A DNA stretch of 64,000 nt. It comes from Acidobacteriota bacterium. Lineage in GTDB: Bacteria > Acidobacteriota > Blastocatellia > Pyrinomonadales > Pyrinomonadaceae. How positions within the stretch are numbered: the first letter of the stretch is position 1; every line of letters starts with the position of its first letter. The notes below the pieces were generated by a model that had not been told where the DNA came from, did no database searches, and was given only the letters and a program-made list of their open reading frames with translations. Position numbers and translations under genes: made by a program. This document shows, piece after piece, positions 1 through 64,000 of the stretch. The stretch spans positions 1 through 64,000 of the forward strand of contig RFGC01000018.1 of the NCBI GenBank assembly GCA_003697135.1, given 5' to 3'.

Positions 1-141
1 CGGCCTATACTGAACCTTCGGATTCCTCTTCGATAATACCTTCGTTATCGCCGCTGTCAACGTCGTCTTACCATGATCTACGTGCCCTATCGTCCCTATG
101 TTCACGTGCGGCTTACTCCTGTCAAACCTCTCTTTCGTCAT
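1..141 (-). CDS. tuf: Elongation factor Tu, N-terminal part (runs off window)
   Basis: Only the first 47 codons are in the window. They read [20 protein letters not shown] and continue [12 protein letters not shown], which contains the G1 P-loop (GHVDHGKT) of EF-Tu. The GTPase delivers aminoacyl-tRNA to the ribosome. The start is an ATG at 139-141. The gene lies just downstream of three tRNA genes on the same strand (Tyr, Gly, Thr), the arrangement known from the E. coli tufB operon, so co-transcription with the tRNAs is likely. The identity is certain from the P-loop and flanking residues; the rest of the gene cannot be assessed. Confidence 0.96.
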
Positions 142-227
142 CTTTGTTATCTCCAAAATTTGCTCAAAATTTTGATTGTTTAATAAGGTTTCTCAAAAAA
201 AATCAATTAGGTTAATAGGGAATTAAA

Positions 228-299
<72 letters not shown>

Positions 300-317
300 G
301 CGCCCTATTAGAAACTT

Positions 318-393
318 TGGAGCGGGAGACGAGACTCGAACTCGCGACCCTCAGCTTGGAAGGCTGATGCTCTACCTACTGAGCTACTCCCGC
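318..393 (-). tRNA. tRNA-Gly (anticodon TCC)
   Basis: Minus-strand cloverleaf with acceptor GCGGGAG/CTCCCGC and anticodon stem TCAGC/GCTGA around loop CTTCCAA (anticodon TCC). The T arm carries GTTCGAGTC. The discriminator is U, as is common in bacterial tRNA-Gly, and a CCA end is encoded at 318-320. It sits between tRNA-Tyr and tRNA-Thr. Confidence 0.96.
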
Positions 394-427
394 TCAAAGT
401 CTTAAGACTATCGAATATCAATCTTGC

Positions 428-518
428 TGGTGCAAGGGGTAGGATTCGAACCTACGTAGGGAACTGAATCCCGCCAGGTTTACAGCCTGGTGCCTTTGAC
501 CGCTCGACCACCCTTGCA
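428..518 (-). tRNA. tRNA-Tyr (anticodon GTA)
   Basis: Minus-strand class II tRNA with acceptor GCAAGGG/CCCTTGC and anticodon stem CCAGG/CCTGG around CTGTAAA (anticodon GTA). It has the long variable arm expected of bacterial tRNA-Tyr, a GTTCGAATC T loop, discriminator A, and an encoded CCA at 428-430. It is the first gene of the tRNA-tuf unit. Confidence 0.97.
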
Positions 519-553
519 CTTATCTACAAAACAAGCCAATTCGCAAAATTTGA

Positions 554-583
554 ATAATAACAAATTAACAACAAAACTTGCAA
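554..583 (-). promoter_or_regulatory. Candidate promoter of tRNA-Tyr/Gly/Thr-tuf
   Basis: Read on the minus strand, TTGCAA (578-583) and TATTAT (554-559) are separated by 18 bases and lie about 35 bases upstream of tRNA-Tyr. They match the sigma-70 consensus at 4/6 and 5/6 positions. The position is sensible, but in AT-rich DNA such matches occur by chance. Confidence 0.3.
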
Positions 584-896
584 GTCTAAAAGAGACTTTC
601 TAAAAAGGTTCCAAATAGATTTTAACCAAAGTCTTTTAATTTGTCATTAAAGACGTATCTTTTCATCTCTCAAAGCAAACTTTTTTAAGCCGAGATTCTG
701 AGACTAACAACCTGATTTTTCTGAAAAATTTCTTGACAAGTTTTCTTTACTACCACAACCATAGCTTTTTTAGGCATCTTTAAGTTCGTAAGCAAATTCT
801 TAAGTCGCAGAAATCCGTCTTGAAAGACCGTGATTCTCTATGAATACTCGCAAAAGGCTCCAATTTTAGTCTTTCATAAACAATATAGTGAAAAAT

Positions 897-912
897 GTTC
901 AAAATAATGAAC
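897..912. promoter_or_regulatory. Inverted repeat GTTCA-N6-TGAAC, distal copy (candidate operator)
   Basis: The sequence is a perfect 5-bp inverted repeat, GTTCA and TGAAC, around a 6-base AT spacer. An identical-architecture copy lies at 981-996, exactly 84 bases downstream. It lies about 100 bases before the aceB start. A dimeric regulator site is inferred; the regulator is unknown. Confidence 0.45.
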
Positions 913-980
913 GAGCCGTAAAAGAATCTTGAAATGGGAAAAATAATTCCTTAAAGTAAGATTCATCATAACGAATCAAT

Positions 981-996
981 GTTCATGATTTTGAAC
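981..996. promoter_or_regulatory. Inverted repeat GTTCA-N6-TGAAC, proximal copy (candidate operator)
   Basis: This is the second copy of the 5-bp inverted repeat with a 6-base spacer. It ends 5 bases before the aceB Shine-Dalgarno (1002-1006). A protein bound here would block ribosome access or transcription of aceB. The 84-base offset to the distal copy is about eight helical turns, so both sites face the same side of the DNA. Confidence 0.45.
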
Positions 997-1015
997 GACA
1001 TGGAGGTTTTTGGTT

Positions 1016-2584
1016 GTGTTAACTAAAACGATTTTTTCGGAAGATTTGCTTTTTCCGGTGAATCGAGTGCCTGAAGGTTTTAATCCGAAGAAGGATTTAC
1101 CTGAAGGTTTTTACGAATTTTTTTCAGGATTGCACGAGGAGTTCAAAGAGCGCTGGATTGAGCTTAAGCATAGGCGCAAAGAGGTGCTTGCATTGGCTCA
1201 TAAAGGAATCTTGCCTGATTATTTGCCGCCTTCTGAAGCAACCACTAGAGAATGGCGAATAGAACTACCCGATTATGCTTTGGATCAACGAAATCAAATG
1301 ACAGGTCCTGCTGACGACGCAGAACTTGTGGTCAAAATGCTGAATTCAGGAGCTCCCGGCGTCATGATAGACCTTGAAGATTCGATGGTAAACGCTTGGG
1401 ATAATCTGGAACGCGGCATCAACAATGCAATTTCTGCACTGCATGGTCAGCTCAGTTACTACGACTTTAAGCGCGATGTCAAAGTGCCAATTTATTCAAA
1501 CAAAAGCGTTGCCATAGTGAGAGTTCGTGGGCTTCACCTAAGCCAAGCCGGGATAATTGAAAACGAATTGACATCGGCGTCGCTTTATGACCTATCCAGA
1601 ATCGCCTTTGGTGTTGATCGAAAAGCGTTGAGACATAATTTAACTTTTTACATTCCGAAATCAGAATCGGCTGAAGAAGCGCTCTTTTGGAGAGATGCTT
1701 TTCAACGAATCGAAGAGAAACTAGGTTGGGAGAAAGGCTATATCAAATGTTTCGCATTAGTTGAGTCTCATCCGTTAGCTTATCAGATGGAAGAGTTCAT
1801 CTTTAATCTGAGGGATCATATTTTGGGTTTGAATCTAGGGCGTTGGGATTACATGGCAAGCTTGATACATTTCAACTTTGAAAATCCCGAATGGGTTTTG
1901 CCCGATAGAAACACCATCCCTTTTGACGTGCCGTTTTTCCAAAAACTCAGAGAGTTGATGGTTGAGATTTGCCATAAACACGGGATTTTAGCGATTGGTG
2001 GCATGACAGCACTTTTTCCAAATAGGCAAAACAAGGAGTTAAACGAAAAGGCGCTGAAAGTTTTAGAAGCTGACAAAAGAAATGAAGCCGAGATAGGAAT
2101 GGACGGAGCTTGGACTGGGCATCCCGATCAGAATGAAATCGCGGTGGCTCAGTTTCCTGTGCCAAATCAGATAAACGTTAGAAAGCAGATAGAGAGAAAT
2201 CCTGAGCTTCGGATAGTCCCGAAAGGTATTGGAAAGCGAACTCTTTCGGGAACAAGAGCAGCTATCAGAACAGTAATTCGCTATCGAAATGGCGTTCTGA
2301 ACGGCAAGGGAGCATCGCTTATTGACGGTTACATGGAAGATTTAGCGACTGACAGGATATACCGCTTAATGATTGCTCAAAGGATGAAGCATCGCAACAA
2401 AGTCGAAATCTTTGATGAGAGCGGACAAGCCGTTTTTCATGACGAAAAGCTGATTGGGCGACTCTTCAACGAGGAGCTTGAGAAGCTTTTGACGGAATCG
2501 CCTCGAGAATTTCATGAGACCTTAAAAGAAGCTTGTGCGATTAGCCAGAAGATGATATTTTCGGGTCAATTCGATCCAGAGTGA
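1016..2584 (+). CDS. aceB: Malate synthase A
   Basis: The enzyme condenses glyoxylate and acetyl-CoA to malate in the cytosolic glyoxylate shunt. The protein is about 522 residues, the usual length of malate synthase A. It contains the family signature RDHILGLNLGRWDYM in mid-sequence, and the C-terminal part has GIGKRTLSGTRAAI. I chose the GTG at 1016 because GGAGG (1002-1006) lies 9 bases upstream. The in-frame TTG at 1010 would sit only 3 bases from it. Isocitrate lyase follows 57 bases downstream on the same strand, giving an aceBA operon. Two inverted repeats upstream may be operators. A mixed-frame alternative product is not plausible. Confidence 0.96.
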   Translation: MLTKTIFSEDLLFPVNRVPEGFNPKKDLPEGFYEFFSGLHEEFKERWIELKHRRKEVLALAHKGILPDYLPPSEATTREWRIELPDYALDQRNQMTGPADDAELVVKMLNSGAPGVMIDLEDSMVNAWDNLERGINNAISALHGQLSYYDFKRDVKVPIYSNKSVAIVRVRGLHLSQAGIIENELTSASLYDLSRIAFGVDRKALRHNLTFYIPKSESAEEALFWRDAFQRIEEKLGWEKGYIKCFALVESHPLAYQMEEFIFNLRDHILGLNLGRWDYMASLIHFNFENPEWVLPDRNTIPFDVPFFQKLRELMVEICHKHGILAIGGMTALFPNRQNKELNEKALKVLEADKRNEAEIGMDGAWTGHPDQNEIAVAQFPVPNQINVRKQIERNPELRIVPKGIGKRTLSGTRAAIRTVIRYRNGVLNGKGASLIDGYMEDLATDRIYRLMIAQRMKHRNKVEIFDESGQAVFHDEKLIGRLFNEELEKLLTESPREFHETLKEACAISQKMIFSGQFDPE

Positions 2585-2641
2585 CCTAATCCGAAAACTG
2601 ATGTAACTCAAAAAAATCAAAAAATCAGGAGGAAAAAACTT

Positions 2642-3964
2642 ATGAATCATCAAGCTATGAGTAAAGTTGAACAAATACGGAGGGACTGGAAGGAAAATCC
2701 TAGATGGAAAGGCATTGAAAGGCCTTATTCGGCGGAAGATGTAGTTCGTCTGCAAGGCTCTTTGAAAATTGAATACACGCTTGCAAGGAAAGGCGCTGAG
2801 AGACTTTGGAAATTGCTCAATGAAGAAGAGTATGTTTCGGCTCTTGGCGCATTGACAGGCACGCAGGCAATTCAACAAGTTCAAGCTGGACTAAAAGCGA
2901 TTTACTGTAGTGGTTGGCAAGTTGCGGCAGATGCAAATGTTGCGGGACAGATGTATCCCGATCAAAGCCTCTATCCCGCAAACAGCGTGCCTGAATTGGT
3001 TCGTCGAATAAACAATTCACTGCAACGCACTGATCAAATATATCACGCAAAAGGGAAAAATGAAATCTATTGGTTTGCGCCAATAGTTGCCGATGCTGAG
3101 GCTGGATTCGGTGGCAACTTGAATGCTTTTGAGTTGATGAAAGCCTTAATTGAAGCAGGAGCGGCAGGAGTGCATTTTGAAGATCAACTTTCTTCAGCGA
3201 AAAAATGCGGACATCTCGGCGGTAAGGTTTTGGTGCCTACGCAAGAGGCAATTCAGAAGCTGGTAGCGGCGCGCCTTGCCGCGGATGTTTGCGAAGTCCC
3301 AACTTTGCTGATAGCGCGCACCGATGCTAACACTGCAACTCTCTTGACTAGCGATATTGACGATCGCGATAAACCTTTCTGCACGGGTGAACGCACTGTT
3401 GAAGGTTTCTACGTTGTCAGGTGCGGACTAGAGCAAGCAATAGCGCGCAGCCTCGCTTATGCTCCTTACGCTGATTTGCTTTGGTTTGAAACTTCAAAGC
3501 CTGATTTGCAGGAAGCAAAAATTTTTGCCGAAAGGATACATGAAAAGTTTCCCGGTAAGATGCTAGCTTATAACTGCTCGCCTTCATTTAATTGGAAGAA
3601 AAAGTTGGATTCGGAGACAATAGCAAAGTTTCAAAGCGAACTCGGGAAAATGGGCTATAAGTTTCAGTTCATCACGCTTGCAGGATTTCATTCGATGAAT
3701 CTTGCAATGTTCGAGCTTGCACTAGATTTTTGCAGGCGTGGAATGTCTGCTTATGCGGATTTGCAAGAGCGAGAATTTAGCTTTGAGGACGAAGGCTACA
3801 GAGCGGCGAAACACCAATCTTTTGTCGGTGCTGGATATTTTGACGAAATCATGCAAGTAATAACCAATGGAACCACCTCTGTAACCGCACTCAAAGGTTC
3901 AACAGAAGAAGAGCAGTTTCAATTACCTCACGGTGAACCAACTCCCGTCACTGTAACACTCTAA
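2642..3964 (+). CDS. aceA: Isocitrate lyase
   Basis: The enzyme cleaves isocitrate to succinate and glyoxylate, the first step of the glyoxylate shunt. The protein is 440 residues, normal for the bacterial enzyme, and carries the catalytic signature KKCGHL with its active-site cysteine. Upstream are [10 protein letters not shown] and HFEDQ, which bind metal and substrate in this family. Downstream is NCSPSFNW. A strong Shine-Dalgarno (AGGAGG) precedes the ATG. The gene follows aceB, and a strong hairpin terminator begins 6 bases after the stop, so the operon is aceB-aceA only. Together with the acyl-CoA synthetase and ETF-QO elsewhere in the window it fits growth on acetate or fatty acids. 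Confidence 0.97.
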
Positions 3965-3969
3965 AGGCA

Positions 3970-4004
3970 AAAAGCAGATGCTTGCTCACCAAGCATCTGC
4001 TTTT
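3970..4004. terminator. Rho-independent terminator after aceA
   Basis: A perfect 15-bp stem (3970-3984 with 3990-4004) closes a 5-base CTCAC loop. The stem begins with AAAA and ends with TTTT, so it can act on both strands. It follows the aceA stop and faces the minus-strand gene ending at 4091, so it probably terminates both. Confidence 0.9.
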
Positions 4005-4090
4005 CTTAGGTTTTCAAAGTGAATTTAGGATTCTCTCAAACCGTTTTCTGCTTGCGGAATTCCAGCGCTAGCACCTTGTTTTAATCAGCT

Positions 4091-5119
4091 TTAACTCTTA
4101 ACTCTAAATGTTTGATTGTCTTCTTTGACACCAACCAGATGAAAATAAAGCTCGTTTTGCAGTTTATTGACAAAAGGGAAGTGAATTATTCCGAACATAA
4201 ACAGTGTCGGCGGATAAATATCTTTCTTAAAAGAGATAAGCTTTTGGCATGTTTCATTTTTATTGATGCACCACAGCGTAGCGACATTTTCGGTTTGACT
4301 AGGCGCATTTTCCGCTGTTGTTGCGAAAAATAGGTTTTCACCGAGTTTTTTTGAATAAAAAACCGTGCCGTTGACTTCACCCAATGATATTCTTTCGAGA
4401 GTTTTTCTATTCACTTTGAAGATTTGGTTGGTGCGGAATTCGGCGTCTGTCCCGTAGTAAAAATAGTTGCGGTCAAATAAAATGCTCACTGCACGCCAAG
4501 TTTCGTCACCTTGTCCAATTACTTCTACTGTTTTGAACTCATCGAAAGAGCGCAAAATTTTACATTCTCTTTCCTTGTCGCCGGTCAAGCAAAATATCGA
4601 ATCCGTATAGTGATCAAAATAAAGCCCGTGTATGTGTCTGATGGATTTTGGCGGAAAAACATAAGCAACTTCGAGAGTGTCACTGCCGCGCGGATATTTG
4701 TAAATTCGCATTTCGCCGCGTTCTTCATTTGCAAGGTATTCGCCAAAAAATATGTTTCCTTGTTTGTCAATCGCACAGGCCGAGCGCAGAACTCGGCACG
4801 GCCGAACTAAACCTTTGAGCGGCCGAAACTTTCCGTCGCTGACGATGCCGACTGATTTATCAAAAGTGACGAAAAGATAGCCGTTACCAAGCGGGATTAC
4901 GTTAGTAACCATGAAACGCAAAAGTCTCTGAATAAGCCGAGATTTGCTTGCTATTTGTTTCCACAATGGGGCATCAATGACCGCAATTTTCTCAAAAGGC
5001 GGCTTAAGCGTGGTTGAGTGAAACAGCTCGTTTTTGCGTGAGAGATAAAAGTTTCCGGGTTCAGCCCACTCTACCGTGTATCCTGAAAGTTCTGGAACTC
5101 TTTCAATAATCCAGTTCAT
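4091..5119 (-). CDS. Beta-propeller-like protein of unknown function
   Basis: I do not recognise the family with certainty. The 342-residue protein has repeated beta-strand blocks such as YLFVTFDKSVGIVSDGKF, GNIFFGEYLANEERGEMRIYK and HGLYFDHYTDSIFCLTGDKE. These resemble blades of a propeller or sialidase-like fold. No signal peptide or membrane segment is obvious, so it is probably cytosolic. It is the last gene of a possible three-gene minus-strand unit, 40 bases after the carbamoyltransferase and downstream of the argininosuccinate-lyase-like gene. The context hints at a role with the carbamoyltransferase, for instance in glycan or metabolite modification, but this is inference. No clear Shine-Dalgarno is visible. 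Confidence 0.75.
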   Translation of the reverse strand: MNWIIERVPELSGYTVEWAEPGNFYLSRKNELFHSTTLKPPFEKIAVIDAPLWKQIASKSRLIQRLLRFMVTNVIPLGNGYLFVTFDKSVGIVSDGKFRPLKGLVRPCRVLRSACAIDKQGNIFFGEYLANEERGEMRIYKYPRGSDTLEVAYVFPPKSIRHIHGLYFDHYTDSIFCLTGDKERECKILRSFDEFKTVEVIGQGDETWRAVSILFDRNYFYYGTDAEFRTNQIFKVNRKTLERISLGEVNGTVFYSKKLGENLFFATTAENAPSQTENVATLWCINKNETCQKLISFKKDIYPPTLFMFGIIHFPFVNKLQNELYFHLVGVKEDNQTFRVKS

Positions 5120-5159
5120 TAGGATTCAGAAAAACTCATGCAATCAAGGAAATTTAAGG

Positions 5160-6893
5160 TCAATCGTCTTTTCTGCAAAAGAACGATCCGATAACAAGCA
5201 CATCCATTTTTGTCCGCAAAAAGCATTCGATTGCTTCTGAAGGACGGCAAACTATCGGCTCATTTTCATTAAAACTCGTGTTCAGAAGAACGGGAATTCC
5301 TGTTTTCCTTTCAAAGGTTTTTATCAAATCGTAGTAAAGCGGATTTTCTTCGCGTGATACGGATTGAAGTCTTCCCGTGTTGTCAACATGATTTACAGCA
5401 CAGAGTCGGTTGCGCCATTCAGGGCGAATTTTGTAAACATGGAGCATAAAAGGCGATGGATGGCTTTGCTCGAAAATTTCCGATTGTTTTTCGGCTAAAA
5501 CGGAAGGCGCAAATGGGCGAAACCATTCGCGGTGCTTGATTCTGGCGTTCAGAATATCTTTCATGTTCGGAATTCCCGGATGAGCCAAAATTGAGCGATT
5601 ACCAAGAGCGCGTGGCCCCCATTCCATTCTTCCCTGAAACCATCCGACAACGCTTCCTTTGATTAACTCTTCGGTAGTTTCTTCTAAAATTTGCTCGCGT
5701 TCGAGTTTCCTGTAAGGCACTTTATATCTGTCAAGTTCATTTTTAATGACCGAATCACAGTATTCATCGCCTAAGTAAGCATTCTTCATTACCCAACGCT
5801 TGCCTTCTTTGAGTAGGCAGTTACTTACGTAGAGAGCGGCACCGAGCGCCAGTCCGTCGTCGCCTGCTGCGGGTTGAATGAAAGTTTCACGAAAAGGAGT
5901 TTCTGTGAAGATTTTGCCGTTAGCAACGCTATTCAACGCACAACCTCCAGCCAGTGCTAACCTCTCGGTGGGAACTTTCTTGTAAAGCGAATTGAGCAAA
6001 AACAGATAATACTTCTCAAAGATTTTTTGTAGGCCAAAGGCTATGTCCATATCGCGTTTTGTGATTTCCGTGTATGGTTGTCGAGGCTGTCCAAATCTTT
6101 CGATGAATAAATCCGAATAAAGCCTATGAACAATCATCTCACCGTTTTCCGCAATTTCCATTCCTTGATTTGAACCGAAAGGAAGGAAATAGTCGGGATT
6201 GAGTTCAAATCCGTTTTTGTTTGCATGAATCATGTTCTCGAAGAAATCGGCATAAGTATCTTCGCCGAGAGGTGCAAGTCCCATGACTTTGCCTTCGTCG
6301 CCGTATTTCGTGTATCCGATGAATTGACAAACGGCTGTGTAGAGTGTTCCTAGCGAATGTGGAACGAAGATTCTATGGAGTGGGCGAATCTCTGAACCTT
6401 CGCATTCGGACATCATGCAGGAAACAAAATCGCCTGAACCGTCAATCGTAATAGCGGCGCACTTTTCCCATCCACTCGCAAAATAGGCGCTTGCTGTATG
6501 CGCAAGGTGATGCTCGACATTGTAGGTTTTGAATTTTAGCTTTGCAACATCAACTTCAAGCTCAGAGGCAATTAGATTTTTGAGATTGTCGAAGGTTTTA
6601 CTCTTTTTCCGAATGCGTGCCAAATTCAAAAGCCTTGAAGGATTCTTTAGAGCATAAGCCCATTTTTTACTGAGATTTGCTGAAGAATCGCGCCCGACTG
6701 CGACCGCGTCAACATCTGCTAAAGTCAATCCAGCAATTTCAAGGCATCTCAAGATAGAAAGTTTAGGAAATTTGGCGTAGTATTTTACACGATTCAATCG
6801 CTCTTCGGCGATTGCGGCTATCGGTTGACCATCAACAACTATAGCGGCGGCAGCGCCAGCATGAAATGCGTTTATTCCTAAAATGACACTCAT
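5160..6893 (-). CDS. NodU/CmcH-family carbamoyltransferase
   Basis: This family transfers a carbamoyl group from carbamoyl phosphate to hydroxyl groups of sugars or natural products through a carbamoyl-adenylate intermediate. The 577-residue protein starts with SVILGINAFHAGAAAAIV, typical of the family. It has the metal-binding HHLAHTASAYFASGW motif near residue 130 and a TsaD-like ASKHA core with LALAGGCALNSVANGK. The C-terminal YrdC-like/CTase part contains GWFQGRMEWGPRALGNRSI and VLLNTSFNENEPIV, also signatures of the family. It lies between the lyase-like gene (87 bases upstream) and the propeller-like gene (40 bases downstream), all on the minus strand. The acceptor substrate cannot be deduced. 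Confidence 0.9.
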   Translation of the reverse strand: MSVILGINAFHAGAAAAIVVDGQPIAAIAEERLNRVKYYAKFPKLSILRCLEIAGLTLADVDAVAVGRDSSANLSKKWAYALKNPSRLLNLARIRKKSKTFDNLKNLIASELEVDVAKLKFKTYNVEHHLAHTASAYFASGWEKCAAITIDGSGDFVSCMMSECEGSEIRPLHRIFVPHSLGTLYTAVCQFIGYTKYGDEGKVMGLAPLGEDTYADFFENMIHANKNGFELNPDYFLPFGSNQGMEIAENGEMIVHRLYSDLFIERFGQPRQPYTEITKRDMDIAFGLQKIFEKYYLFLLNSLYKKVPTERLALAGGCALNSVANGKIFTETPFRETFIQPAAGDDGLALGAALYVSNCLLKEGKRWVMKNAYLGDEYCDSVIKNELDRYKVPYRKLEREQILEETTEELIKGSVVGWFQGRMEWGPRALGNRSILAHPGIPNMKDILNARIKHREWFRPFAPSVLAEKQSEIFEQSHPSPFMLHVYKIRPEWRNRLCAVNHVDNTGRLQSVSREENPLYYDLIKTFERKTGIPVLLNTSFNENEPIVCRPSEAIECFLRTKMDVLVIGSFFCRKDD

Positions 6894-6980
6894 CTTTGTT
6901 TAAGTTTCTTGATTATACTATCGTGTGTCTTAAATCCGCAATTTCGATTGGACCGCTAGTCTAGGTGCTTTTATTTTGCT

Positions 6981-8396
6981 CTAGCCAAAAAGCTTTTCAA
7001 ACCTTGATTTATCTTGCATTTTTTCTTCAAACTCTAAATCTTCTTTGGCTGTTTTTAGGGCCTCTGCGACTCTTTCAGGCGAAGTTCCACCAATTTGATT
7101 CTTGCTTGCCAGCGATTGCTCAAGGCTTAAAGCTTTGAAAATATCTTCTTCAATCAATTCAGAAAACCTTTGCATTTCTTCCAGTGAAAGCTCTTGCAAG
7201 GATTTGCCTTGCCTAATTGCGTGGAGAGTTATCTTCTCGGCTATTTGCTGGGCTTCTTCCGCACCTTTGTTGACAAGGTAGTCGGCAAGTTCCGATGTAT
7301 TCAAATATCCTTCCGAAATAGCCTTTAACATTATGTCTTTATTAAGCTTAATGTTTTTTGTTAACAAGGTGGCAATCTGTAGGCAAGTTTCGGCGGTTTC
7401 AGCTACATTGAAAATAGATTCTTTCTCTTCTTGCAAATCTTCATTGTAAGTCGAGGGCAGAGCCTTAAGCATTGTAAGGATCGAAATTTGATGACCGAAA
7501 ACTTTTCCAGCCTTTCCACGAATCAGCTCCAAAGCGCTGCGGCTTTTTTTCTTTGATTTTGGGTTTGTAGGTTCAGCGAATTCTATGAATCGGAATTCTT
7601 GCGATGAATACAAAATCAAATCTTCAGCAAATCGCGATAGATGCATCATCAGAAGAGAGCAGGCGCTGACGAATTCGACTGCGAAATCTCTATCGCTGAT
7701 GGCATCTAGGCTATTGTTTGTAACACCATCAAATCCTAGTTCTTCTGCAATTGCTTCCCTATCAATTTCGTAGCTTGTTCCCGCCAAAGTGCCTGAGCCT
7801 AGAGGTAAAACATTGGTTCTACGCCAGACTTCTTCAAGCCTTTCTCGGTCTCTTTTGAGCATCTCGAAATATGCCAAGCACCAATGCGCCCAAAGAATGG
7901 GTTGTTCACGCTGAAGATGGTTATAGCCCGGCAAAACCGCGTCTTCATTTCTTTCCGCAGAATCAATCAGCGATTTTTGCATACGGCGGATTAGTTCTGA
8001 AATTATCTCTATTTCTTCCCGAAGCCATAGTCTCAAGCAGGTTGTTGTTTGTTCGTATCTGCTTCTTCCTGTGCTGAGTTTTCTTGCTGTATCGCCGATA
8101 AGTTGAATGAGTTTGCTTTCGATGAAATCATGAACATTATCTGCTCTGCACTCATCGAATAGATTGCGATTGTATTTTACGCGTTTAAGCAAAGTCAAAA
8201 GACCGTTTTTAATCTTTTCGGATTCTAGTTTTGTCAAAATCCCTGCCTGAAACAAAGCGTTGCAATAGGCAAGATTTATGCGAATATCGGCTTCAAAAAG
8301 TCTTCTGTCAAGTTTGAAGGTGTTGCTGAATTTTGTGAGGATTTCATCAAGCTTTTCGGAAAACGATTTTTCCTCAAGGTGCTTGGGTTTAAGCAT
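6981..8396 (-). CDS. Divergent argininosuccinate lyase-like protein (ASL/fumarase superfamily)
   Basis: The 471-residue protein aligns by eye with ArgH along most of its length: GYNHLQREQP, LPLGSGTLAGTS, NSLDAISDRDFAVEF, MMHLSRFAEDLIL, ALELIRGKAGKVFG, LPSTYNEDLQEEKE and a late GGTSPERV. Key ArgH elements are nevertheless changed. The family signature loop GSSxMPQKKNP, which carries the catalytic serine, is replaced by EPTNPKSKKKSRS and is shorter. The RSRND motif reads RSRYE, and the N-terminal WGGRF block is missing. ArgH cleaves argininosuccinate to arginine and fumarate; this protein may have altered chemistry or be inactive. It is the first gene before the carbamoyltransferase and may belong to its pathway. 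The superfamily is certain; the reaction is not. Confidence 0.82.
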   Translation of the reverse strand: MLKPKHLEEKSFSEKLDEILTKFSNTFKLDRRLFEADIRINLAYCNALFQAGILTKLESEKIKNGLLTLLKRVKYNRNLFDECRADNVHDFIESKLIQLIGDTARKLSTGRSRYEQTTTCLRLWLREEIEIISELIRRMQKSLIDSAERNEDAVLPGYNHLQREQPILWAHWCLAYFEMLKRDRERLEEVWRRTNVLPLGSGTLAGTSYEIDREAIAEELGFDGVTNNSLDAISDRDFAVEFVSACSLLMMHLSRFAEDLILYSSQEFRFIEFAEPTNPKSKKKSRSALELIRGKAGKVFGHQISILTMLKALPSTYNEDLQEEKESIFNVAETAETCLQIATLLTKNIKLNKDIMLKAISEGYLNTSELADYLVNKGAEEAQQIAEKITLHAIRQGKSLQELSLEEMQRFSELIEEDIFKALSLEQSLASKNQIGGTSPERVAEALKTAKEDLEFEEKMQDKSRFEKLFG

Positions 8397-8451
8397 GAGT
8401 TTATTCTATGCGTTGTGTTCAAATATTTCAACGGCTTAAGCAATGTAAAAA

Positions 8452-8806
8452 CTAACGAAAAGGTAAAATGCGTATCCTAAACTTGGTTTCATCCACAACG
8501 GTCAGGGCACTGCTTTCGAGCATTGATTCGTATTGACGTAGTATCTGCACCAACCTACTTCCCAGACTCTTAGGCATAATATCCTGTGTGCGAACCTGAA
8601 TAACACTTGGTCCTTGCGCGCAAGTAAGCGCTAGCAAGGTGCTAAAGTCTAGGTCGTGAGTAAATACAACATAACCATTTCACGTGCCCAGTTCATAATG
8701 AACCTATCTGTGGCACGTAAATCTCCTACCATTGACCTTCCCATCCTTGTTGCTCAAAAATTTCAACCCACTCAGGGGAAAGGTTCATATCAATCAGTAG
8801 CTTCAT
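8452..8806 (-). pseudogene. DUF5615 PIN-like toxin, frameshifted remnant
   Basis: The coding sequence begins with ATG at 8806 (MKLLIDMNLSPEWVEIFEQQ), typical of DUF5615, a PIN-like nuclease family that pairs with DUF433. After WE near 8738 the reading frame breaks. It resumes one frame away with VGDLRATDRFIMNWARE, breaks again near 8679, and resumes with NGYVVFTHDLDFSTLLALT through to PF-R at 8455. Comparison with the family consensus as I know it fits a loss of about 10 bases at the first break and one base at the second. Its start overlaps the stop of the DUF433 gene (ATGA), the usual toxin-antitoxin coupling. The acidic residues of the PIN-like fold are split across frames, so no active product is expected. 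Confidence 0.85.
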
Positions 8807-9033
8807 TGAGTGTTCAAAGGCAGTTCTATTTCTTCAGCTCGCCAGGCTGCGTAGGCTAGTGCTTCATGGATGTCTTTCTCTTCTAGATAGGGATATGCTT
8901 CTAAAATGTCTGCGGTGGAATATCCTGCAACGACCAGTCCAACAATAGTCCCAACAGTAACACGTAATCCTCGAATACAAGGTTTACCGCCCATCACGTT
9001 AGGATCAAATGTTATCCGCGTTAGATTTCGCAT
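8803..9033 (-). CDS. DUF433 antitoxin-like protein
   Basis: The 76-residue protein (MRNLTRITFDPNVMGGKPCI, then RGLRVTVGTIVGLVVAGYS) matches the DUF433 family, small helix-turn-helix-like proteins encoded just upstream of DUF5615 PIN-like proteins and thought to be antitoxins. The core runs RITFDPNVMGGKPCIRG to ILEAYPYLEEKDIHEALAY. I start it at the ATG at 9033; the longer in-frame reading to 9120 adds 29 residues unlike the family. Its stop overlaps the start of the degenerate toxin gene by an ATGA. It appears intact although its partner is broken. It may repress its own promoter, as antitoxins usually do, but no operator was identified. Confidence 0.85.
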   Translation of the reverse strand: MRNLTRITFDPNVMGGKPCIRGLRVTVGTIVGLVVAGYSTADILEAYPYLEEKDIHEALAYAAWRAEEIELPLNTQ

Positions 9034-9174
9034 CGGTTTTTCTATACCGAGGATACCACATTGATACGGTGATGTGTCTAGCTGTGAGGTGCAAAAAAAT
9101 ACATTTTTTTGTGCTTTCATGTGAATTTTCGATTGCAGAGGTTGCTGAGAAATTTTTGGAGAGTTTCGTGGGGG

Positions 9175-9687
9175 TCATCTGATCAAGGCTTCTATGTGTT
9201 CTCTACAATCCCGAAAGCTTCTAAGATTTCCATTTCGCTCAAGCGAAAACCATTCGGCATTTTGGTTTTGTGAGAACAGCAAAAAAAGTTCTGCATTGTT
9301 TTGAGGCTTTCCTAGATGAGTTATTCTGGCGTATGCTAGCGCATTTTTACGCATGAATCCATCTTCTGGTTTTCGAGTCCAACCGAATTCAATCGTGAGT
9401 TTACGAATCCCGAAATTTACGGTTAAAAGATGCCCTGTTAAAACGGCTTGATACATTTGAAATTGATGCGGGCTTTTAGTTTCTATTTCTAGCTTGTATC
9501 CGTCTGCGATTTTTTCTTGTATGGCGCTAACGAAGGACTCAAAGAGTATCTTCCCAGCTTCAAATCTGATTCGGTCATTTCTGATTTTCAGATCGAGATA
9601 TTCGACTAAAGCAACATTGCCTTGTTTTAAGGCTTTTTCTCTGGCTGTTTGTAGTGAACTCAGCCACGATGCTTCAAATTCTTCCAT
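9175..9687 (-). CDS. Hypothetical protein
   Basis: I do not recognise this 170-residue protein. It opens with a helical, charged stretch (MEEFEASWLSSLQTAREKAL, then KQGNVALVEYLDLKIRNDRI). A mixed beta region follows (LLTVNFGIRKLTIEFGWTRK), and the C-terminus contains two or three aromatic positions but no catalytic motif. No signal peptide or membrane helix is seen. The start could be the GTG at 9693 or the ATG at 9687; neither has a good Shine-Dalgarno. It stands alone between the toxin-antitoxin remnant and the divergent TPR gene, whose start is about 90 bases away, so both may share a divergent promoter region. Confidence 0.65.
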   Translation of the reverse strand: MEEFEASWLSSLQTAREKALKQGNVALVEYLDLKIRNDRIRFEAGKILFESFVSAIQEKIADGYKLEIETKSPHQFQMYQAVLTGHLLTVNFGIRKLTIEFGWTRKPEDGFMRKNALAYARITHLGKPQNNAELFLLFSQNQNAEWFSLERNGNLRSFRDCREHIEALIR

Positions 9688-9780
9688 TTTCACGTCTCAA
9701 GGATAAAACCAAATAAAGCCAAAGGCAATCTTATCGTTCTGTGTTATATTTTAAGGTGCTAATTGGCGAGAGGTGTTTTT

Positions 9781-12700
9781 ATGAGTAATTTCAGAAAAGG
9801 CATAATTCTCTTGGTTTTATCCGTATTTTTGTTTGAATTTGCCACGGCTCAAAAGTCTAGACCAACTCCAAAACCTTCAGAAAAAGAAGAACTTCAAAAA
9901 GCATTTGAAGTTGAAAACCCGACGGAAAGGATAAGTGCTTTGAAGGCATTTCTGGAAAAGTTTCCAAACTCAAAAAATAAAAATGCAGTTTTGGAAGCGC
10001 TAGTAGTGGCATACATAAGTTTAGCCGAGACGAAGTTGAAAAGTGGTGCTGTTGAAGAGAGCATCAGGCACTTTAGGGAGGCAGTTTCAAACCTTCCCGA
10101 AGTCATTACAGACGACTTTTTTACGAAGAATCTACTGAAAATTCCGAATTTGCTTTTTTTGAGCGGTCAGCAGACTGCGAGTGTTGAGATAGCGAGACTG
10201 ATTGAAGAGAAAATTTCCAGTAACGCAAAGCAACTCATAGCTCTTGCAACGTTTTATTTGAATATAGAAGATGGCGAGAGCGCTGAAAGACTGGCTGAAA
10301 AAGCTCTTCAAGTAGATGAAAAATTACTGTCTGCCTATCAAACTTTGGGTTTAGCAAATCGTTTGAACTTTGATTTGGAAGCATCTGCTAAGGCTTATGA
10401 AAAGGCTTTAGAAATTGAGCCAAACTCTATTTTTGTGAAGCAAAATTTAGCAGATACGAAAAGAGCTTTGGGTAAGTTTGAAGAAGCACTGGAAATTTAT
10501 CAAGAAATTCTACAAGCTGAGCCGAATTCGATACCTGCAAAAACAGGGCTAGTTCTGTCGCTACTTGAGTTGGGTAAACTCGATGAAGCAGAATCAGAAC
10601 TCGAAAAAGCTAAAGAAGAGAAAAACTTTATTTTACTAGCGGGAGCTGCTTATTGGTATGCTCGTGAAAGCTTTAAGGTCAAAGAATATTCGGATAAAGC
10701 GGTATCAATGGCGCAACAAGCCATTGAAATTCAGCCGCGCTATGTTTGGAGTTACATTGCTCTTGCACGTGGTTTTTTGGCTCAAAATAAGCCAAATGAT
10801 GCCGAAAGAGTTTTGCTAACAGCCAGACAATACGGTAATTTCCCGACTTTAGATTACGAGCTTGCAGCCGCGAGGTTTGCATCAGGCTTTTACGGTGAAG
10901 CCGTTGAAACATTGGAGAAAAGTTTTTCCGTATCCGATGATGGAACCGTTGAAACTCGTTTGGGAAATCGAATTGCAAGGCGATCGGAAGACTTTTCCGA
11001 ATTACTTTCACTCGAACTTCGAGCTGGTATATTTCAGCAAAAGCGTGCCGATAACAAAGAAGAATCACAAAAACTCAAAACACTTCTTTTGCTACACCGA
11101 AAGTTAAAGGAAAAAGAGGTAAGTGAAGCTGATGTTGTCAGGCTTGCAGAAGAGTTTGTTCGAGATGATGACAAAACGAAAGCCTATAGGTTGATTTTCA
11201 CCGCAGAGCGTTTGATGGAAAGAAAAATTGCCTTGCCGAAGGCGTTAGATTTTTTGAAAGAAGTAGCAAGCAGAATCGAACAAGCCCTAGAAGTTCCTTC
11301 AGCTTCTTCTTTTGTTCTGTCTGATCAGCTTTATGAAAGCCGCAAGCTTGCTATGTCGAAGGGGCAGTTGATAGTTATTCCGCAAATTCCGCGTCAGACT
11401 CTTTCAAGCATCTTGCGTGGCAAAATCGAGGAAGTGACTGGCTGGACGCTTTACCAACAAAACAAAATTTCAGAAGCCATTGTTCATCTCAAGCGTGCAG
11501 TTAGTATTTTGCCTGAAAACAGCGCATGGTGGCGTTCGAGTTGGTGGCGTTTGGGAGCTTGTTACGAAGCAAACGGTGAACTGCAAAAGGCACTTGACGC
11601 ATACATTAGAAGCTACCGAAGCGGTGAACCTGATTCTCTTAGGTTGACGGTAATCGAGAATCTCTACAAAAAAATTCATGGGAATCTGGACGGCTTGGAG
11701 AATCTACTTCAAGCTAGAAACCAAACAAGAAGTGATTTTTTAATGAAACAGCCTGAAGAGGTAAGAAACTTAGCTGAGCGTTCAGAAGTTGCTCAAAATG
11801 AGGAGGCAAAAGTAACAGAGGAAGCGCAAATGAGTGTTGAGACAAAGCTTGTCGAGGAGTCTGATGGATTGAAAGCAGGTGTTTTATTGGATAAACCCGA
11901 AGACCAGAACCAATCCAACCAAGAACAGCGAAGTCTTAACTCAGAACAGACTGAACTAGGACCGGATATGCCAAAAAATCAATTGAAAGAAGAGGCAAAT
12001 CAGGCAAAGGCTGAGGACGCAAGGATTGAGAAAGAGATTGAAAATCAGGAAATCAAGAGTCAAGAAATCGAAAATCCAAAAGTTGAAGATTTGGAAAGCA
12101 GACAAAATGAAACACCGAATGCAAGAAGCGATTCGATGAAAGACTCTTCTGAGATAGAGCAATCAACAGACGAAGATGTTAAATCTCAAGACGCTATAGC
12201 AGAAGTTTCAAATGCTAATGAGCTAAAGACTTCAAACATTGATAACAAGCAGATCAACGAGATTAAATCTTCCGAGCCTGAGAGTATCTCAAAACCAGTG
12301 TCTTCGGAAGAGGCTAAGCTGGTGTTTTCAGAAGAGTCGAAAACCGAAAATTCACAATTTAGGTCCGAAGAAGGAAAAGCAAATCTCGATAAAGTGGAAA
12401 GGAAGCCATCTAGAAGAGTCGAGGTTGTGATTGAAGATTATCTTGCGCAAAAAAACGATGTGAAGAAAGAGGAAGAGAAAAAAGATTTGCAGAATGAATT
12501 ACTAAAAGCAGGGCAAATCCGTCCACGCGTTGTCAGAATCGAACTTCTACAGCAAAGGCAAGACTGTAGTTTGGTTGTAAATCAAGAAGAAATATCCATT
12601 CTCAGAAGCGGCGGACGTTTAGGCATTTTAGTTGGTTACAGCGGTGCAGACGAGGATTTAAGTAAGATACTGGCGGTTTCTGAATCACCTGCCGACATCG

Positions 12701-12843
12701 AGGTAGAATATGAGCCTGAGGTTGCAAAAACTTCAAAACAGCTTTTTTTGGTTATCAAATCCGTAAGTGAAAGGTCGGGTCTTTTCAAAGTTTTGCTAAA
12801 ATCACCTTGCGGAAGCAGAGAGATTAGGGTTCGTGTCAAGTAG
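9781..12843 (+). CDS. Exported tetratricopeptide-repeat protein with low-complexity linker
   Basis: The 1020-residue protein starts at the ATG at 9781, 7 bases after GAGAGG; a TTG 18 bases earlier is in frame but poorly placed. Residues 1-25 form a signal peptide (FRKGIILLVLSVFLFEFATA). About residues 30-640 hold many TPR motifs, for example SAKAYEKALEIEPNSIFVKQ and EALEIYQEILQAEPNSIPAK, which scaffold protein contacts. About 650-900 is a charged Glu/Lys/Ser/Asn low-complexity linker with KSQE/NQEI-type patterns. The last 110 residues are a beta-rich domain beginning RPRVVRIELLQQRQDCSLVV. It is likely periplasmic or envelope-associated. The gene is monocistronic or precedes the Rieske gene by 42 bases. 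The function is unknown. Confidence 0.85.
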   Translation: MSNFRKGIILLVLSVFLFEFATAQKSRPTPKPSEKEELQKAFEVENPTERISALKAFLEKFPNSKNKNAVLEALVVAYISLAETKLKSGAVEESIRHFREAVSNLPEVITDDFFTKNLLKIPNLLFLSGQQTASVEIARLIEEKISSNAKQLIALATFYLNIEDGESAERLAEKALQVDEKLLSAYQTLGLANRLNFDLEASAKAYEKALEIEPNSIFVKQNLADTKRALGKFEEALEIYQEILQAEPNSIPAKTGLVLSLLELGKLDEAESELEKAKEEKNFILLAGAAYWYARESFKVKEYSDKAVSMAQQAIEIQPRYVWSYIALARGFLAQNKPNDAERVLLTARQYGNFPTLDYELAAARFASGFYGEAVETLEKSFSVSDDGTVETRLGNRIARRSEDFSELLSLELRAGIFQQKRADNKEESQKLKTLLLLHRKLKEKEVSEADVVRLAEEFVRDDDKTKAYRLIFTAERLMERKIALPKALDFLKEVASRIEQALEVPSASSFVLSDQLYESRKLAMSKGQLIVIPQIPRQTLSSILRGKIEEVTGWTLYQQNKISEAIVHLKRAVSILPENSAWWRSSWWRLGACYEANGELQKALDAYIRSYRSGEPDSLRLTVIENLYKKIHGNLDGLENLLQARNQTRSDFLMKQPEEVRNLAERSEVAQNEEAKVTEEAQMSVETKLVEESDGLKAGVLLDKPEDQNQSNQEQRSLNSEQTELGPDMPKNQLKEEANQAKAEDARIEKEIENQEIKSQEIENPKVEDLESRQNETPNARSDSMKDSSEIEQSTDEDVKSQDAIAEVSNANELKTSNIDNKQINEIKSSEPESISKPVSSEEAKLVFSEESKTENSQFRSEEGKANLDKVERKPSRRVEVVIEDYLAQKNDVKKEEEKKDLQNELLKAGQIRPRVVRIELLQQRQDCSLVVNQEEISILRSGGRLGILVGYSGADEDLSKILAVSESPADIEVEYEPEVAKTSKQLFLVIKSVSERSGLFKVLLKSPCGSREIRVRVK

Positions 12844-12885
12844 TTAGCCGAATTTTCGCTTAAAAACGAGTTTTCGGGTAAGAAG

Positions 12886-13956
12886 ATGGTTTTCAGAATA
12901 CACGAGAAAATACAGTATGCTCGCACTCTCTCTTCTGAGTTTTATCTCGATGAGAAATACTTTCAAGAATCGAAGGAAAAAATCTTTGCGCGAAGCTGGC
13001 AGTTGGTTGCAACTGTTGACGAAGTCAACAATTTGAAACCACTGTTTCTGCTTGAAGATTTCTTGAGTGAGCCTATTTTGCTTGTTAGAAATGAGTCCGG
13101 CATCATTTGTCTTTCAAATGTATGCACTCATCGAGGGAAAATTCTGGTTGAGAAAGCATGTCGAGCGAGGCTAATCAAGTGCGGTTATCACGGGCGACGA
13201 TTTGATCTAAACGGCAAGTTTCTTTCAATGCCCGAATTCGAGGGCGTCGAGGATTTCCCATCAGACGAAGATAACTTAACGAGAATACCTTGCGAGCAAC
13301 TTAGCGGTTTTGTTTTCGTGTCCCTGAAGCCTTCATTTTCTTTTCCGAGCTTTTTTGGTGAGGTGAAAAAGGTTTTTGAACAGCTAGGCTGGAAGGATTT
13401 GAAATTCGTAGGAGCGCGAGATTATTTCGTCAAGGCTCATTGGGCGCTTTATTGTGAAAACTACTTGGAAGGGTTTCATATTCCTTTTGTTCACAAATCT
13501 TTGAACAAGGTTGTAAGCGATTATTCGACGGAAATTTTTCGCTTTTCCAGCTTGCAAAAGGCTTTCACCGACGAGCTGGAAGCATCTTTTGAATTTTCGC
13601 ATAACCCGCCTTACCTGGCGGCACTTTATTTTTTCATCTTTCCAAACCTTATGTTGAATTTTTATCCTTGGGGGCTTTCGGTGAACATAGTCAAGCCTGT
13701 AAAGCCTGATGAAACGAGAATCTCTTATTTGACTTTCGTTGCAGATGAATCGAAACTTGCTAAAGGTGCTGGAGCGAATTTACACAGGGTCGAAATGGAA
13801 GATGAGGCTGTGGTTGAGTCGGTTCAAAAGGGAATCCGTTCGAGGTTTTACGATCGCGGAAGATATTCACCATCGCAAGAGCGGTGCGTTCATCATTTTC
13901 ATCGTTTGATTGCTGAATTTATGAGCGTTGAAGAAACGGCGGTTGAAAACTCATGA
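12886..13956 (+). CDS. Rieske non-heme iron oxygenase, alpha subunit type
   Basis: The 356-residue protein has a Rieske [2Fe-2S] domain with ligands C80-x-H82 and C99-x2-H102 (NVCTHRG and CGYHG). The catalytic domain's mononuclear iron site is around H198 and H203 in ENYLEGFHIPFVH. This layout is that of ring-hydroxylating dioxygenases and choline-monooxygenase-like enzymes. These take electrons from a reductase to hydroxylate or demethylate a small substrate, which cannot be predicted here. No reductase gene is adjacent. The stop overlaps the dprA start (ATGA at 13953), so the two genes are translationally coupled although functionally unrelated. Confidence 0.9.
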   Translation: MVFRIHEKIQYARTLSSEFYLDEKYFQESKEKIFARSWQLVATVDEVNNLKPLFLLEDFLSEPILLVRNESGIICLSNVCTHRGKILVEKACRARLIKCGYHGRRFDLNGKFLSMPEFEGVEDFPSDEDNLTRIPCEQLSGFVFVSLKPSFSFPSFFGEVKKVFEQLGWKDLKFVGARDYFVKAHWALYCENYLEGFHIPFVHKSLNKVVSDYSTEIFRFSSLQKAFTDELEASFEFSHNPPYLAALYFFIFPNLMLNFYPWGLSVNIVKPVKPDETRISYLTFVADESKLAKGAGANLHRVEMEDEAVVESVQKGIRSRFYDRGRYSPSQERCVHHFHRLIAEFMSVEETAVENS

Positions 13957-15107
13957 TAGATTGGATTGCACTAAACATGACTCCGGGCATAGGCCCGCGT
14001 GTTATGGCTAAATTGCTTGAGCGTTTCGGCTCTGCTGAGAATGTTTTTCTTGCAAACATGCGAGAGCTTGAGGCTTTAAGGCTAAAGTCTGAAACGATTC
14101 AAAGCATATTGAAACGCGAATTCCACGAAAAGGCGCAAAAAGAACTTGACGAAGTTAGAGATTTGGGCGGAGATGTTTTGATACTTGACGATGGTTGCTA
14201 TCCACAACTTTTGCGTGAAATTCCGAATCCGCCGATAGTGCTTTATGTTAAGGGAAATTGGCGAGAATGTTTCGAGATGCCTTGCGTTGCAATCGTAGGT
14301 TCTCGCAGATGTTCGACATACGGTGAGAATGTTTGCCGAATGCTTTCGCGTCAATTAGCAGAAAGAGGCATTTGCATTGTTTCTGGTTTAGCAAGAGGAA
14401 TTGACACGGCGGCTCATCGAGGCGCACTTGATGCTCACGGTAGAACGATTGCCGTTTTAGGCACAGGCATTGACGATGTTTATCCAAAAGAAAATGCGAA
14501 ATTACTTGACAGGATACTCGAAACAGGCGGGGCTATGGTTTCACAATTTCCTTTGAGAACTCCGCCACTGAAAGATAATTTTCCATACCGGAATCGCATA
14601 ATCTCTGGTTTGAGTTTTGGTGTTTTGATAGTCGAGGCTTCCGAACGTAGCGGTTCGTTGATAACGGCGCGTTATGCTCTCGAACAAGGCAGGGAAGTTT
14701 TTGCCGTGCCGGGCAACATTACTTCGCGTAATTCTTTCGGGACAAACTATTTGATAAAGTCAGGTGCAAAGCTCGTTCAGCAATGGCAAGACGTTGTAGC
14801 AGAGCTTCCACCTGAAATTTCAGAACGAATCCTTGCGCCGAAAGTGACTAAAGGACAGGCTGAAACTCCCAGTGTCGGAAGCGTTAAAACTTTCAATGCA
14901 ACTCAACAAGAGCTTTTACCTGCTGATTTGACCGAGGCTGAGAAACAACTTTTCAAGATGTTGCCGATTGATGAGCCGGTGCATTTTGATATTCTAGTTG
15001 AAACTTCCGGGTTTTCCATCACAGATTTGTCAACTGCTTTGTTGGGATTGGAAATTAGAGGGCTTGTTCGTAGCCTTCCCGGAAATTGCTACATCAAAAA
15101 GGTTTGA
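13953..15107 (+). CDS. dprA: DNA processing protein DprA (Smf)
   Basis: DprA loads RecA onto single-stranded DNA taken up in natural transformation. The 384-residue protein has an N-terminal helix-hairpin-helix region (GIGPRVMAKLLERFGSAENV). A Rossmann-like DprA core follows, with VAIVGSRRCSTYGE, SGLARGIDTAAHRGAL, TIAVLGTGIDDVYP, FPYRNRIISGLS and EASERSGSLITARYALEQGR, all hallmark motifs. The last about 60 residues form the winged-helix DML1-like domain. It overlaps the Rieske gene by ATGA and is followed by a 130-base gap before topA. dprA-topA order is common in bacteria. It suggests competence potential, but no other com gene is seen here. Confidence 0.96.
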   Translation: MIDWIALNMTPGIGPRVMAKLLERFGSAENVFLANMRELEALRLKSETIQSILKREFHEKAQKELDEVRDLGGDVLILDDGCYPQLLREIPNPPIVLYVKGNWRECFEMPCVAIVGSRRCSTYGENVCRMLSRQLAERGICIVSGLARGIDTAAHRGALDAHGRTIAVLGTGIDDVYPKENAKLLDRILETGGAMVSQFPLRTPPLKDNFPYRNRIISGLSFGVLIVEASERSGSLITARYALEQGREVFAVPGNITSRNSFGTNYLIKSGAKLVQQWQDVVAELPPEISERILAPKVTKGQAETPSVGSVKTFNATQQELLPADLTEAEKQLFKMLPIDEPVHFDILVETSGFSITDLSTALLGLEIRGLVRSLPGNCYIKKV

Positions 15108-15173
15108 AGTATTTTTGAGATGGCTGGAAGATTGAAATTTTGCAAAAGAGCAGGGTTGTGTAACTAAAATAGA

Positions 15174-15203
15174 TTGACATTGTTAGGCGTTAGATGCTAG
15201 AAG
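15174..15203 (+). promoter_or_regulatory. Candidate promoter of topA
   Basis: A perfect -35 TTGACA at 15174-15179 lies about 60 bases before topA. The best -10 is TAGAAG at 15198-15203 with an 18-base spacer, only 4/6 to consensus. The location in the dprA-topA gap is sensible, but the -10 is weak. Confidence 0.3.
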
Positions 15204-15237
15204 TCAAAATAGTCGAGTCAAAAGGTTTGAGATAAAG

Positions 15238-17685
15238 ATGGCTAAGAATTTGGTTATAGTTGAATCACCTGCGAAAGCTAAAACGATCAACAAGTATTTG
15301 GGGAAGGATTACCGAGTTTTGGCATCAATAGGACATATTAAAGACCTTCCGCCTGATGAATTCGGAGTTGACATCAAAAGGGGTTTTGAGCCGAAATACG
15401 AACTTATTCCTGACGACAAAAAACCCAATAACAAGAAGATAGTTAATGAATTGAAGAAAGCGGCGCAAGAATCCGAGGCTGTTTATCTTGCGGCAGACCC
15501 GGACCGAGAAGGCGAGGCAATTTGTCAACATTTGGCTGAAGAAGTGGTCTCGAAGAAGGCGAAGATACCTGTTTATCGAGTTAGATTTAACGAAATAACG
15601 GAAAAGGCTATTCGCGAGGCTTTTGCTAATCCACGTCAGATTGATCAAAATCTGGTCAATGCTCAGCAAGCACGAAGGGTTTTGGATAGGATTGTTGGAT
15701 ACCAAGTTTCACCGCTCTTGTGGCGCACTCTTGGCGGAAGACTTTCAGCAGGACGCGTGCAAACGGTTGCTTTGCGCCTTGTTGTCGAAAGAGAAAGGGA
15801 AATACAAAATTTCGTTCCGACCGAGTATTGGACAATTACGGCAAACCTGAGCAGTAAGCTACCGCCAGATTTCGATGCGAGGCTTTACAAAATAGACGAT
15901 AAGGTCGTTAAAACTTCTGATTTCGACAAAGAGCCGAAGGCATCGGAATTTCATATCAAAGATGAGAAAACAGCTCAAGAAATAGTAGCTGAAGCTCAAA
16001 AGCAAGATTTCGTAGTTGATTCTGTAACGAAGAAGGAGCGAAAGCGAAGCCCGACTCCGCCTTTCATCACGTCAAAACTTCAGCAAGAGGCATCGCGTAA
16101 ACTCGGATTTTCACCGAGTCGGACGATGAAAATTGCGCAAAGACTTTATGAAGGAATCGAGCTTGGTGCTGAAGGTTCAGTCGGTTTGATAACCTACATG
16201 AGAACTGATTCCGTGCGAATATCTGAAGATGCTTTGGCTCAAGCCCGCGCTTTCATAAAGGAGAATTTTGGTCAAGAATACTTACCACCGAAGCCAAATG
16301 TTTACAAAACGAATCGTTCGGCACAAGATGCTCACGAAGCAATCCGTCCAACCGATGTTCACCGCACACCAGAAAGTCTGCAAAACTTTCTTAGCGACGA
16401 AGAGCTGAAGCTATACACCTTAATTTGGAAGCGCTTTGTTGCTTCACAGATGTCGCCTGCTATTTTTGACCAAACTACGATTGATGTGAAAGCAGGCAAA
16501 TTTATCTTTCGTGCTACGGGTTCGGTTCAAAAATTCGATGGCTTTTTGAGAGTTTATCAAGAAGGGCGCGACGAAAGTGATGATGAAGATGAGGAAAGAA
16601 AACTTCCTGAAGTAGAAAAAGGTGAAAGGCTAAGGTTGAATCACATCGAGCCTAAACAGTCTTTTACCGAGCCGCCGCCACGTTACACGGAAGCAACGCT
16701 TGTGAAGGCACTAGAGGAAAAAGGTATTGGAAGACCTTCAACATACGCTACGATTTTGTCAACAATCCAAGAACGTGAATATGTAGAGAAAATCGAAGGA
16801 AAACTGCATCCGACACCTTTGGGTATTGCCGTAAGCGATTTGCTTGTTGCTTCATTTGAAGATATTTTTAACGAAACTTATACGGCAAGACTTGAAGAAG
16901 AGCTTGACAAAATTGAGGAAGGAAAGCTTGATTGGCGCGAATCCTTGAAGAGATTCTATGAAAAATTCTCAAAAGACTTGAAAAAGGCTGAAGAAGACAT
17001 AAAGAGCAAAAAGAAAAGCGTAATTCCTACGGATGAAACTTGCGAAAAATGCGGGGCAAAGATGGTAATCAGGTTCGGGCGTTACGGTGAATTCATGGCT
17101 TGCTCGAACTATCCTAAATGCAAGAACACGCGTGAGGTTAGAGAAGACAAAAAGATTGTCTCAGAAACTGAAATCCCACCTTGCGAGGTTTGCGGACGTG
17201 AGATGGTGCTCAGAAAAAGCCGATACGGAATGTTTTACGGTTGTGTAGGTTATCCGCAATGTAAAAATACCCGCAAAATTGGTGATGACAAAAAGCAAGA
17301 ACCAGTTGATCTCGAAGAGGTTTGTCCGAAGTGTGGTTCAAAAATGCAGCTACGTCAAGGGCGTTTTGGAAAATTTACGGCTTGTAGCAATTATCCGAAG
17401 TGCGATTACGTCAAGCAGGAGACTTTGGGGATTCAATGTCCAGAATGTAAGAAAGGCGAGATTGTAGTTAAGAGATCAAAGCGCGGCAAAACTTTTTATG
17501 GTTGCTCCGAATATCCAAATTGCAATGCAGTTTTTTGGAATAAGCCTCTTTTGGAGGCATGTCCGAATTGTTCTGCAACCTATCTCTTTGAAAAGTCGAA
17601 CAAAAAAGGCGTGAAAATCATTTTCTGCGGAAGTTGTAGTTATAAAAGGCATGAGGAAATGGCTGAAAAGTCTGAAGCAGCATAA
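15238..17685 (+). CDS. topA: DNA topoisomerase I (type IA)
   Basis: The enzyme relaxes negative supercoils through a 5'-phosphotyrosine intermediate. The 815-residue protein begins with the TOPRIM domain (NLVIVESPAKAKTINKYLG, and AADPDREGEAI with the acidic DxD). The active-site tyrosine is Y320 in LITYMRTDSVRIS, and STYATILSTIQ follows. The C-terminus (from about residue 600) has a series of topoisomerase zinc ribbons: four C-x2-C...C-x(4-5)-C blocks and a fifth shorter one (CPNCSATYLF...CGSC). That is one or two more than many homologues. These bind single-stranded DNA. It is likely to be monocistronic or downstream of dprA. Confidence 0.97.
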   Translation: MAKNLVIVESPAKAKTINKYLGKDYRVLASIGHIKDLPPDEFGVDIKRGFEPKYELIPDDKKPNNKKIVNELKKAAQESEAVYLAADPDREGEAICQHLAEEVVSKKAKIPVYRVRFNEITEKAIREAFANPRQIDQNLVNAQQARRVLDRIVGYQVSPLLWRTLGGRLSAGRVQTVALRLVVEREREIQNFVPTEYWTITANLSSKLPPDFDARLYKIDDKVVKTSDFDKEPKASEFHIKDEKTAQEIVAEAQKQDFVVDSVTKKERKRSPTPPFITSKLQQEASRKLGFSPSRTMKIAQRLYEGIELGAEGSVGLITYMRTDSVRISEDALAQARAFIKENFGQEYLPPKPNVYKTNRSAQDAHEAIRPTDVHRTPESLQNFLSDEELKLYTLIWKRFVASQMSPAIFDQTTIDVKAGKFIFRATGSVQKFDGFLRVYQEGRDESDDEDEERKLPEVEKGERLRLNHIEPKQSFTEPPPRYTEATLVKALEEKGIGRPSTYATILSTIQEREYVEKIEGKLHPTPLGIAVSDLLVASFEDIFNETYTARLEEELDKIEEGKLDWRESLKRFYEKFSKDLKKAEEDIKSKKKSVIPTDETCEKCGAKMVIRFGRYGEFMACSNYPKCKNTREVREDKKIVSETEIPPCEVCGREMVLRKSRYGMFYGCVGYPQCKNTRKIGDDKKQEPVDLEEVCPKCGSKMQLRQGRFGKFTACSNYPKCDYVKQETLGIQCPECKKGEIVVKRSKRGKTFYGCSEYPNCNAVFWNKPLLEACPNCSATYLFEKSNKKGVKIIFCGSCSYKRHEEMAEKSEAA

Positions 17686-17796
17686 TTTTTTTGAACTGAA
17701 GCCGATAAATTCTTGACATAAGGTTTCATGTGATGCTCCAATAGAACTGATTTATTTTGCTTTGAGGCTTAATGCTCTAGGGGGATTCATTAGTTT

Positions 17797-18387
17797 ATGG
17801 ATTTTGTGGACGAGAGCATTCATTTTTTCAAGGCTTTCATCAAAAATCCTCTTCATGTAGGAGCTATTTCACCATCATCTCCTGAGCTTGCCAGAGAGAT
17901 GATAAAAGGTATTTTCCCAAGTGAGAAAAATGCTGTTTTGGAGATAGGTGTTGGGACAGGTGCGATTACAAGGTTCCTAGCTCCTAAACTGCCAAATAAT
18001 CGGTCTTATCTTGGAATCGAGATTGATAGAGAGTTCGTCAAAGTTTTGCATAAACGTTTTCCACATCTTTTAATTGTTCAGGGAGATGCTCGCAGAGCTT
18101 CAGAAATAGCTCGTAAGGTTAGAATTGAAGATATAACCTACATAATTTCGAGTCTTCCTTTTGCTTCACTTCCAAGAGAAGTTCGCAGAGAAATTTTAGG
18201 CGAGATTGACAAGTTTATGCAAAGGGGATGCATTTTTCGCACCTTTCAGTATGCTCATTGCTACTATCTCTCTTCAGCAGTTGAGTTTCGCAAGTTTATG
18301 GACTCTCGTTATGGCAAGGCCAAAAGAAGCAAGTTGATACTGAAAAACTTACCGCCAGCGTATATTTTGACTTGGCAAACAAAGTAA
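17797..18387 (+). CDS. SAM-dependent methyltransferase, PmtA/KsgA-like
   Basis: The 196-residue protein begins with an amphipathic segment (FFKAFIKNPLHVGAISPSSP), typical of PmtA-type phospholipid N-methyltransferases. The SAM-binding motif I follows as VLEIGVGTGAITRFL, then an acidic motif II (GIEID) and VQGDA. The region IISSLPFASLP corresponds to the NLPF-like motif IV. The membrane-facing N-terminus and the overall length (about 200) favour phosphatidylethanolamine N-methyltransferase or a related small methyltransferase over an rRNA dimethylase. It stands alone between topA and the kinase gene. The substrate is inferred only from these family traits. Confidence 0.8.
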   Translation: MDFVDESIHFFKAFIKNPLHVGAISPSSPELAREMIKGIFPSEKNAVLEIGVGTGAITRFLAPKLPNNRSYLGIEIDREFVKVLHKRFPHLLIVQGDARRASEIARKVRIEDITYIISSLPFASLPREVRREILGEIDKFMQRGCIFRTFQYAHCYYLSSAVEFRKFMDSRYGKAKRSKLILKNLPPAYILTWQTK

Positions 18388-18501
18388 GAACGGACGGCAT
18401 CTGAGGTCTGGTATTTGGTATTATTGGGAAGGCTATAGCTTGCCTTAAAGGGCTGGTAACGATTAAAATCTTCAACAGAAGAATTGGTTTGCTTATAGAA
18501 A

Positions 18502-20697
18502 ATGAAAGAATGCCCTCAATGCAAAAAATGTTATCCGGATGATATCGCTCAGTGTCCTGATGACGGTGCTTCAACTTTTCATTCAATACCAGGTGAGCCA
18601 CTTCTTGAAAAGAAATACAGGCTAGAACGAAGACTAGGACAGGGCGGAATGGGAGTAGTTTACAAAGCCCGCCATGATTATTTGAAAACCTACCATGCTG
18701 TCAAAGTCATTTTACCAGATTTAGTGGGGAATGATTCGCAACTAATTACGAGATTTCATCAGGAAGCCCGCGCAGCTGCTGCCATACGCCATCACAATGT
18801 TATTTCAGTAACGGACTTTGGAGTTGCGAATAACAAGATGCCTTTTTTGGTGATGGAGTATGTTGAAGGAGAGTCTCTTCACGAGTTACTTCAGAGAGAA
18901 AAGAAGCTACCCGTTGAAAAGGCAGTAGAACTGATTTGTGCAATTTGTGCAGGGGTCAATGCAGCGCATAAACTGGGGATAATCCATAGGGATTTGAAGC
19001 CTCTCAATATAATGATTTCCAAAAATGCGGAGAATTTTTATGAGGCAGTCAAAATCCTTGATTTTGGCTTAGCGAAAATAAAGTCGGGTGAAATTTTGGG
19101 GTCTTTTATTCAAGCTCAGACGACTGGCTTTATGGGATCACCCTATTACATGGCGCCAGAGCAATGGGGTGATGAAGAGCCAGATGCTCGATCTGATATT
19201 TATTCGCTTGGGATAATGCTTTTTCAAATGATAGCCGGAGATGTTCCGTTCAAAGGTGGTTCGATTCCGGCAATCATGAGGAAGCATCTTTATGATCCTC
19301 CTCCATCGCTATCTTCTTTTGGTGTAACAGTGCCTTTGAAACTAGAAAAGGCGATTCACCATGCATTGGAGAAAGATAGGCAAAAAAGAACAGAAAATGT
19401 TGATGAGTTTGTTCGTGAAGTAAGAGAAGCTATTGGCTTGAGTTACTCGACATTCTCAATACCTTCTTCAACTGTTTTGATGCCACCATCAGATGTGCAG
19501 ATTCTGTCGAATTCTCCCGGGGCTAAGGTTTTTGTTGATGGCATTGCTTATGGAGTGACAGAGTCAGATGGGCGTTTATTGATAGAAGGTTTGCAGAGTG
19601 GAAGTCATAGAATCAGGCTGGTTCACGAAGGCTTTCAAGATTGGGAAGCAGATATTTTCTGCGATGGCCAGCCTAAACGAGTCGTTGCAGAACTCAAGAA
19701 ATCAGCCTCTCAGCCCATTCAGAAACCTTCAACACCTATACTTTCCGAGACCGAAGACTGGCTTAAAACTAGAGTAGAAGAAAGACCGAAAATAACCACT
19801 AAACAAAACTCTGAGATTACAATTGAACAAGCGCAAGTTCGTCCAGACACTCAAGTAGCAGAAAAAACTAAGTCAAGAAAAGTTTTTGTTTTGGTGGCGA
19901 GTATCTTGTTGATATTTGCACTAGGCGGCTTGGTAGGGCTATTGATTATGGAGTTTAGCCCATCTTCTGAAGAACCACCAATTCCAGCTAATGAACAGAT
20001 ACAGTTAAAAGACTTTAAGCCCGAGATGATAAAAATTCCCGGCGGGACTTTCAGAATGGGGAGAAATGATGGAGACATAAGGGAAAGACCAGAGTTTACC
20101 GTTACAGTGCGAGATTTTTGGATAAGTAAAACTGAAGTAACAAATGCCGAATATGAACAATTCATTAGAGAAACTGGTTATCAAGCTCCTCCTTATTGGA
20201 TTGGTGGCAGACCGCCAGCAGGGCAAGAGATGATGCCCGTTGTGTATGTTGACATGAAAGACATTGAAGAATTTATCAAATGGCGATCGGATCGCGATGG
20301 TGTCAAATACCGTTTGCCGACTGAAGAAGAGTGGGAATATGCGGCTAGAAATGGTAGCGATAACAATCTTTATCCTTGGGGAGATAAATGGGAAAATGAT
20401 AGAGCTGCGGTAGAGGTTTTCAAAATAGTGCCAGTTGGGTCTTTTCCAAAGGGGGCCAACAAATGGGGAGTTTTAGACCTAATCGGGAACGTTTGGGAAT
20501 GGACAAGTTCAAAAATAAAGCCTTATCCGGGAGCGAGAATTGTTTTCAACAAGCCGAACAATTTTGTTATTCGCGGTGGTTGTTTCAATAGCAGGGCAAG
20601 CGGTGATAAAGCTATAACATCAACAACAAGAGGTGACGTTGAGCCTACAAGGAAAGATGGTCTCTTAGGCTTTCGCCTTGCTCGCGATGCAGATTGA
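18502..20697 (+). CDS. Transmembrane Ser/Thr protein kinase with PEGA and FGE-sulfatase (SUMF1-like) domains
   Basis: The 731-residue protein has, in order: a short zinc ribbon (CPQCKKCYPDDIAQCPDDG); a Hanks-type kinase with glycine loop GQGGMGVVYKA, a lysine in AVKV, HRDLKPLN (D164), DFGLAK and APEQW; a PEGA domain (about 328-388, VQILSNSPGAKVFVDG); and a linker. A transmembrane helix at about 456-478 follows (VFVLVASILLIFALGGLVGL). The C-terminal sulfatase-modifying-factor fold has KIPGGTFRMGRND, YRLPTEEEWEYAARNG, NVWEWTSS and GFRLARD. All catalytic kinase residues are present. The outside domain may bind ligand or act as a lectin-like sensor; FGE catalytic cysteines are not obvious. A pseudokinase gene follows 59 bases downstream. 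Confidence 0.92.
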   Translation: MKECPQCKKCYPDDIAQCPDDGASTFHSIPGEPLLEKKYRLERRLGQGGMGVVYKARHDYLKTYHAVKVILPDLVGNDSQLITRFHQEARAAAAIRHHNVISVTDFGVANNKMPFLVMEYVEGESLHELLQREKKLPVEKAVELICAICAGVNAAHKLGIIHRDLKPLNIMISKNAENFYEAVKILDFGLAKIKSGEILGSFIQAQTTGFMGSPYYMAPEQWGDEEPDARSDIYSLGIMLFQMIAGDVPFKGGSIPAIMRKHLYDPPPSLSSFGVTVPLKLEKAIHHALEKDRQKRTENVDEFVREVREAIGLSYSTFSIPSSTVLMPPSDVQILSNSPGAKVFVDGIAYGVTESDGRLLIEGLQSGSHRIRLVHEGFQDWEADIFCDGQPKRVVAELKKSASQPIQKPSTPILSETEDWLKTRVEERPKITTKQNSEITIEQAQVRPDTQVAEKTKSRKVFVLVASILLIFALGGLVGLLIMEFSPSSEEPPIPANEQIQLKDFKPEMIKIPGGTFRMGRNDGDIRERPEFTVTVRDFWISKTEVTNAEYEQFIRETGYQAPPYWIGGRPPAGQEMMPVVYVDMKDIEEFIKWRSDRDGVKYRLPTEEEWEYAARNGSDNNLYPWGDKWENDRAAVEVFKIVPVGSFPKGANKWGVLDLIGNVWEWTSSKIKPYPGARIVFNKPNNFVIRGGCFNSRASGDKAITSTTRGDVEPTRKDGLLGFRLARDAD

Positions 20698-20756
20698 GAC
20701 TTTGAAATCTAGATTTTATCAGGCTAGCAGATTAGCTTAAGAGTTTAGAAACTTCG

Positions 20757-22268
20757 ATGGTCTCACATGAAGAGAAAAAACTTAACTGTCCAAAATGCGG
20801 CACTACTTATGAGGAAGAATGGCGGTTTTGTTTGAAAGATAACTCTCGCCTTTTTCCTGGATCGCAAGAAAAAGCCACCAGGATTCAGAACATTCTCGCT
20901 GAGGTGCAGAAACATAAGGCCAATAGACTAAGAGAGTCTGAAAAGACCTCTGCTGAGGAAATTGAAACTCCTATTGAAACTTTTCTAGAAGAAGTCCTTG
21001 TTTGGAAAAAAGGAAAAACACTGATTCAGGTGAAACCTTCGGAGTTGTTCATGGATTCTTCTGATGAGGAAAGGCAAGAAGAGACCAGAGTAAAATTGGT
21101 GAATCCCTTTACCATTCCTTCAGGCACAGTTGAACCTGGGGACAGAAGCGTAAAACCTTTAGGACGAGAGGCTTTCAATCCAGAAAAACCTCGCTTGATG
21201 CTTGGAAAAACGCTCAAAGGAAGATACGAGATATTGAATTTTGTAAAACGAACGCTGAAATTCTGTGTTTATTCAGCCAATGATTTGGTAGCTGAAAAAA
21301 ATGGACTGGAAAAGAAAACTCTTGTTTATATCTTCACGCAAAAAGATGATAATGCAATAAGAAAAATTTTAGGTGAAGAAAGAGTTGCATTTTCCCACAC
21401 AAAACATCCAAACATTGCCGTTATGATTGATTCCGGCAGACTCCAAGAAGGAAATCCTTTTATGGTCTTGGAATCTCCAGAGGGAGAATCTCTTGAAAAG
21501 AGAATTTCCGAGAAAGGTTATATGGAGGTTTCCAGAGTAGCCAGAATCATTTATCAAGCGGCAGAGGCTTTAGGCGAAGCTCATAGAAACGGAGTTCTTC
21601 ATAGAAACTTGACTCCTCAAAAAATAATTCTGAGCTTCAACGATAAAGGCGTGGAACAAGTCAAGGTGATGGAATTTGCTGTGTCTGAAGGTGAAGTGAC
21701 TCAAGAAAATTTCTTGTATCTAGCTCCGGAACAGCTTGAAGGCAAATCTGTCTCACCAAACAGCGATATATTTTCTCTCGGCGTTATAGCATATCAGCTT
21801 CTTACGAAGAGACTGCCGTTTGAAGCCAGTTCGATAGAAGCTTTGCAAAGGCTTCATAAGCAAGGCTTGAAGTTGAAGCCATCGCAACTAAGAATAGATG
21901 TTCCTTTTGTGGTAGATGAAGTTCTGCGAAAAGCACTTGCGTTTGAGCCTTCGCAAAGGTATCTGAGAGCTAGAGACTTTGGAGATGCTTTTTACAACGC
22001 TTTGGTCAAAACAGTTGAAGAGGAAAAGATAAGCACTACTACAACGACGAAAGAAAAGCCACACAAAGAGGAACTGCAAAAGCCTTTCAAAGATAAAACA
22101 GAACCAATGAAAACAACAGCACAAAAATCGCCTGCCTTATCAAAAGCCGGTTCTGACGCAAAAGTTCATGAGAAATCATCGAGAATATCGAAAAAAAATT
22201 TGCTTTTCCTGTTTCTGCTAATTTTAGCTTTGTTAGCGATTTTGTATTTCGTATTTACCGAGCTGTAG
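20757..22268 (+). CDS. Membrane-anchored pseudokinase
   Basis: The 503-residue protein has an N-terminal zinc ribbon (CPKCGTTYEEEWRFC), a linker, and a Hanks-kinase-like fold at about residues 155-425. A single transmembrane helix lies near the C-terminus (LLFLFLLILALLAILYFVF). The kinase fold is recognisable from GVLHRNLTPQKIIL, YLAPEQLEGKSVSPNSDIFS and LGVIAYQLLTKRLPFEA. Catalytic residues are gone: HRD is HRN, DFG is EFA, and the beta-3 AVKV lysine is missing (TLVYIFTQ). It should therefore not phosphorylate. It sits next to an active kinase of similar N-terminal ribbon, so it probably regulates that kinase or its target; this is inference. The transmembrane helix places it at the membrane with the kinase in the cytosol. 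Confidence 0.88.
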   Translation: MVSHEEKKLNCPKCGTTYEEEWRFCLKDNSRLFPGSQEKATRIQNILAEVQKHKANRLRESEKTSAEEIETPIETFLEEVLVWKKGKTLIQVKPSELFMDSSDEERQEETRVKLVNPFTIPSGTVEPGDRSVKPLGREAFNPEKPRLMLGKTLKGRYEILNFVKRTLKFCVYSANDLVAEKNGLEKKTLVYIFTQKDDNAIRKILGEERVAFSHTKHPNIAVMIDSGRLQEGNPFMVLESPEGESLEKRISEKGYMEVSRVARIIYQAAEALGEAHRNGVLHRNLTPQKIILSFNDKGVEQVKVMEFAVSEGEVTQENFLYLAPEQLEGKSVSPNSDIFSLGVIAYQLLTKRLPFEASSIEALQRLHKQGLKLKPSQLRIDVPFVVDEVLRKALAFEPSQRYLRARDFGDAFYNALVKTVEEEKISTTTTTKEKPHKEELQKPFKDKTEPMKTTAQKSPALSKAGSDAKVHEKSSRISKKNLLFLFLLILALLAILYFVFTEL

Positions 22269-22303
22269 AGTCGCTTGGTTATAGCACACGCAACCTTCAG
22301 CAA

Positions 22304-22329
22304 GAGATTTTGGAAATCAGAAAAATCTC
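22304..22329. terminator. Weak bidirectional hairpin between pseudokinase and gcvPB
   Basis: An 8-bp stem, GAGATTTT (22304-22311) with AAAATCTC (22322-22329), closes a 10-base loop between two convergent genes. It overlaps the end of gcvPB. The stem is AT-rich and would be weak, so it is only a candidate terminator. Confidence 0.3.
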
Positions 22330-23851
22330 AAGCTGTTTTGGTCATGCTTTCCATGTCTGGTTTCCAGCGCAAGATTGGCTTTCTTGCGGCTGTTGCTTCG
22401 TCAAGACGTCCGATGCGTGTTGTATGCGGAGCGTCAATGACTATTTGAGGATTTTCTTCCGCTTCTTTTGCTATTGATTTCATCGCATCAATGAATGCAT
22501 CCAAATCTTGTCTGCCTACCGATTCAGTAGGTTCAATCAGCATCGCTCCATCAACAATGAGCGGAAAATAAATCGTCATCGGATGAAAGCCGTAGTCTAT
22601 GAGGCGTTTTGCAATATCAATCGTGTGAACACCTTTGCGTGCTTGTTTTTTGTGGGAGAAAACGACTTCGTGCATACAGTCAGAATCAAACGGTTTCTCG
22701 AATGTGTCGGCTAGGTGGTGAGCTATGTAGCGTGCATTCAAAACGGCTGTTTCGGTCGCTTCTTTCAAACCTTCAGCTCCATGCGTGTAAATGTATGAAA
22801 GGGCACGAATCATCATTCCGAAATTTCCGTAAAATGCTTTTACCCTTCCTATTGAATTAGGACGATTGAAATCGAGCCTGAATCTGTTACCTTCTTTAAC
22901 AATACGAGGAACCGGCAGGAAAGGCTCAAGTTCTGCCGAGCAACAACAAGGACCTGAGCCGGGACCTCCGCCGCCGTGCGGAGTTGAAAAGGTTTTGTGT
23001 AAGTTCAAATGAATTACATCAACGCCCATATCGCCGGGACGCGCTACACCTACAAGAGCATTCATGTTTGCTCCGTCCATATAAACCAGCCCGCCCGCTT
23101 CGTGTATGATTTCGCAAATTTCCCTTATGTTTTTCTCGAAAATTCCGACTGTGTTTGGATTCGTAAGCATCAAACCAGCGATTCCGCCTTCAGAACAAAG
23201 CTGTTTGAGATGTTGAATATCGGTTAAGCCTTCGGAAGTTGACTTAACAGTTTTCACGGTGAAACCAGCCATCTGTGCCGAGGCAGGATTCGTTCCATGT
23301 GCTGAATCAGGAACCAGCATCACTCGGCGGTCTTTTGAAGCTTCACCATCGCGCTTATCCAGAAAAGCACGAATCAAAAGAATACCTGTCATTTCACCTT
23401 GCGCACCGGCGGCAGGTTGAAGTGAAACACCCGGCAAACCAGTGATTTCGGCTAAATCTTCCTGTAAGCGATACATTAGCTCCAAAGCACCTTGAGCTTC
23501 TTCTTCTGGCGCAAGCGGATGAAGATTTGTAAAGCCCGGAATTCGAGCTACCTTTTCGTTTAGTCTTGAGTTATATTTCATCGTGCATGAGCCGAGTGGA
23601 TACATGCCTAAGTCAATCGAATAGTTCCATGTTGACATTCGCGTAAAATGCCGAACAACATCAACTTCGCTGACCTCTGGAAATCCGTCCAAGTCGTCGT
23701 TTCTTCTCAAGTGCTCCGGAATTACCTCATCGAGATTTGTTTCTTCAACGTCGAGTTTAGGCAAACGGTAGCCGATTCTGCCTTTTTGAGAACGCTCAAA
23801 AATCAAAGGTTCGTTTTGTGTTGGATGCTGTCTAACTTTCTTGATGCTCAT
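22328..23851 (-). CDS. gcvPB: Glycine dehydrogenase (decarboxylating), subunit 2 (P-protein, C-terminal half)
   Basis: With GcvPA it decarboxylates glycine and transfers aminomethyl to the lipoyl arm of GcvH. The 507-residue protein (from the ATG at 23851) contains the PLP lysine motif VIHLNLHKTFSTPHGGGGPG. It also has SLQPAAGAQGEMTGIL and NPASAQMAGF, typical of the PLP fold type I P-protein. An AAGGAG Shine-Dalgarno lies 5 bases upstream of that ATG. The gene overlaps the gcvPA stop by ATGA, so it is translationally coupled. The split P-protein is the form found in many Gram-positive bacteria, Thermus-type and other deep-branching lineages, whereas E. coli has one chain. The reading starting 18 bases earlier (MFEGVE) is less likely. 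Confidence 0.96.
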   Translation of the reverse strand: MSIKKVRQHPTQNEPLIFERSQKGRIGYRLPKLDVEETNLDEVIPEHLRRNDDLDGFPEVSEVDVVRHFTRMSTWNYSIDLGMYPLGSCTMKYNSRLNEKVARIPGFTNLHPLAPEEEAQGALELMYRLQEDLAEITGLPGVSLQPAAGAQGEMTGILLIRAFLDKRDGEASKDRRVMLVPDSAHGTNPASAQMAGFTVKTVKSTSEGLTDIQHLKQLCSEGGIAGLMLTNPNTVGIFEKNIREICEIIHEAGGLVYMDGANMNALVGVARPGDMGVDVIHLNLHKTFSTPHGGGGPGSGPCCCSAELEPFLPVPRIVKEGNRFRLDFNRPNSIGRVKAFYGNFGMMIRALSYIYTHGAEGLKEATETAVLNARYIAHHLADTFEKPFDSDCMHEVVFSHKKQARKGVHTIDIAKRLIDYGFHPMTIYFPLIVDGAMLIEPTESVGRQDLDAFIDAMKSIAKEAEENPQIVIDAPHTTRIGRLDEATAARKPILRWKPDMESMTKTA

Positions 23852-25194
23852 CTCAACTCCTTCAAACAATCTACTAGATTGTCAATTTGATTTTTTGTGT
23901 TAGTTTCGGTTACGCAAACGAGAAAATCATTTTTTCTTTCAGGGAAATATCTCGAAAGCGCAAGTCCGCCGATTATTGATTTTTCCTTAAGCAATTTTTC
24001 CAAAATGTCTTCTGCATTTTTGGGAGACCTAACTACAAACTCGTTGAAAGTGTGACCCGAAAAGGGAATTGAGTATCCTTCTAGTTCTGCAATCTTTCGT
24101 TTTGCATAAGCGGCTTTTTGGGCGTTTTGGAGAGCGACTTCTTGAAGTCCGCGCTTTCCTAGTGTTTCAAGGTAAATGGTTGCCGCAAGTGCCATCAAGC
24201 CTTGATTTGTGCAGATATTTGAAGTTGCTTTTTCGCGACGAATATGTTGCTCGCGTGTTGCTAGAGTTAAGACGAATCCGCGATTACCGTGCTTATCGTA
24301 TGCTATTCCTGCAAGTCTTCCGGGCATCTGGCGGACAAACTTTTCTCGTGTCGCAAAAAGTCCTACATGAGGACCACCAAAACTCATCGGGATTCCGAAG
24401 GATTGCCCTTCAGCGACGACAATATCAGCACCGAATTCACCGGGTGGCTTTAGTAACCCAAAAGATATTGCTTCCGTTACGACAACGATGAACAAAGCGC
24501 CTACAGAATGAGCTTTTTCAGCCAGCCCTTCAAGGTTTTCAATCACGCCAAAAAAGTTCGGTGACTGCACCACTAGACAAGCAGTTTGGTCGGAAAGTTT
24601 CTGAAGTTCTTCTTGCTTAATTGAGCCAGTTTCTTCGTCAAAATCGGCAAAATCAATTTCCGTTTCGTTGTATTTCGTGTATGTTCTTAAAACCTCGATG
24701 TATTCTGGATGAATCGTTCTCGCAATCAAAACTTTTTGTCTGCGCGTTATTCTTTGCGCCATCAGGACGGCTTCTGCCATTGCCGTTGAGCCGTCATACA
24801 TCGAGGCATTGGCTACTTCCATGCCGGTTAATTGGCAAACCAAAGTCTGGAATTCAAAAATATACTGCAAAGTGCCTTGCGAAACTTCTGGCTGATAGGG
24901 CGTATAACTTGTAAAAAACTCGCTTCTTTGAATCAAGTAATCAACGATTGTCGGGCTGTAATGTGAATAAACACCCGCTCCGAGAAAAGAAGTTTTTTGA
25001 GATGCCGTATTTTTAGATGCCAGGTTTTCCATCAAAGCGATGACTTCTGGCTCGGACAAAGGTTCTGTAATCTTTAGCGGGCGCTTTAGTCGAATATCTT
25101 CCGGGATTGAACGAAAAAGCTCTTCGGCAGAGCTTAAACCAATGACTTTGAGCATCTCTGCTCTTTCTTCGGGTGAATTGGGAATGTATCTCAT
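23848..25194 (-). CDS. gcvPA: Glycine dehydrogenase (decarboxylating), subunit 1 (P-protein, N-terminal half)
   Basis: The 448-residue protein is the first half of the split P-protein and works with GcvPB. Motifs include MRYIPNSPEERAEMLKVIG at the start, FLGAGVYSHYSP, FFTSYTPYQPEVSQGTLQ, NASMYDGSTAMAEA and a late HIRREKATSNICTNQGLMA. All are characteristic of GcvPA. It begins 4 bases after gcvH (25199) and its stop overlaps the gcvPB start. The gcvT-H-PA-PB order on one strand marks a full glycine cleavage operon lacking only the lipoamide dehydrogenase, which is usually encoded elsewhere. Confidence 0.96.
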   Translation of the reverse strand: MRYIPNSPEERAEMLKVIGLSSAEELFRSIPEDIRLKRPLKITEPLSEPEVIALMENLASKNTASQKTSFLGAGVYSHYSPTIVDYLIQRSEFFTSYTPYQPEVSQGTLQYIFEFQTLVCQLTGMEVANASMYDGSTAMAEAVLMAQRITRRQKVLIARTIHPEYIEVLRTYTKYNETEIDFADFDEETGSIKQEELQKLSDQTACLVVQSPNFFGVIENLEGLAEKAHSVGALFIVVVTEAISFGLLKPPGEFGADIVVAEGQSFGIPMSFGGPHVGLFATREKFVRQMPGRLAGIAYDKHGNRGFVLTLATREQHIRREKATSNICTNQGLMALAATIYLETLGKRGLQEVALQNAQKAAYAKRKIAELEGYSIPFSGHTFNEFVVRSPKNAEDILEKLLKEKSIIGGLALSRYFPERKNDFLVCVTETNTKNQIDNLVDCLKELR

Positions 25195-25198
25195 AAGT

Positions 25199-25585
25199 TC
25201 AAGTCGTGCTTTCTAAGTATTCTTTATACTCGGCCGCCGTCAAAAGCGAGTTAACTTCGTCAGGATTTTGAACTTTTAGCTTTACCATCCATGCTTTGCC
25301 ATAAGGATCGGTGTTGACCAGTTCCGGAGAATCGTTTAGAGTTTCGTTAATTTCGATTACTTCTCCTGTGATAGGCGTAAAGATTTCTGAAATTGCCTTG
25401 ACTGATTCCACCGAACCGCATGGCTCATGCGCATTGAATTTTTCTCCAATCTTCGGCAGTTCTACGTAAACAATATCGCCAAGCGATTTCTGCGCGTAGT
25501 CTGTAATGCCTACTGTTGCTATGTCGCCATCGAGTAAGAGCCATTCGTGATCTCTTGAATAACGAAGGTTTTCAGGGATATTCAT
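25199..25585 (-). CDS. gcvH: Glycine cleavage system H protein
   Basis: This small carrier protein shuttles the aminomethyl group on a lipoyl-lysine among the P, T and L proteins. The 128-residue chain begins MNIPENLRYSRDHEWLLLDG. It has the lipoylation site in CGSVESVKAISEIFTP, with the lysine of SVKA, followed by GEVIEINETLNDSPELVN. The length fits the family. It is placed between gcvT (82 bases upstream) and gcvPA (4 bases downstream). Confidence 0.97.
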   Translation of the reverse strand: MNIPENLRYSRDHEWLLLDGDIATVGITDYAQKSLGDIVYVELPKIGEKFNAHEPCGSVESVKAISEIFTPITGEVIEINETLNDSPELVNTDPYGKAWMVKLKVQNPDEVNSLLTAAEYKEYLESTT

Positions 25586-25667
25586 AAGTTTGACCTTTAC
25601 GCAATAAGAAATTCAAACAAAATGGCAGTCTCAAGAGACTACCGGAATTTTTGCTGGATGTTAAAAT

Positions 25668-26783
25668 TTAAGCCGTCTTCTGCCTTTTGTAAAAAGGCGT
25701 TTTGACAATGACGGCACCAAGGAGTTTTCCTCTAACATCAATTTTAATGTCCTGTCCAACTTTTGCAAATTCAGCAGGAACAAAAGCCAATCCTATGTTT
25801 TTTTTCAGGAATGGTGCTGGGCTTGCTGATGTAACATAACCTTTTTTTTCGCCTTCAATATAAACGTCAAAACCATCACGTGCAATTCCTTTATCTACCA
25901 TCTCGAACCCAACAAGTTTACGCTTGACACCTTCTTGCTTTTGTTTCAAAAGTGCCTCACGTCCTATGAACTCGCCTTTCTCAAGCTTGCAAATCCAGCT
26001 TAAATTCGCTTCAAGCGGTGTTATCGTATCTGAAAGCTCATGTCCGTAGAGCGACATTGCGGCTTCGAGTCTTAAAGTATTTCTCGCCGCTAACCCGCAT
26101 GGCAGAATGCCTTCCTTCATGCCATAATTTCCAGCATCTAACAGCTTTTTCCAAATCTGTTCAGCTCTTTCAGGCTCAATGTAAATTTCAAATCCATCTT
26201 CGCCTGTGTAGCCAGTTCTTGAAATTATGCAGTCGAAACCATCAACTTTGCCCTCAATGAAGTGGTAATACCCGATTTCAGAAAGCACGTTTTCCGTAAG
26301 TTTCTGCAAAATCTCTTGGGCTTTCGGACCTTGAATTGCGATTTGAGCGAACGAAGCGCTTGCGTTTTCCAGCGTGACGGAAAAGCTAGCTTTGTGAGAG
26401 TTTATCCAATCCCAATCTTTTTCGGTTGTTGCGGCATTTACGACGAGCAGAAGTTTTTTCTCGTTAAAGCGATATACGAGCAAATCGTCAACTGCACCGC
26501 CGTTTTCGTTGGTTAAAATCGAGTATTGAGCTTGTCCGTTGGAAAGTCTTGATACATCGTTTGTGGTGAGAAAGTTAACAAAAGGAATTGCATCTTCGCC
26601 TGTTACCCAGATTTCTCCCATGTGCGATACATCAAATAGCCCAGCGAATGTGCGTGTTCTGATATGTTCTTCGATGACTCCTGCCTGATACTGAATGGGC
26701 ATCTCCCATCCGGCAAAGTCAACCATTCTAGCTTCAAGATCACGATGGAGTTTGTTAAGAGGCGTCTTTTTCAGGTTTTCCAT
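25668..26783 (-). CDS. gcvT: Aminomethyltransferase (glycine cleavage T protein)
   Basis: The enzyme transfers the methylene carbon to tetrahydrofolate and releases ammonia. The 371-residue protein has the family opening TPLNKLHRDLEARMVDFAGW. It also shows GLFDVSHMGEIWVTG, QAQYSILTNENGGAVDDLLV, SRTGYTGEDGFEIY and GLAARNTLRLEAAMSLYGHE, the classic folate-binding GcvT motifs. It is the first gene of the gcv operon. I looked for a glycine riboswitch in the roughly 150 bases before its start, up to the divergent gene at 26933, and found no convincing one. The start lacks a clear Shine-Dalgarno. Confidence 0.97.
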   Translation of the reverse strand: MENLKKTPLNKLHRDLEARMVDFAGWEMPIQYQAGVIEEHIRTRTFAGLFDVSHMGEIWVTGEDAIPFVNFLTTNDVSRLSNGQAQYSILTNENGGAVDDLLVYRFNEKKLLLVVNAATTEKDWDWINSHKASFSVTLENASASFAQIAIQGPKAQEILQKLTENVLSEIGYYHFIEGKVDGFDCIISRTGYTGEDGFEIYIEPERAEQIWKKLLDAGNYGMKEGILPCGLAARNTLRLEAAMSLYGHELSDTITPLEANLSWICKLEKGEFIGREALLKQKQEGVKRKLVGFEMVDKGIARDGFDVYIEGEKKGYVTSASPAPFLKKNIGLAFVPAEFAKVGQDIKIDVRGKLLGAVIVKTPFYKRQKTA

Positions 26784-26932
26784 AATGCGAAATAAATTTC
26801 AGTGTGTTTCACTTTTTTTGTGAAGTCAAGCCGAACCATACGCCGATGAAGACTGAATTAGATTCAGGGATTGAATACGAGCTAGAAATCTGCGATTATT
26901 CTTTGTGTAAGAGCGAGCAAGGGGAGGGAAAA

Positions 26933-27400
26933 ATGGCAGAACATATATTGCAGAGAAGACAGGTTATTCACCGCCCAATTGAAGAAGTTTTTGAGTTTTT
27001 CTCGGACGCAACTAACCTTGAGAGGATAACACCACCAGAGCTTAACTTTCGCATAATCACGCCGCTTCCGATTGAGATGAAAAAGGGAACGATAATTGAT
27101 TACAAACTGAAACTACGCGGAATTCCGTTTAGATGGCGAACCGAAATAACCGAATGGAATCCACCGTATTCGTTCGTTGACACGGCTTTAATAAGTCCGT
27201 ATAAGCAATGGATTCACCTTCACAAGCTTACACCAGGCGAGAACGGTGAAACCGTGATGGAAGATATTGTTCGCTATCGGTTGCCTTTTGAGCCTTTGGG
27301 CGATATTGCCCATTTTTACGTTAAGCGCGAACTCAAATACATTTTTGATTATCGCTACAAGACTATAGAGGAAATCTTCGGTAGCAGTAGAGCGAAGTAG
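26933..27400 (+). CDS. SRPBCC (START-like) superfamily protein
   Basis: The 155-residue protein starts at the ATG at 26933, 5 bases after a strong GGGGAGGG site; a longer in-frame reading to 26804 is unlikely. It carries the SRPBCC/polyketide cyclase type motifs: IHRPIEEVFEFFSDATNLERI (read in two parts), TPPELNFRIITP, GIPFRWRTEITEW, and a late FEPLGDIAHFYVKRELKYIFDYR. Such proteins bind hydrophobic ligands in an open cavity and are often fused to or near NAD-dependent epimerases. It diverges from gcvT and has no partner gene, so its ligand is unknown. Confidence 0.85.
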   Translation: MAEHILQRRQVIHRPIEEVFEFFSDATNLERITPPELNFRIITPLPIEMKKGTIIDYKLKLRGIPFRWRTEITEWNPPYSFVDTALISPYKQWIHLHKLTPGENGETVMEDIVRYRLPFEPLGDIAHFYVKRELKYIFDYRYKTIEEIFGSSRAK

Positions 27401-27468
27401 AAACAACACACCAAAATACCGGCCGGGAATTGCATGGTATGTCCGCAAAATCCGAATATAGGCGAAAG

Positions 27469-27699
27469 TTATTTTTCGTCTAGAATCTTGAATTTGATTT
27501 TGCCTTGTTTGATTTCCTCTAGAGCGATTACCGATGGTTTAGTTTTGCGCGGATCGAGATTTACTCTTGGCAAAGCGCCTTTTTGTAGTTGTTTCATTCT
27601 CTGCGCCGCTATCAAGACCAAGCGATATTTTGAATCTATCTGCGGGGTTTCTTGATTTTCCTTTTCTTCTTGCTGCTGCTCCACTCTTTCCTCTGTCAT
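27469..27699 (-). CDS. rpoZ: RNA polymerase omega subunit
   Basis: Omega aids assembly and stability of RNA polymerase. The 76-residue protein has the omega core SKYRLVLIAAQRMKQLQKG, then RKTKPSVIALEEIKQGKIKF, within the usual length of about 70-90. The N-terminus is an unusually acidic, glutamine-rich stretch (TEERVEQQQEEKENQETP). It lies 226 bases downstream of gmk on the same strand, the common gmk-rpoZ order, so it may be co-transcribed. An AGGA site 7 bases upstream of the ATG is visible. Confidence 0.93.
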   Translation of the reverse strand: MTEERVEQQQEEKENQETPQIDSKYRLVLIAAQRMKQLQKGALPRVNLDPRKTKPSVIALEEIKQGKIKFKILDEK

Positions 27700-27925
27700 A
27701 GCAATTCCTGTGGTAAATTCCTAGTGTAGCCTTAAACTCTTCGAGTTTCAAGATGCCAACTGAGATTATCTGAAAAGTTTTTGAATGGTGGGAATTATCC
27801 TCAGCATAAATATTGTAGGACAATCAAGATATTCCTGTTGCGGTCTAGATTGTGCTTCTGGGTATAGGTGCGTTTCAAGTCGCTTCTCAGATTGTTGCGG
27901 CCTATCAACCGACGCAAATGTTTTC

Positions 27926-28552
27926 CTAATCGTTGTCGAATGATTCAATGATGGGTTCTACTTTTGATGCTTGTCTAGAAAGTTTTTGGCGTTCGGCTAG
28001 GAAAATAGCTAAGAGCGCTTTGGTTGCATCTGACAGCTTATCGTTGATGACTACATAGTCGAAGTCCTTGTAACACTTTACTTCTCTTCTAGCATTTTCA
28101 AGTCTTGTTTTCAGACTTTCTGCCGTTTCGGTGCCTCTTTTTAAGAGTCGCTTGCGCAAAACTTCATACGAAGGCGGCAAAATAAAGATGCTTATAGATT
28201 GTGGAGCGAGTTTTTTGACTGCCGCTGCACCTTGAACGTCTATCTCTAGAATCACATCGTAGCCTTGATTTAGTTTGTCTTCAACAATCTTTCTCGAAGT
28301 CCCGTAGAAATTGCCATGAACTTCGGCATATTCGAGGAACTCGCCTTCTTCGATGAGTCTTTTGAATTCTTCGTGAGAAACGAAAAAATAATCTTTTCCG
28401 TGTTCTTCGCCCTGTCTCATCGGTCTTGTGGTGAAGGAAACCGATAAGACGACATTATCGAGTCTTTTCAAAACTTCACGTATCAAAGTCCCTTTTCCAC
28501 CGCCAGAAGGTGCACTAATGATAAATAGGCTACCTTTCATCTTTACAGCCAA
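27926..28552 (-). CDS. gmk: Guanylate kinase
   Basis: The enzyme phosphorylates GMP to GDP with ATP. The 208-residue protein has the P-loop APSGGGKGTL, the GMP-binding region VSFTTRPMRQGEEHGKDYFFV, GNFYGTSRKIVE and ILEIDVQGAAAVK. The lid contains RLLKRGTETAESLKTRLENA. The usual P-loop is GxGK[ST], while here Gly follows the lysine (GKGT), an uncommon substitution; a downstream Thr may compensate. It is followed by rpoZ and lies 39 bases after ETF-QO on the same strand. Confidence 0.95.
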   Translation of the reverse strand: MAVKMKGSLFIISAPSGGGKGTLIREVLKRLDNVVLSVSFTTRPMRQGEEHGKDYFFVSHEEFKRLIEEGEFLEYAEVHGNFYGTSRKIVEDKLNQGYDVILEIDVQGAAAVKKLAPQSISIFILPPSYEVLRKRLLKRGTETAESLKTRLENARREVKCYKDFDYVVINDKLSDATKALLAIFLAERQKLSRQASKVEPIIESFDND

Positions 28553-28590
28553 CTCTATTTTTTGAACTCTTTGATTTTTGATTCAATTCA

Positions 28591-30294
28591 CTACATTCCC
28601 TTATAATTCGGCCCACCGCCACCTTCAGGTGTAACCCAGTTGATTATTTGATATGGGTCAATGATGTCGCAAGTCTTGCAATGAACACAGTTTGTGAAGT
28701 TGATTTTAAGTTCTTTGCGGTTAGTTTTTGGATTAAACTCCATTTCATAAACTGCCGCAGGACAGAATCGCACGCAAGGATTACCGTATTCTTCGACGCA
28801 TCGAGTTGCGCAGATTTCTGGGTCAAGAACATGCAGATGCGGCGGTTGGTTTTCTTCATGCGCCACCGAAGCATGATAAACATTTGTTAGCTTGTCGAAG
28901 GTTAGTTTCTTGTCAAATTTTAACTTTTCATAGCGCCGATGGCCATTCTTTACTTCGGAAAGTTTTTGCATTCTTTCATGACCAGCCACATGGCTTTCTC
29001 TATCAATGAATCCCCATGCAAAACCGCTTGATAAGAATTGCAATCCGGCATTTATCAGAGCAGGCCAGCGACCACGTTGAAAAGCACCGTGGAAATTCCG
29101 AACAGGGTGAAGTTCATCGTAGAGCCATGAGTTATTGACTTTGTGTTCGTAATGTTTGAGCACTTTGGCCGAAAAATCTTTTTTGATAAGCGCTTCTAGG
29201 ATAGTTTCGGCGGCAAGCATCCCTGATTTCATTGCCGTATGAATTCCTTTAATTCTTTGTCCGTTCAAGAACGAAGCACAATCTCCGACAAGCAAAACGC
29301 CATCTGCATAAAGCTGTGGTTGAGTGTGCCAGCCGCCTGCATTGATGCTTTTTGCACCGTATCTTATCATCTTCCCGCCCGATAGGATTTTCGCAACGGC
29401 TGGGTGTGTTTTGAACTTTTGAAATTCTGCATGAGGATCGATCATCGGATCGAGATAATCTAATCCAGTTACGTATCCGATGCTGACGATGTTATTTTTC
29501 ATTCCGTATATCCAGCCGCCGCCGTATGTTTGGGGATCAGAAGGAAAGCCGAGCGTGTGTATCACATGCCCTTCTTTGATATTGCCTGCGGGGACTTCCC
29601 AAAGTTCTTTGATGCCTAAAGAATAAATCATTGGTTCTTTGCCTTTATCAAGCCCAAGACGAGCGATGAGCTGCTTTGCCAGAGACCCGCGCGAACCTTC
29701 ACCCAGAACCGTTACCTTTGCCAAAATATCGCCGCTCGGCTCAAAATTAGTAATTCTTGGCTTCCCGTCTTTTCCAATTCCCTTATCGCCGAGTCTAACG
29801 CCTATAACTCTATCGTCCTTATCGTAGAGAATTTCCGATGCAGGAAATTCCGTAAAAATGTTTATATCGGCTTGCTCACATTTTTCTGCCAGCCATTCGC
29901 AGATTCGGCTTAAACTCACAATGTAACAGCCATGATTTCGGAGCGGTGGTGGGATTATCGGAGATTCGATCTTGCGCTTTTCGGTTAGATACCAAAAGGA
30001 TTCCGATTTTACTTCGGTATCAATCGGGCATCCTTGTTGGAGAAAATCAGGCATCAATTCTTTGAGTGCTTTAGGGTCCATGACAGCGCCTGAGAGTATA
30101 TGAGCGCCGACCGTCGCTCCCTTTTCGACAATTGCTATGCTAACTTCACCGATCTTTTCTTCTTTCCTATAGCCTTTCTCGACTTCTTCGTCATGCTTTT
30201 TGATAAGGTTTCTCAAATGCAGAGCCGCCGCTAAATTTGCCGGTCCTGCACCAACAAACAAAACATCTACTTCGATTCTTTCACGCTCAACCAT
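28591..30294 (-). CDS. Electron transfer flavoprotein-ubiquinone oxidoreductase
   Basis: This membrane-bound enzyme passes electrons from ETF (reduced by acyl-CoA dehydrogenases) to the quinone pool. The 567-residue protein begins with an FAD-binding DVLFVGAGPANLAAALHLRN. It has IVEKGATVGAHILSGAVMDP, GEGSRGSLAKQL, LLVGDCASFLNGQRIKGIHT and HPVRNFHGAFQRG. The C-terminus holds a 4Fe-4S site (CVHCKTCDIIDPYQIINWV, plus an upstream Cys pair). All are standard for ETF-QO. It precedes gmk by 39 bases on the minus strand; the coupling to gmk is probably incidental. The fatty-acid oxidation genes elsewhere in the window fit its role. Confidence 0.95.
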   Translation of the reverse strand: MVERERIEVDVLFVGAGPANLAAALHLRNLIKKHDEEVEKGYRKEEKIGEVSIAIVEKGATVGAHILSGAVMDPKALKELMPDFLQQGCPIDTEVKSESFWYLTEKRKIESPIIPPPLRNHGCYIVSLSRICEWLAEKCEQADINIFTEFPASEILYDKDDRVIGVRLGDKGIGKDGKPRITNFEPSGDILAKVTVLGEGSRGSLAKQLIARLGLDKGKEPMIYSLGIKELWEVPAGNIKEGHVIHTLGFPSDPQTYGGGWIYGMKNNIVSIGYVTGLDYLDPMIDPHAEFQKFKTHPAVAKILSGGKMIRYGAKSINAGGWHTQPQLYADGVLLVGDCASFLNGQRIKGIHTAMKSGMLAAETILEALIKKDFSAKVLKHYEHKVNNSWLYDELHPVRNFHGAFQRGRWPALINAGLQFLSSGFAWGFIDRESHVAGHERMQKLSEVKNGHRRYEKLKFDKKLTFDKLTNVYHASVAHEENQPPHLHVLDPEICATRCVEEYGNPCVRFCPAAVYEMEFNPKTNRKELKINFTNCVHCKTCDIIDPYQIINWVTPEGGGGPNYKGM

Positions 30295-30497
30295 CTTTTT
30301 CCTCTCAAAATGAATAGCCGTTCAGTTTGTGAAAAGTATAGCAAAATACCGAGAAAAAAGAAAATACGTAATTCAGCTACAGCATCTCAATCAAAGTCAG
30401 AAGCCTTGAAGAAAGATTATAGCCGATCTAATGCCCATTCGCTGAAAGCCCGAGCTTTTCCAAAATACGCTTTGGTGAAATTTCTGCCTTAAGGCTG

Positions 30498-30505
30498 TAT
30501 ATTAT
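30498..30505 (+). promoter_or_regulatory. -10 element abutting the acyl-CoA synthetase start
   Basis: TATATT (30498-30503) and TATTAT (30500-30505) lie 7-9 bases before the ATG at 30512. No Shine-Dalgarno lies between, which is compatible with a leaderless transcript starting at or near the ATG. A good -35 was not found at the usual distance. Confidence 0.35.
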
Positions 30506-30511
30506 TTTGTT

Positions 30512-32482
30512 ATGACTGAACAAACTGCTTTTGAGAATCTTCCGATAGCTTGGCGTCCGACTCCCGAAATAATCGAGCGAACTCGTCTCAAAGAATTCAT
30601 GAGGCAAGTAGGCGTTGAGACTTGGGAACAGCTCTATGAATTTTCCATTGGTGACATCGAGAGATTTACTGAGGAAGTTTTGAAGTTTTTGCAGATAGAA
30701 TTCGATCCGCCTTATGAGAAGCTCCTTGACACTTCTGCTGGGATTGAGTGGGCGAAATGGTGCATCGGTGGAGGGCTGAATATCGTTAAAATGTGCGTTG
30801 ATAGATGGGCAGAAAGCGAAATTAAAGATCAGCCTGCTGTTATATGGGAAGGTGAAGAAGGCGTATCTCGTCAAATAACTTACGCAGAACTGAAAACCGC
30901 TGTCGAGGCTTGCGCTAGTGGATTGAGAGCAAACGGCATCAGGAAAGGCGATGCCGTAGGGATTCATCTTCCGATGATGATCGAAACAGTTGTTTCGCTT
31001 TTGGCGATAAACAGAATAGGCGCGATTGCCGTTCCCGTCTTCTCAGGTTACGGAGTTGAAGCCATCTCGACAAGGTTAAACGCAGTCGGTGCAAAGGCCA
31101 TCTTCACTTGCGACGGATTTCCAAGACGCGGAAAAGCTTTCAATGCTTTTGAGATTGCACAAGAAGCGATAGGGAAGTGCTCAACAATCGAAAAAGTCTT
31201 TTTTGTAAGTCGCACCGAAACGAATTTGAATCTTGAGGACTCCAGACTCGTTTTTTACGAAAAACTACTTGAAAGCACCGAGAAAGGCTATCTAGAACCT
31301 ACTAGTGCAGAAGACCCATTGATAATTCTCTACACTTCAGGCACAACTGGAAGACCAAAAGGAATAGCGCATACTCATTGCGGATTCCCGATAAAATCGG
31401 CTCAAGATATGGCATTCGGAACTGATGTTGGTAAGGGAACGCGAATATGTTGGATTACAGACATCGGTTGGATGATGGGACCGTGGCTGATTTACGGTGC
31501 TTTGATTTTGGGAGGAACTGTGGTGCTATATGACGGCGCGCCTGATTTCCCAAGTCCAGATAGAATTTGGGAATTCTGCGCTAAACACAAGGTTGAAATT
31601 TTGGGAATTTCTCCAAGCCTGATTCGTTCTCTTGCAACAAAAGGCGATGATTTGCCAAAAAAACACGATCTTTCGTCGCTACGTGCTTTTGCATCAACCG
31701 GTGAACCCTGGAATCCAGCACCTTGGCAGTGGCTTTTTGAAAAGGTTGGAAATTCAAAAATACCAATAATCAATTATTCGGGCGGGACGGAAATTTCAGG
31801 CGGAATTTTGATGGGAAGTTTTCTTTTGCCGATTAAACCATGCTCCTTTCCTGCTCCATGTCCCGGAATTGACGCAATTATCTTGGACGAAAAAGGCCAG
31901 CCTGTAGAAAAAGGACAAGTCGGCGAATTGTGTATTCGCAAGCCTTGGATAGGCATGGCTCGTGGGTTCTGGCAAGAACCGGAAAGATACATTCAGACGT
32001 ATTGGTCACGTTTCGATAAAATTTGGGTTCACGGCGATTGGGCAATGCAAGATGCAGACGGGCATTGGTATATCTTGGGCAGAAGCGACGATACGTTGAA
32101 AGTTGCAGGTAAGCGCGTTGGACCTGCGGAAATAGAAAGTCTTTTGGTTGCGCATCCGCTCGTAATGGAAGCGGCAGTCGTAGGAGTTCCCGATGAAATC
32201 AAGGGAACGAAGCTAGTAGCTTTCTGCGTTCTGAAGACTGAGGTTGATAATGTCGAAACTCTCGAATCACTCAAGAAAGAGTTGATCGAGTTAGTTGCAA
32301 AAGAGATGGGGAAACCGCTTGCTCCTTCAGAAATTTATTTTGTTAAAGCATTACCGAAGACGAGAAATGCGAAGGTGATGAGGCGTGTAATTCGCGCCGC
32401 TTACTTAGGTGAAGATGCAGGCGACATTTCAGCACTGGAAAATCCACAATCTGTTGAGGAGATAAGGCGTTTGCATGGCTAA
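30512..32482 (+). CDS. AMP-forming acyl-CoA (acetyl-CoA type) synthetase
   Basis: The enzyme activates a carboxylate through an acyl-adenylate to the CoA thioester. The 656-residue protein has an ACAS-type N-terminal domain, the P-loop-like [40 protein letters not shown], and [10 protein letters not shown]. It also has [20 protein letters not shown] and a late [10 protein letters not shown] carrying the catalytic lysine. Size and the ACAS domain suit an acetyl- or propionyl-CoA synthetase, but the acyl specificity is not certain; the gene symbol acs is therefore withheld. Its stop overlaps the start of the CHAD gene. A probable leaderless start is described separately. Confidence 0.93.
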
Positions 32483-33377
32483 GGCTTATGAAATCCCGGA
32501 TTTGAATTGTCAATCTGATGCTGGCGAAGGCATCTCGAAGGTGCTTGTTGCACGCATGAGACAAATCTCCGATCTCGTAGAACCTGCACTCATGGAGAAT
32601 AACATTGAAGGCATACATGATTTGCGAGTAAGTATCAGAAGGCTAAGAAGCGTTTTGAGAGATTTTTCGATCTTGCTCAAGAAAAGCTCGACCAAACAGG
32701 TGCGGAAGGGGCTGAAAAGACTCGCAAGACTGCTTGGCTCGGTTCGTGATTTAGATGTCGAGATCGAAATGCTAAAAAAACTCAAGCAAAATGCCGAGCG
32801 TAAGGAAATTCAACAAGGTATAGAAAAATTGATACAGGAAAAGCTTCGTTTTCGTTCTGATGCTTTTCGTCCTGTTTCGAGTGAGTTGAAGGAATCGGTG
32901 GAAAAACTTTCTGTAGCCGTTTCAGAGATGGCATCGGGAATACCGGAAGCCGGAATTAACTTTAAGCAACTCGGTGGGTTTGTTACCAGAAAAAATTTCA
33001 ACGAGTTTCTCACTCTCAGCAAAAACCTTTTCGATCCTTTCGATGTGAAGGGCTTACACGAATTGCGAATTGCTTGCAAACGACTTCGATATTCGCTTGA
33101 GCTTTTCAGCCCTTGCGTTGGTGAGCTTTCAAGTTTTGCTGAATCAGTAGCAGAAATGCAAGGGTTCTTGGGTGATCTACATGATTGCGACGTTTGGACT
33201 GAGAGGTTGAAAGAAGATTTGATTAGAGAAAAAATCGAAAAAAGCGTCGGTATTTGGCTTTTGTCGGAATTTACTAAAAGGCGTGCGAAATCCTATTCCA
33301 AAGCATTGCGATTGTGGCATGAGTGGGAAAATAGCGATTTCATAGAGAAAGTGCGATCTGTTTTATACGACTTATGA
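32475..33377 (+). CDS. CHAD domain protein
   Basis: CHAD domains are histidine-rich helical bundles that bind inorganic polyphosphate and often occur near polyphosphate enzymes. The 300-residue protein has the signature [15 protein letters not shown] (residues about 45-60) and a second, weaker copy [19 protein letters not shown], as expected of the two helical halves. [11 protein letters not shown] is another standard motif. It overlaps the end of the acyl-CoA synthetase by 8 bases, and its stop overlaps the rdgB start (ATGA). The three genes are thus an overlapping cluster, though no shared pathway is evident. Confidence 0.92.
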
Positions 33378-33982
33378 ATATTATGGAACTTTTAATCGGC
33401 ACCAGAAACAAGGGGAAGATTTTGGAAATATCGGAAAAATTGAGTGGTCTGCCAATTAGAGTGAGAAACTTAAGCGAATTTTCTGGTCTTGAAGAGCCTG
33501 TTGAGAATGGTAAGAGTTTTACAGAAAATGCTTGTTTGAAGGCAAGGAGTTACGCTTTGCAGACGGGACTTTGGGCATTGGCAGATGATTCCGGCTTAGA
33601 AGTTGAAAGCTTAAACGGAAGGCCGGGCGTTTTTTCGGCCAGGTATGCGGGCGAAAAAGCAAGTGACGAGGAAAATATCAGAAAGTTACTTCATGAGCTT
33701 AAAGGCATAGAAAATCGAAAGGCAAGGTTTGTATGTGTTATGGCACTTTGTGATGAAAAGGGAAATCTGAAGTTTCTAGCTGAAGGTGTTTGTAGCGGCA
33801 TGATTGCAAATGAGCCAAAAGGGAAAAACGGATTTGGTTATGATCCGGTTTTCATTCCCGACGGTTTTGAAAACACTTTTGGCGAGCTTTCTGCTGAGAT
33901 AAAGCAAAAAATCAGCCATCGTGCTGAGGCTTTGAAAAAGATAATTTCATTTTTGTCTGATTTTACCGCTGTTTTGACTTGA
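33374..33982 (+). CDS. rdgB: XTP/dITP diphosphatase (RdgB/HAM1)
   Basis: The enzyme hydrolyses non-canonical purine triphosphates and keeps them out of DNA. The 202-residue protein begins MELLIGTRNKGKILEISEKL, has the substrate motif ADDSGLEVESLNGRPGVFSARY, FVCVMAL, and GKNGFGYDPVFIPDG. A late QKISHRAEALKKI is the C-terminal signature. ATG at 33374 overlaps the CHAD stop; a second ATG at 33383 would be an alternative and fits the usual N-terminus better. Confidence 0.96.
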   Translation: MNIMELLIGTRNKGKILEISEKLSGLPIRVRNLSEFSGLEEPVENGKSFTENACLKARSYALQTGLWALADDSGLEVESLNGRPGVFSARYAGEKASDEENIRKLLHELKGIENRKARFVCVMALCDEKGNLKFLAEGVCSGMIANEPKGKNGFGYDPVFIPDGFENTFGELSAEIKQKISHRAEALKKIISFLSDFTAVLT

Positions 33983-34068
33983 CCTTTCGTTTTTGTCCTA
34001 GTAGAATTCGCTATTTGTTAGATGTTTCTTCTTTGAAACATTGTTTAATTTCAAGTTTTGATATTAGG

Positions 34069-34148
<80 letters not shown>

Positions 34149-34229
34149 TTCAAAAAATTTTGACAAATTTCAGCCAGAAACTTTAGGTTTCGGCTGATGC
34201 TTTACGAAAACAAAAACGGAGGAGAGAAT

Positions 34230-34535
34230 ATGGCCGGAAAAAGCTCGAAAAAAGCTATGACCCAAACGGAACTTGTTAGCGAACTAGCCAAAAAGTGCGG
34301 ATTGAAGAAAGCCGACGTCAAGAGTGTTTTCAACGCCTTGGCTGAAATAGCTTTGAATGAAGTCAAGAAAGCTGGTGAGTTTACATTGCCGGGCTTTGGG
34401 AAATTCGTCAAGGCGACTCGCAAAGCACGCGAAGGACGCAACCCGTCAACCGGTGCAGTGATTAAAATCCCTGCCAAGACGGTTGTCAAGTTCCGTGTAG
34501 GCAAAGCCATGAGAGAAGCTGTGGCTGGAAAGTAA
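34230..34535 (+). CDS. hup: HU-family DNA-binding protein
   Basis: HU dimers bend DNA and structure the nucleoid. The 101-residue protein has the HU core TQTELVSELAKKCGLKKADV, and the DNA-contacting arm GFGKFVKATRKAREGRNPST, with the tip GRNPSTGA, followed by IKIPAKTVVKFRVGKAM. The N-terminal AGKSSKKAM is a short extension. The start is the ATG at 34230 with a GGAGGAGAG site upstream; the in-frame reading starting at 34197 is not supported. A hairpin and T-tract follow at 34572. Confidence 0.94.
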   Translation: MAGKSSKKAMTQTELVSELAKKCGLKKADVKSVFNALAEIALNEVKKAGEFTLPGFGKFVKATRKAREGRNPSTGAVIKIPAKTVVKFRVGKAMREAVAGK

Positions 34536-34571
34536 TCTTTCTGACTGCCTAAGAGCCTTAAATTCTTCTTT

Positions 34572-34626
34572 CCAAGAAGCGAGCTTGCTAACGCTGAAGC
34601 AGTGTCTCGCCTCTTGGATTTTTTGT
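34572..34626 (+). terminator. Rho-independent terminator after the HU gene
   Basis: Two arms pair as CCAAGA-A-GCGAG (34572-34583) with CTCGC-C-TCTTGG (34606-34617), giving 11 pairs with one mismatch around a 22-base loop. The tract ATTTTTTG follows at once. It lies about 35 bases after the HU stop. Confidence 0.75.
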
Positions 34627-34781
34627 TTTGAATATAGGCAAAGCCAAGTTTTTGAGGCTTGAAGTATAATCGAATCTACGAAATCGAATTCAGAATTTCC
34701 CCCCAAAATTATGTAGATAATTTGCGTTTTCGCTAGTAGGAATTTATCATAAAAATTTACCCTTAAGATGGAGAGAAAACA

Positions 34782-34994
34782 ATGAAAGCAGGGATACATC
34801 CAGAATATCAGGAAATAACCGTTTCATGTGCTTGTGGTAATACTTTCAAAACGCGATCCACACGCAAGACTGATCTTCATATCGAAATATGCTCGGAATG
34901 CCATCCGTTCTTTACTGGAAAGCAAAAGTTAGTTGATACAGCAGGACGCGTTGACAGATTCTACAAGCGTTATAAGAAAAAATCAGAAAGCTAG
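34782..34994 (+). CDS. rpmE: 50S ribosomal protein L31
   Basis: L31 bridges the ribosomal subunits. The 70-residue protein begins [20 protein letters not shown] and carries the zinc form of the family: C-x-C in SCACGN and C-x2-C in CSECHPFF. The tail is [23 protein letters not shown] Shine-Dalgarno is 8 bases upstream. A perfect TATAAT at 34665 may be its -10 box, but the -35 is poor. The neighbours DUF1385 and prfA follow, the order seen in many bacteria. Confidence 0.96.
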
Positions 34995-35219
34995 CAATTC
35001 TGAAAGAGCAAAAACATAGGTTGATGGCTAGTTGAAAGAAACTTGTTGGCTAATCCTGTATTTGTAAGTCGAAAGCCAAATAGAAAATCCTTAAGCAAAC
35101 TCCAAAAATATCTCTGCAACTTTGCTTTCTGCGAGTTCTCTGTTTGATTGGAAATTCCACAACAATTTTTGGCAGAAATAAGCGGGTTTTCATCGGATTT
35201 AGGTTAAAGGCTGAAGTTC

Positions 35220-36218
35220 ATGAAGATTCTTTTTTCAGCAATCGAGAAGGAAATTCTTGTCGGAGGGCAGGCTGTAATCGAAGGTGTGATGATGCGGACG
35301 CCATCAGCTTACGCAGTAGCTTGTCGCAAATCTGATGGTTCAATTGTTCACAAAGCAGAAATTGTTCCAAGATGGTGTGAAAAATACAAGCTCCTTTCAC
35401 TACCTATTATTCGTGGTTGTGTGACTTTGCTTCAATCAACAACAATAGGAATCAAGGCACTGGATTTCTCGGCTAGGGTATTTGAAGAGGTTGCTAGGAA
35501 AAGGAAAGATTCAGAGCAGGCGCAAATCACAGAACAAGAGAATAACATAGTTTCTACAGTCGTGTTTGTATTGCTGTTTAATGTTTTTGTTTTTATTGTG
35601 ATGCCTTTTGTTTTAACAAGCATTTTACTAGGACATTTCAATTGGTCTCATTCATTCGGATTGAAAGGTTTACCAGAAGTTTTGCAGGTTTATCCGTATC
35701 GAGTTGATTCATGGATTGCGTTCAACTTGTTTGATGGAATTTTTAGATTGACGCTTTTTCTTTTGATGATTTTCTCGATGACTTTTTTGAAAGACATTAA
35801 GCGGGTTTTTCAATATCACGGCGCTGAACACAAAACAGTTTCTGCTTGGGAAAAAGGGTTGAATCTAACGGTTGAAAATATCAAGCCTGAATCCTGTCAA
35901 CATCCTAGGTGTGGAACATCATTTTTGGTGCTTGTAGTGATCGTTTCTATTGTTTTGTTTTTGCCTATTAGTTTTGATTCCATTTGGGCAAATCTAATTG
36001 CTAGAATAATTCTGTTGCCCATTGTTATTGGGATTGCTTTTGAGATGATTCGCTATGCGTCGAAGAAAAAATCGGGTTTGCTTTTTCTGATCTTAACTTC
36101 GCCAGGACTTTGGCTTCAGAAGATAACTACTCAAGAACCCGATGAAAAACAACTCGAAGTCGCTATTTTTTCGCTAAAGAAATCCTTAGAATTAGAAAAC
36201 CAAAAACAAACCTTTTGA
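35220..36218 (+). CDS. DUF1385 membrane protein
   Basis: The 332-residue protein belongs to DUF1385, conserved next to rpmE and prfA in many bacteria; its function is unknown. Near the N-terminus it has [20 protein letters not shown] and [12 protein letters not shown], hallmarks of the family. A polar stretch is followed by hydrophobic segments ([50 protein letters not shown]), so it is a multispan membrane protein. The motif [17 protein letters not shown] is also typical. It starts 225 bases after rpmE and ends 10 bases before prfA, suggesting co-transcription with the latter. Confidence 0.93.
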
Positions 36219-36228
36219 GAAAACGAAG

Positions 36229-37311
36229 ATGCTTGATTTAGGAAAATTGGCTGAGATAGAAAAGGCTTACGAGGAACTGACAGCGCAAATCTCATCGCCT
36301 GAAGTCATTTCGGACATTAAAACTTACACAAAGTTGATGAAACAGCATCGCAGTTTGGGCGAGATAGTCGAAAAGTATCGTGAGGTCAAAAAGATAAGAG
36401 AAGACCTTGCGAGCGCAAAATCGCTTCTTGAAGAGGCAGAAGATGAGGAACTTAGGCAACTTGCGAATGCGGAAATTCGTGAGTTGGAAGAAAGGCTTCC
36501 GAAGGCAGAGGAAGAACTGAAGATTTTGCTTCTTCCGAAAGACCCGAACGATGAGAAAAATGTTATTTTGGAAGTCCGAGCTGGAACGGGCGGAGAGGAA
36601 GCAGCGCTTTTTGCGGCTGAGATTTTAAGAATGTATGCCAGATATGCTGAAAAGCAAGGATGGAAATTCGAGATAATGGACATATCGGAAACTGGATTAG
36701 GAGGTGTTAAAGAAGCAATAGCTGTTATCGAAGGCGATAGAGTTTATTCAAAACTGCGCTACGAATCTGGCGTTCACAGAGTGCAAAGAGTGCCTCAAAC
36801 GGAAGCTAGCGGAAGAATTCATACTTCAGCCGTAACGGTTGCTGTTTTGCCTGAAGCTGAAGAAGTTGAAGTGCAGATTGATCCGAAGGACTTGCGAATT
36901 GACACTTTCTGTTCTTCGGGGCATGGCGGGCAGTCTGTCAATACGACTTACTCCGCTGTTAGAATCACGCATATCCCAACAGGCATAGTTGTTTCAATGC
37001 AAGATGAAAGATCGCAGATAAAGAATCGAGAGAAAGCAATGCGTGTTCTTCGAGCGCGACTGCAAGAACTCGAAGAGCGCAAACGCCATGAAGCTATTTC
37101 TGCAGAAAGAAGGGCGCAAGTTGGAAGCGGTGATCGCTCGGAAAAAATACGCACCTACAATTTCAAAGAAAATCGAGTTACAGACCACAGAATCGGGCTT
37201 ACCGTTTATCAGCTTGATGCTGTCATGGACGGAGAACTAGACGAATTTATAAATGCTTTGACTACGCATTACCAGGCTGAAAAACTTAAATCTGAAAGCG
37301 TTATTGCTTAA
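36229..37311 (+). CDS. prfA: Peptide chain release factor 1
   Basis: RF1 terminates translation at UAA and UAG. The 360-residue protein contains the GGQ motif at residues 233-235 ([12 protein letters not shown]), and [16 protein letters not shown] and [20 protein letters not shown]. The stop-codon recognition tripeptide (PxT) reads PQT here, a tolerated variation of the RF1 loop. The C-terminus ends with [16 protein letters not shown]. It follows DUF1385 by 10 bases. The methyltransferase gene prmC, often adjacent, is not here; a histidine phosphatase gene lies 8 bases downstream instead. Confidence 0.97.
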
Positions 37312-37319
37312 TTCGCCAA

Positions 37320-38036
37320 ATGATATTTGAGTCTGAGAATCTGAAGGTTACAAGGCTTTTTTTGATTAGACATGGGCAATCGAAGAAAAATGCTGAAGGC
37401 AGATTTGGCGGGCATTCTAAGACTCCGCTTTCGCGTTTAGGAAAAAAACAAGCAAGGCTAACTGCTAAAGCTTTACTGAGAGAAAAGATTGACGTTATCT
37501 ACTCAAGCGATCTTCCAAGAGCGATCCAAACTGCTAAGCCTTTGGCTAAGCTAATGAACCTCGAAATTCAGACAACTCCTGATCTTCGAGAGAGAAACTT
37601 TGGGCTTTTAGAGGGTTTAACGTTTGAAGAAGTTGCCGAACTGTTTCCGCAAGATTACGAGGCGTTAGTAAACAGGGATTTTACGCACGTAGCTACGGGT
37701 GGCGAAAGTTACAAACAACTGTTTGAAAGAGCCAGCAAGAAACTTGAAGAAATCTTGACAAAGCATAAGGGCAAAAACATTGCGATTTTTGCCCACGTAG
37801 GCGTTATATGTTTTTTGAGTCTTTATCTTCTCGGAGCAGTTAACGAAAACAGCACTCATACGGCTTGGATTAGCACTTCAAACTGCGGTATCTGCCGTTT
37901 TGAGCTTTACGGACGCAATAACGTCCGAGTGATTGCATTGAATGATACTCGCCATCTGCAAAAAATCACGAGAAAAGGCTTTCTCAAAAATCCTAAAAAA
38001 TCGTTTGAAAGAGCTGCGGAAGATCGGGAAAAATAA
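37320..38036 (+). CDS. Histidine phosphatase superfamily protein
   Basis: The 238-residue protein has the phosphohistidine motif LFLIRHGQSKKNAEGRFGG, DVIYSSDLPRAIQTAKPL, ERNFGLLEGL and a late FAHVGVICFL with the second catalytic histidine. It belongs to the branch that includes phosphoglycerate-mutase-like and cobalamin phosphatase-like enzymes. The substrate cannot be told. It starts 8 bases after prfA, so it is probably in the same transcript. The start has no strong Shine-Dalgarno. Confidence 0.9.
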   Translation: MIFESENLKVTRLFLIRHGQSKKNAEGRFGGHSKTPLSRLGKKQARLTAKALLREKIDVIYSSDLPRAIQTAKPLAKLMNLEIQTTPDLRERNFGLLEGLTFEEVAELFPQDYEALVNRDFTHVATGGESYKQLFERASKKLEEILTKHKGKNIAIFAHVGVICFLSLYLLGAVNENSTHTAWISTSNCGICRFELYGRNNVRVIALNDTRHLQKITRKGFLKNPKKSFERAAEDREK

Positions 38037-38119
38037 GGCGAATTTGCTTTTTAAGCCACGATTTGCGATTTTAAGAATTTGAAACATTCCCTCGAAAATT
38101 CTATTTCGGAGAAATAAAG

Positions 38120-38968
38120 ATGAACGGAAAAATAGGAATTGTGGGTGCAGGAACGATGGGAAGCGGAATCGCTCAAACAGCCGCTTCTTCGGGTTTTCAA
38201 GTCGTAATGTGCGACATCAAAGAAGAATTTTTAAGCAGAGGACTTGATTCCATAAGCAAAAGTCTCGACCGCTTTGTTAAAAAAGAAACCATTACAAACG
38301 AGCAAAAACAAGAAATTTTAGGCAGAATCGGCACAACAACAAACTTAGAAGATTTGAAGGATTCTTTCATTGTAGTCGAAGCCGCGACGGAAGATTTCGG
38401 CATCAAAAAAGAAATTTTTGAAAAGCTAGACGAGATAACAAGTGCTGAATGTATTTTGGCATCAAATACGTCCTCGATTTCAATAACAAAAATCGGTGCG
38501 GTAACGAAAAGGCCCGATAAGGTTATCGGCATGCACTTTTTCAATCCTGTGCCGATTATGAAATTGGTTGAAGTAATTCGTGGGATTGCAACTTCTGATG
38601 AGACTTATACGAAAGTCAAAGAACTAGCAGAAAAACTCGGAAAAGTCCCGGTGGAATGCAACGATTCTCCGGGGTTTGTATCAAATCGCGTCTTGATGCC
38701 GATGATAAACGAAGCAATATACGCTCTCTATGAAGGAGTGGCCACGAAAGAAGCGATTGATGAAATCATGAAACTCGGCATGAATCATCCGATGGGACCG
38801 CTGACTTTAGCCGATTTTATCGGTTTAGACGTTTGTCTTGCAATCTTGAATGTTTTATACGAAGGCTTAGGCGATCCGAAATATCGTCCATGCCCGCTTT
38901 TGAAAAAATATGTTGACGCAGGTTGGCTCGGACGTAAAACGGGCAAAGGGTTTTACGATTATCAGTAG
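38120..38968 (+). CDS. hbd: 3-hydroxybutyryl-CoA dehydrogenase
   Basis: The enzyme oxidises L-3-hydroxyacyl-CoA with NAD(P) or the reverse. The 282-residue protein begins with the Rossmann [20 protein letters not shown], then has [31 protein letters not shown] (catalytic His), [19 protein letters not shown] and a C-terminal [23 protein letters not shown]. Size and motifs match Hbd/PaaH. A Shine-Dalgarno-like GGAG lies 8 bases upstream. It is separated from neighbours by short gaps and no other beta-oxidation gene is adjacent. Confidence 0.95.
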
Positions 38969-39008
38969 GAACCTGGTGCTTTCAAAAAGCGTATAGTTTG
39001 AAAAAGCC

Positions 39009-40349
39009 ATGAACGGGTTAATTTTCGTAATCGTTTCGTTTATTTTAGGTGTTTCAATTTTTGGACAGGTCAAGATAGCGCCGATGAAGTTCAAACAACG
39101 AACGCTTCCGAACGGATTGAAGGTGATTTCACTACAAGACAATTCAAATCCTACGGTCGCAATTCGTGTTCTTTATCGGGTAGGTTCAAAAGATGATCCA
39201 GAAGGGCGGTCTGGATTTGCGCATCTTTTTGAACACATGATGTTCAAATCCACCAAAAACATGAAAAGCGAAATGATAGATCGCCTTACCGAAGACGTTG
39301 GCGGTTACAACAATGCTTCAACGTGGGACGATTTCACCAATTACTTTGAAGTTGTGCCTTCAAACTATCTTGAATCCTTGCTTTGGGCTGAAGCCGATCG
39401 AATGGTCAATCTAAACGTTGATGAAGAAAACTTTCGTTCCGAGCGAGATGTTGTAAAGGAAGAGTTTCGTCAAAGAATTTTGGCACAGCCTTACGGGATG
39501 CTGTTCGGGCAATACATTGAAAAACTTTCTTTCAGCGTGCATCCTTACAAGCGCCCCGGAATCGGAAACCTGGAAGAACTCGACGCCGCAACGCTTGATG
39601 ACGTAAGAAACTTCTACAAAACGTTTTATCGCCCTGACAATGCGGTCTTGATAGTTGTAGGTGATTTTGAGCAAGAAAAATTGGATTTCTGGATTGATAA
39701 ATACTTTGGTAAGATTCCAAAGCCTGAAAGCGAGATTCCGCGTGTGAATGTTGTTGAACCGGAAAGAACAAAGGAGCAGAGATACACAAAGACTGCTCCC
39801 AATGTTCCGTTTCCTGCTGTTGCAATAACCTATCTAGCGCCGCCTTCAAAAAGCAAGAATGTCCCTGCGTTGAGATTAGCAGAGGTAATACTCTCGCAAG
39901 GAGAAAGCTCAAGGCTTTATCAGTCACTTGTTTACAAACAACAGATAGCGCAAGAGGCAGGATTCAATGTGGACATAAGAGTTGACAAGGGACTTCTGTA
40001 TTTTTATGCGATTGCTTCTGAAGGCAAGAAAGCTGAACAACTAGAAAAAGCTTTACTTGCGGAACTAAAAAAGATTCAGGAAAAAGGGGTTTCTGCAAGA
40101 GAATTAAGAAAAGCGAAAAATCAGATAATCTCATCTTTCTTGCAGGAGATTGAAACAAACGACGGGAAAGCATCTGCAATCGAAAGAGCTGTTGCATTTT
40201 ACGACGATCCGAACGCTGTAAATGAAGAAATCAGAAAAATCGAAGCCGTGACACTTGAGGACATCAAAAGAGTCATGAACAAGTATTTCACTGAAACAAA
40301 TAGAGTTGTGATTCACTACTTGCAGGAAGGAGAAGAAAAAAAGAAGTGA
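39009..40349 (+). CDS. M16-family zinc metalloprotease, catalytic subunit
   Basis: The 446-residue protein begins with a hydrophobic leader (LIFVIVSFILGVSIFGQ), so it is probably exported to the periplasm. It has the inverted zinc motif H72-L-F-E75-H76 (HLFEHMMF), and a further glutamate in the following helix would complete the site. Other M16 motifs are GGYNNASTWDDFTNYFEVVP and LFGQYIEKLSFSVHPYKRP. A second M16 protein that lacks the zinc motif overlaps its 3' end by four bases, so the pair likely forms a heterodimer as in processing peptidase-like systems. Confidence 0.93.
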   Translation: MNGLIFVIVSFILGVSIFGQVKIAPMKFKQRTLPNGLKVISLQDNSNPTVAIRVLYRVGSKDDPEGRSGFAHLFEHMMFKSTKNMKSEMIDRLTEDVGGYNNASTWDDFTNYFEVVPSNYLESLLWAEADRMVNLNVDEENFRSERDVVKEEFRQRILAQPYGMLFGQYIEKLSFSVHPYKRPGIGNLEELDAATLDDVRNFYKTFYRPDNAVLIVVGDFEQEKLDFWIDKYFGKIPKPESEIPRVNVVEPERTKEQRYTKTAPNVPFPAVAITYLAPPSKSKNVPALRLAEVILSQGESSRLYQSLVYKQQIAQEAGFNVDIRVDKGLLYFYAIASEGKKAEQLEKALLAELKKIQEKGVSARELRKAKNQIISSFLQEIETNDGKASAIERAVAFYDDPNAVNEEIRKIEAVTLEDIKRVMNKYFTETNRVVIHYLQEGEEKKK

Positions 40350-41785
40350 AAATGCTGAATTTTTTGCTTCTAGTTTTTACCTTGTCATTTTTCTGTTTTC
40401 AGATTATGGCGCAAGAAACACCACCAGCACCAGCACCACCGAAACCGATAAAAGTTCCTTCAATTAAAGAAAAGAAGTTACCAAATGGTTTGACGGTTGC
40501 CGTAGTTGAAAAGAGAAACGTCCCGTTAGTTGCGGTTTATTTCTTAATCGGTGATGGAGCTTCAAAAGAAGATTTGAAAAAGGCAGGGCTTGCGAATCTT
40601 ACAGCTTCACTTTTGACTAGAGGAACGAAGACTCGAAGTGCGAGTAAAATCGCTGAAGATATTGAATTTTTAGGGGGCGAGTTGAATTCGGGTGCTGACT
40701 GGAATGAATCTTACATCACTTTGAATGTTACGAGTGATAAACTCGCCGCCGCAATGAACGTTATGGCTGATGTCTTGCTCAATCCGACATTTGCGCAGAA
40801 AGAAATTGAGATTTTGAAAGCGCAGATTCAAGACAATCTTTCTTACAACTTGCGTCAACCTGGTTTCTTGGCAAGCTACGCCGCAAGCGTTTATGCTTAC
40901 GGTGAGCATCCTGTCTTGGGAACACCAGAAAGTTTAGAAAGCATTAGCAGACAAGATATAGTTTCGTTTTATAAAAAAGCCTTTGCTCCCGGAAAGGCTG
41001 TTTTGATTTTTGTTGGCGACATTTCTTTGCAGAAAGCCGAGAATTTGGCAAGAAGGTTTTTTGGAGCTTGGAAAAATTCAATTGCTGAAGAAACCGTAGC
41101 CAAGGAGCAAAACTCCAACCGAACAAATGGGCTTGAAATTTTAGTGATTGATTTGCCGAATTCGGGACAAGCGGCAGTCACCTATACAAAGGAAATTGCA
41201 GATGTCCGAAGAGATGACAGAAAGAGATATTTTGAGGCGAGCGTAATGAATTCTGTTCTTGGTGGTGGATATTCGGCAAGACTCAACCAAGAAATAAGAA
41301 TCAAACGCGGATTAAGCTACGGCGCAGGGAGTAGTTTTGCATGGCGAAGAGCAAAGGCAAATTTCATAGCGCGTGCCCAAACAAAGAACGAATCAGCCGC
41401 CGAGGTTGCCGAATTGATTTTAGGCGAAATAAGAAAACTCTCGGAGCAAGAAGTTTCTGGTGAAGAAATAAAGCCGCGCAAAGCCGCTTTGATTGGGACT
41501 TTCAGCCGTAATACGGAAACGAATTTTCAGTTGGCGAATGTATTAGCCGAACTTTATGCACTTGGCGTTTCGACAGATGAAATCAATTCTTATGTCCAAG
41601 AAATCGAGGCAGTAAGCAGTCAGCAAGTAAAGGAGTTTACTTCCAAATTTCTCGGTGACGGAAAACTAATCATTGTCGGTGACTACGAAAAGATGAAAGA
41701 TGATTTATTAAAAAGGTTTTCGTCGGTGAAAATAAAGGTTTTGCGGGCAAGTGAATTGAACCTTGAAAAGCTTCAAACCGAATAG
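40346..41785 (+). CDS. M16-family protein lacking the zinc motif (partner subunit)
   Basis: The 479-residue protein starts with a GTG at 40346 overlapping the previous stop; an ATG at 40352 is the alternative. A signal peptide (LLLVFTLSFFCFQIMAQ) is followed by a proline-rich stretch (PPAPAPPKPIKVP). It shows M16 homology (NGLTVAVVEKRNVPLVAVYF, FLGGELNSGADWNESYITLN, HPVLGTPESLESISRQDIVS), but where HxxEH should be, the sequence reads AGLANLTASLLTRGT. It is thus the non-catalytic subunit. It likely binds substrate next to the active neighbour. Confidence 0.92.
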   Translation: MKMLNFLLLVFTLSFFCFQIMAQETPPAPAPPKPIKVPSIKEKKLPNGLTVAVVEKRNVPLVAVYFLIGDGASKEDLKKAGLANLTASLLTRGTKTRSASKIAEDIEFLGGELNSGADWNESYITLNVTSDKLAAAMNVMADVLLNPTFAQKEIEILKAQIQDNLSYNLRQPGFLASYAASVYAYGEHPVLGTPESLESISRQDIVSFYKKAFAPGKAVLIFVGDISLQKAENLARRFFGAWKNSIAEETVAKEQNSNRTNGLEILVIDLPNSGQAAVTYTKEIADVRRDDRKRYFEASVMNSVLGGGYSARLNQEIRIKRGLSYGAGSSFAWRRAKANFIARAQTKNESAAEVAELILGEIRKLSEQEVSGEEIKPRKAALIGTFSRNTETNFQLANVLAELYALGVSTDEINSYVQEIEAVSSQQVKEFTSKFLGDGKLIIVGDYEKMKDDLLKRFSSVKIKVLRASELNLEKLQTE

Positions 41786-41796
41786 CTCTTGAAGCG

Positions 41797-43566
41797 ATGC
41801 ATCGAAATCTTCGTTCATTTCTGGATGCTTTGAGACGGGAAAACGAACTTGTTGAAATCAGTGTTCCCGTTGATCCATATCTTGAGATTGCAGAAATACA
41901 TCGTCGAGTAATCCAACAACAAGGAAAAGCGCTTTTTTTCAGTAACGTTAAAGGTTCTGATTTTCCTGTTGTTACAAATCTTTTCGGGACTGTAAAAAGA
42001 ATTGAACTAGCTTTTGGAAAAAAGCCACAGGAATTTGTCCGTCGCGCTGTGGAAATGGTCAAAGAGGCACTACCCCCAAAGCCGAGTGTGTTATGGCAAT
42101 ACAAAGATGTGATTTTTTCGGCTTTGAAGTTTGGCTTGAAGAAAACTCGAAAAGCACCTGTATTGGAAGTGAGGCAAAATCCGCCGGATTTGGAGAAGTT
42201 GCCGCTTCTTCAGCTATGGCATGAAGACGGTGGCCACTTCATCACCTTACCGCTTGTTTACACGGAAAGCCCTACGACGGGAAAGCACAATCTAGGCATG
42301 TATCGAATTCAGCGATACGATTCACGCACCACCGGAATTCACTGGCAGATAGGCAAAGGCGGTGGATTTCACTATTTTGAAGCAGAAAGCCTTAATCAAG
42401 ATTTGCCGATGACGATTTTCTTGGGAGGACCGCCGGCTTTGATTTTATCGGCGATTGCGCCTTTGCCTGAAAATGTCCCTGAACTGATGTTGGCTTCACT
42501 ACTTGCCGATGAAAGGCTTGAGGTGGTCGAAAATCCTATAAAAAATCACCATCGGCTAATTGCGGAAGCAGAATTTGCGATATGCGGAAAAGTGCCACCA
42601 CACAAGAGACGTCCTGAAGGTCCTTTTGGTGACCATTACGGTTATTATTCGCTTAAGCATGATTATCCGATTTTCGAGATTGAAGCCATCTTTCATCGCA
42701 AAGATGCGATTTATCCTGCGACAGTTGTTGGAAAGCCGAGGCAAGAGGATTTTTTCATCGGAGATTATCTACAAGAACTTTTATCGCCTTTGTTTCCTTT
42801 AGTGATGCCTGCCGTTTTGGACTTGTGGAGCTATGGCGAAACAGGCTTTCATAGTTTAGCGGCGGCGGTAGTTAGGGAAAGATACGCGCGAGAGGCAATC
42901 TCTGCGGGTTTCCGAATACTCGGCGAAGGACAGCTTTCGCTTACAAAGTTTCTGCTTTTGACCGATAAGCCACAGAATTTGCGAGATTTCAAATCTCTTT
43001 TTGAATACATTTTGGAGAGGGTTGATTGGGAAAGCGACTTTTTCATATTCGACCGAACTTCATTCGATACGCTCGACTATGCTTCAGGCACGATAAATCT
43101 AGGCTCTAAGGCAATGCTAATCGGTGTTGGAGAAAAGAAGCGTGAGTTGAAAAGAGAGTTTGCAGAAGTAGCGTCGCTTCCCTTTGGCGTTGAAAAAGCA
43201 AAGGTTTTTTGTGGTGGCTGTTTGGTGTTGCAGGTGGCGAAATACGAAGATGATAAAAACTTACCTGAAAGAGTAGCTAAAGCAGATGAATTCAGTGAAT
43301 TTCAGGTTATAGTTTTGCACGACAAAATTGAATACGCCGATTCTGCTGATCAGTTTCTATGGGCAACATGGACTAGGTTCAATCCTTCGACCGATGTTTA
43401 CGCAAAAAAGGTTTGGCTGAAAAACAATCATATTTGCTATTCCCCGCCGATTGTGATTGATGCGAGAATGAAGCCTTGGTATCCGAAGGAGGTTGAAGTT
43501 CGAGAGGATGTTGCAAAGCTCGTGGATCGGCGCTGGAAAGAGTATTTTGGTGATGATAAGCCATAA
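41797..43566 (+). CDS. UbiD-family decarboxylase
   Basis: UbiD enzymes use prenylated FMN to remove aryl or alpha,beta-unsaturated carboxylates. The 589-residue protein has the family opening LRSFLDALRRENELVEISVP, GMYRIQRYDSRTTGIHWQIG, and PEGPFGDHYGYYSL, which contains the catalytic E-x-D region. The size suits the family. A UbiX prenyltransferase gene is not in the window. The target could be an early quinone precursor, but no menaquinone or ubiquinone gene is next to it. It starts 11 bases after the M16 partner gene and may be in the same operon. Confidence 0.92.
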   Translation: MHRNLRSFLDALRRENELVEISVPVDPYLEIAEIHRRVIQQQGKALFFSNVKGSDFPVVTNLFGTVKRIELAFGKKPQEFVRRAVEMVKEALPPKPSVLWQYKDVIFSALKFGLKKTRKAPVLEVRQNPPDLEKLPLLQLWHEDGGHFITLPLVYTESPTTGKHNLGMYRIQRYDSRTTGIHWQIGKGGGFHYFEAESLNQDLPMTIFLGGPPALILSAIAPLPENVPELMLASLLADERLEVVENPIKNHHRLIAEAEFAICGKVPPHKRRPEGPFGDHYGYYSLKHDYPIFEIEAIFHRKDAIYPATVVGKPRQEDFFIGDYLQELLSPLFPLVMPAVLDLWSYGETGFHSLAAAVVRERYAREAISAGFRILGEGQLSLTKFLLLTDKPQNLRDFKSLFEYILERVDWESDFFIFDRTSFDTLDYASGTINLGSKAMLIGVGEKKRELKREFAEVASLPFGVEKAKVFCGGCLVLQVAKYEDDKNLPERVAKADEFSEFQVIVLHDKIEYADSADQFLWATWTRFNPSTDVYAKKVWLKNNHICYSPPIVIDARMKPWYPKEVEVREDVAKLVDRRWKEYFGDDKP

Positions 43567-43755
43567 CCAACGTTTCTGAACATTCCCAAATCGAATTTTC
43601 CCATCCCAACAATTTCCGGTCACGTGAAGAAATCCGCAAAAGCTAAATACCTTGCGGTAGGTTCTTGCTTTGTAGAAATGCCGTTTGTTGAAAATTTTTC
43701 TTGAAAAAGCCTCTCGAAAAATGCTTTAATGGCAAAGAAATGGAGGGCAATGAAC

Positions 43756-44868
43756 ATGGGGGATAAAAACAAGAAAACGGCTTCGGGTAGCCATCGTGGT
43801 GATCTTATAAGTCGAATGAATAGGATTGTTCCACTGCTCAAAGAAAAATGGCGGTCGCGAGAAGAATTAGCCGAACAGCTTGATGTTTCTACTCGAACTA
43901 TTGGCCGCTACATAGACGAATTGTCGCTGTGTAGCTTTTACTATTTGAGAGAAAAGCGTGAAGGGCATCGGATTTTATACAAAATCGAGGAAGGTAGCAA
44001 GTTTATCCCGCCTGAACTTACGGAATCAGACCTAATTGCACTTTTGTTGGCTGAAGAAGTTATTGGCGAGGCGGGACTTACCATGATTCCCCAACCTTTC
44101 GCTGTTAATTTCGATTCGCTAATGGTGAAACTAAGGTCAGCAATATCGGAGGAGCAACGCAAAAGACTAAGCAAACTGAAATCAGTTTTAGGGTCGGCAG
44201 TTTCTCCGGCAAAAGATTTTCGCAAGGATAGAGTCAAGATAGGCAAATTGCTAAAAGCGGCCTTAGATTGTCGCCGTGTTCGCATGCGTTATCACTCTCT
44301 TTCGAGTAATCAAACAACAGAGAGGATTTTTGAGCCATATTCGATTTACTACGATCCAGACGGTGCAACAATCAAGGTTATAGGTTTTGACCACAAACGG
44401 AAAGATATTATTCCTTTTTCGATAGATCACATTCTTGAAGTTCGGTTGATGAAGGAAAAGTTTGAAAGACCTAGTGGCTTTAGCTTGCGTGAATTTTTAG
44501 CGGAGAATTGTTTTAACGGGATTCACGGAAAGCCCGTAAGGGTGCGTTTACGAGCAAGAGGCGTGACGGCAAGGATTTTCGCAGAAAGAAAATTTCATCG
44601 CACCCAAAAAATCATCGAAGAAAATTTTCTGAATTCGAGTAAAGCCAACAAGCCAGATGAGCCTGAGGAGATAACAGTTGAGATGTGTGTTGCTGATGGG
44701 CGCGGGCTTTTGCGGTTTATATTGAGTTGGGGCAATGAAGTTGAAGTACTAGAACCGCCAAATATCCGCCAGCAAGTTAAAGAAACTTACGAGAGAGCTT
44801 TGGCTCTTTATTCTTGGGGCGAAATAAGAGCCGAAATATGCCCAAGCTTAGTGGACAAAACCAGCTGA
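43756..44868 (+). CDS. HTH/WYL-domain transcriptional regulator
   Basis: The 370-residue protein has an N-terminal DeoR-type helix-turn-helix (KEKWRSREELAEQLDVSTRT, then IGRYIDELSL) and a WYL domain (about 170-250: MRYHSLSSNQTTERIFEPYS and IYYDPDGATIKVIGFDHKRK). A C-terminal extension follows. WYL proteins often sense nucleic-acid ligands and regulate defence genes, including CRISPR-Cas. I chose the ATG at 43756 because GGAGGG lies 8 bases upstream; the ATG at 43750 is too close to it. The cas operon starts 234 bases downstream on the same strand, so this protein is the most likely regulator of it. Confidence 0.88.
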   Translation: MGDKNKKTASGSHRGDLISRMNRIVPLLKEKWRSREELAEQLDVSTRTIGRYIDELSLCSFYYLREKREGHRILYKIEEGSKFIPPELTESDLIALLLAEEVIGEAGLTMIPQPFAVNFDSLMVKLRSAISEEQRKRLSKLKSVLGSAVSPAKDFRKDRVKIGKLLKAALDCRRVRMRYHSLSSNQTTERIFEPYSIYYDPDGATIKVIGFDHKRKDIIPFSIDHILEVRLMKEKFERPSGFSLREFLAENCFNGIHGKPVRVRLRARGVTARIFAERKFHRTQKIIEENFLNSSKANKPDEPEEITVEMCVADGRGLLRFILSWGNEVEVLEPPNIRQQVKETYERALALYSWGEIRAEICPSLVDKTS

Positions 44869-44910
44869 TTTCCATGGAGAGATCAAGATTCTGATTATGA
44901 AGATTTTGCG

Positions 44911-45053
44911 AAAAATTTTTATCAGGAGTGTTGAAGATTGCAAATAATAATATTTGGCGAGGATTTGGATCGAAGAAATTTCGGTTTATGAAGATTGAAA
45001 AAGAAAACGTGATGTGAGATACGAAAAAATTTTTAGAGGTTAAAAAAATTTTT
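44911..45053 (+). promoter_or_regulatory. Possible control region of the cas operon
   Basis: The 234-base gap before cas3 is AT-rich and contains three A-tract/T-tract palindromes (44911-44920, 45024-45034, 45042-45053), each a run of A followed by a run of T. Two of these lie within 30 bases of each other, about 50-80 bases before the cas3 start. They may form bends or bind a dimeric regulator. No sigma-70 promoter with both boxes stood out. Confidence 0.3.
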
Positions 45054-45102
45054 GCAAGTGATCGTCCTTGTCCAAGTTTTTTTGTAATCTTCTGGGTAGA
45101 TT

Positions 45103-47889
45103 ATGAAATGCAAAGGATTTTCTGAAGGAACTTTGAACCGAGAATTAAGTGCTGAGGATTTTTTCAATCGAGCATTTAAGGTCCTAACAGACTATTGTCC
45201 GCTCAAATGGCAAAGACGTTTATACCTTAAACTCGTGTCTGGCGAAATTCCGGATGTGGTGGATTTGCCGACTGGTGTTGGAAAAACATCAATCATCACT
45301 ATCTGGCTAATTGCCTTCGCATGGCAGATGCTAACAGGAAAGAGTCCATGTTTGCCACGCAGAATTATTTACATAGTTAACCGTCGAACTGTCGTTGATC
45401 AAGCAACAAGAGTTGTAGAGAAAATTAGTCGTCGGATATTCGGAATGGAAAAGACTTCTCATGAAGATAAGGAAATCCTTGAGAAGCTAAAAGAAGCTTT
45501 GCAACTATGCACGGCAATAGAAGTGAATCAGCCTCTCGCAATTAGCACGCTTCGTGGCGAGCTGGCTGATAACGAAGAGTGGAAGGCAGATCCAACTCGT
45601 CCCGCCATCATTATTGGCACCATAGACATGATTGGTAGCAAACTGCTTTTTTCAGGCTATGGAGATAGTTATCGGGTGAGGCCGCATCACGCTGGGCTGA
45701 TAGGTCAAGACGCGCTCATCATTCATGACGAAGCGCATCTTACGCCAGCTTTCAGTGAACTTCTCCACGCTGTCGCTCGTGAGCAAGAAAAATGCAACGA
45801 GCCAAGGCCAATAAAAGTCATTGAGCTTTCAGCTACGTTGAGAAAATCGGGAGAAAAAGTTTTCAAACTTGAAGATGAAGATGAGAAGGATGGTTTCGTG
45901 AAAGAGAGATTAGATGCGAAAAAAAGCCTTTATATTCACGAGGTAGAAACAGGGGAACTAATAAAAAAGATCGTAGAACGTGCGAAAGATTATCAGTCTT
46001 GCAGAAGCAAGATCCTTATCTACGCTCACTCGCCAGAGCAAGCAAAGGGGATCGTAAACGAGTTGAAAAAATCACTTGGTAGAGATAGCTCTGTAGCACT
46101 GTTGACAGGAACTATTCGAGGCTATGAAAGGGATAAACTCGTAGAGAGCAATCCCGTTTTCCTTGCCTTCATGAGTCCAGAATGCCAAGTTGAAGAAACG
46201 TTTTATTTAGTGTGCACATCCGCAGGGGAGGTTGGCGTTGATCTATACGCACATCACATAATTTGCGACGCAACAACGTTGGAGTCCCTGATCCAGCGAC
46301 TGGGGCGAGGTAATCGCGATGGCAAACATGAAGCGGAAGTTCATCTATTCATAGAGAAAAATACAAAAGGGGAAGAGAGAGAACTGCAAAAAATTTGCCA
46401 GGCAACTGTTGAACTTCTGAGAGAAAGGCTGACGAATAAGGGGGATGGGGCTTTTGATGTTAGCCCGAGAGCCTTGAAAAATCTGTTGAACAATCTAAAA
46501 GAGCACGAAAAAGAGGAGGTTTTTACCCCTAAACCGAAAATTGTTCCAGTTAACGACATCTTGCTGGATGCATGGGCAATGACCAGCATACGTGAGAAAT
46601 TACCTGGTCGTCCATCTGTCGCGGACTATCTCCATGGGATCGAAGCGAATCCGCCGGAGACCTATTTGGCTTGGCGTCGGGAGGTTAGTCTTTTAGTCAA
46701 TAGTGAGGTTTCGGAAGACGACATAAGTGAGTGGTTCCAGCACTGCCGCATTGAGAGTCGCGAACGTTTGCGCGATTTAAGCTCTCGAGTTTTCGAAGAG
46801 CTGAAAAAGATTGCCGAAGTTAATGATTTCCCGGTTATCTTAATTGATGAGCGCGGCGGCGCAAAGAAGAGCTCTCTGCACGAATTGACACGAGGAAACG
46901 AAGATGCGATCAGATTTTACAAAGATGCGATCAGATTTTGCACGGTTGTGTTGCCTGTGGAGGCTGGTGGTCTGACCGAGGAAGGGATTCTGGATGGTAG
47001 GGCTAAACCTAGAGACGGTTTAGACATTTTAAGTCAAGATAGAGATAAAGTTCGATTAGAAATAAGAGGTATCAATGAGACTTACGAATACCGTAAGCTT
47101 GAAGATAGCGAAAACTTCACCGAATTAGATGGAAAATACACCTCGGCTAATGAGGTATTAGGAAAAATATCAGGAAATTTGAAAAAATCGGTTGCAATAG
47201 TCCTTCCTTTGCAGCTGCCAGGTGAAGATGAAGAGGAGGTAGTAACGCGTTATCTTGCATTACTGGCTGAGCCTAAGCAGGCTACTACCGAAGATCCAGA
47301 ATCAGTTGGTTACAAATCTGCGCCAAAGCTAAAAGACCACTTAAGATCTGCAGCTAAGATTGCAAGAAAAATAGTGGAAAAACTAGGCTTAGAGGCTTCA
47401 ATAAAAGAAGCAATAGTTAAAGCGGCTGAGTATCATGACTTAGGTAAGGATAGAGAATGCTGGCAGTCATCGGTTTTCAATAATAATCCTAACGATCCTT
47501 GGGCAAAATCAGGACCACAAGGTATGGATTGGCGGCGTCTCGCCGGTTATCGACATGAATTTGGCTCATTATTGGATGCTAAGAAGAAGTTAAATGGCCA
47601 CGAAGAAAGTGATCTCATCCTTCATCTTATTGCGGCCCATCATGGACGAGCTCGCCCTCATTTTGAACTTGATGCTTGGGATAATGAAAGATACGCAACT
47701 TCCGACAATGAGGAAGAGGCTTATGAAGTCATGCGGCGTTATGAGAGGCTACAGCGAAGATTCGGTCGTTGGGGGCTAGCGTGGTTAGAATCGCTGGTCC
47801 GATGTGCTGATGTTATTGCTTCGCGTCAGGTTGTATTGGAAGAATCAACGTTGTTGGAGGAAGTGGGAGATGATCAAAATCAAGGTTGA
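45103..47889 (+). CDS. cas3: Cas3 helicase-nuclease, type I-G arrangement (helicase-HD)
   Basis: Cas3 unwinds and degrades target DNA recruited by the Cascade complex. The 928-residue protein has helicase motifs: Walker A DLPTGVGKTSI (55-63), DEAH (209-212, IIHDEAHLTP), ELSATL, and the late QRLGRGNRDG. The HD nuclease lies at the C-terminus, with LKDHLRSAAK, YHDLGK (H778, D779), YRHEFGSL and AAHHGRARP. HD after the helicase is the layout of subtype I-G (I-U) Cas3. It heads the operon and overlaps the next gene by 20 bases. An in-frame 21-base duplication is visible around residue 605. Confidence 0.95.
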   Translation: MKCKGFSEGTLNRELSAEDFFNRAFKVLTDYCPLKWQRRLYLKLVSGEIPDVVDLPTGVGKTSIITIWLIAFAWQMLTGKSPCLPRRIIYIVNRRTVVDQATRVVEKISRRIFGMEKTSHEDKEILEKLKEALQLCTAIEVNQPLAISTLRGELADNEEWKADPTRPAIIIGTIDMIGSKLLFSGYGDSYRVRPHHAGLIGQDALIIHDEAHLTPAFSELLHAVAREQEKCNEPRPIKVIELSATLRKSGEKVFKLEDEDEKDGFVKERLDAKKSLYIHEVETGELIKKIVERAKDYQSCRSKILIYAHSPEQAKGIVNELKKSLGRDSSVALLTGTIRGYERDKLVESNPVFLAFMSPECQVEETFYLVCTSAGEVGVDLYAHHIICDATTLESLIQRLGRGNRDGKHEAEVHLFIEKNTKGEERELQKICQATVELLRERLTNKGDGAFDVSPRALKNLLNNLKEHEKEEVFTPKPKIVPVNDILLDAWAMTSIREKLPGRPSVADYLHGIEANPPETYLAWRREVSLLVNSEVSEDDISEWFQHCRIESRERLRDLSSRVFEELKKIAEVNDFPVILIDERGGAKKSSLHELTRGNEDAIRFYKDAIRFCTVVLPVEAGGLTEEGILDGRAKPRDGLDILSQDRDKVRLEIRGINETYEYRKLEDSENFTELDGKYTSANEVLGKISGNLKKSVAIVLPLQLPGEDEEEVVTRYLALLAEPKQATTEDPESVGYKSAPKLKDHLRSAAKIARKIVEKLGLEASIKEAIVKAAEYHDLGKDRECWQSSVFNNNPNDPWAKSGPQGMDWRRLAGYRHEFGSLLDAKKKLNGHEESDLILHLIAAHHGRARPHFELDAWDNERYATSDNEEEAYEVMRRYERLQRRFGRWGLAWLESLVRCADVIASRQVVLEESTLLEEVGDDQNQG
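46901..46939 (+). repeat. In-frame tandem duplication within cas3
   Basis: An identical 18-base unit occurs at 46901-46918 and 46922-46939 with a 21-base period, coding DAIRFY-K-DAIRFC. The copies are perfect, so the duplication is probably recent. It preserves the frame and lies between the helicase and HD regions. Confidence 0.85.
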
Positions 47890-48796
47890 TGTTTTGAATC
47901 CCGGTCAATTTTTTGCTTGTTGCGGACTACTGGAACTTTCACATCGCTTATGGCCCGGAGTTGAAGGGCATTTCTCGAAATGCGGTAGTGGGTACTTCTT
48001 CGTAATTGAGCCTCCTCCTAGGGGCGAGTCGAATGATGTTGATTTGAGGTGTTTGCTAAATAAATTGTGTAACTGCAAAGTATCTGGATTGACTGAAGAA
48101 GAACAAAAGGAAAGAAGTGAGTTAGAGAAAAAAAGAAGTGAGTTAGAGAAAAAAAGGAAAGAGCTGTCGGAACTTGAGGAAAATCGTCGGAAGGAATTGG
48201 GCGAAAAAGCGAGAGAAGGAACCCTACACCTTGGAGAACCTTTCAAGTTAACGTTAGATTGGTGGCAAAGTGAAGATGAGAAAGCTACACTGAAAACCTG
48301 GGCAGGCCGCCAGGAGATTCACAAAATAGCGCGTGCAGCACAAGATGCATTAAAGGCTTTACTGTGCAACGGAAAAATAGATTTGTGCGAGTTGCTCAAC
48401 CATGGTTGTATTCTAAGAACACCAGCGGAGTACGCCCAAAAGGACCGCGATCAGGCGAAGCCTGTAGAACCGTTCTGCTTTGATACTCGTAGGTATGTTC
48501 ATGCTCTGAAAGTGGGCTTTTCTTTGGACGCTCAGAACACAGATATACTAGCTTACCCAGCAGTGGAATTGCTCGCTTTAATCGGCATACAGAGATTTCG
48601 CCTATTGCCTTCGGGTCAAAAGTGGTCATTTGAATATGTCATCTGGCTTAGGCCGCTTGGCGTGCCTGTAGCCGCCGCAGTTGCTAGCGGAGTGATTCCG
48701 TTCGTTAGTTCTGAAAGATATTTATTTAGATTCGTGTTTCGTGATGATCAAAAGCGATACAAGGCTTTTGGTCGTGCAACAAAAATCAGCAATTAA
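47870..48796 (+). CDS. csb3: Csb3 / Cas8u-type subunit of the type I-G effector
   Basis: The 308-residue protein starts at the ATG at 47870 with GGAGG 9 bases upstream, overlapping the end of cas3. Its opening MIKIKVDVLNPGQFFACCGL and the motif EPFKLTLDWWQSEDEKATLK are those of the protein that follows cas3 in Geobacter-type I-U (I-G) loci (Csb3), which serves as large-subunit-like part of the complex. About residues 81-115 form a charged helical segment (ERSELEKKRSELEKKRKELS) containing a 21-base tandem repeat. Assignment to Csb3 rests on position and on its start; the exact Cas8u naming differs between schemes. Confidence 0.8.
   Translation: MIKIKVDVLNPGQFFACCGLLELSHRLWPGVEGHFSKCGSGYFFVIEPPPRGESNDVDLRCLLNKLCNCKVSGLTEEEQKERSELEKKRSELEKKRKELSELEENRRKELGEKAREGTLHLGEPFKLTLDWWQSEDEKATLKTWAGRQEIHKIARAAQDALKALLCNGKIDLCELLNHGCILRTPAEYAQKDRDQAKPVEPFCFDTRRYVHALKVGFSLDAQNTDILAYPAVELLALIGIQRFRLLPSGQKWSFEYVIWLRPLGVPVAAAVASGVIPFVSSERYLFRFVFRDDQKRYKAFGRATKISN
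48111..48152 (+). repeat. In-frame tandem duplication within csb3
   Basis: A perfect 21-base unit is present twice (48111-48131 and 48132-48152), coding the repeated KRSELEK pattern of a charged helix. It keeps the frame and may lengthen a coiled coil. Confidence 0.9.
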
Positions 48797-48809
48797 AAGG
48801 AGGTCAATT

Positions 48810-50024
48810 ATGAGTAATCTACTGAACAAATACGACGAATGTAATCTACTGAACAAATACGACGAATGGCTCAACGATAACAGCGATGTTGCGGCGCTCG
48901 TTTTGCGCCAACGACTCATACCTGTAGAAGGTAGAGGATCTGTGATCTTCCCACCGACCTATGCCAAACCTGAAAGGGTCAAGGAGGAAGATTGGCTTGG
49001 GTATAACATTGATTATTTCCCTGATGGGACAAACGTTTGCCTGATTGATAGCGTCGGTTCACAAGCGAACAGGATTGAGCCGATCTTCAAGAAAGAGCCT
49101 TACAAAAATCTCGTGCCACAAATCATCATCAAAGTAAAAGATGGCAGAGAAGTTAATTTGCTTGACGCAGGTCACCGAGCTGCCGATGCTATTGTTAGGT
49201 TTTCAGAGCTTGCAGATAAGCTAAAAGACGCTTTCGAAGCCTGGCGAGACAATGGCAATGCTGAACCGCTTGCTAAGATTGCACCGACTTCCATTGTTTT
49301 CGGAAGTTGGGATTCTCGTGACACTCAAGCAAAGATACCTCGCGTGGTTAGTTCTGTTATTCGAGCGTTCAATGTTAAGGTTCTTCACCGTTCCGCACAA
49401 TATATTCCACCGATTGATTATGTAGCTGAGGGTTTGGTTGATCCGCCCGAAAATAAAAGTGCCCAAGACAGACTTTCTGAACTCGGTTTGAGTCATGCCC
49501 CAGCACCTTGGACGCATGGCGGAGTAATAGTTGAGGGTGAAATCCGTCGTGATGCGACGTTGAGTCTTGTGGCTATACGCACTTTGGGAGTTGGACAAGA
49601 TGGTGATGTGCTTAAATTGAGGCGTTATATCTTCGGACTTGCTTTGATAGCCCTATTGATGCCGCAGGATTTCAATCTAAGAGCTGGTTGCCAACTTGTG
49701 CTTGATCCAGAACGTTCCCTCGAGTTTGATTGCGTTCGATTAAATGGCTCCCGAAAGGGCGTTGGAATAACTCTCGAGGAAGCACTTAATTTTGCCACCC
49801 TGGCCGCAGAAGAGTTCAAGGTAGGCGAAAACAAAGACATAAAATTTGAAGGAAAGAGGGCAAAAGAGGAGTTATCTAAATCAAAAAAAGAGCGTAAAGC
49901 TGCGCAGCGCAGTAGGCCAGAAACTGTCGCTAGGGATACATTAAACAAAGAGCAGGAAGCTACAACACTACCTTTGGAGACCGAAGCTCCAAAAGAAGGG
50001 TCAGGAGGGAGTGACAATGGCTAA
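48810..50024 (+). CDS. csb1: Cas7 (Csb1), type I-G backbone subunit
   Basis: Cas7 polymerises along the crRNA in Cascade. The 404-residue protein starts at the ATG at 48810, behind AAGGAGG at 7 bases. Motifs typical of Csb1 are RLIPVEGRGSVIFPPTYA, CLIDSVGSQANRIEPIF, AGHRAADAIVRFSEL, PTSIVFGSWDSRDTQAKIPR and VVSSVIRAFNVKVLHRSAQY. The N-terminus NLLNKYDECNLLNKYDEW comes from a perfect 27-base duplication. A Lys/Glu-rich tail ends the protein. It lies 13 bases after csb3 and overlaps the start region of csb2. Confidence 0.93.
   Translation: MSNLLNKYDECNLLNKYDEWLNDNSDVAALVLRQRLIPVEGRGSVIFPPTYAKPERVKEEDWLGYNIDYFPDGTNVCLIDSVGSQANRIEPIFKKEPYKNLVPQIIIKVKDGREVNLLDAGHRAADAIVRFSELADKLKDAFEAWRDNGNAEPLAKIAPTSIVFGSWDSRDTQAKIPRVVSSVIRAFNVKVLHRSAQYIPPIDYVAEGLVDPPENKSAQDRLSELGLSHAPAPWTHGGVIVEGEIRRDATLSLVAIRTLGVGQDGDVLKLRRYIFGLALIALLMPQDFNLRAGCQLVLDPERSLEFDCVRLNGSRKGVGITLEEALNFATLAAEEFKVGENKDIKFEGKRAKEELSKSKKERKAAQRSRPETVARDTLNKEQEATTLPLETEAPKEGSGGSDNG
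48814..48867 (+). repeat. In-frame tandem duplication at the start of cas7
   Basis: A perfect 27-base unit occurs at 48814-48840 and 48841-48867, coding NLLNKYDE twice within the first 20 residues. The identity of both copies indicates a recent event. Confidence 0.93.
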
Positions 50025-51462
50025 GTATTTTTGTATTTCCGTTACTTTCCTCAATGACTTATTTCACGGAAAGTTGAGTGACGAAGAACCTGAGTGGCCT
50101 CCATCACCTTGGAGATTATTCCAAGCGCTTGTAGCAGGCACGCTTACGGGCTGTCGCAAGAACGGTTGGCCCGATAAAAGAGCAGATGCACTGCGGTGGC
50201 TGGAAAGAAAGCAGCCGCCGCAGATCATCGCTCCTGAGGTGATCAAATCTACACCATACGCGCTCTTTGTTCCGAATAACGATAGCGATAAAGAATTTGA
50301 GCGAGAAAAGCGCCTTACGTCAAAGCTAGTTCGGCCACATCGGATGGTCAAAGGGCAAACGGTGCATTACATCTGGGAGTTAAGCGGTGAGGAACTAGCA
50401 TCAAACAGAGAATATGTAGATGTCCTTATTCAGGTAGCGCGACACATCATCGCTCTTGGATGGGGAATCGATCAGGTCGCATGTAGTGGGTGTGTCTTAG
50501 ATGAAGAAAATGCGATCCTAAAGGAAGGGATTCTTTGGACCCCTCATACAGGGATCCAGATTTCGCAAAAAATGCGGCGTGTTCCTATTGAAGGATCGCT
50601 CGACGATCTTTTGGATTGCTATGGTAAATTTTGTCAGAGCGTCAGAAAGTTCTATCTCTCGCGTAAAGAGCCTACTGCTTTTCAAGAAGTTGCCTATTTG
50701 ACGATCAGGGACAACCTGCCGAGAGCTTATGTGTATTTTGAGTTGCGTTCTAATGATGGTAGCAGGTTTACGGTATTTCGTCAGGTTGATACTGTCAAGG
50801 TGGCTGCTATGGTCCGGCATCTCGCCTGCGAAGAGGCTAAACGTGATTCTCACCAATTTCCTGGTGGCGCTGATCGCTATGTAGCTGGTCATGCAAATAA
50901 CGGAGGCGATAACTTCCCGCGCTTTTCTTATCTTCCACTACCTACAGTAGGGCATCCTAATGCCGATGGTATGATCCGCCGCGTAGTCATCGCTGAGCCT
51001 ATCGGAGGAAACGGCGGCCATGCCCAATGGGCTAAGCGAAGGTTGCACGCTCGTTCGCTTGTAGAGAAGGGGACAAATAAGAAACTAGCGATTCTCTACT
51101 CAGCAGAAAATAATCGTGTTTTGCAGCAGTATCTTGGACCATCTCGACACTGGTCGAGTGTCACGCCGGTTATCCTCCCTGGCTTTGATGATGGGAAGTA
51201 TGGAAAAGCTGAGCGCCTTCTATTGAAAGCGATTAAGCAGGTCGGTTTACATTTGGAGAAGATTGAAGATTTCTTTCTTCGGAAGGCTCCGTTTTGGCCT
51301 GGATCGCAACATCCTTGCCAGTATTATAGACCTGATTATTTGTGCAATTACTCAGCTTGGCATGTGTATTTAAGGTTCAAGGATGAACTCCATGGTCCGC
51401 TCGCATTAGGGCCAGGCAGACATTGTGGCCTTGGTTTGTTCACAAGTGAAAACTTGGATTGA
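50017..51462 (+). CDS. csb2: Csb2 (Cas5-Cas6 fusion), type I-G
   Basis: In subtype I-G this single protein combines the Cas5 function of capping the crRNA 5' handle with Cas6-like pre-crRNA processing. The 481-residue protein starts at the ATG at 50017, 7 bases after AGGAGGG, overlapping the cas7 end. The opening KYFCISVTFLNDLFHGKLSD and the motifs EWPPSPWRLFQALVAG, PHTGIQISQKMRRVP, GPSRHWSSVTPVILPGFDD and GPLALGPGRHCGLGLF are those of Csb2. The glycine-rich C-terminal GPGRHCGLG resembles the RNA-binding G-rich loop of RAMP proteins. It is the last effector gene before the inserted gene pair. Confidence 0.92.
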   Translation: MAKYFCISVTFLNDLFHGKLSDEEPEWPPSPWRLFQALVAGTLTGCRKNGWPDKRADALRWLERKQPPQIIAPEVIKSTPYALFVPNNDSDKEFEREKRLTSKLVRPHRMVKGQTVHYIWELSGEELASNREYVDVLIQVARHIIALGWGIDQVACSGCVLDEENAILKEGILWTPHTGIQISQKMRRVPIEGSLDDLLDCYGKFCQSVRKFYLSRKEPTAFQEVAYLTIRDNLPRAYVYFELRSNDGSRFTVFRQVDTVKVAAMVRHLACEEAKRDSHQFPGGADRYVAGHANNGGDNFPRFSYLPLPTVGHPNADGMIRRVVIAEPIGGNGGHAQWAKRRLHARSLVEKGTNKKLAILYSAENNRVLQQYLGPSRHWSSVTPVILPGFDDGKYGKAERLLLKAIKQVGLHLEKIEDFFLRKAPFWPGSQHPCQYYRPDYLCNYSAWHVYLRFKDELHGPLALGPGRHCGLGLFTSENLD

Positions 51463-51500
51463 AAATTACGAAAAAATTGGAGAGATGAGTAACAAGAAAG

Positions 51501-54476
51501 ATGCTAGAAGATTATAGAGAAATTCACGAAATCGAGGGGAGGCTGATAGAAGCATTAGCCGAGCAAAAACCTAGCTTCATCAGCGAGCTTCCCTTGACTG
51601 AAGAAGATACATTTCTTTTGAAGCAAATTATTTCGAATTACGCTTCGTCTGTGAAAATCGAAGATACTGCTCCGCTAGCATTTTCTTGTTACTTGGTAGT
51701 GATGGGGGTGGAAAACTATGACGAAGGTAATTTCTGGAAAGCAATTGAAGAAGCTTTGGGACGAAGCGGCCCACAGTGGCAGAAGCATTGGGGAGAGGTT
51801 TTTCTCGAAACACTGAAAAAACATCATCTAAGCATTTTCCACTTTCAAGGAGCGCATAAATACGTCTCTCAAATCCTTGCGCACGGCGGCATACCAGATT
51901 CTTGTCTGCAGGACTTTTTTGAGAAACTCCTTTGGCCAACAGTTGATGGAACGTTTGATGCCGATCCAGGACGAGCCGAAGAAATAGTCGCCGAGTGGCG
52001 ATTGAGGCCGGGTTTATATCAATCCACCGATCGGCCAGTCCGACGATTTATCGAATCGGGTGGGAAACCTGCCGCAGATTTCCTCGCTCGTTGCATCGAG
52101 ATGGCGCGCATCGCCTATGATGAGGAGATGGTCCCGCATGCATCGGAGCTAGGTCTTCCAGTTAGAGTCGTCGAAAGATTCAAAGGGTGGTTCGGCAAGA
52201 GCGGTGATCTCAAACGCTCCAAACGAAACACGCTCTTTCGTCGTCCAATTATCAGCCTTGATGATTACGGCGAGGTGCATTGCGTTTTGCCAGAACAGAT
52301 TCTCGACGAGGATGGCGAAGCAAAAGAACTACGTTATCAAATAGTCATCGATGGACATGAATTGTTTTCTGAGCGGATACCAGCATACAAAAGGCAGAAA
52401 TGCGTATGCACGGAAGAGATGGAATTCTATCTGCCTCCTGCGAAGAGGTATGAGATCAGCTTGTGGTGCGAGGCAAAGCGTTTGCGCGATTGGAATTTCG
52501 AGGGGATCCGTCCTGACAGGTGGATAGCGTTCGACAGAAGCGGACGGTTGATCACAGCCCAAGAATTACCAAGAGACGAATTGTGGGTAGTAGTTCCGGC
52601 TGGAATAGTTTTCAATTCAGAGGGTCCGGTTTTGGAAAAGATAGAAGGAACGGGCCAGTGGGAAGACTATGTATTCTGGCGTGTAAATACTTCCGAAGTT
52701 GAAAACTTTTCATTATGTGATAGTTCAGGCCACCTGAAGAAGCTACCATTGCGATCCGAAAAAGAGCCGTACTTGGATGGCAATCCGCTAGAATCAGTTC
52801 GATCACTGAGATTGCCGGTTTACGTATCAGAACTGCCCAAGGTGCTAATTCCTCTTGCTTCGTCCGATGATGTATCACGCTGGGATTTGTTCATCGAAAA
52901 CCTGAGCGATTCGGCAGCTAAGCCGAAGCGCACTTCCATCGGCGAAATAGCCGTTTTCGAGAGCGATCGAAAACTGGCTAGGGTCGCACTCGGCGATGAG
53001 CGATCAGATTTAGGATTTTATCGCGTCAAAGCGCGCGGTCTGCTCGGTCGAGATAAACAATTCGATTTCGCCTTCATTCGGCAGTTGGAATACGAGTTTG
53101 ATAAGCGAATCTACACGGAAGATGACGCGGTAAATCTGATAGTTCTCGTCGATCCGTCTTGCGGACTTGAATCCGATGAAGATGGAATAAAGGTCAGCGG
53201 GAATGACGGTGTGTTTGAAGTGATCTCCTTCAAGCGCTCGCAAGCGCTAGAATTAAAGCTAAAACTCGGTGAGGTCGAATTACCGCTTACGTTCGACATT
53301 CCTCGTCTGCGCTGGGCTTTGTGCGGTGCATGTAGGTCATTTAGTTGGAGGTCTGAGCCCGTTGAGATCCAAATAGAGGAATTAGAAGCCGATGAAATCG
53401 ATTTACGCGTACAAGTTCCTCTCCCGAATGGCTCGATCGCCAAACTATGTCTTGACGGCACGAATCACGTAGTGAAAGGAGAGGTTCGTAATGGCAAAAT
53501 CCAATTTCATTTAAGGCAGTTTCTAGATTCATTAAGAGGCTTAGGCAAGCCTTTAGCCTGTTTTTCTTTGTGTTTTCCTGACACACCTTTGGAAGATCGT
53601 TCGCTCTGTCCGCTTCGGGTCAGAACCAGCTGGAACGTCGAAAACTTCAACTACGCTCACGAGCGAACAGAGGGGAGGCATGTTTTGATTTTCGGCTGGC
53701 GAGACAAGGGGCGCGTTCGAAATCGGCGCCTGCGTCTATGGGATCTGTGGCGACCTTGGCAAGAACCAGTCGTTTTTAGCATTCCCGACGGTGAATCGGA
53801 ACTAGAGGTAGAGATCCCGGTTCGCGATTTTCCCGCTGGAATATATCGCGCGGAGTTTTACGTCGAAGACGAGTATTGTCCGCAGCATCGCCCGCTTTTC
53901 GTTCCGAGCGTGAATGAGATGGTGTTTGACGTGGAAATCGAAGCGGCAGGAGACGTCGAAGTAAATGGAACTCCGTTCCAGTGCTGGCTCACGCACAGGC
54001 TCGCGGGGAAATGTGCGCCTTTTGATCCTACGGTCACACAAATCGGTTCGGAAGATGCAGCGTGTCTAGTTCATGCAATGATCGTAGACCTAGAAAGAGC
54101 GAAGATGGTGTGGAGTGCGTTTCCTGAAACCACGAGGCAAATCTTGCGAAATCGTCTTCGAGAAGTTATCAAGTGCTACGCTGAGCAGTGCCGTGACTAT
54201 GAAAAAGTGCTTCTGCTCGAAGTTTGCAAGATTTGTCGGGTTTGCGACCAATCGTTAATTCCTTTCAAGCCCGGAACTAGAGTGAGAATCGAAGGAAGGA
54301 TAGCCGAGTACCGAGGTATCAGATCTCAGCAAGAAGACTTTATTTGGCTTGTATATAGTGACAGCGAGCGAAAAGTGCCACTTAATCGTTTGAATGAGTT
54401 GATCCCAGAAAGGGACGATGCGCCTCTTAGCAAGCAAAAATCCAAGGGAAGAACTAGAGGAGGTAAGAAGGTATGA
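51501..54476 (+). CDS. Large protein of unknown family, candidate DruH of a Druantia type III-like system
   Basis: I do not recognise a known domain in this 991-residue protein. About residues 1-240 look helical (VRVVERFKGWFGKSGDLKRS near the end). About 250-870 are rich in alternating strands, such as LRLPVYVSELPKVLIPLASS and RLWDLWRPWQEPVVFSIPDG, suggesting several beta-sandwich modules. A cysteine cluster C909-x2-C912-x2-C915 follows. Residues about 925-970 (FKPGTRVRIEGRIAEYRGIR) look SH3/Tudor-like, and the tail is basic. The start is the ATG at 51501; a 10-codon ORF (51485-51517) overlaps it in another frame. Its stop overlaps the helicase start (ATGA), so they are made as a pair. Size, position and partner recall DruH; no sequence match was tested. 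Confidence 0.7.
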   Translation: MLEDYREIHEIEGRLIEALAEQKPSFISELPLTEEDTFLLKQIISNYASSVKIEDTAPLAFSCYLVVMGVENYDEGNFWKAIEEALGRSGPQWQKHWGEVFLETLKKHHLSIFHFQGAHKYVSQILAHGGIPDSCLQDFFEKLLWPTVDGTFDADPGRAEEIVAEWRLRPGLYQSTDRPVRRFIESGGKPAADFLARCIEMARIAYDEEMVPHASELGLPVRVVERFKGWFGKSGDLKRSKRNTLFRRPIISLDDYGEVHCVLPEQILDEDGEAKELRYQIVIDGHELFSERIPAYKRQKCVCTEEMEFYLPPAKRYEISLWCEAKRLRDWNFEGIRPDRWIAFDRSGRLITAQELPRDELWVVVPAGIVFNSEGPVLEKIEGTGQWEDYVFWRVNTSEVENFSLCDSSGHLKKLPLRSEKEPYLDGNPLESVRSLRLPVYVSELPKVLIPLASSDDVSRWDLFIENLSDSAAKPKRTSIGEIAVFESDRKLARVALGDERSDLGFYRVKARGLLGRDKQFDFAFIRQLEYEFDKRIYTEDDAVNLIVLVDPSCGLESDEDGIKVSGNDGVFEVISFKRSQALELKLKLGEVELPLTFDIPRLRWALCGACRSFSWRSEPVEIQIEELEADEIDLRVQVPLPNGSIAKLCLDGTNHVVKGEVRNGKIQFHLRQFLDSLRGLGKPLACFSLCFPDTPLEDRSLCPLRVRTSWNVENFNYAHERTEGRHVLIFGWRDKGRVRNRRLRLWDLWRPWQEPVVFSIPDGESELEVEIPVRDFPAGIYRAEFYVEDEYCPQHRPLFVPSVNEMVFDVEIEAAGDVEVNGTPFQCWLTHRLAGKCAPFDPTVTQIGSEDAACLVHAMIVDLERAKMVWSAFPETTRQILRNRLREVIKCYAEQCRDYEKVLLLEVCKICRVCDQSLIPFKPGTRVRIEGRIAEYRGIRSQQEDFIWLVYSDSERKVPLNRLNELIPERDDAPLSKQKSKGRTRGGKKV

Positions 54477-57400
54477 AGCAGTTGAATCCGTTTGACGCGA
54501 CCGACAAAATACGTGAAAGTTACGTTCGTTATTTGAAGACGCTTTATCCAATTAGCGACCCTGAGTTGCGAAAGCAGTTTGAGGAGATTCTATCCAAGGG
54601 AGAAGAACTCGTAAAGGGCCCTTATCTGGAAGCTACTCCGCCATACCGGTTGGGCAAGAGCATCCGCGAGTTGATTGAAGAGGGACTTCTCTCGCCACTG
54701 TTTGACGAGTTGGCTGGAGAGGCACTTCCATTAGATCGACCGCTCTATGAGCACCAAGAGCAGGCCATTAGAAAGATCCTTCGCGGAAGGAACTTAATCG
54801 TCGCAACGGGTACTGGGAGCGGCAAAACGGAGTCATTTCTCATCCCGATTCTTCATCGTCTCTTTGAAGAGAAATCTCGAGGTACGCTTGGACCAGGTGT
54901 GCGCGCTCTTTTGCTATATCCGATGAATGCGCTCGCCAACGATCAGTTGAAGCGCTTGCGCTCGTTGCTAAAGAAGTGCGAAGCGATCACCTTCGGTCGC
55001 TATACGGGCGAAACGCTCCAAACCAAACGAGAAGCTGAAGATGATTTCCGGAAGAATTTCCGCGGCGAGCCGCGAATCCCAAATGAATTACTATCGCGTG
55101 AGGAGATGCAAGCTGCTCCGCCTCATATTCTGCTTACCAACTACGCCATGCTCGAATATCTGCTCCTTCGCCCGAAAGATTCAGTCTTTTTCGATGGTGA
55201 ACATGCCCGATTCTGGAAGTTTTTGGTGCTGGATGAAGTTCACACCTACGACGGTGCCAAAGGCATAGAGACAGCGATGCTGATACGGCGGCTCAAAGAT
55301 AGAATCGTGCGGAGCGAACGAGGACGTTTGCAGTGCGTGGGCACGAGCGCTACCCTTGGCGGAGGGAGAAGGGACTTCCCGCAAGTAGTCCGATTTGCCG
55401 AACAACTCTTCGATGAACCGTTCGAGTGGGACGAACAAGACGACTCTAAACAGGATGTGGTCGAAGCAAGTCGAATATCTCGAGATGAGTATCCGCAGCC
55501 ATGGGGAGCACCGAAAGCGGAGTTCTACTTGGAAGTCCGCGAAATTCTTGACTCGAATCCAAGTGACTCAATTGCTGTAGCACGGAAGTATGGGGTTCCT
55601 GAAGAAGTCATTTCCTCAGCAAAGAAAGCTTCCAATTCAGCACAACATTTTCTATTCGAGATTCTCAAAGGAGATGCTAATCTCGCACAGTTGCGCACGT
55701 TTCTCGTCGAAAGATCGGACGCTCGTCCCGTCCTGCTTGCTGAAGCAGCTAAGCAGTTATTTCAAGACGAAGAAAACCCAAACGCGCTTATCACCGCTTT
55801 GGTTGACCTCGCAGTTCGGGCTAAACCTGAAAAAGAGCATGCGCCACTGCTTCCAGCACGATACCATCTATTCGTCAAAGCTCTTGAGGGCGGATTCATT
55901 GCGCTTGCTCCTCGGAAGAAGTTGTTTCTCAATCGTCGAGAGAGGATCACTCATGACGGAGAAGAGTTCGTCGTTTTCGAAGCGGCGACATGTAAAAGAT
56001 GCGGTGCAATTTATCTCGTCGGGTTGCCTGAAGATCGCCGCTTCAAACAAACTCAGAAGATCACCGAAGAGAATCAAGAAAAAGCTGCGTTCTTTCTGCT
56101 TGAAGAAGGAATCATCGATAAGGTAGATGAGGACGAGGAAGTAGCGGAAGCAGGGACGGACACGCAAGACTCAACCGAAGCTTATCAGCTTTGCATCCGT
56201 TGCGGCGCGATAGATAAGGTCGGCAGCCTTAGTTCGATTTGCGATTGCGACAGTCGTTGGCAAAGACGGATCATCAAGGCATCGAACGAAAAGGGCGTGG
56301 TCACCCATTGCCGAGCGTGTGGTACGCGCAGCCAGAACCTCGTACATCGATTCTTAACCGGTCAAGATGCGCCAGCGAGCGTTCTAGCGACAGTTCTTTA
56401 CCAAAATATACCAGAGCGCGAAGTTCAAGTTACGAGAACTCGAGAAGAAGACGAATACGGGGAAGCCAAGACATCCACCTTTGCGCGGCGTATGTTGATC
56501 TTCTCTGACAGCCGACAAGATGCAGCTTATTTCGCTCCTTATCTCGGTGAGATTACCTACCTCCCGATTCTTTGGCGTCGGCTTATGGTTCTTACGTTGG
56601 AGAAGTATGTGGACTCAGTAAGAAAGAATCAGTGGACGGTAAGTGATCTTGCGGAATATCTACGGCGAGAAGCGGAAGAACATAGACTCTTTGAAGCGAG
56701 CTTGAGTCGTCAACAGCGCATCGCTGAAGCTTGGAGATGGGTGCTGTTGGAGCTAATGGTGCGTGAACAACGCAACAGTTTGGAAGGACTCGGACTCGTG
56801 AGGTTCTCGTTGAAGAAGCCAGATGGATGGACGCCCGGTAAAACTCTTTCCGGTTTACTCACATCTTCGCCTTATGCTCTCACGCAAGATGAGATTTGGG
56901 AGCTTTTCGAGACTCTACTTGATAGTTTTCGCTTGCAAGGCGCCATAACCTTCCCAAACGAAGTTCAGCCTGGAGACGAGATTTTCAAACCTCGTAACCG
57001 CAGTTACTACTTCCGACAGTTCGGTGCTTTGCCGAATAAGAGCGTGTTCAGTTGGAGTCCTTCTGGCGCAAGCAAGATGAATCGTCGGATGGATTTTGTT
57101 CAGAAATTGCTGAAGAAGTGCACACCGGATGGCAGCGTGTCGCCGGAAGAAGTCCTTGATCTGATCTGGAAAAGCTTCGAGGATGCTCCTTTCTGGAAGC
57201 CCTATTTTAGCGACTCGCAACTTCCGGAAGCAGGGTGCGTTCTACAAATTCGTCACGATTTTTGGCAAGTGATCCCAGGTGAAGACGTTTCATGGTATGT
57301 ATGTCAGACGTGCGGCAACATAACGACAAGAAACTTGAGGGGCGTTTGTCCAACTTATCGCTGCGAAGGGGAATTAAAGGCATGCGATCCGAGCGAGGTG

Positions 57401-59362
57401 AGAAAAGATAATCACTATCGGCATCTTTATTTGAATCTCGCTCCAATGCGCATGGAAGTGCAAGAGCATACGGCACAGCTTACGGGAAGAGCCGCATCTG
57501 AACTTCAAAATCGTTTCTTACTTGGCGAAGTCAACGTCATAAGTTGCTCGACGACTTTTGAACTGGGCGTAGACGTGGGATCGCTCGAAACCGTTTTCTT
57601 GCGAAACGTTCCTCCGACGCCAGCTAACTACATTCAACGCGCGGGGCGAGCTGGCCGTAGGACAGATTCTACTGCATTCGTGTTGACTTTTTGCCAACGT
57701 CGTCCGCACGATCTCAAGCATTATGCCGAACCAGAAAAGATCATCAAAGGCACGATTCCGCCTCCGAGGTTTGAGGTAAACAACGAAAAGATCATTCGCC
57801 GCCACATCCATGCTGTTGCTCTTGCCCAGTTTTGGAAACGGTGCGAGAAAGCCTTCGGCACGGTGGAGAGCTTTTTCTTCTCAGTCGGAGACACGGAGAT
57901 TAAAAGTAGTGAAGAGTTCTTTGAGAAACACCCACTGATTGATTTTCTCCAAGAAAAGCCTGCAGAACTTCAACAAGCCTTGAGACGAATACTTAAGGAT
58001 CAAGCCGAGAAGTTCGATGTGGAAAACTGGAAATGGCTTGAAGATTTCGTCTTCGACGAGAACAGTGTGCTTCGTAAAGCCATGGATGAGGTTTATGATG
58101 ACGTTCGACAGCTCGAATCATACAGAGAGGAGTTGTTTAAAGCCAACAAGCCCTCCGATTATATCTTCAAAACTATCAACACAATCAAGGAAAAAGAGGT
58201 GCTTTCCTTCTTGTCTGCACGAAACGTGATTCCGAAATATGGCTTTCCCGTTGACGTCGTCGAATTGGAACTATGGCACCATGGTGAAGAGACAAAAAAG
58301 CTGGAATTGACCCGCGATTTGCGCATGGCTCTTTCGGAGTACGCACCGGAGAGCCAGATCGTCGCTGCCGGGAGACTCTGGACGAGCAATGCCATCAAGC
58401 GCATTCCAAAACGAGAATGGAGGAGGTACAAGTATGCCATTTGCCCAAATTGTAGTTGTTATCAACGCGTGGACGAAGCTGCAGGAGGCGAATTGCCACG
58501 AAGTTGCGGCAGTTGTAATGAGCCGATGCAAGGGAAAAGAGTTAGAGGCACCTTTATAGTCCCGGAATTCGGTTTCGTTTCGTGCAGCGCTCCAAAAAAG
58601 CCCTCAGAAAGCAGGCCCGAAAAAACATATACGACCCGAGTTTACTACACCAATGAATACGCTAAAGAAGAAAGCTCCCTTGCGGTGCGTTTTGGTGAGG
58701 TTGAGCTATCGGCAAAGGCTGTGGTGGATGGTCGACTCGCTGTGTTGAATCGCGCTGGGTTTAAGGTCTGCTTCAGCTGTGGTTATGCGGAGAGAATGAG
58801 CAATGATAGACGGAAAAAGAATAGCAAAGAGCATAAAACCCCTTGGGGTAAGGCATGCAATGGATATTTGGACGGTCCAATAGACCTTGGTCACGAATTC
58901 AAAACCGATGTCTTGCGACTCGATTTCACCTTGCACGGAGAAGTCCTCAGTCTTCTACAAAAAGAACAATCCCAAGGATCCAGCTCCTACCAAACTTCGA
59001 TACCTGGTGGGAATAGCTTTTGGTTAAGCCTGCTCTACGCTTTACTTGAAGGGGCGAGCGTCTCGCTCTCGGTCGCCCGATCTGATCTCGACGGCTGTTT
59101 ATATCCGAACGGCATTGGAAAAAACCCATCCATCGTGCTTTTCGATAACGTACCCGGCGGAGCCGGCCATGTCCGCCGTCTCACTGAAAATGAAGACGCG
59201 ATCTGTCAAATGCTGCTTGCAGCGCGCGATCGAGTTGACGGACGCTGCGGTTGCGGTTCAGAGACCAGTTGCTATGGTTGTTTGCAGAACTATCAGAATC
59301 AGCCGTTCCACGATGAGCTGAGGCGAGGAGCTATCTACGACTTCCTGACCCGGATAAGCTAG
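54473..59362 (+). CDS. druE: Giant SF2 helicase with DUF1998/MZB-like C-terminus, candidate DruE
   Basis: The 1629-residue protein has the motifs of a DEAD/DEAH helicase: Walker A ATGTGSGKTES (111-121), LLLYPMNALANDQLKRL, ILLTNYAMLEYLLLRP, DEVH (254-257), GTSATLG, TTFELGVDVGSLETVFLRNV, and QRAGRAGRR (about 1055-1063). The middle carries cysteine clusters (CKRCGAIYL, CIRCGA, CRACGT, CQTCG, CPNCSCY). The end has DNVPGGAGHVRRL followed by C1592, C1594, C1600 and C1603 in CGCGSETSCYGC, a DUF1998/MZB-like metal site. This layout is known from Druantia DruE and from the repair helicase MrfA; the size favours DruE. An AGGAGG lies 8 bases upstream. Base composition is visibly richer in GC than in the flanking housekeeping genes. 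Confidence 0.85.
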   Translation: MKQLNPFDATDKIRESYVRYLKTLYPISDPELRKQFEEILSKGEELVKGPYLEATPPYRLGKSIRELIEEGLLSPLFDELAGEALPLDRPLYEHQEQAIRKILRGRNLIVATGTGSGKTESFLIPILHRLFEEKSRGTLGPGVRALLLYPMNALANDQLKRLRSLLKKCEAITFGRYTGETLQTKREAEDDFRKNFRGEPRIPNELLSREEMQAAPPHILLTNYAMLEYLLLRPKDSVFFDGEHARFWKFLVLDEVHTYDGAKGIETAMLIRRLKDRIVRSERGRLQCVGTSATLGGGRRDFPQVVRFAEQLFDEPFEWDEQDDSKQDVVEASRISRDEYPQPWGAPKAEFYLEVREILDSNPSDSIAVARKYGVPEEVISSAKKASNSAQHFLFEILKGDANLAQLRTFLVERSDARPVLLAEAAKQLFQDEENPNALITALVDLAVRAKPEKEHAPLLPARYHLFVKALEGGFIALAPRKKLFLNRRERITHDGEEFVVFEAATCKRCGAIYLVGLPEDRRFKQTQKITEENQEKAAFFLLEEGIIDKVDEDEEVAEAGTDTQDSTEAYQLCIRCGAIDKVGSLSSICDCDSRWQRRIIKASNEKGVVTHCRACGTRSQNLVHRFLTGQDAPASVLATVLYQNIPEREVQVTRTREEDEYGEAKTSTFARRMLIFSDSRQDAAYFAPYLGEITYLPILWRRLMVLTLEKYVDSVRKNQWTVSDLAEYLRREAEEHRLFEASLSRQQRIAEAWRWVLLELMVREQRNSLEGLGLVRFSLKKPDGWTPGKTLSGLLTSSPYALTQDEIWELFETLLDSFRLQGAITFPNEVQPGDEIFKPRNRSYYFRQFGALPNKSVFSWSPSGASKMNRRMDFVQKLLKKCTPDGSVSPEEVLDLIWKSFEDAPFWKPYFSDSQLPEAGCVLQIRHDFWQVIPGEDVSWYVCQTCGNITTRNLRGVCPTYRCEGELKACDPSEVRKDNHYRHLYLNLAPMRMEVQEHTAQLTGRAASELQNRFLLGEVNVISCSTTFELGVDVGSLETVFLRNVPPTPANYIQRAGRAGRRTDSTAFVLTFCQRRPHDLKHYAEPEKIIKGTIPPPRFEVNNEKIIRRHIHAVALAQFWKRCEKAFGTVESFFFSVGDTEIKSSEEFFEKHPLIDFLQEKPAELQQALRRILKDQAEKFDVENWKWLEDFVFDENSVLRKAMDEVYDDVRQLESYREELFKANKPSDYIFKTINTIKEKEVLSFLSARNVIPKYGFPVDVVELELWHHGEETKKLELTRDLRMALSEYAPESQIVAAGRLWTSNAIKRIPKREWRRYKYAICPNCSCYQRVDEAAGGELPRSCGSCNEPMQGKRVRGTFIVPEFGFVSCSAPKKPSESRPEKTYTTRVYYTNEYAKEESSLAVRFGEVELSAKAVVDGRLAVLNRAGFKVCFSCGYAERMSNDRRKKNSKEHKTPWGKACNGYLDGPIDLGHEFKTDVLRLDFTLHGEVLSLLQKEQSQGSSSYQTSIPGGNSFWLSLLYALLEGASVSLSVARSDLDGCLYPNGIGKNPSIVLFDNVPGGAGHVRRLTENEDAICQMLLAARDRVDGRCGCGSETSCYGCLQNYQNQPFHDELRRGAIYDFLTRIS

Positions 59363-59460
59363 CTCACGGTCTTTATTACATTTGAAAAAAGCACGTCTGT
59401 TCGATCCGACGGGCCACCAGATAGACCAACTCGCGGTCTTCTAAACTTGGAGGGAAACAG

Positions 59461-61257
59461 ATGGACAACTCAGCACTGCTAAAGCAAGAGCCTTCGGACC
59501 AAATACCAGCTCGTATGGTGAATGAGTTCTGCTATTGCCCGCGCCTTTTTTATCTCGAATATGTGCAGCAAGAGTGGGCGCATAATGCCGACACGCTTGA
59601 AGGCAGGCTTGTTCATCGGCGTGTAGATCGGCAGCAGGGAGATATCTCGCTGCCTCAGGAACTCGAAGATCAGGAAAAGATCCACGCTCGGTCCGTGCTT
59701 GTCGGATCAGATCGGCTTGGCGCGATTGCGCGCATCGATCTCGTCGAAATGGAGGATGGCGCGCTCGTCCCTGTTGACTACAAACGTGGCTCGCCCCCGC
59801 CGAAGGATCGCGCTCCCGAAGGCGCGTATGAGCCGGATCGCGTGCAGCTCTGCTTGCAAGGCTTGTTGCTACGCGAAGAAGATTACAGGGTTGATCACGG
59901 CATCATCTATTTCGCAGAAACGCGCACGCGCGTGCGCATAGATTTCACCGATGAACTCATTGCGCGCACGCTCAGCTTGCTCGAACAAGCGCGTCAAGTC
60001 GCTCGTTCGGGACAAATACCGCCACCTCTTGTTGATTCTCCAAAATGCCCACGTTGCTCGCTTGTCGGTATTTGTTTGCCCGATGAAACAAATCTTCTCG
60101 GTCAAGAGTTAAGGGAAAATCAAACAACCGAAATCTCGAAGAAAGGTTCTTCAGTTCGTCGTCTTTTTCCAGCGCGTGACGAGCATTTGGCCGTTTACGT
60201 GCAAGGTCAAGGGCACACTGTTGGGCTGAAGGGCGAGGCATTGGAAATACGAAATAAGGGCGAAATCGTCGCCACAGTTCGTTTAATTGATATTTCGCAT
60301 CTAGTGCTTTTCGGCAATGTGCAAGTTTCAACACAAGCCTTGCGTAGGCTCATGGAGCGTGATTCTGTCATTGTTCACCTTTCATACGGTGGATGGCTTA
60401 TCGGTATTACAACTCCGCCATCATCGAAAAACATCGAACTTCGACTCAGACAATTTTCTGTCGCTAGTGATAAATCGGTTTCATCAAAATTAGCAAAAGC
60501 TTTTGTTTCAGGAAAGATAAGAAATTCCCGCACGTTGCTAAGGCGTAATGCTCGAGAACTACCTAAAAGCGTTTTGAAAAGATTAGCAGAACTTGGAAAG
60601 AAAGCCGAAAATGCCGAGTCAATAGATGAATTGTTAGGGATCGAAGGAGCAGCGGCACATGAGTATTTTTCTCATTTTTCACTAATGTTCAAAAGATCAG
60701 GAAATTCAATAAAAGAGGATTTTGGTGCTTCAAACGACTCTGAAACTTCGTTGCCGGTTCAAGACTCTGAAGTCCAAAAGTTTCTAGGTTTTGATTTTAA
60801 CTCACGCAATCGGCGCCCGCCACGCGATCCTGTCAATGCAATGCTTTCGTTTCTCTACACAATGTTATTGAAAGATATTTTGGTAACTCTTGTCGGCATT
60901 GGTTTCGATCCATATCTCGGATTTTACCATCAGCCAAAATACGGAAAACCAGCATTGGCGCTTGATTTGATGGAGGAGTTCCGCTCGATCATTGCCGATT
61001 CAGTGGCAATCGGACTTATCAACAATGGTGAAATTCGACCGTCGGATTTTGTTACCAGAGCAGGGGCTGCTGCGTTAACCGATGAAGGCAAAAGGAAGGT
61101 TATCGAAGCATACGAAAGAAGGCTCAACACGTTAATAAAGCATCCGCTTTTCAAATATCCGATCAGCTATCGGCGTATTTTCGAGGTGCAAGCGAGACTT
61201 CTTGCAAGATTCCTAATGGGTGAAATTCCTCACTATCCGCCTTTCTGCACCAGATGA
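59461..61257 (+). CDS. cas4-cas1: Cas4-Cas1 fusion, CRISPR adaptation
   Basis: Cas1 integrates new spacers and Cas4 trims PAM-containing prespacers; the fused form is typical of subtype I-G. The 598-residue protein has a Cas4 part (about 1-205) with MVNEFCYCPRLFYLEYVQ, VPVDYKRGSPPPK, and CPRCSLVGICLPDE giving the iron-sulfur cysteines. A Cas1 part (about 240-598) has YVQGQGHTVGLKGEALE, GIEGAAAHEYF (catalytic Glu) and GFYHQPKYGKPALALDLMEE (His and Asp/Glu). A GGAGGG site lies about 7 bases upstream. The DNA is GC-rich in the Cas4 half and AT-richer in the Cas1 half. It begins 98 bases after the helicase. Confidence 0.95.
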   Translation: MDNSALLKQEPSDQIPARMVNEFCYCPRLFYLEYVQQEWAHNADTLEGRLVHRRVDRQQGDISLPQELEDQEKIHARSVLVGSDRLGAIARIDLVEMEDGALVPVDYKRGSPPPKDRAPEGAYEPDRVQLCLQGLLLREEDYRVDHGIIYFAETRTRVRIDFTDELIARTLSLLEQARQVARSGQIPPPLVDSPKCPRCSLVGICLPDETNLLGQELRENQTTEISKKGSSVRRLFPARDEHLAVYVQGQGHTVGLKGEALEIRNKGEIVATVRLIDISHLVLFGNVQVSTQALRRLMERDSVIVHLSYGGWLIGITTPPSSKNIELRLRQFSVASDKSVSSKLAKAFVSGKIRNSRTLLRRNARELPKSVLKRLAELGKKAENAESIDELLGIEGAAAHEYFSHFSLMFKRSGNSIKEDFGASNDSETSLPVQDSEVQKFLGFDFNSRNRRPPRDPVNAMLSFLYTMLLKDILVTLVGIGFDPYLGFYHQPKYGKPALALDLMEEFRSIIADSVAIGLINNGEIRPSDFVTRAGAAALTDEGKRKVIEAYERRLNTLIKHPLFKYPISYRRIFEVQARLLARFLMGEIPHYPPFCTR

Positions 61258-61273
61258 ATCTGTAGGAGGTTAT

Positions 61274-61564
61274 ATGAGAAATCGCTACATAGTTAGCTAC
61301 GATATAGCAGACGGAAAACGTTGGCGCCGTGTCTATAAGAAAATGCGCGGCTTTGGCGACCCAATCCAATACTCCGTTTTCTTGTGCGATTTGCTTCCGA
61401 CAGAACGAATAATGATGATCGAAGCTCTAACGGAAATAATAAACCACAAGGAAGATAGGGTCTTGATAGTTGATGTTGGCCCCGCAAAAGGAACCGGAGA
61501 GAAACGCATAAAAGCTATAGGAAAACAACTAGTTGACGAAGAAAAGATAGCCATAATCGTTTGA
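61274..61564 (+). CDS. cas2: Cas2, CRISPR adaptation
   Basis: Cas2 bridges two Cas1 dimers in the integrase complex. The 96-residue protein starts at the ATG at 61274 with AGGAGG 6 bases upstream. It has YIVSYDIADGKRWRRVYKKM (first strand with the conserved Asp), FGDPIQYSVFLCDL and the late VLIVDVGPAKGTGE. Its size fits. A longer in-frame reading from 61220 adds residues unlike Cas2. It starts 16 bases after the cas4-cas1 stop and is the last protein gene before the leader and array. Confidence 0.96.
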   Translation: MRNRYIVSYDIADGKRWRRVYKKMRGFGDPIQYSVFLCDLLPTERIMMIEALTEIINHKEDRVLIVDVGPAKGTGEKRIKAIGKQLVDEEKIAIIV

Positions 61565-61888
61565 TAACTTTGCCAATCGAAACTCTGGAGAATTTTCGAG
61601 CGGTTAGGTGGTGATTTTGAGATTTTCGATTTTTATGACATAAATCGAAAACTCTCAACACTTCCCAAAGCCTAAAAATCAGCACTTCAAGCAATTCTGC
61701 AATCTCAATTCTCTTCAAATTTTCAAAAATAACCTCTCGAATTTTTGTAACTTTAACAAAGTCCAAAAGAAACAAGCAAAATTTGCTTGACAAATCTGGT
61801 AAAAAGGTTTAATTTTTAGAAAGAATAAGTGAGGCTCTCGAAAGTTGCCTTGTAGGTCTTTGAAAATACGGCTCTTATACTAGCTACT
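61565..61888 (+). promoter_or_regulatory. CRISPR leader with promoter
   Basis: This 324-base AT-rich stretch between cas2 and the first repeat holds no credible gene and has the position and composition of a leader. A perfect -35 TTGACA at 61787-61792 is followed by TTTAAT at 61808-61813 (spacer 15) about 75 bases before the first repeat. It probably drives the pre-crRNA. Confidence 0.6.
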
Positions 61889-62142
61889 GTTTCCACGACC
61901 AAAAAGTCGTGGCCCCATTGAAGCACGCAAATCATCACGCAACCGATCTTCGAACTAACCTGTTTCCACGACCAAAAAGTCGTGGCCCCATTGAAGCGGG
62001 CGCCGAAATTTCACCGTGCGAGATCTTCTCGCAGTTTCCACGACCAAAAAGTCGTGGCCCCATTGAAGCCTTATGTTCGTCATGTTGACATACACGCAAA
62101 ACTAACGTTTCCACGACCAAAAAGTCGTGGCCCCATTGAAGC
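61889..62142 (+). CRISPR. CRISPR array, four identical 36-base repeats, three spacers
   Basis: Four perfect 36-base repeats lie at 61889-61924, 61962-61997, 62034-62069 and 62107-62142, starting GTTTCCACGACC and ending CCATTGAAGC. Each contains a 7-bp inverted repeat CCACGAC/GTCGTGG around CAAAAA. The spacers are 37, 36 and 37 bases (61925-61961, 61998-62033, 62070-62106). The array lies 324 bases after cas2 in the same direction, and the repeat end ATTGAAGC would be the 8-base handle of the crRNA in a type I system. The array is short. No repeat is degenerate. Confidence 0.98.
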
Positions 62143-62188
62143 GAGCGAGTAGGTAATCGAGCCACTACTTCAGATAGATTGAGCGACA

Positions 62189-62238
62189 TGATGGTTTCCG
62201 CAATTTTTCGGTTGTGGAAACCATCAAGTTTTTGTTTG
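62189..62238 (+). terminator. Strong terminator after the CRISPR array
   Basis: A 15-bp stem (62189-62203 with 62212-62226, one G-U pair) closes the 8-base loop TTTTTCGG, and the T-rich tract AGTTTTTGTTT follows. It lies 46 bases after the last repeat and has the form of a rho-independent terminator for pre-crRNA. From about 62239 to 62514 I see only AT-rich spacer before purL. Confidence 0.82.
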
Positions 62239-62514
62239 CCTGCCGTCATTTTTCGCAAAACATTCAGCAATTATTGCTTTGGTAGAATTTTGTTTTACTT
62301 GAAGCTATCTTCCTTCCAAGTTATTGCTCGCCAAAATTAGCTCTCCTTAACAGAAAAGGTTTCCATTTTTGGAAATTATGATTTGTTGATGCAAGTTGTT
62401 CAATAAAATAAGCCATGATTGTAGATTTCCGTAAAGTATCTTGTGTTTTGGCTTAACACTTGTTTGGCAAGATGAGCTAAAATTACTTTTTAATTTTTTG
62501 CGAGAAGTGAAAAC

Positions 62515-64000
62515 ATGAGGGAGAATCTTGCGATCACGGCTGAAGTTATTGAACAGCACAATCTGACCTTGGAAGAGTATGAAAAAATTCTTGAGATTTT
62601 GGGCAGAGAACCTAATTTGACTGAACTGGGCATTTTCAGTGTCATGTGGTCGGAGCATTGCAGTTACAAGTCTTCACGAATTCATTTGAAGCGTCTTCCG
62701 ACACGAGGTGAGCGAGTGATAGTTCCGCCGGGTGAGAATGCAGGCGTGATTGACATTGGAGATGGTTGGTGTGTTGCTTTCAAGATTGAGTCTCACAATC
62801 ATCCGAGTTTCATAGAGCCTTTTCAGGGAGCGGCAACAGGAGTTGGCGGCATTTTGCGCGATGTTTTCACGATGGGAGCGCGTCCAATAGCCAGCATGAA
62901 TTCTTTGAGGTTTGGCCCCTTAGATTGCTCAAAAAATGGCAAACGCAATAAGTCAATTATGCGAGGTGTGGTTGCAGGGATAGCCCACTATGGCAATTGT
63001 TTCGGCGTTCCTACAATCGGTGGTGAAATCTTCTTCGATGATTCATACAGTCTCAATCCGCTGGTTAATGCTTTTGCTTTAGGAGTTGTTCGCAAAGATC
63101 AAATCTTTTTCGGAAAGGCTGAAGGGATTGGAAATCCAGTCATTTATGTTGGTGCTAAGACAGGACGCGACGGAATTCATGGCGCAACAATGGCTTCAGC
63201 CGAGTTTGATGAAACAGCATTGGAAAAACGCCCAACGGTGCAAGTCGGCGATCCGTTTCTCGAAAAACTCCTGCTTGAAGCTTGCTTAGAAGCGATGCGT
63301 TCGGGGGCAATTGAGGGCATTCAAGATATGGGAGCGGCAGGGCTAACTTCTTCTTCCGTAGAGATGGCGGCGCGCGCGGGAACTGGCATTGAACTGAACC
63401 TTGATCTGGTGCCTCAAAGAGAGAGCGGGATGACTGCATACGAAATAATGCTCTCCGAATCGCAGGAAAGAATGCTGATTGTAGCCAAAAAGGGTCGTGA
63501 GAAAGAAATAATTGAGATTTTCAATAAGTGGGATTTAGATGCCGTGGTCATCGGCAAAGTGACCGAAGGCAATCGGATTCGTGTGTTTCACAAAGGCAAA
63601 CTGGAAGTAGATTTGCCTGTTGATAAGCTCACAAGCGAAGCGCCGAGGTATGATCGCCCAAAGGCTGAACCAAAAAGAAGCGGAATTTTGAACAATAAGC
63701 CGAGAGTTCATTTGTCTAAAGGGCTTAAGACTGGCAATGAGGCATTGAGGATTCTTCTTGCATCGCCGAATATATGCTCGAAAAGATGGGTTTATGAGCA
63801 ATACGATCACATGGTTCGCACCAATACCGTAGTATTGCCGGGCGCAGATGCGGCGGTTATTAGGGTTAAAGAAACGCGCAAAGCAATCTCGATGAGCCTA
63901 GATGGTAACGGAAAATTCTGCGCTATAAATCCACGCGAAGGCGCAAAGTTAACAGTAGCCGAAGCGGCAAGAAACAATGTTTGTGTCGGTGGAAAGCCTA
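62515..64000 (+). CDS. purL: Phosphoribosylformylglycinamidine synthase, PurL (runs off window)
   Basis: PurL makes formylglycinamidine ribonucleotide from FGAR, glutamine-derived ammonia and ATP in purine synthesis. About 495 codons are in the window. The start reads [20 protein letters not shown]; then [60 protein letters not shown] and [17 protein letters not shown] show the small-PurL family (the form that needs PurQ and PurS). A later [20 protein letters not shown] and [12 protein letters not shown] also belong to PurL. The ATG at 62515 is preceded by GAGAAG. The promoter could not be fixed. Confidence 0.97.

Follow-up and report, generated by a model that had tools for sequence, protein, structure and literature searches.

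The window analysed here is the whole 64,000-nucleotide stretch of contig RFGC01000018.1 (assembly GCA_003697135.1), from an Acidobacteriota bacterium of the family Pyrinomonadaceae. It carries two adjacent forward-strand genes, K1 and PK2, with the following features.

18502–20697, + strand: K1 gene, 731 amino acids (ORF list, Pfam match, ortholog alignment; transmembrane helix read from the sequence)
18616–19389, + strand: K1 kinase domain with G-loop, VK, HRD and DFG intact (Pfam match, ortholog alignment)
20020–20685, + strand: FGE/SUMF1-like domain of K1, catalytic cysteine pair absent (Pfam match, alignment to orthologs and SUMF1)
20698–20756, + strand: 59-base gap at the place of the relatives' secreted TPR gene (comparison of loci)
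20757–22268, + strand: PK2 gene, tail-anchored pseudokinase, 503 amino acids (ORF list, Pfam match, alignments)
20781–20852, + strand: zinc-ribbon-like N-terminal motif of PK2 (profile match, alignment)
21087–21146, + strand: cytosolic-linker motif around IPSGTVEPGDR in PK2 (alignment; survives in the kinase-less protein of G032)
21198–22016, + strand: pseudokinase domain of PK2; the VAIK lysine is replaced by Y, HRD by HRN and DFG by EFA (Pfam, motif census, AlphaFold, structure comparison)
22176–22262, + strand: C-terminal transmembrane helix of PK2 (sequence, AlphaFold)

K1 consists of an N-terminal cysteine motif, a kinase domain (residues 39–296), a PEGA domain (331–388), a transmembrane helix (about 460–485) and a periplasmic FGE-like domain (507–728), with Pfam E-values of 2.4e-47 for Pkinase, 1.2e-6 for PEGA and 6.5e-51 for FGE-sulfatase. 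The G-loop, VK, HRD and DFG are invariant in 6/6 aligned orthologs. Intact VAIK, HRD and DFG motifs, a transmembrane helix (from the sequence and ortholog hydropathy) and an outside domain characterize K1 as a Hanks-type membrane receptor kinase; the Pfam matches and the motif alignment bear out the first-pass annotation, which had described a complete kinase with PEGA, a transmembrane helix and an outside FGE-like fold. As regards the outer part, the fold stands and the catalytic site does not: the positions aligned to the SUMF1 cysteine pair, which we take to be the catalytic pair of FGE, are S and D in K1, and cysteine is missing there in 6/6 orthologs, which rules out an active enzyme. The FGE fold presumably belongs to the CLec class.

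The Pkinase profile matches PK2 with an E-value of 6.9e-25, beginning only at profile position 35. The G-loop is gone and the catalytic motifs are all replaced, with Y for the VAIK lysine, HRN for HRD and EFA for DFG. AlphaFold places a kinase fold at residues of about 145–420 (block pLDDT mostly 85–98) and a C-terminal helix at 474–502, and the model superimposes on PknA with Z 30.6 (259 residues, rmsd 2.3). Sequence, AlphaFold and structure comparison thus identify PK2 as a bacterial Ser/Thr pseudokinase, that is, a kinase fold with the catalytic residues lost, and the earlier description of the second gene as a membrane-anchored kinase fold without the VAIK lysine, HRD and DFG was confirmed by Pfam, alignment and AlphaFold. 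The activation loop is 14 alignment columns shorter than that of K1, and the frame stops one residue past the anchor helix, leaving essentially no outside part.

The motif census covered 32 of the 37 genomes with a PK2-type domain, those in which the domain lies inside the fetched loci. The VAIK lysine is absent in 31/32 domains, its position being Arg in most relatives, and the DFG Asp in 28/32; the HRD Asp is absent in 12/32 and retained in 20/32, while the alpha-C Glu and HR are present in all 32. The annotation had also assigned a zinc ribbon to both proteins. Cysteine motifs are present at both N-termini, and the zinc-ribbon profile is reached by PK2 only, below the cut-off (E 0.0013). 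The IPSGT linker motif was considered as a phospho-threonine docking site for FHA domains and rejected, as the threonine is found in 8/19 motif-bearing proteins and is replaced by H or Q in the others.

We examined the gene order in 65 loci. In all 36 loci holding both K1 and the TPR gene, the order is K1–TPR–third gene on one strand; in G013, G106 and G120 the third gene is truncated where the contig stops. The L112 locus, for example, holds all three genes. The TPR protein, encoded between K1 and the third gene, is secreted. A gene for an ABC exporter with three FHA domains lies downstream on the same strand in 30/65 loci; it is not shown in 35, some of which end too early, and it is unlinked in the window's genome, where it lies at G000:C12:325150-328131, and in the genome of relative G001. 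We found no description of this module among open-licence papers.

Of the 117 genomes listed at 1e-90, 97 were kept by hand for the co-occurrence count, all from the window's family with E 4e-120 or better; the 20 that were dropped matched less strongly or came from outside it, as did G041 of another family (E 3.4e-122). The TPR and PsbP proteins occur together in 57 of these 97 genomes, PsbP alone in 3, TPR alone in 1 and neither in 36. Fisher's test ignoring kinship gives p = 6e-22, and the phylogeny-corrected result is borderline (median p = 0.031, range 0.031–0.063). The K1 tree comprises 61 of 62 collected sequences. It should be noted that these counts treat several cases as found: the PsbP-only genomes G002 and G005, whose proteins are unlinked and of outgroup type, genome G116, whose K1 contig breaks off directly behind K1, and G131, whose TPR match sits at a contig end. 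Since the genes adjoin, the joint absence of TPR and PsbP may reflect single deletions.

Where complete, the third-gene protein of relatives consists of a zinc ribbon, a linker, a transmembrane helix and a PsbP-type periplasmic domain, with the kinase domain present or absent. The PsbP fold of PK2 orthologs is predicted by AlphaFold with pLDDT 93 and is matched by CyanoP (2xb3; Z 14.1, 150 residues, rmsd 3.5) and by LpqN (Z 10.9). At the sequence level the relationship is faint: Pfam PsbP_2 scores 21.6 bits in L031, under the curated cut-off of 27, with no match in three other proteins of the type, and a sequence search against solved structures gave nothing useful (best E 0.07), whereas the fold search succeeded. 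PK2 is the ortholog of this third gene minus the PsbP-fold domain.

A first scan of genome contigs with PK2 as the query gave no match. With a cut-off of 430 bits, chosen here, the PK2-type kinase domain is found in 37/162 genomes of the class, and a PsbP domain accompanies it in 36/37, the window being the sole exception. In the PsbP tree, rooted on an outgroup of two distant sequences only, the kinase-free state is ancestral with three changes, which amount to a single gain of the kinase domain by the co-receptor and at least two losses. Both PsbP trees were built without the short G013 sequence, and the rooted one includes G021 from a second fetch. After loss of the kinase domain, G014 keeps all three module genes, and G032 keeps TPR and PsbP, with no K1 in the stretch fetched; the third protein of G083, closely related to that of G032, does bear the kinase domain.

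This history bears on the origin of the pair, which had been ascribed to a common ancestor. Duplication is an easy first assumption for adjacent kinase and pseudokinase genes, and K1 and PK2 do lie next to each other on one strand with 59 bases between them, share N-terminal cysteine motifs and occur together, with TPR in between, at the G001 locus. However, in the kinase tree PK2 clusters with 18 other kinases away from K1 with support 100/99, although this grouping is favoured because the tree kinases were picked as the best matches of PK2 in relatives, with no equivalent set chosen for K1. The group is an active subfamily distinct from that of K1. The AU test rejects a clade uniting K1 and PK2 (p-AU = 1.2e-5), so within this model the duplication is refuted. 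Nor does the shared ribbon indicate kinship, because the ribbon and anchor of PK2 are those of a ribbon–transmembrane–PsbP-fold protein that occurs in Pyrinomonadaceae with no kinase domain at all. Neighbouring kinase and pseudokinase genes, then, need not be duplicates. With PK2 having no outside domain in the window and the module persisting after kinase-domain loss, we consider a duplicated active/inactive receptor pair of the HER2/HER3 type improbable. The HER2/HER3 likeness itself is weakened, since the conserved partners are K1, the secreted TPR protein and the PsbP co-receptor, and the kinase domain is late and dispensable; in the window, PK2 has no periplasmic domain for sensing. What holds of the proposed active/inactive pair is the partnership, which is likely because an intact kinase adjoins a pseudokinase that is inactive across genera, in one operon-like unit.

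Neither a TPR ortholog nor a PsbP domain was found elsewhere in the window's genome, where a weak PsbP match (E 0.03) was taken as chance. That these parts are concealed by misassembly or belong to the unassembled remainder of the genome (listed as 97.24 percent complete, 47 contigs) is scarcely credible: a 314,639-base contig encloses the locus, and the frame stops after the transmembrane helix, with the next gene, which we take to be gcvPB, beginning about 60 bases on. The loss of the periplasmic domain and TPR partner could also mean that PK2 is a decaying, functionless remnant, and its end branch in the kinase tree is longer than that of the G001 ortholog (0.41 vs 0.28). We regard this as unlikely, given a frame open over 503 codons and a kinase domain still 59 percent identical to that of G001 (154 of 263 columns), with dN 0.31 against a dS of 2.5 that is close to saturation; dN/dS is not usable here because dS is saturated in most comparisons. 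Relative-rate counts for the kinase domain against the complete G001 ortholog are 26:26, 31:29, 24:25 and 28:25 with four outgroups, giving no support to plain decay, although a recent truncation would hide decay from this test. The cytosolic pseudokinase is kept in the window without excess amino-acid change. Unusual catalysis, whether by nucleotide binding at a different residue or by a transfer reaction of another kind, would fit the alpha-C Glu, the Arg common at the lysine position and the HRD Asp in 20/32 domains; against the Y, N and E at the three motifs in the window and the lost G-loop, it is very improbable.

Taken together, these results favour, with a probability of about 0.55, a reading in which K1 belongs to an envelope-signalling module whose co-receptor received a kinase domain that is now dead, and in which PK2, its outer parts lost, still serves as the cytosolic partner of K1. 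K1 would be the catalytic member of this Pyrinomonadaceae module, with the kinase inside and a non-catalytic FGE-like domain outside, probably binding a ligand or partner. Its ancestral partner would be the zinc ribbon–linker–transmembrane–PsbP-fold co-receptor, whose gene accompanies that of the secreted TPR protein. Within one family branch, the cytosolic linker of this non-kinase membrane protein took up a kinase domain from a different subfamily, and the catalytic residues were lost; the lineage of the window later lost both TPR and the PsbP-fold domain, leaving ribbon, pseudokinase and transmembrane helix. Of this reading, the analysis shows the domain layout, the order of the genes, the independent descent of the two kinase domains, the single gain and at least two losses, and the lack of the outer parts, whereas the present role of PK2 is inferred. 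In the window, PK2 most likely serves K1 as a phospho-scaffold or as a partner in the cytosol without catalysis of its own; beside K1 it may cluster or allosterically support the kinase and act as its membrane-tethered phospho-scaffold. The exporter with three FHA domains is a likely output, by analogy with MviN for PknB/FhaA and PknF for Rv1747.

More tentatively, the pseudokinase could be a removable plug-in, grafted into the co-receptor linker and dead since, that tunes an FGE-type receptor kinase and an FHA-ABC exporter and forms a family outside the seven described. If so, some species lost the plug-in (G014, G032) and the window lost everything outside, and because species lost either the plug-in or the outer side, the module would be a ready-made natural domain dissection. 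A pseudokinase can here be traced from an ancestor with no kinase domain, by way of gain and catalytic-residue loss, to the loss of either half; as all stages occur in the same operon, the role of a dead kinase domain in a receptor is directly testable through natural variants.

Bacterial pseudokinases have had hardly any experimental study, according to the account in PMC12599244. Members of the seven described families (DYD, GLW, CP1, DLHK, ActPs1, ActPs2, ActPs3) resemble PK2 in having lost catalytic residues and often in a C-terminal transmembrane helix. Judged by their descriptions rather than by family profiles, PK2 stands apart from several of them: DYD lacks by definition the alpha-C Glu that the PK2 type keeps, GLW replaces the HRD of which the PK2 type keeps HR, CP1 and DLHK have no transmembrane region, and ActPs2 carries an activation-loop insertion of about 250 residues in about 90 percent of members, whereas the loop of PK2 is shorter than that of K1. 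ActPs1 is described as a branch related to Act1 in which a PQQ domain is frequent. The string "acidobacter" does not occur in the main text of the review of bacterial pseudokinases.

Among individual systems, PsbP, CyanoP and LpqN share the fold of the periplasmic domain of PK2 orthologs at about 10 percent identity, but the orthologs fuse it to a transmembrane helix and zinc ribbon, with or without the pseudokinase, and it is absent in the window. Cyanobacterial Ser/Thr kinases with a C-terminal CLec ligand-binding module are described in PMC7517822. K1 likewise joins a kinase to a presumably CLec-type C-terminal domain, but its orthologs are conserved rather than hypervariable. In the mycobacterial MviN of the ActPs3 family, as presented in PMC12599244, an inactive kinase domain also sits in a membrane protein, which is acted on by the active kinase PknB and has the FHA protein FhaA as a partner; MviN belongs to another phylum, that account describes no zinc ribbon or PsbP part for it, and PK2 is only a putative substrate. 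The PknF–Rv1747 operon of M. tuberculosis, as outlined in PMC3908365, pairs a kinase with an FHA-ABC exporter. In the 30 of 65 loci above, an exporter gene of this kind lies downstream of the membrane kinase gene, but this linkage is broken in the window's genome and in G001, and the module has three FHA domains in the exporter and additional TPR and co-receptor genes.

The kinase gene K1 and the pseudokinase gene PK2 are separated by 59 bases:

18502–20697, Ser/Thr kinase K1
20757–22268, same strand as K1, pseudokinase PK2

Sequence and profile comparisons bear out the first-pass annotation of K1, with every catalytic kinase motif present together with PEGA and an FGE-like C-terminal domain; residues about 460–485 form a hydrophobic stretch. 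The FGE-like domain lacks the enzyme's cysteine pair, having S and D at the positions of the SUMF1 pair, which we take to be catalytic, and none of the six aligned K1 orthologs has Cys there. Between topA and K1 lies a small RrnaAD-like methyltransferase (17797–18387), placed identically in G001, the closest relative among the genomes compared; across other genera the place upstream of K1 is often taken by tRNA synthetase-like genes, one of them (L033:8686–11358) being a leucyl-tRNA synthetase by Pfam.

PK2 likewise proved to be what had been described, a kinase fold on a membrane anchor that has lost the catalytic lysine, the HRD aspartate and DFG: it carries Y for the VAIK lysine, HRN for HRD and EFA for DFG, and its reading frame stops one residue past the membrane helix. 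The kinase region of its structural model can be superposed on PknA of mycobacteria (Z 30.6 over 259 residues, rmsd 2.3). Of 32 PK2 domains, 31 lack the VAIK lysine, mostly with arginine in its place and with tyrosine in the window and G001; G083 has a lysine. The DFG aspartate is gone from 28 and the HRD aspartate from 12, and all 32 have the alpha-C glutamate.

Between its Cys motif and kinase domain PK2 has a conserved linear motif (21087–21146) of the pattern R.[IV].P.[ED]I[PA][SA]G[THQ]; by regular expression it occurs in 19 of 34 proteins, and G032 has kept it despite losing the kinase domain. Three more kinase-like proteins of the window's genome have broken catalytic motifs: L245 (481 aa; HGRL without DFG), L248 (509 aa; HMNV and EIG) and L243 (652 aa; HRD but GFP), with counterparts L244 and L249 in G001. 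This small genome has roughly a dozen kinase-like genes, of which about four look catalytically impaired.

In G001 topA is followed by the methyltransferase, K1, the gene of a TPR protein and a PK2 of 641 residues, in that order. K1 and the TPR gene occur together in 36 of the 65 loci examined (window included), and in all 36 the order K1, TPR, third gene is kept on one strand. The TPR proteins are taken as secreted because their N-terminus is a signal-like segment, after which comes QDLG. The third gene encodes an N-terminal Cys motif like that of PK2, a linker, a TM segment and, at the C-terminus, a domain of ~180 residues; one group of genera has a pseudokinase domain between the Cys motif and the TM, and genera g3, g4, g7, g10, g13, g16 and g29 have the third gene without it. 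The C-terminal domain matches Pfam PsbP_2 weakly, and its AlphaFold model (pLDDT 93) has PsbP as top Foldseek match (1v2b, E 1.2e-5) and aligns with CyanoP in a structure aligner (Z 14.1, 150 residues, rmsd 3.5), so that the domain is predicted to have a PsbP fold. Stand-alone TM-PsbP proteins, some without the zinc ribbon, were also seen (L088:1521–2456, L256, L257, L259, L260, L261), including in another Acidobacteriota family, f31; such proteins are the likely origin of the PsbP co-receptor.

Descent of K1 and PK2 from a common ancestor had been proposed from their shared N-terminal zinc ribbon. A tree built from 67 kinase domains places the 11 PK2 proteins in a single clade, nested within a group of 29 (support 100/99) whose other 18 members are kinases from other species, chosen as best matches of PK2 and hence biased towards grouping with it; K1 forms a separate clade elsewhere. 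A constraint that unites K1 with PK2 lowers the log-likelihood by 65 units (p-AU 1.2e-5), and a joint K1–PK2 clade is rejected. When a tree of 51 PsbP-type domains is rooted with two f31 sequences, kinase-free proteins branch earliest, so the Cys motif and membrane anchor predate the kinase domain, and the shared ribbon does not speak for a common ancestor. The kinase-bearing proteins lie on a single branch (100/99), with the kinase-free G014 and G032 nested within it; the simplest reading is one gain and two losses of the kinase domain.

The window is the exception. A PK2-type kinase domain, at a cut-off of 430 bits that we chose, is found in 37 of 162 genomes of the class, and 36 of these 37 also have the PsbP-type domain; the window's genome alone lacks it. 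The TPR gene is absent between K1 and PK2. Elsewhere in this genome (2.79 Mb in 47 contigs; the window lies within a contig of 314,639 bases) we found neither a PsbP domain (best match E 0.03) nor a TPR ortholog (best match 57 bits vs. 207–781 for orthologs). Because the PK2 frame separates the two pieces that are gone, their absence calls for two or more separate deletions, or else one rearrangement. Elsewhere in the family, the Pyrinomonadaceae (Acidobacteriota, Blastocatellia), the two genes tend to be gained or lost as a pair: among 97 K1 genomes, TPR and PsbP are both present in 57 and both absent in 36, with one of them in 4. On the K1 tree seven independent changes underlie this co-occurrence, PsbP changing in the same direction in 5 to 6 and in the opposite direction in none (median p 0.031, range 0.031–0.063); since the genes adjoin, single deletions could explain joint absence and most of the co-occurrence.

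The evidence on whether PK2 is still maintained is not all one way. Changes unique to the window and to G001 in the kinase part, against four outgroups, stand at 26:26, 31:29, 24:25 and 28:25, no excess for the window, in a comparison that would miss decay after a recent truncation of PK2; in the kinase tree the window's end branch is longer than that of G001 (0.41 vs. 0.28).

Taken as one account, the best reading is that K1, a secreted TPR protein and a PsbP-type co-receptor would form an envelope-signalling module, that one branch would have inserted a dead kinase into the co-receptor, and that the window's lineage would have shed the outer half and retained the dead kinase on its membrane anchor. 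Our searches of open-licence literature listed no account of such a K1–TPR–PsbP co-receptor module.

An FHA-ABC-type gene lies downstream on the same strand, at times after other genes, in 30 of the 65 loci; in Pfam scans, two such proteins each combined three FHA stretches with an ABC ATPase and an ABC-2 membrane part. In many loci (L180–L195, L090–L097 and others) a small lipoprotein-like protein follows the fusion, with a redoxin domain in the one scanned. Exporter and lipoprotein-like protein together are a possible output of the kinase module.

Of seven bacterial pseudokinase families described in PMC12599244, PK2 departs from five (DYD, GLW, CP1, DLHK, ActPs2) in the trait tested for each. 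The same paper describes the MviN pseudokinase domain, which PknB phosphorylates on its tail and which recruits the FHA protein FhaA; by such precedent PK2 may serve K1 as a scaffold or allosteric partner. In M. tuberculosis the kinase PknF shares an operon with the exporter Rv1747, which it positively modulates (PMC3908365) and which has FHA domains (PMC5549992). The pairing of a kinase operon with an FHA-ABC protein in 30 of 65 loci may be comparable to PknF–Rv1747; in the window's genome the relative of the FHA-ABC gene is unlinked, on a different contig.

Follow-up and report, generated by a model that had tools for sequence, protein, structure and literature searches.

Druantia type III is among the closest described systems. 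Its DruE carries two C-terminal PLD nuclease domains (PMC12458937, PMC13192584). In the E. coli system, DruE unwinds DNA and prefers 3'-tailed substrates, and DruH, which has helical ends and Ig-like domains at residues 257-748, is the likely sensor with a dimer-dependent nuclease activity (PMC13192584). Of the proteins that serve CRISPR adaptation, the Cas4/1 of type I-G is known to trim the 3' overhangs of prespacers (PMC10274657).

The window analyzed here (64,000 nt) comes from a member of the Acidobacteriota of the same family as Pyrinomonas methylaliphatogenes K22. It holds a complete type I-G locus in the order WYL-cas3g-cas8g-cas7g-csb2-pair-cas4/cas1-cas2-array, as established from curated models and the list of open reading frames (Table 1). 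Cas identities were assigned using curated NCBIfam models and Pfam; cas3g, cas8g, cas7g, csb2, the cas4-cas1 fusion, and cas2 all scored above their cut-offs, the cas8g match being to cas8g2 and that of cas7g to cas7g/csb1. For cas8g, the listed reading frame starts at 47804, and homology begins at about residue 23. The earlier note had placed two genes, encoding 991 and 1629 residues, between csb2 and cas4-cas1 in a type I-G operon, all in one direction and separated by 38, -4, and 98 nt; the layout was confirmed, and the curated cas models bore out the embedding. The WYL gene is kept upstream of cas3g in Pyrinomonas (57% identity) and is therefore part of the locus. The array beside the pair is short, with only 4 repeats. 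A separate cas6-like gene follows csb2 in two other I-G loci (L073:7931-8728 and L074:7442-8263) and in Pyrinomonas (L006:3640-4506); it is missing from the window locus.

Table 1. Features of the type I-G locus and the embedded gene pair (positions in the window).
Feature	Position	Strand	Basis or remark
WYL-domain regulator, putative regulator of the locus, upstream of cas3g	43729..44868	+	Pfam WYL/WCX/HTH_11
cas3g	45103..47889	+	NCBIfam TIGR02621, 663 bits (cut-off 400)
cas8g (csb3)	47870..48796	+	TIGR04106, 168 bits (cut-off 125)
cas7g (csb1)	48813..50024	+	TIGR02570; start inside listed ORF 48741
csb2 (cas5-cas6g)	50011..51462	+	TIGR02165, 264 bits (cut-off 45)
DruH-like partner, 991 aa, new family, ATG start	51501..54476	+	remote profile match to DruH
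DruE-like YprA-family SF2 helicase, 1629 aa, ATG start	54473..59362	+	PADLOC DruE1; Pfam DEAD, Helicase_C, MZB
Cassette (unit of raised DNA identity to Pyrinomonas)	51496..59341		82% over 7901 columns
cas4-cas1 fusion (Cas4g/Cas1g)	59461..61257	+	NF049935, 770 bits (cut-off 560)
cas2	61271..61564	+	TIGR01573, Pfam CRISPR_Cas2; start inside listed ORF 61220
CRISPR array, 4 repeats of 36 nt, GTTTCCACGACCAAAAAGTCGTGGCCCCATTGAAGC	61889..62142	+	similar repeat in Pyrinomonas

Both proteins of the pair have counterparts in Pyrinomonas with 72-86% identity. The dN/dS ratios against Pyrinomonas were 0.21 for the partner and 0.13 for the helicase; between two close copies of the pair, they were 0.45 and 0.21, respectively. 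These ratios indicate purifying selection on both proteins. Because the reading frames are conserved in Pyrinomonas and are under such selection, they are not chance frames, and an origin as chance ORFs or pseudogenes was rejected on the same identities and on dN/dS < 1.

For the 1629-residue protein, the proposed homology to DruE held. The PADLOC model DruE1 was matched with E=2.7e-195 (650 bits) and DruE3 with 9e-161 (536 bits), and Pfam located DEAD, Helicase_C, and MZB domains, so that the resemblance to DruE covers both the core and the C-terminal module. A motif scan found the SF2 motifs I, II, III, and VI intact (GTGSGKT at 113, DEVH at 254, TSAT at 291, and QRAGRAGR at 1055), as is the C-terminal zinc cluster (CGCGSETSCYGC); eight CxxC motifs occur overall. 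The MZB/DUF1998 module lies at residues 1522-1604, and the protein terminates shortly thereafter. By these profiles and motifs, the protein is a member of the DruE/YprA helicase family. No fused nuclease was detected using Pfam and the motif scan: PLD domains, such as those at the C-terminus of the Druantia III DruE, and an HKD motif were both missing. Tree building with 23 DruE-like proteins placed the window clade apart from three E. coli-type DruE3 proteins, on a branch with 100/100 support, so that it did not cluster with them.

The 991-residue partner matched no Pfam, NCBIfam, or PADLOC model, including PADLOC DruH and the DruH/YjiT model NF038336, the cut-off of which was reached by no genome of the host's class. 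Pairwise blastp of the partner against E. coli DruH gave no match, nor did hhalign using a profile of three close partners (alignment A1); a wider alignment was required. With it, hhalign aligned 413 columns to DruH in collinear order beginning at the N-terminus (score 60, E 8.6e-6), with HGGIP of the partner opposite EGGLP of DruH. Exchanging query and template for the same alignment gave a score of 43 over a shorter stretch, and column-shuffled DruH reached at most 24.5 in 60 trials. A further extended partner alignment scored 40-43 in the same register in both directions, with shuffled controls at a maximum of 20 in 40 trials and unrelated families at ≤25. The similarity spanned ca. 410-420 columns in several alignments and was limited to the N-terminal half; its strength depended on the alignment (scores of 40-60; E from 8.6e-6 to 0.0026, all single-comparison values). 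These profile comparisons make a remote homology to DruH likely. The identification of this protein as DruH itself failed for lack of a PADLOC or NCBIfam match, and a remote likeness at the profile level is what is left of it.

An AlphaFold2 model of the partner was of low confidence (mean pLDDT 61, pTM 0.36). The predicted layout features a helical region at ca. 1-240, tandem Ig/FnIII-like β domains at ca. 245-815, a second helical region at ca. 826-912, and a small C-terminal β element; at this low confidence, it may parallel the published description of DruH. A fold search with the whole model returned generic Ig/FnIII chains only, and one with the N-terminal domain returned no convincing match. 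The DruH chain 9tud, although among the PDB sequences, was in neither list of fold matches; its absence is uninformative, since it may lie outside the fold library. The partner family had no match among the PDB sequences, and none was found in the plasmids searched.

The family of the partner's N-terminal domain also adjoins other DruE-type helicases. More distant relatives were found beside DruE helicases in two genomes (G161 and G145), and at four loci (L081, L082, L088, and L089), the domain recurs in a large protein encoded ahead of another DruE-type helicase (in an hmmsearch of a small set, E ranged from 1e-6 to 1e-11); these proteins carried no PADLOC names where scanned. A wider, unnamed superfamily of DruE partners is likely on these sequence grounds. 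The window pair also suggests that DruH sits within a larger group of helicase partners, which the current DruH models fail to detect. Separately, four loci of Acidobacteriota (L079, L080, L085, and L086) encode a protein of 1296-1452 residues directly upstream of a DruE-like helicase of 1412-1442 residues. The two such upstream proteins that were scanned matched PADLOC MzaA over ca. 235 residues. The MzaA-like proteins were rejected as relatives of the 991-residue partner, to which they are unrelated, and these gene pairs possibly constitute another two-gene system.

Four loci emerged when some 85,000 species genomes were scanned with just two peptide patterns, and carriers were few among the genomes of the class and phylum that were searched. 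Relatives of the partner occur in Pyrinomonas (72% identity), in a Blastocatellia genome (37%), in a Clostridiales MAG (ca. 26%, with an inserted coiled-coil-like stretch), and in genome G233, where the pair is split over two contigs. No cas genes were found around the pairs of the Blastocatellia genome (L007; partner ca. 37% and helicase ca. 60% identical, the latter without a fused nuclease) and of the Clostridiales MAG (L012). Since the pair is thus also found outside CRISPR, it is not an obligate part of type I-G. Of what had been named as decisive for the Druantia idea, the match to DruE and the occurrence outside CRISPR speak for it, and the missing match to the DruH family speaks against it. 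Among the class's I-G loci that were inspected, L073, L074, and the Chloracidobacterium-like L067-L072 lack the pair. In the tree, the three CRISPR-resident helicases formed one clade nested within the stand-alone ones with 99-100% support; the CRISPR location is therefore derived.

In Pyrinomonas, the genes are ordered csb2, a cas6-like gene, cas10/csm2/csm3/csm4, CARF-RelE, csx16, the pair, and cas4/cas1; farther along lie cas2 and an array. The III-A module (cas10, csm2-csm4), CARF-RelE, and csx16 (L006:3640-9678) form one operon-like series with the I-G genes and precede the pair and cas4-cas1; the locus seems to be a I-G/III-A hybrid with one common adaptation module. The same arrangement was found on a 12-kb contig assigned to a Candidatus Parcubacteria MAG (L010:1-12186). 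Its genes are 90-97% identical to those of Pyrinomonas (96-97% for the pair), and it is probably a misbinned Pyrinomonas relative.

Comparison of the host and Pyrinomonas DNA revealed one continuous match of 7901 columns at 82% identity, which coincides almost exactly with the pair, versus 67-72% for the cas genes on both flanks. Fourfold sites agreed at 68% in the pair versus 39% in the cas genes (z=12), dS was 0.6-0.76 in the pair and 1.7 to saturation in the cas genes, and GC3 was alike in the former and different in the latter. Since the pair is less diverged than the cas genes around it, the cassette would postdate the divergence of the I-G loci and have come into this slot by entry or exchange; on the simplest reading of the sequences, the two loci each gained the pair or swapped it with one another. 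Purely vertical descent with the cas genes was rejected on the lower divergence, the dS values, the fourfold sites, and the sharp borders. The contrast in identity could alternatively stem from local constraint or a difference in codon bias, an account less favored because the borders of the unit are sharp. The slot directly before cas4-cas1 is the same in both genera, and the upstream neighbor differs (csb2 in the host; csx16, after the III-A module, in Pyrinomonas). The chief argument that pair and locus are functionally linked is this kept slot, as seen in two genera.

Within the host pair, partner and helicase overlap by 4 nt; in Pyrinomonas, the overlap within the pair is 13 nt, and the helicase and cas4-cas1 overlap by 4 nt. 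No terminator-like sites were found on the plus strand in the junctions, and promoter-like sites there were no commoner than in shuffled sequences, although the 98-nt gap before cas4-cas1 could accommodate a promoter of a type outside the scan. Because of the short gaps and overlaps, which are compatible with one transcript, it is plausible that the pair and the cas genes are transcribed together. The WYL regulator may be common to both.

The reading preferred here, with a probability of roughly 0.55, is that a Druantia-like antiphage cassette was captured in the junction between the I-G effector and adaptation genes and that it is an innate arm, probably co-expressed with the cas genes. By analogy with Druantia III, the partner would be a putative infection sensor or scaffold, DruH-like, that responds to infection. 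The helicase would load on DNA with 3' single-stranded tails, such as intermediates of phage replication or recombination, and unwind or block it. Cleavage would fall to the partner or to nucleases acting in trans, given that no nuclease is fused to the window DruE. Innate protection would thereby share expression with an adaptive CRISPR system. We infer an antiphage function, a shared transcript, and this action on DNA for the pair.

In a competing account, the pair would be an accessory of CRISPR adaptation, opening invader DNA or breaking it up so that Cas4/Cas1-Cas2 receives fragments with 3' overhangs to trim and integrate, as a dedicated stand-in for prespacer supply of the RecBCD type. 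The constant slot before cas4-cas1 with its changing upstream neighbor would be expected of such a role, as would the entry or exchange of the cassette at that very slot after the loci diverged and the 4-nt overlap of helicase and cas4-cas1 in Pyrinomonas. Prespacers with 3' overhangs are substrates of the I-G Cas4/1 (PMC10274657), E. coli DruE favors 3'-tailed DNA (PMC13192584), and outside CRISPR, an association of a YprA/DUF1998 helicase with a Cas4-like nuclease has been noted (PMC5704561); because of the trimming activity and this precedent, DNA supply to adaptation is a testable rival. Yet the pair occurs without CRISPR, it is missing from most related I-G loci, and the array next to it in the window has few repeats, so that this account is considered unlikely. 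Its stronger form, in which the mobile cassette sits in the junction because the helicase feeds DNA intermediates to Cas4/Cas1, wiring an innate system to memory formation, is doubtful.

The position might also be meaningless. Defence genes gather in islands, and an autonomous defence pair in such a place could be kept for its own function; stand-alone relatives exist, and the genes flanking the locus are not syntenic between the host and Pyrinomonas. However, the pair occupies the same slot in both genera even though the cassette postdates the split of the neighboring cas genes, and its 4-nt overlap with cas4-cas1 in Pyrinomonas also speaks against neutral co-location, which appears improbable. 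An aid to interference is more improbable still: the helicase would work with Cas3g/Cascade, or the pair would be a safeguard when a phage disables CRISPR. The common direction, the likely co-expression with cas3g-csb2, and a possible common WYL regulator would suit this role, but nothing supports it directly; moreover, Cas3g is present and looks complete, and hence no helicase is missing from the I-G set. The pair is most likely a co-expressed second defence arm.

In this locus, nature has apparently put an innate Druantia-like module and an adaptive CRISPR system into one operon. Since both lie in one apparent operon, whether innate DNA processing feeds or regulates adaptation is testable by gene removal. 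The earlier note knew of no description of such an arrangement, and none was found in the papers searched: in the open full-text literature, a scope outside which subscription journals and some preprints fall, no paper combined Druantia, CRISPR, and type I-G.

Compared with Druantia III (DruH-DruE; PMC13192584, PMC13316683), the pair likewise features two overlapping or closely spaced genes, a large partner first and a large YprA helicase second, the former with remote sequence similarity and a similar predicted layout, the latter with the helicase core and MZB module. Unlike in Druantia III, the partner fails the DruH/YjiT models, the helicase is a 1629-residue DruE apart from the E. coli-type DruE3 in the tree, and the pair lies inside a I-G operon. 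The suggested fit to Druantia III therefore survives in gene number, gene order, and DruE homology and fails in the DruH models, the PLD domains, and the DruE3 grouping. Canonical Druantia III was rejected on the partner's failure with the DruH models and the helicase's lack of PLD domains; the pair is Druantia-like with a new DruH-like partner family. The Druantia III-like/III-B branch of YprA helicases (PMC12458937) shares the DruE-like core and most often has no C-terminal nuclease domain; it is likened by description only, the text of that paper having no mention of I-G or cas4-cas1. The stand-alone pairs (L007, L012, and G233) comprise the same two protein families as the window pair. The I-G loci without the pair (L073, L074, and the Chloracidobacterium-like L067-L072) have the same Cas4/1 and Cas2, and L073 and L074 have the effector genes of the window locus, with the separate cas6-like gene at the pair's slot. 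The system of PMC5704561 also pairs a YprA/DUF1998 helicase with a Cas4-type nuclease; its nucleases are Cas4-like (pfam12705), whereas the nuclease here is part of a CRISPR cas4-cas1 fusion.
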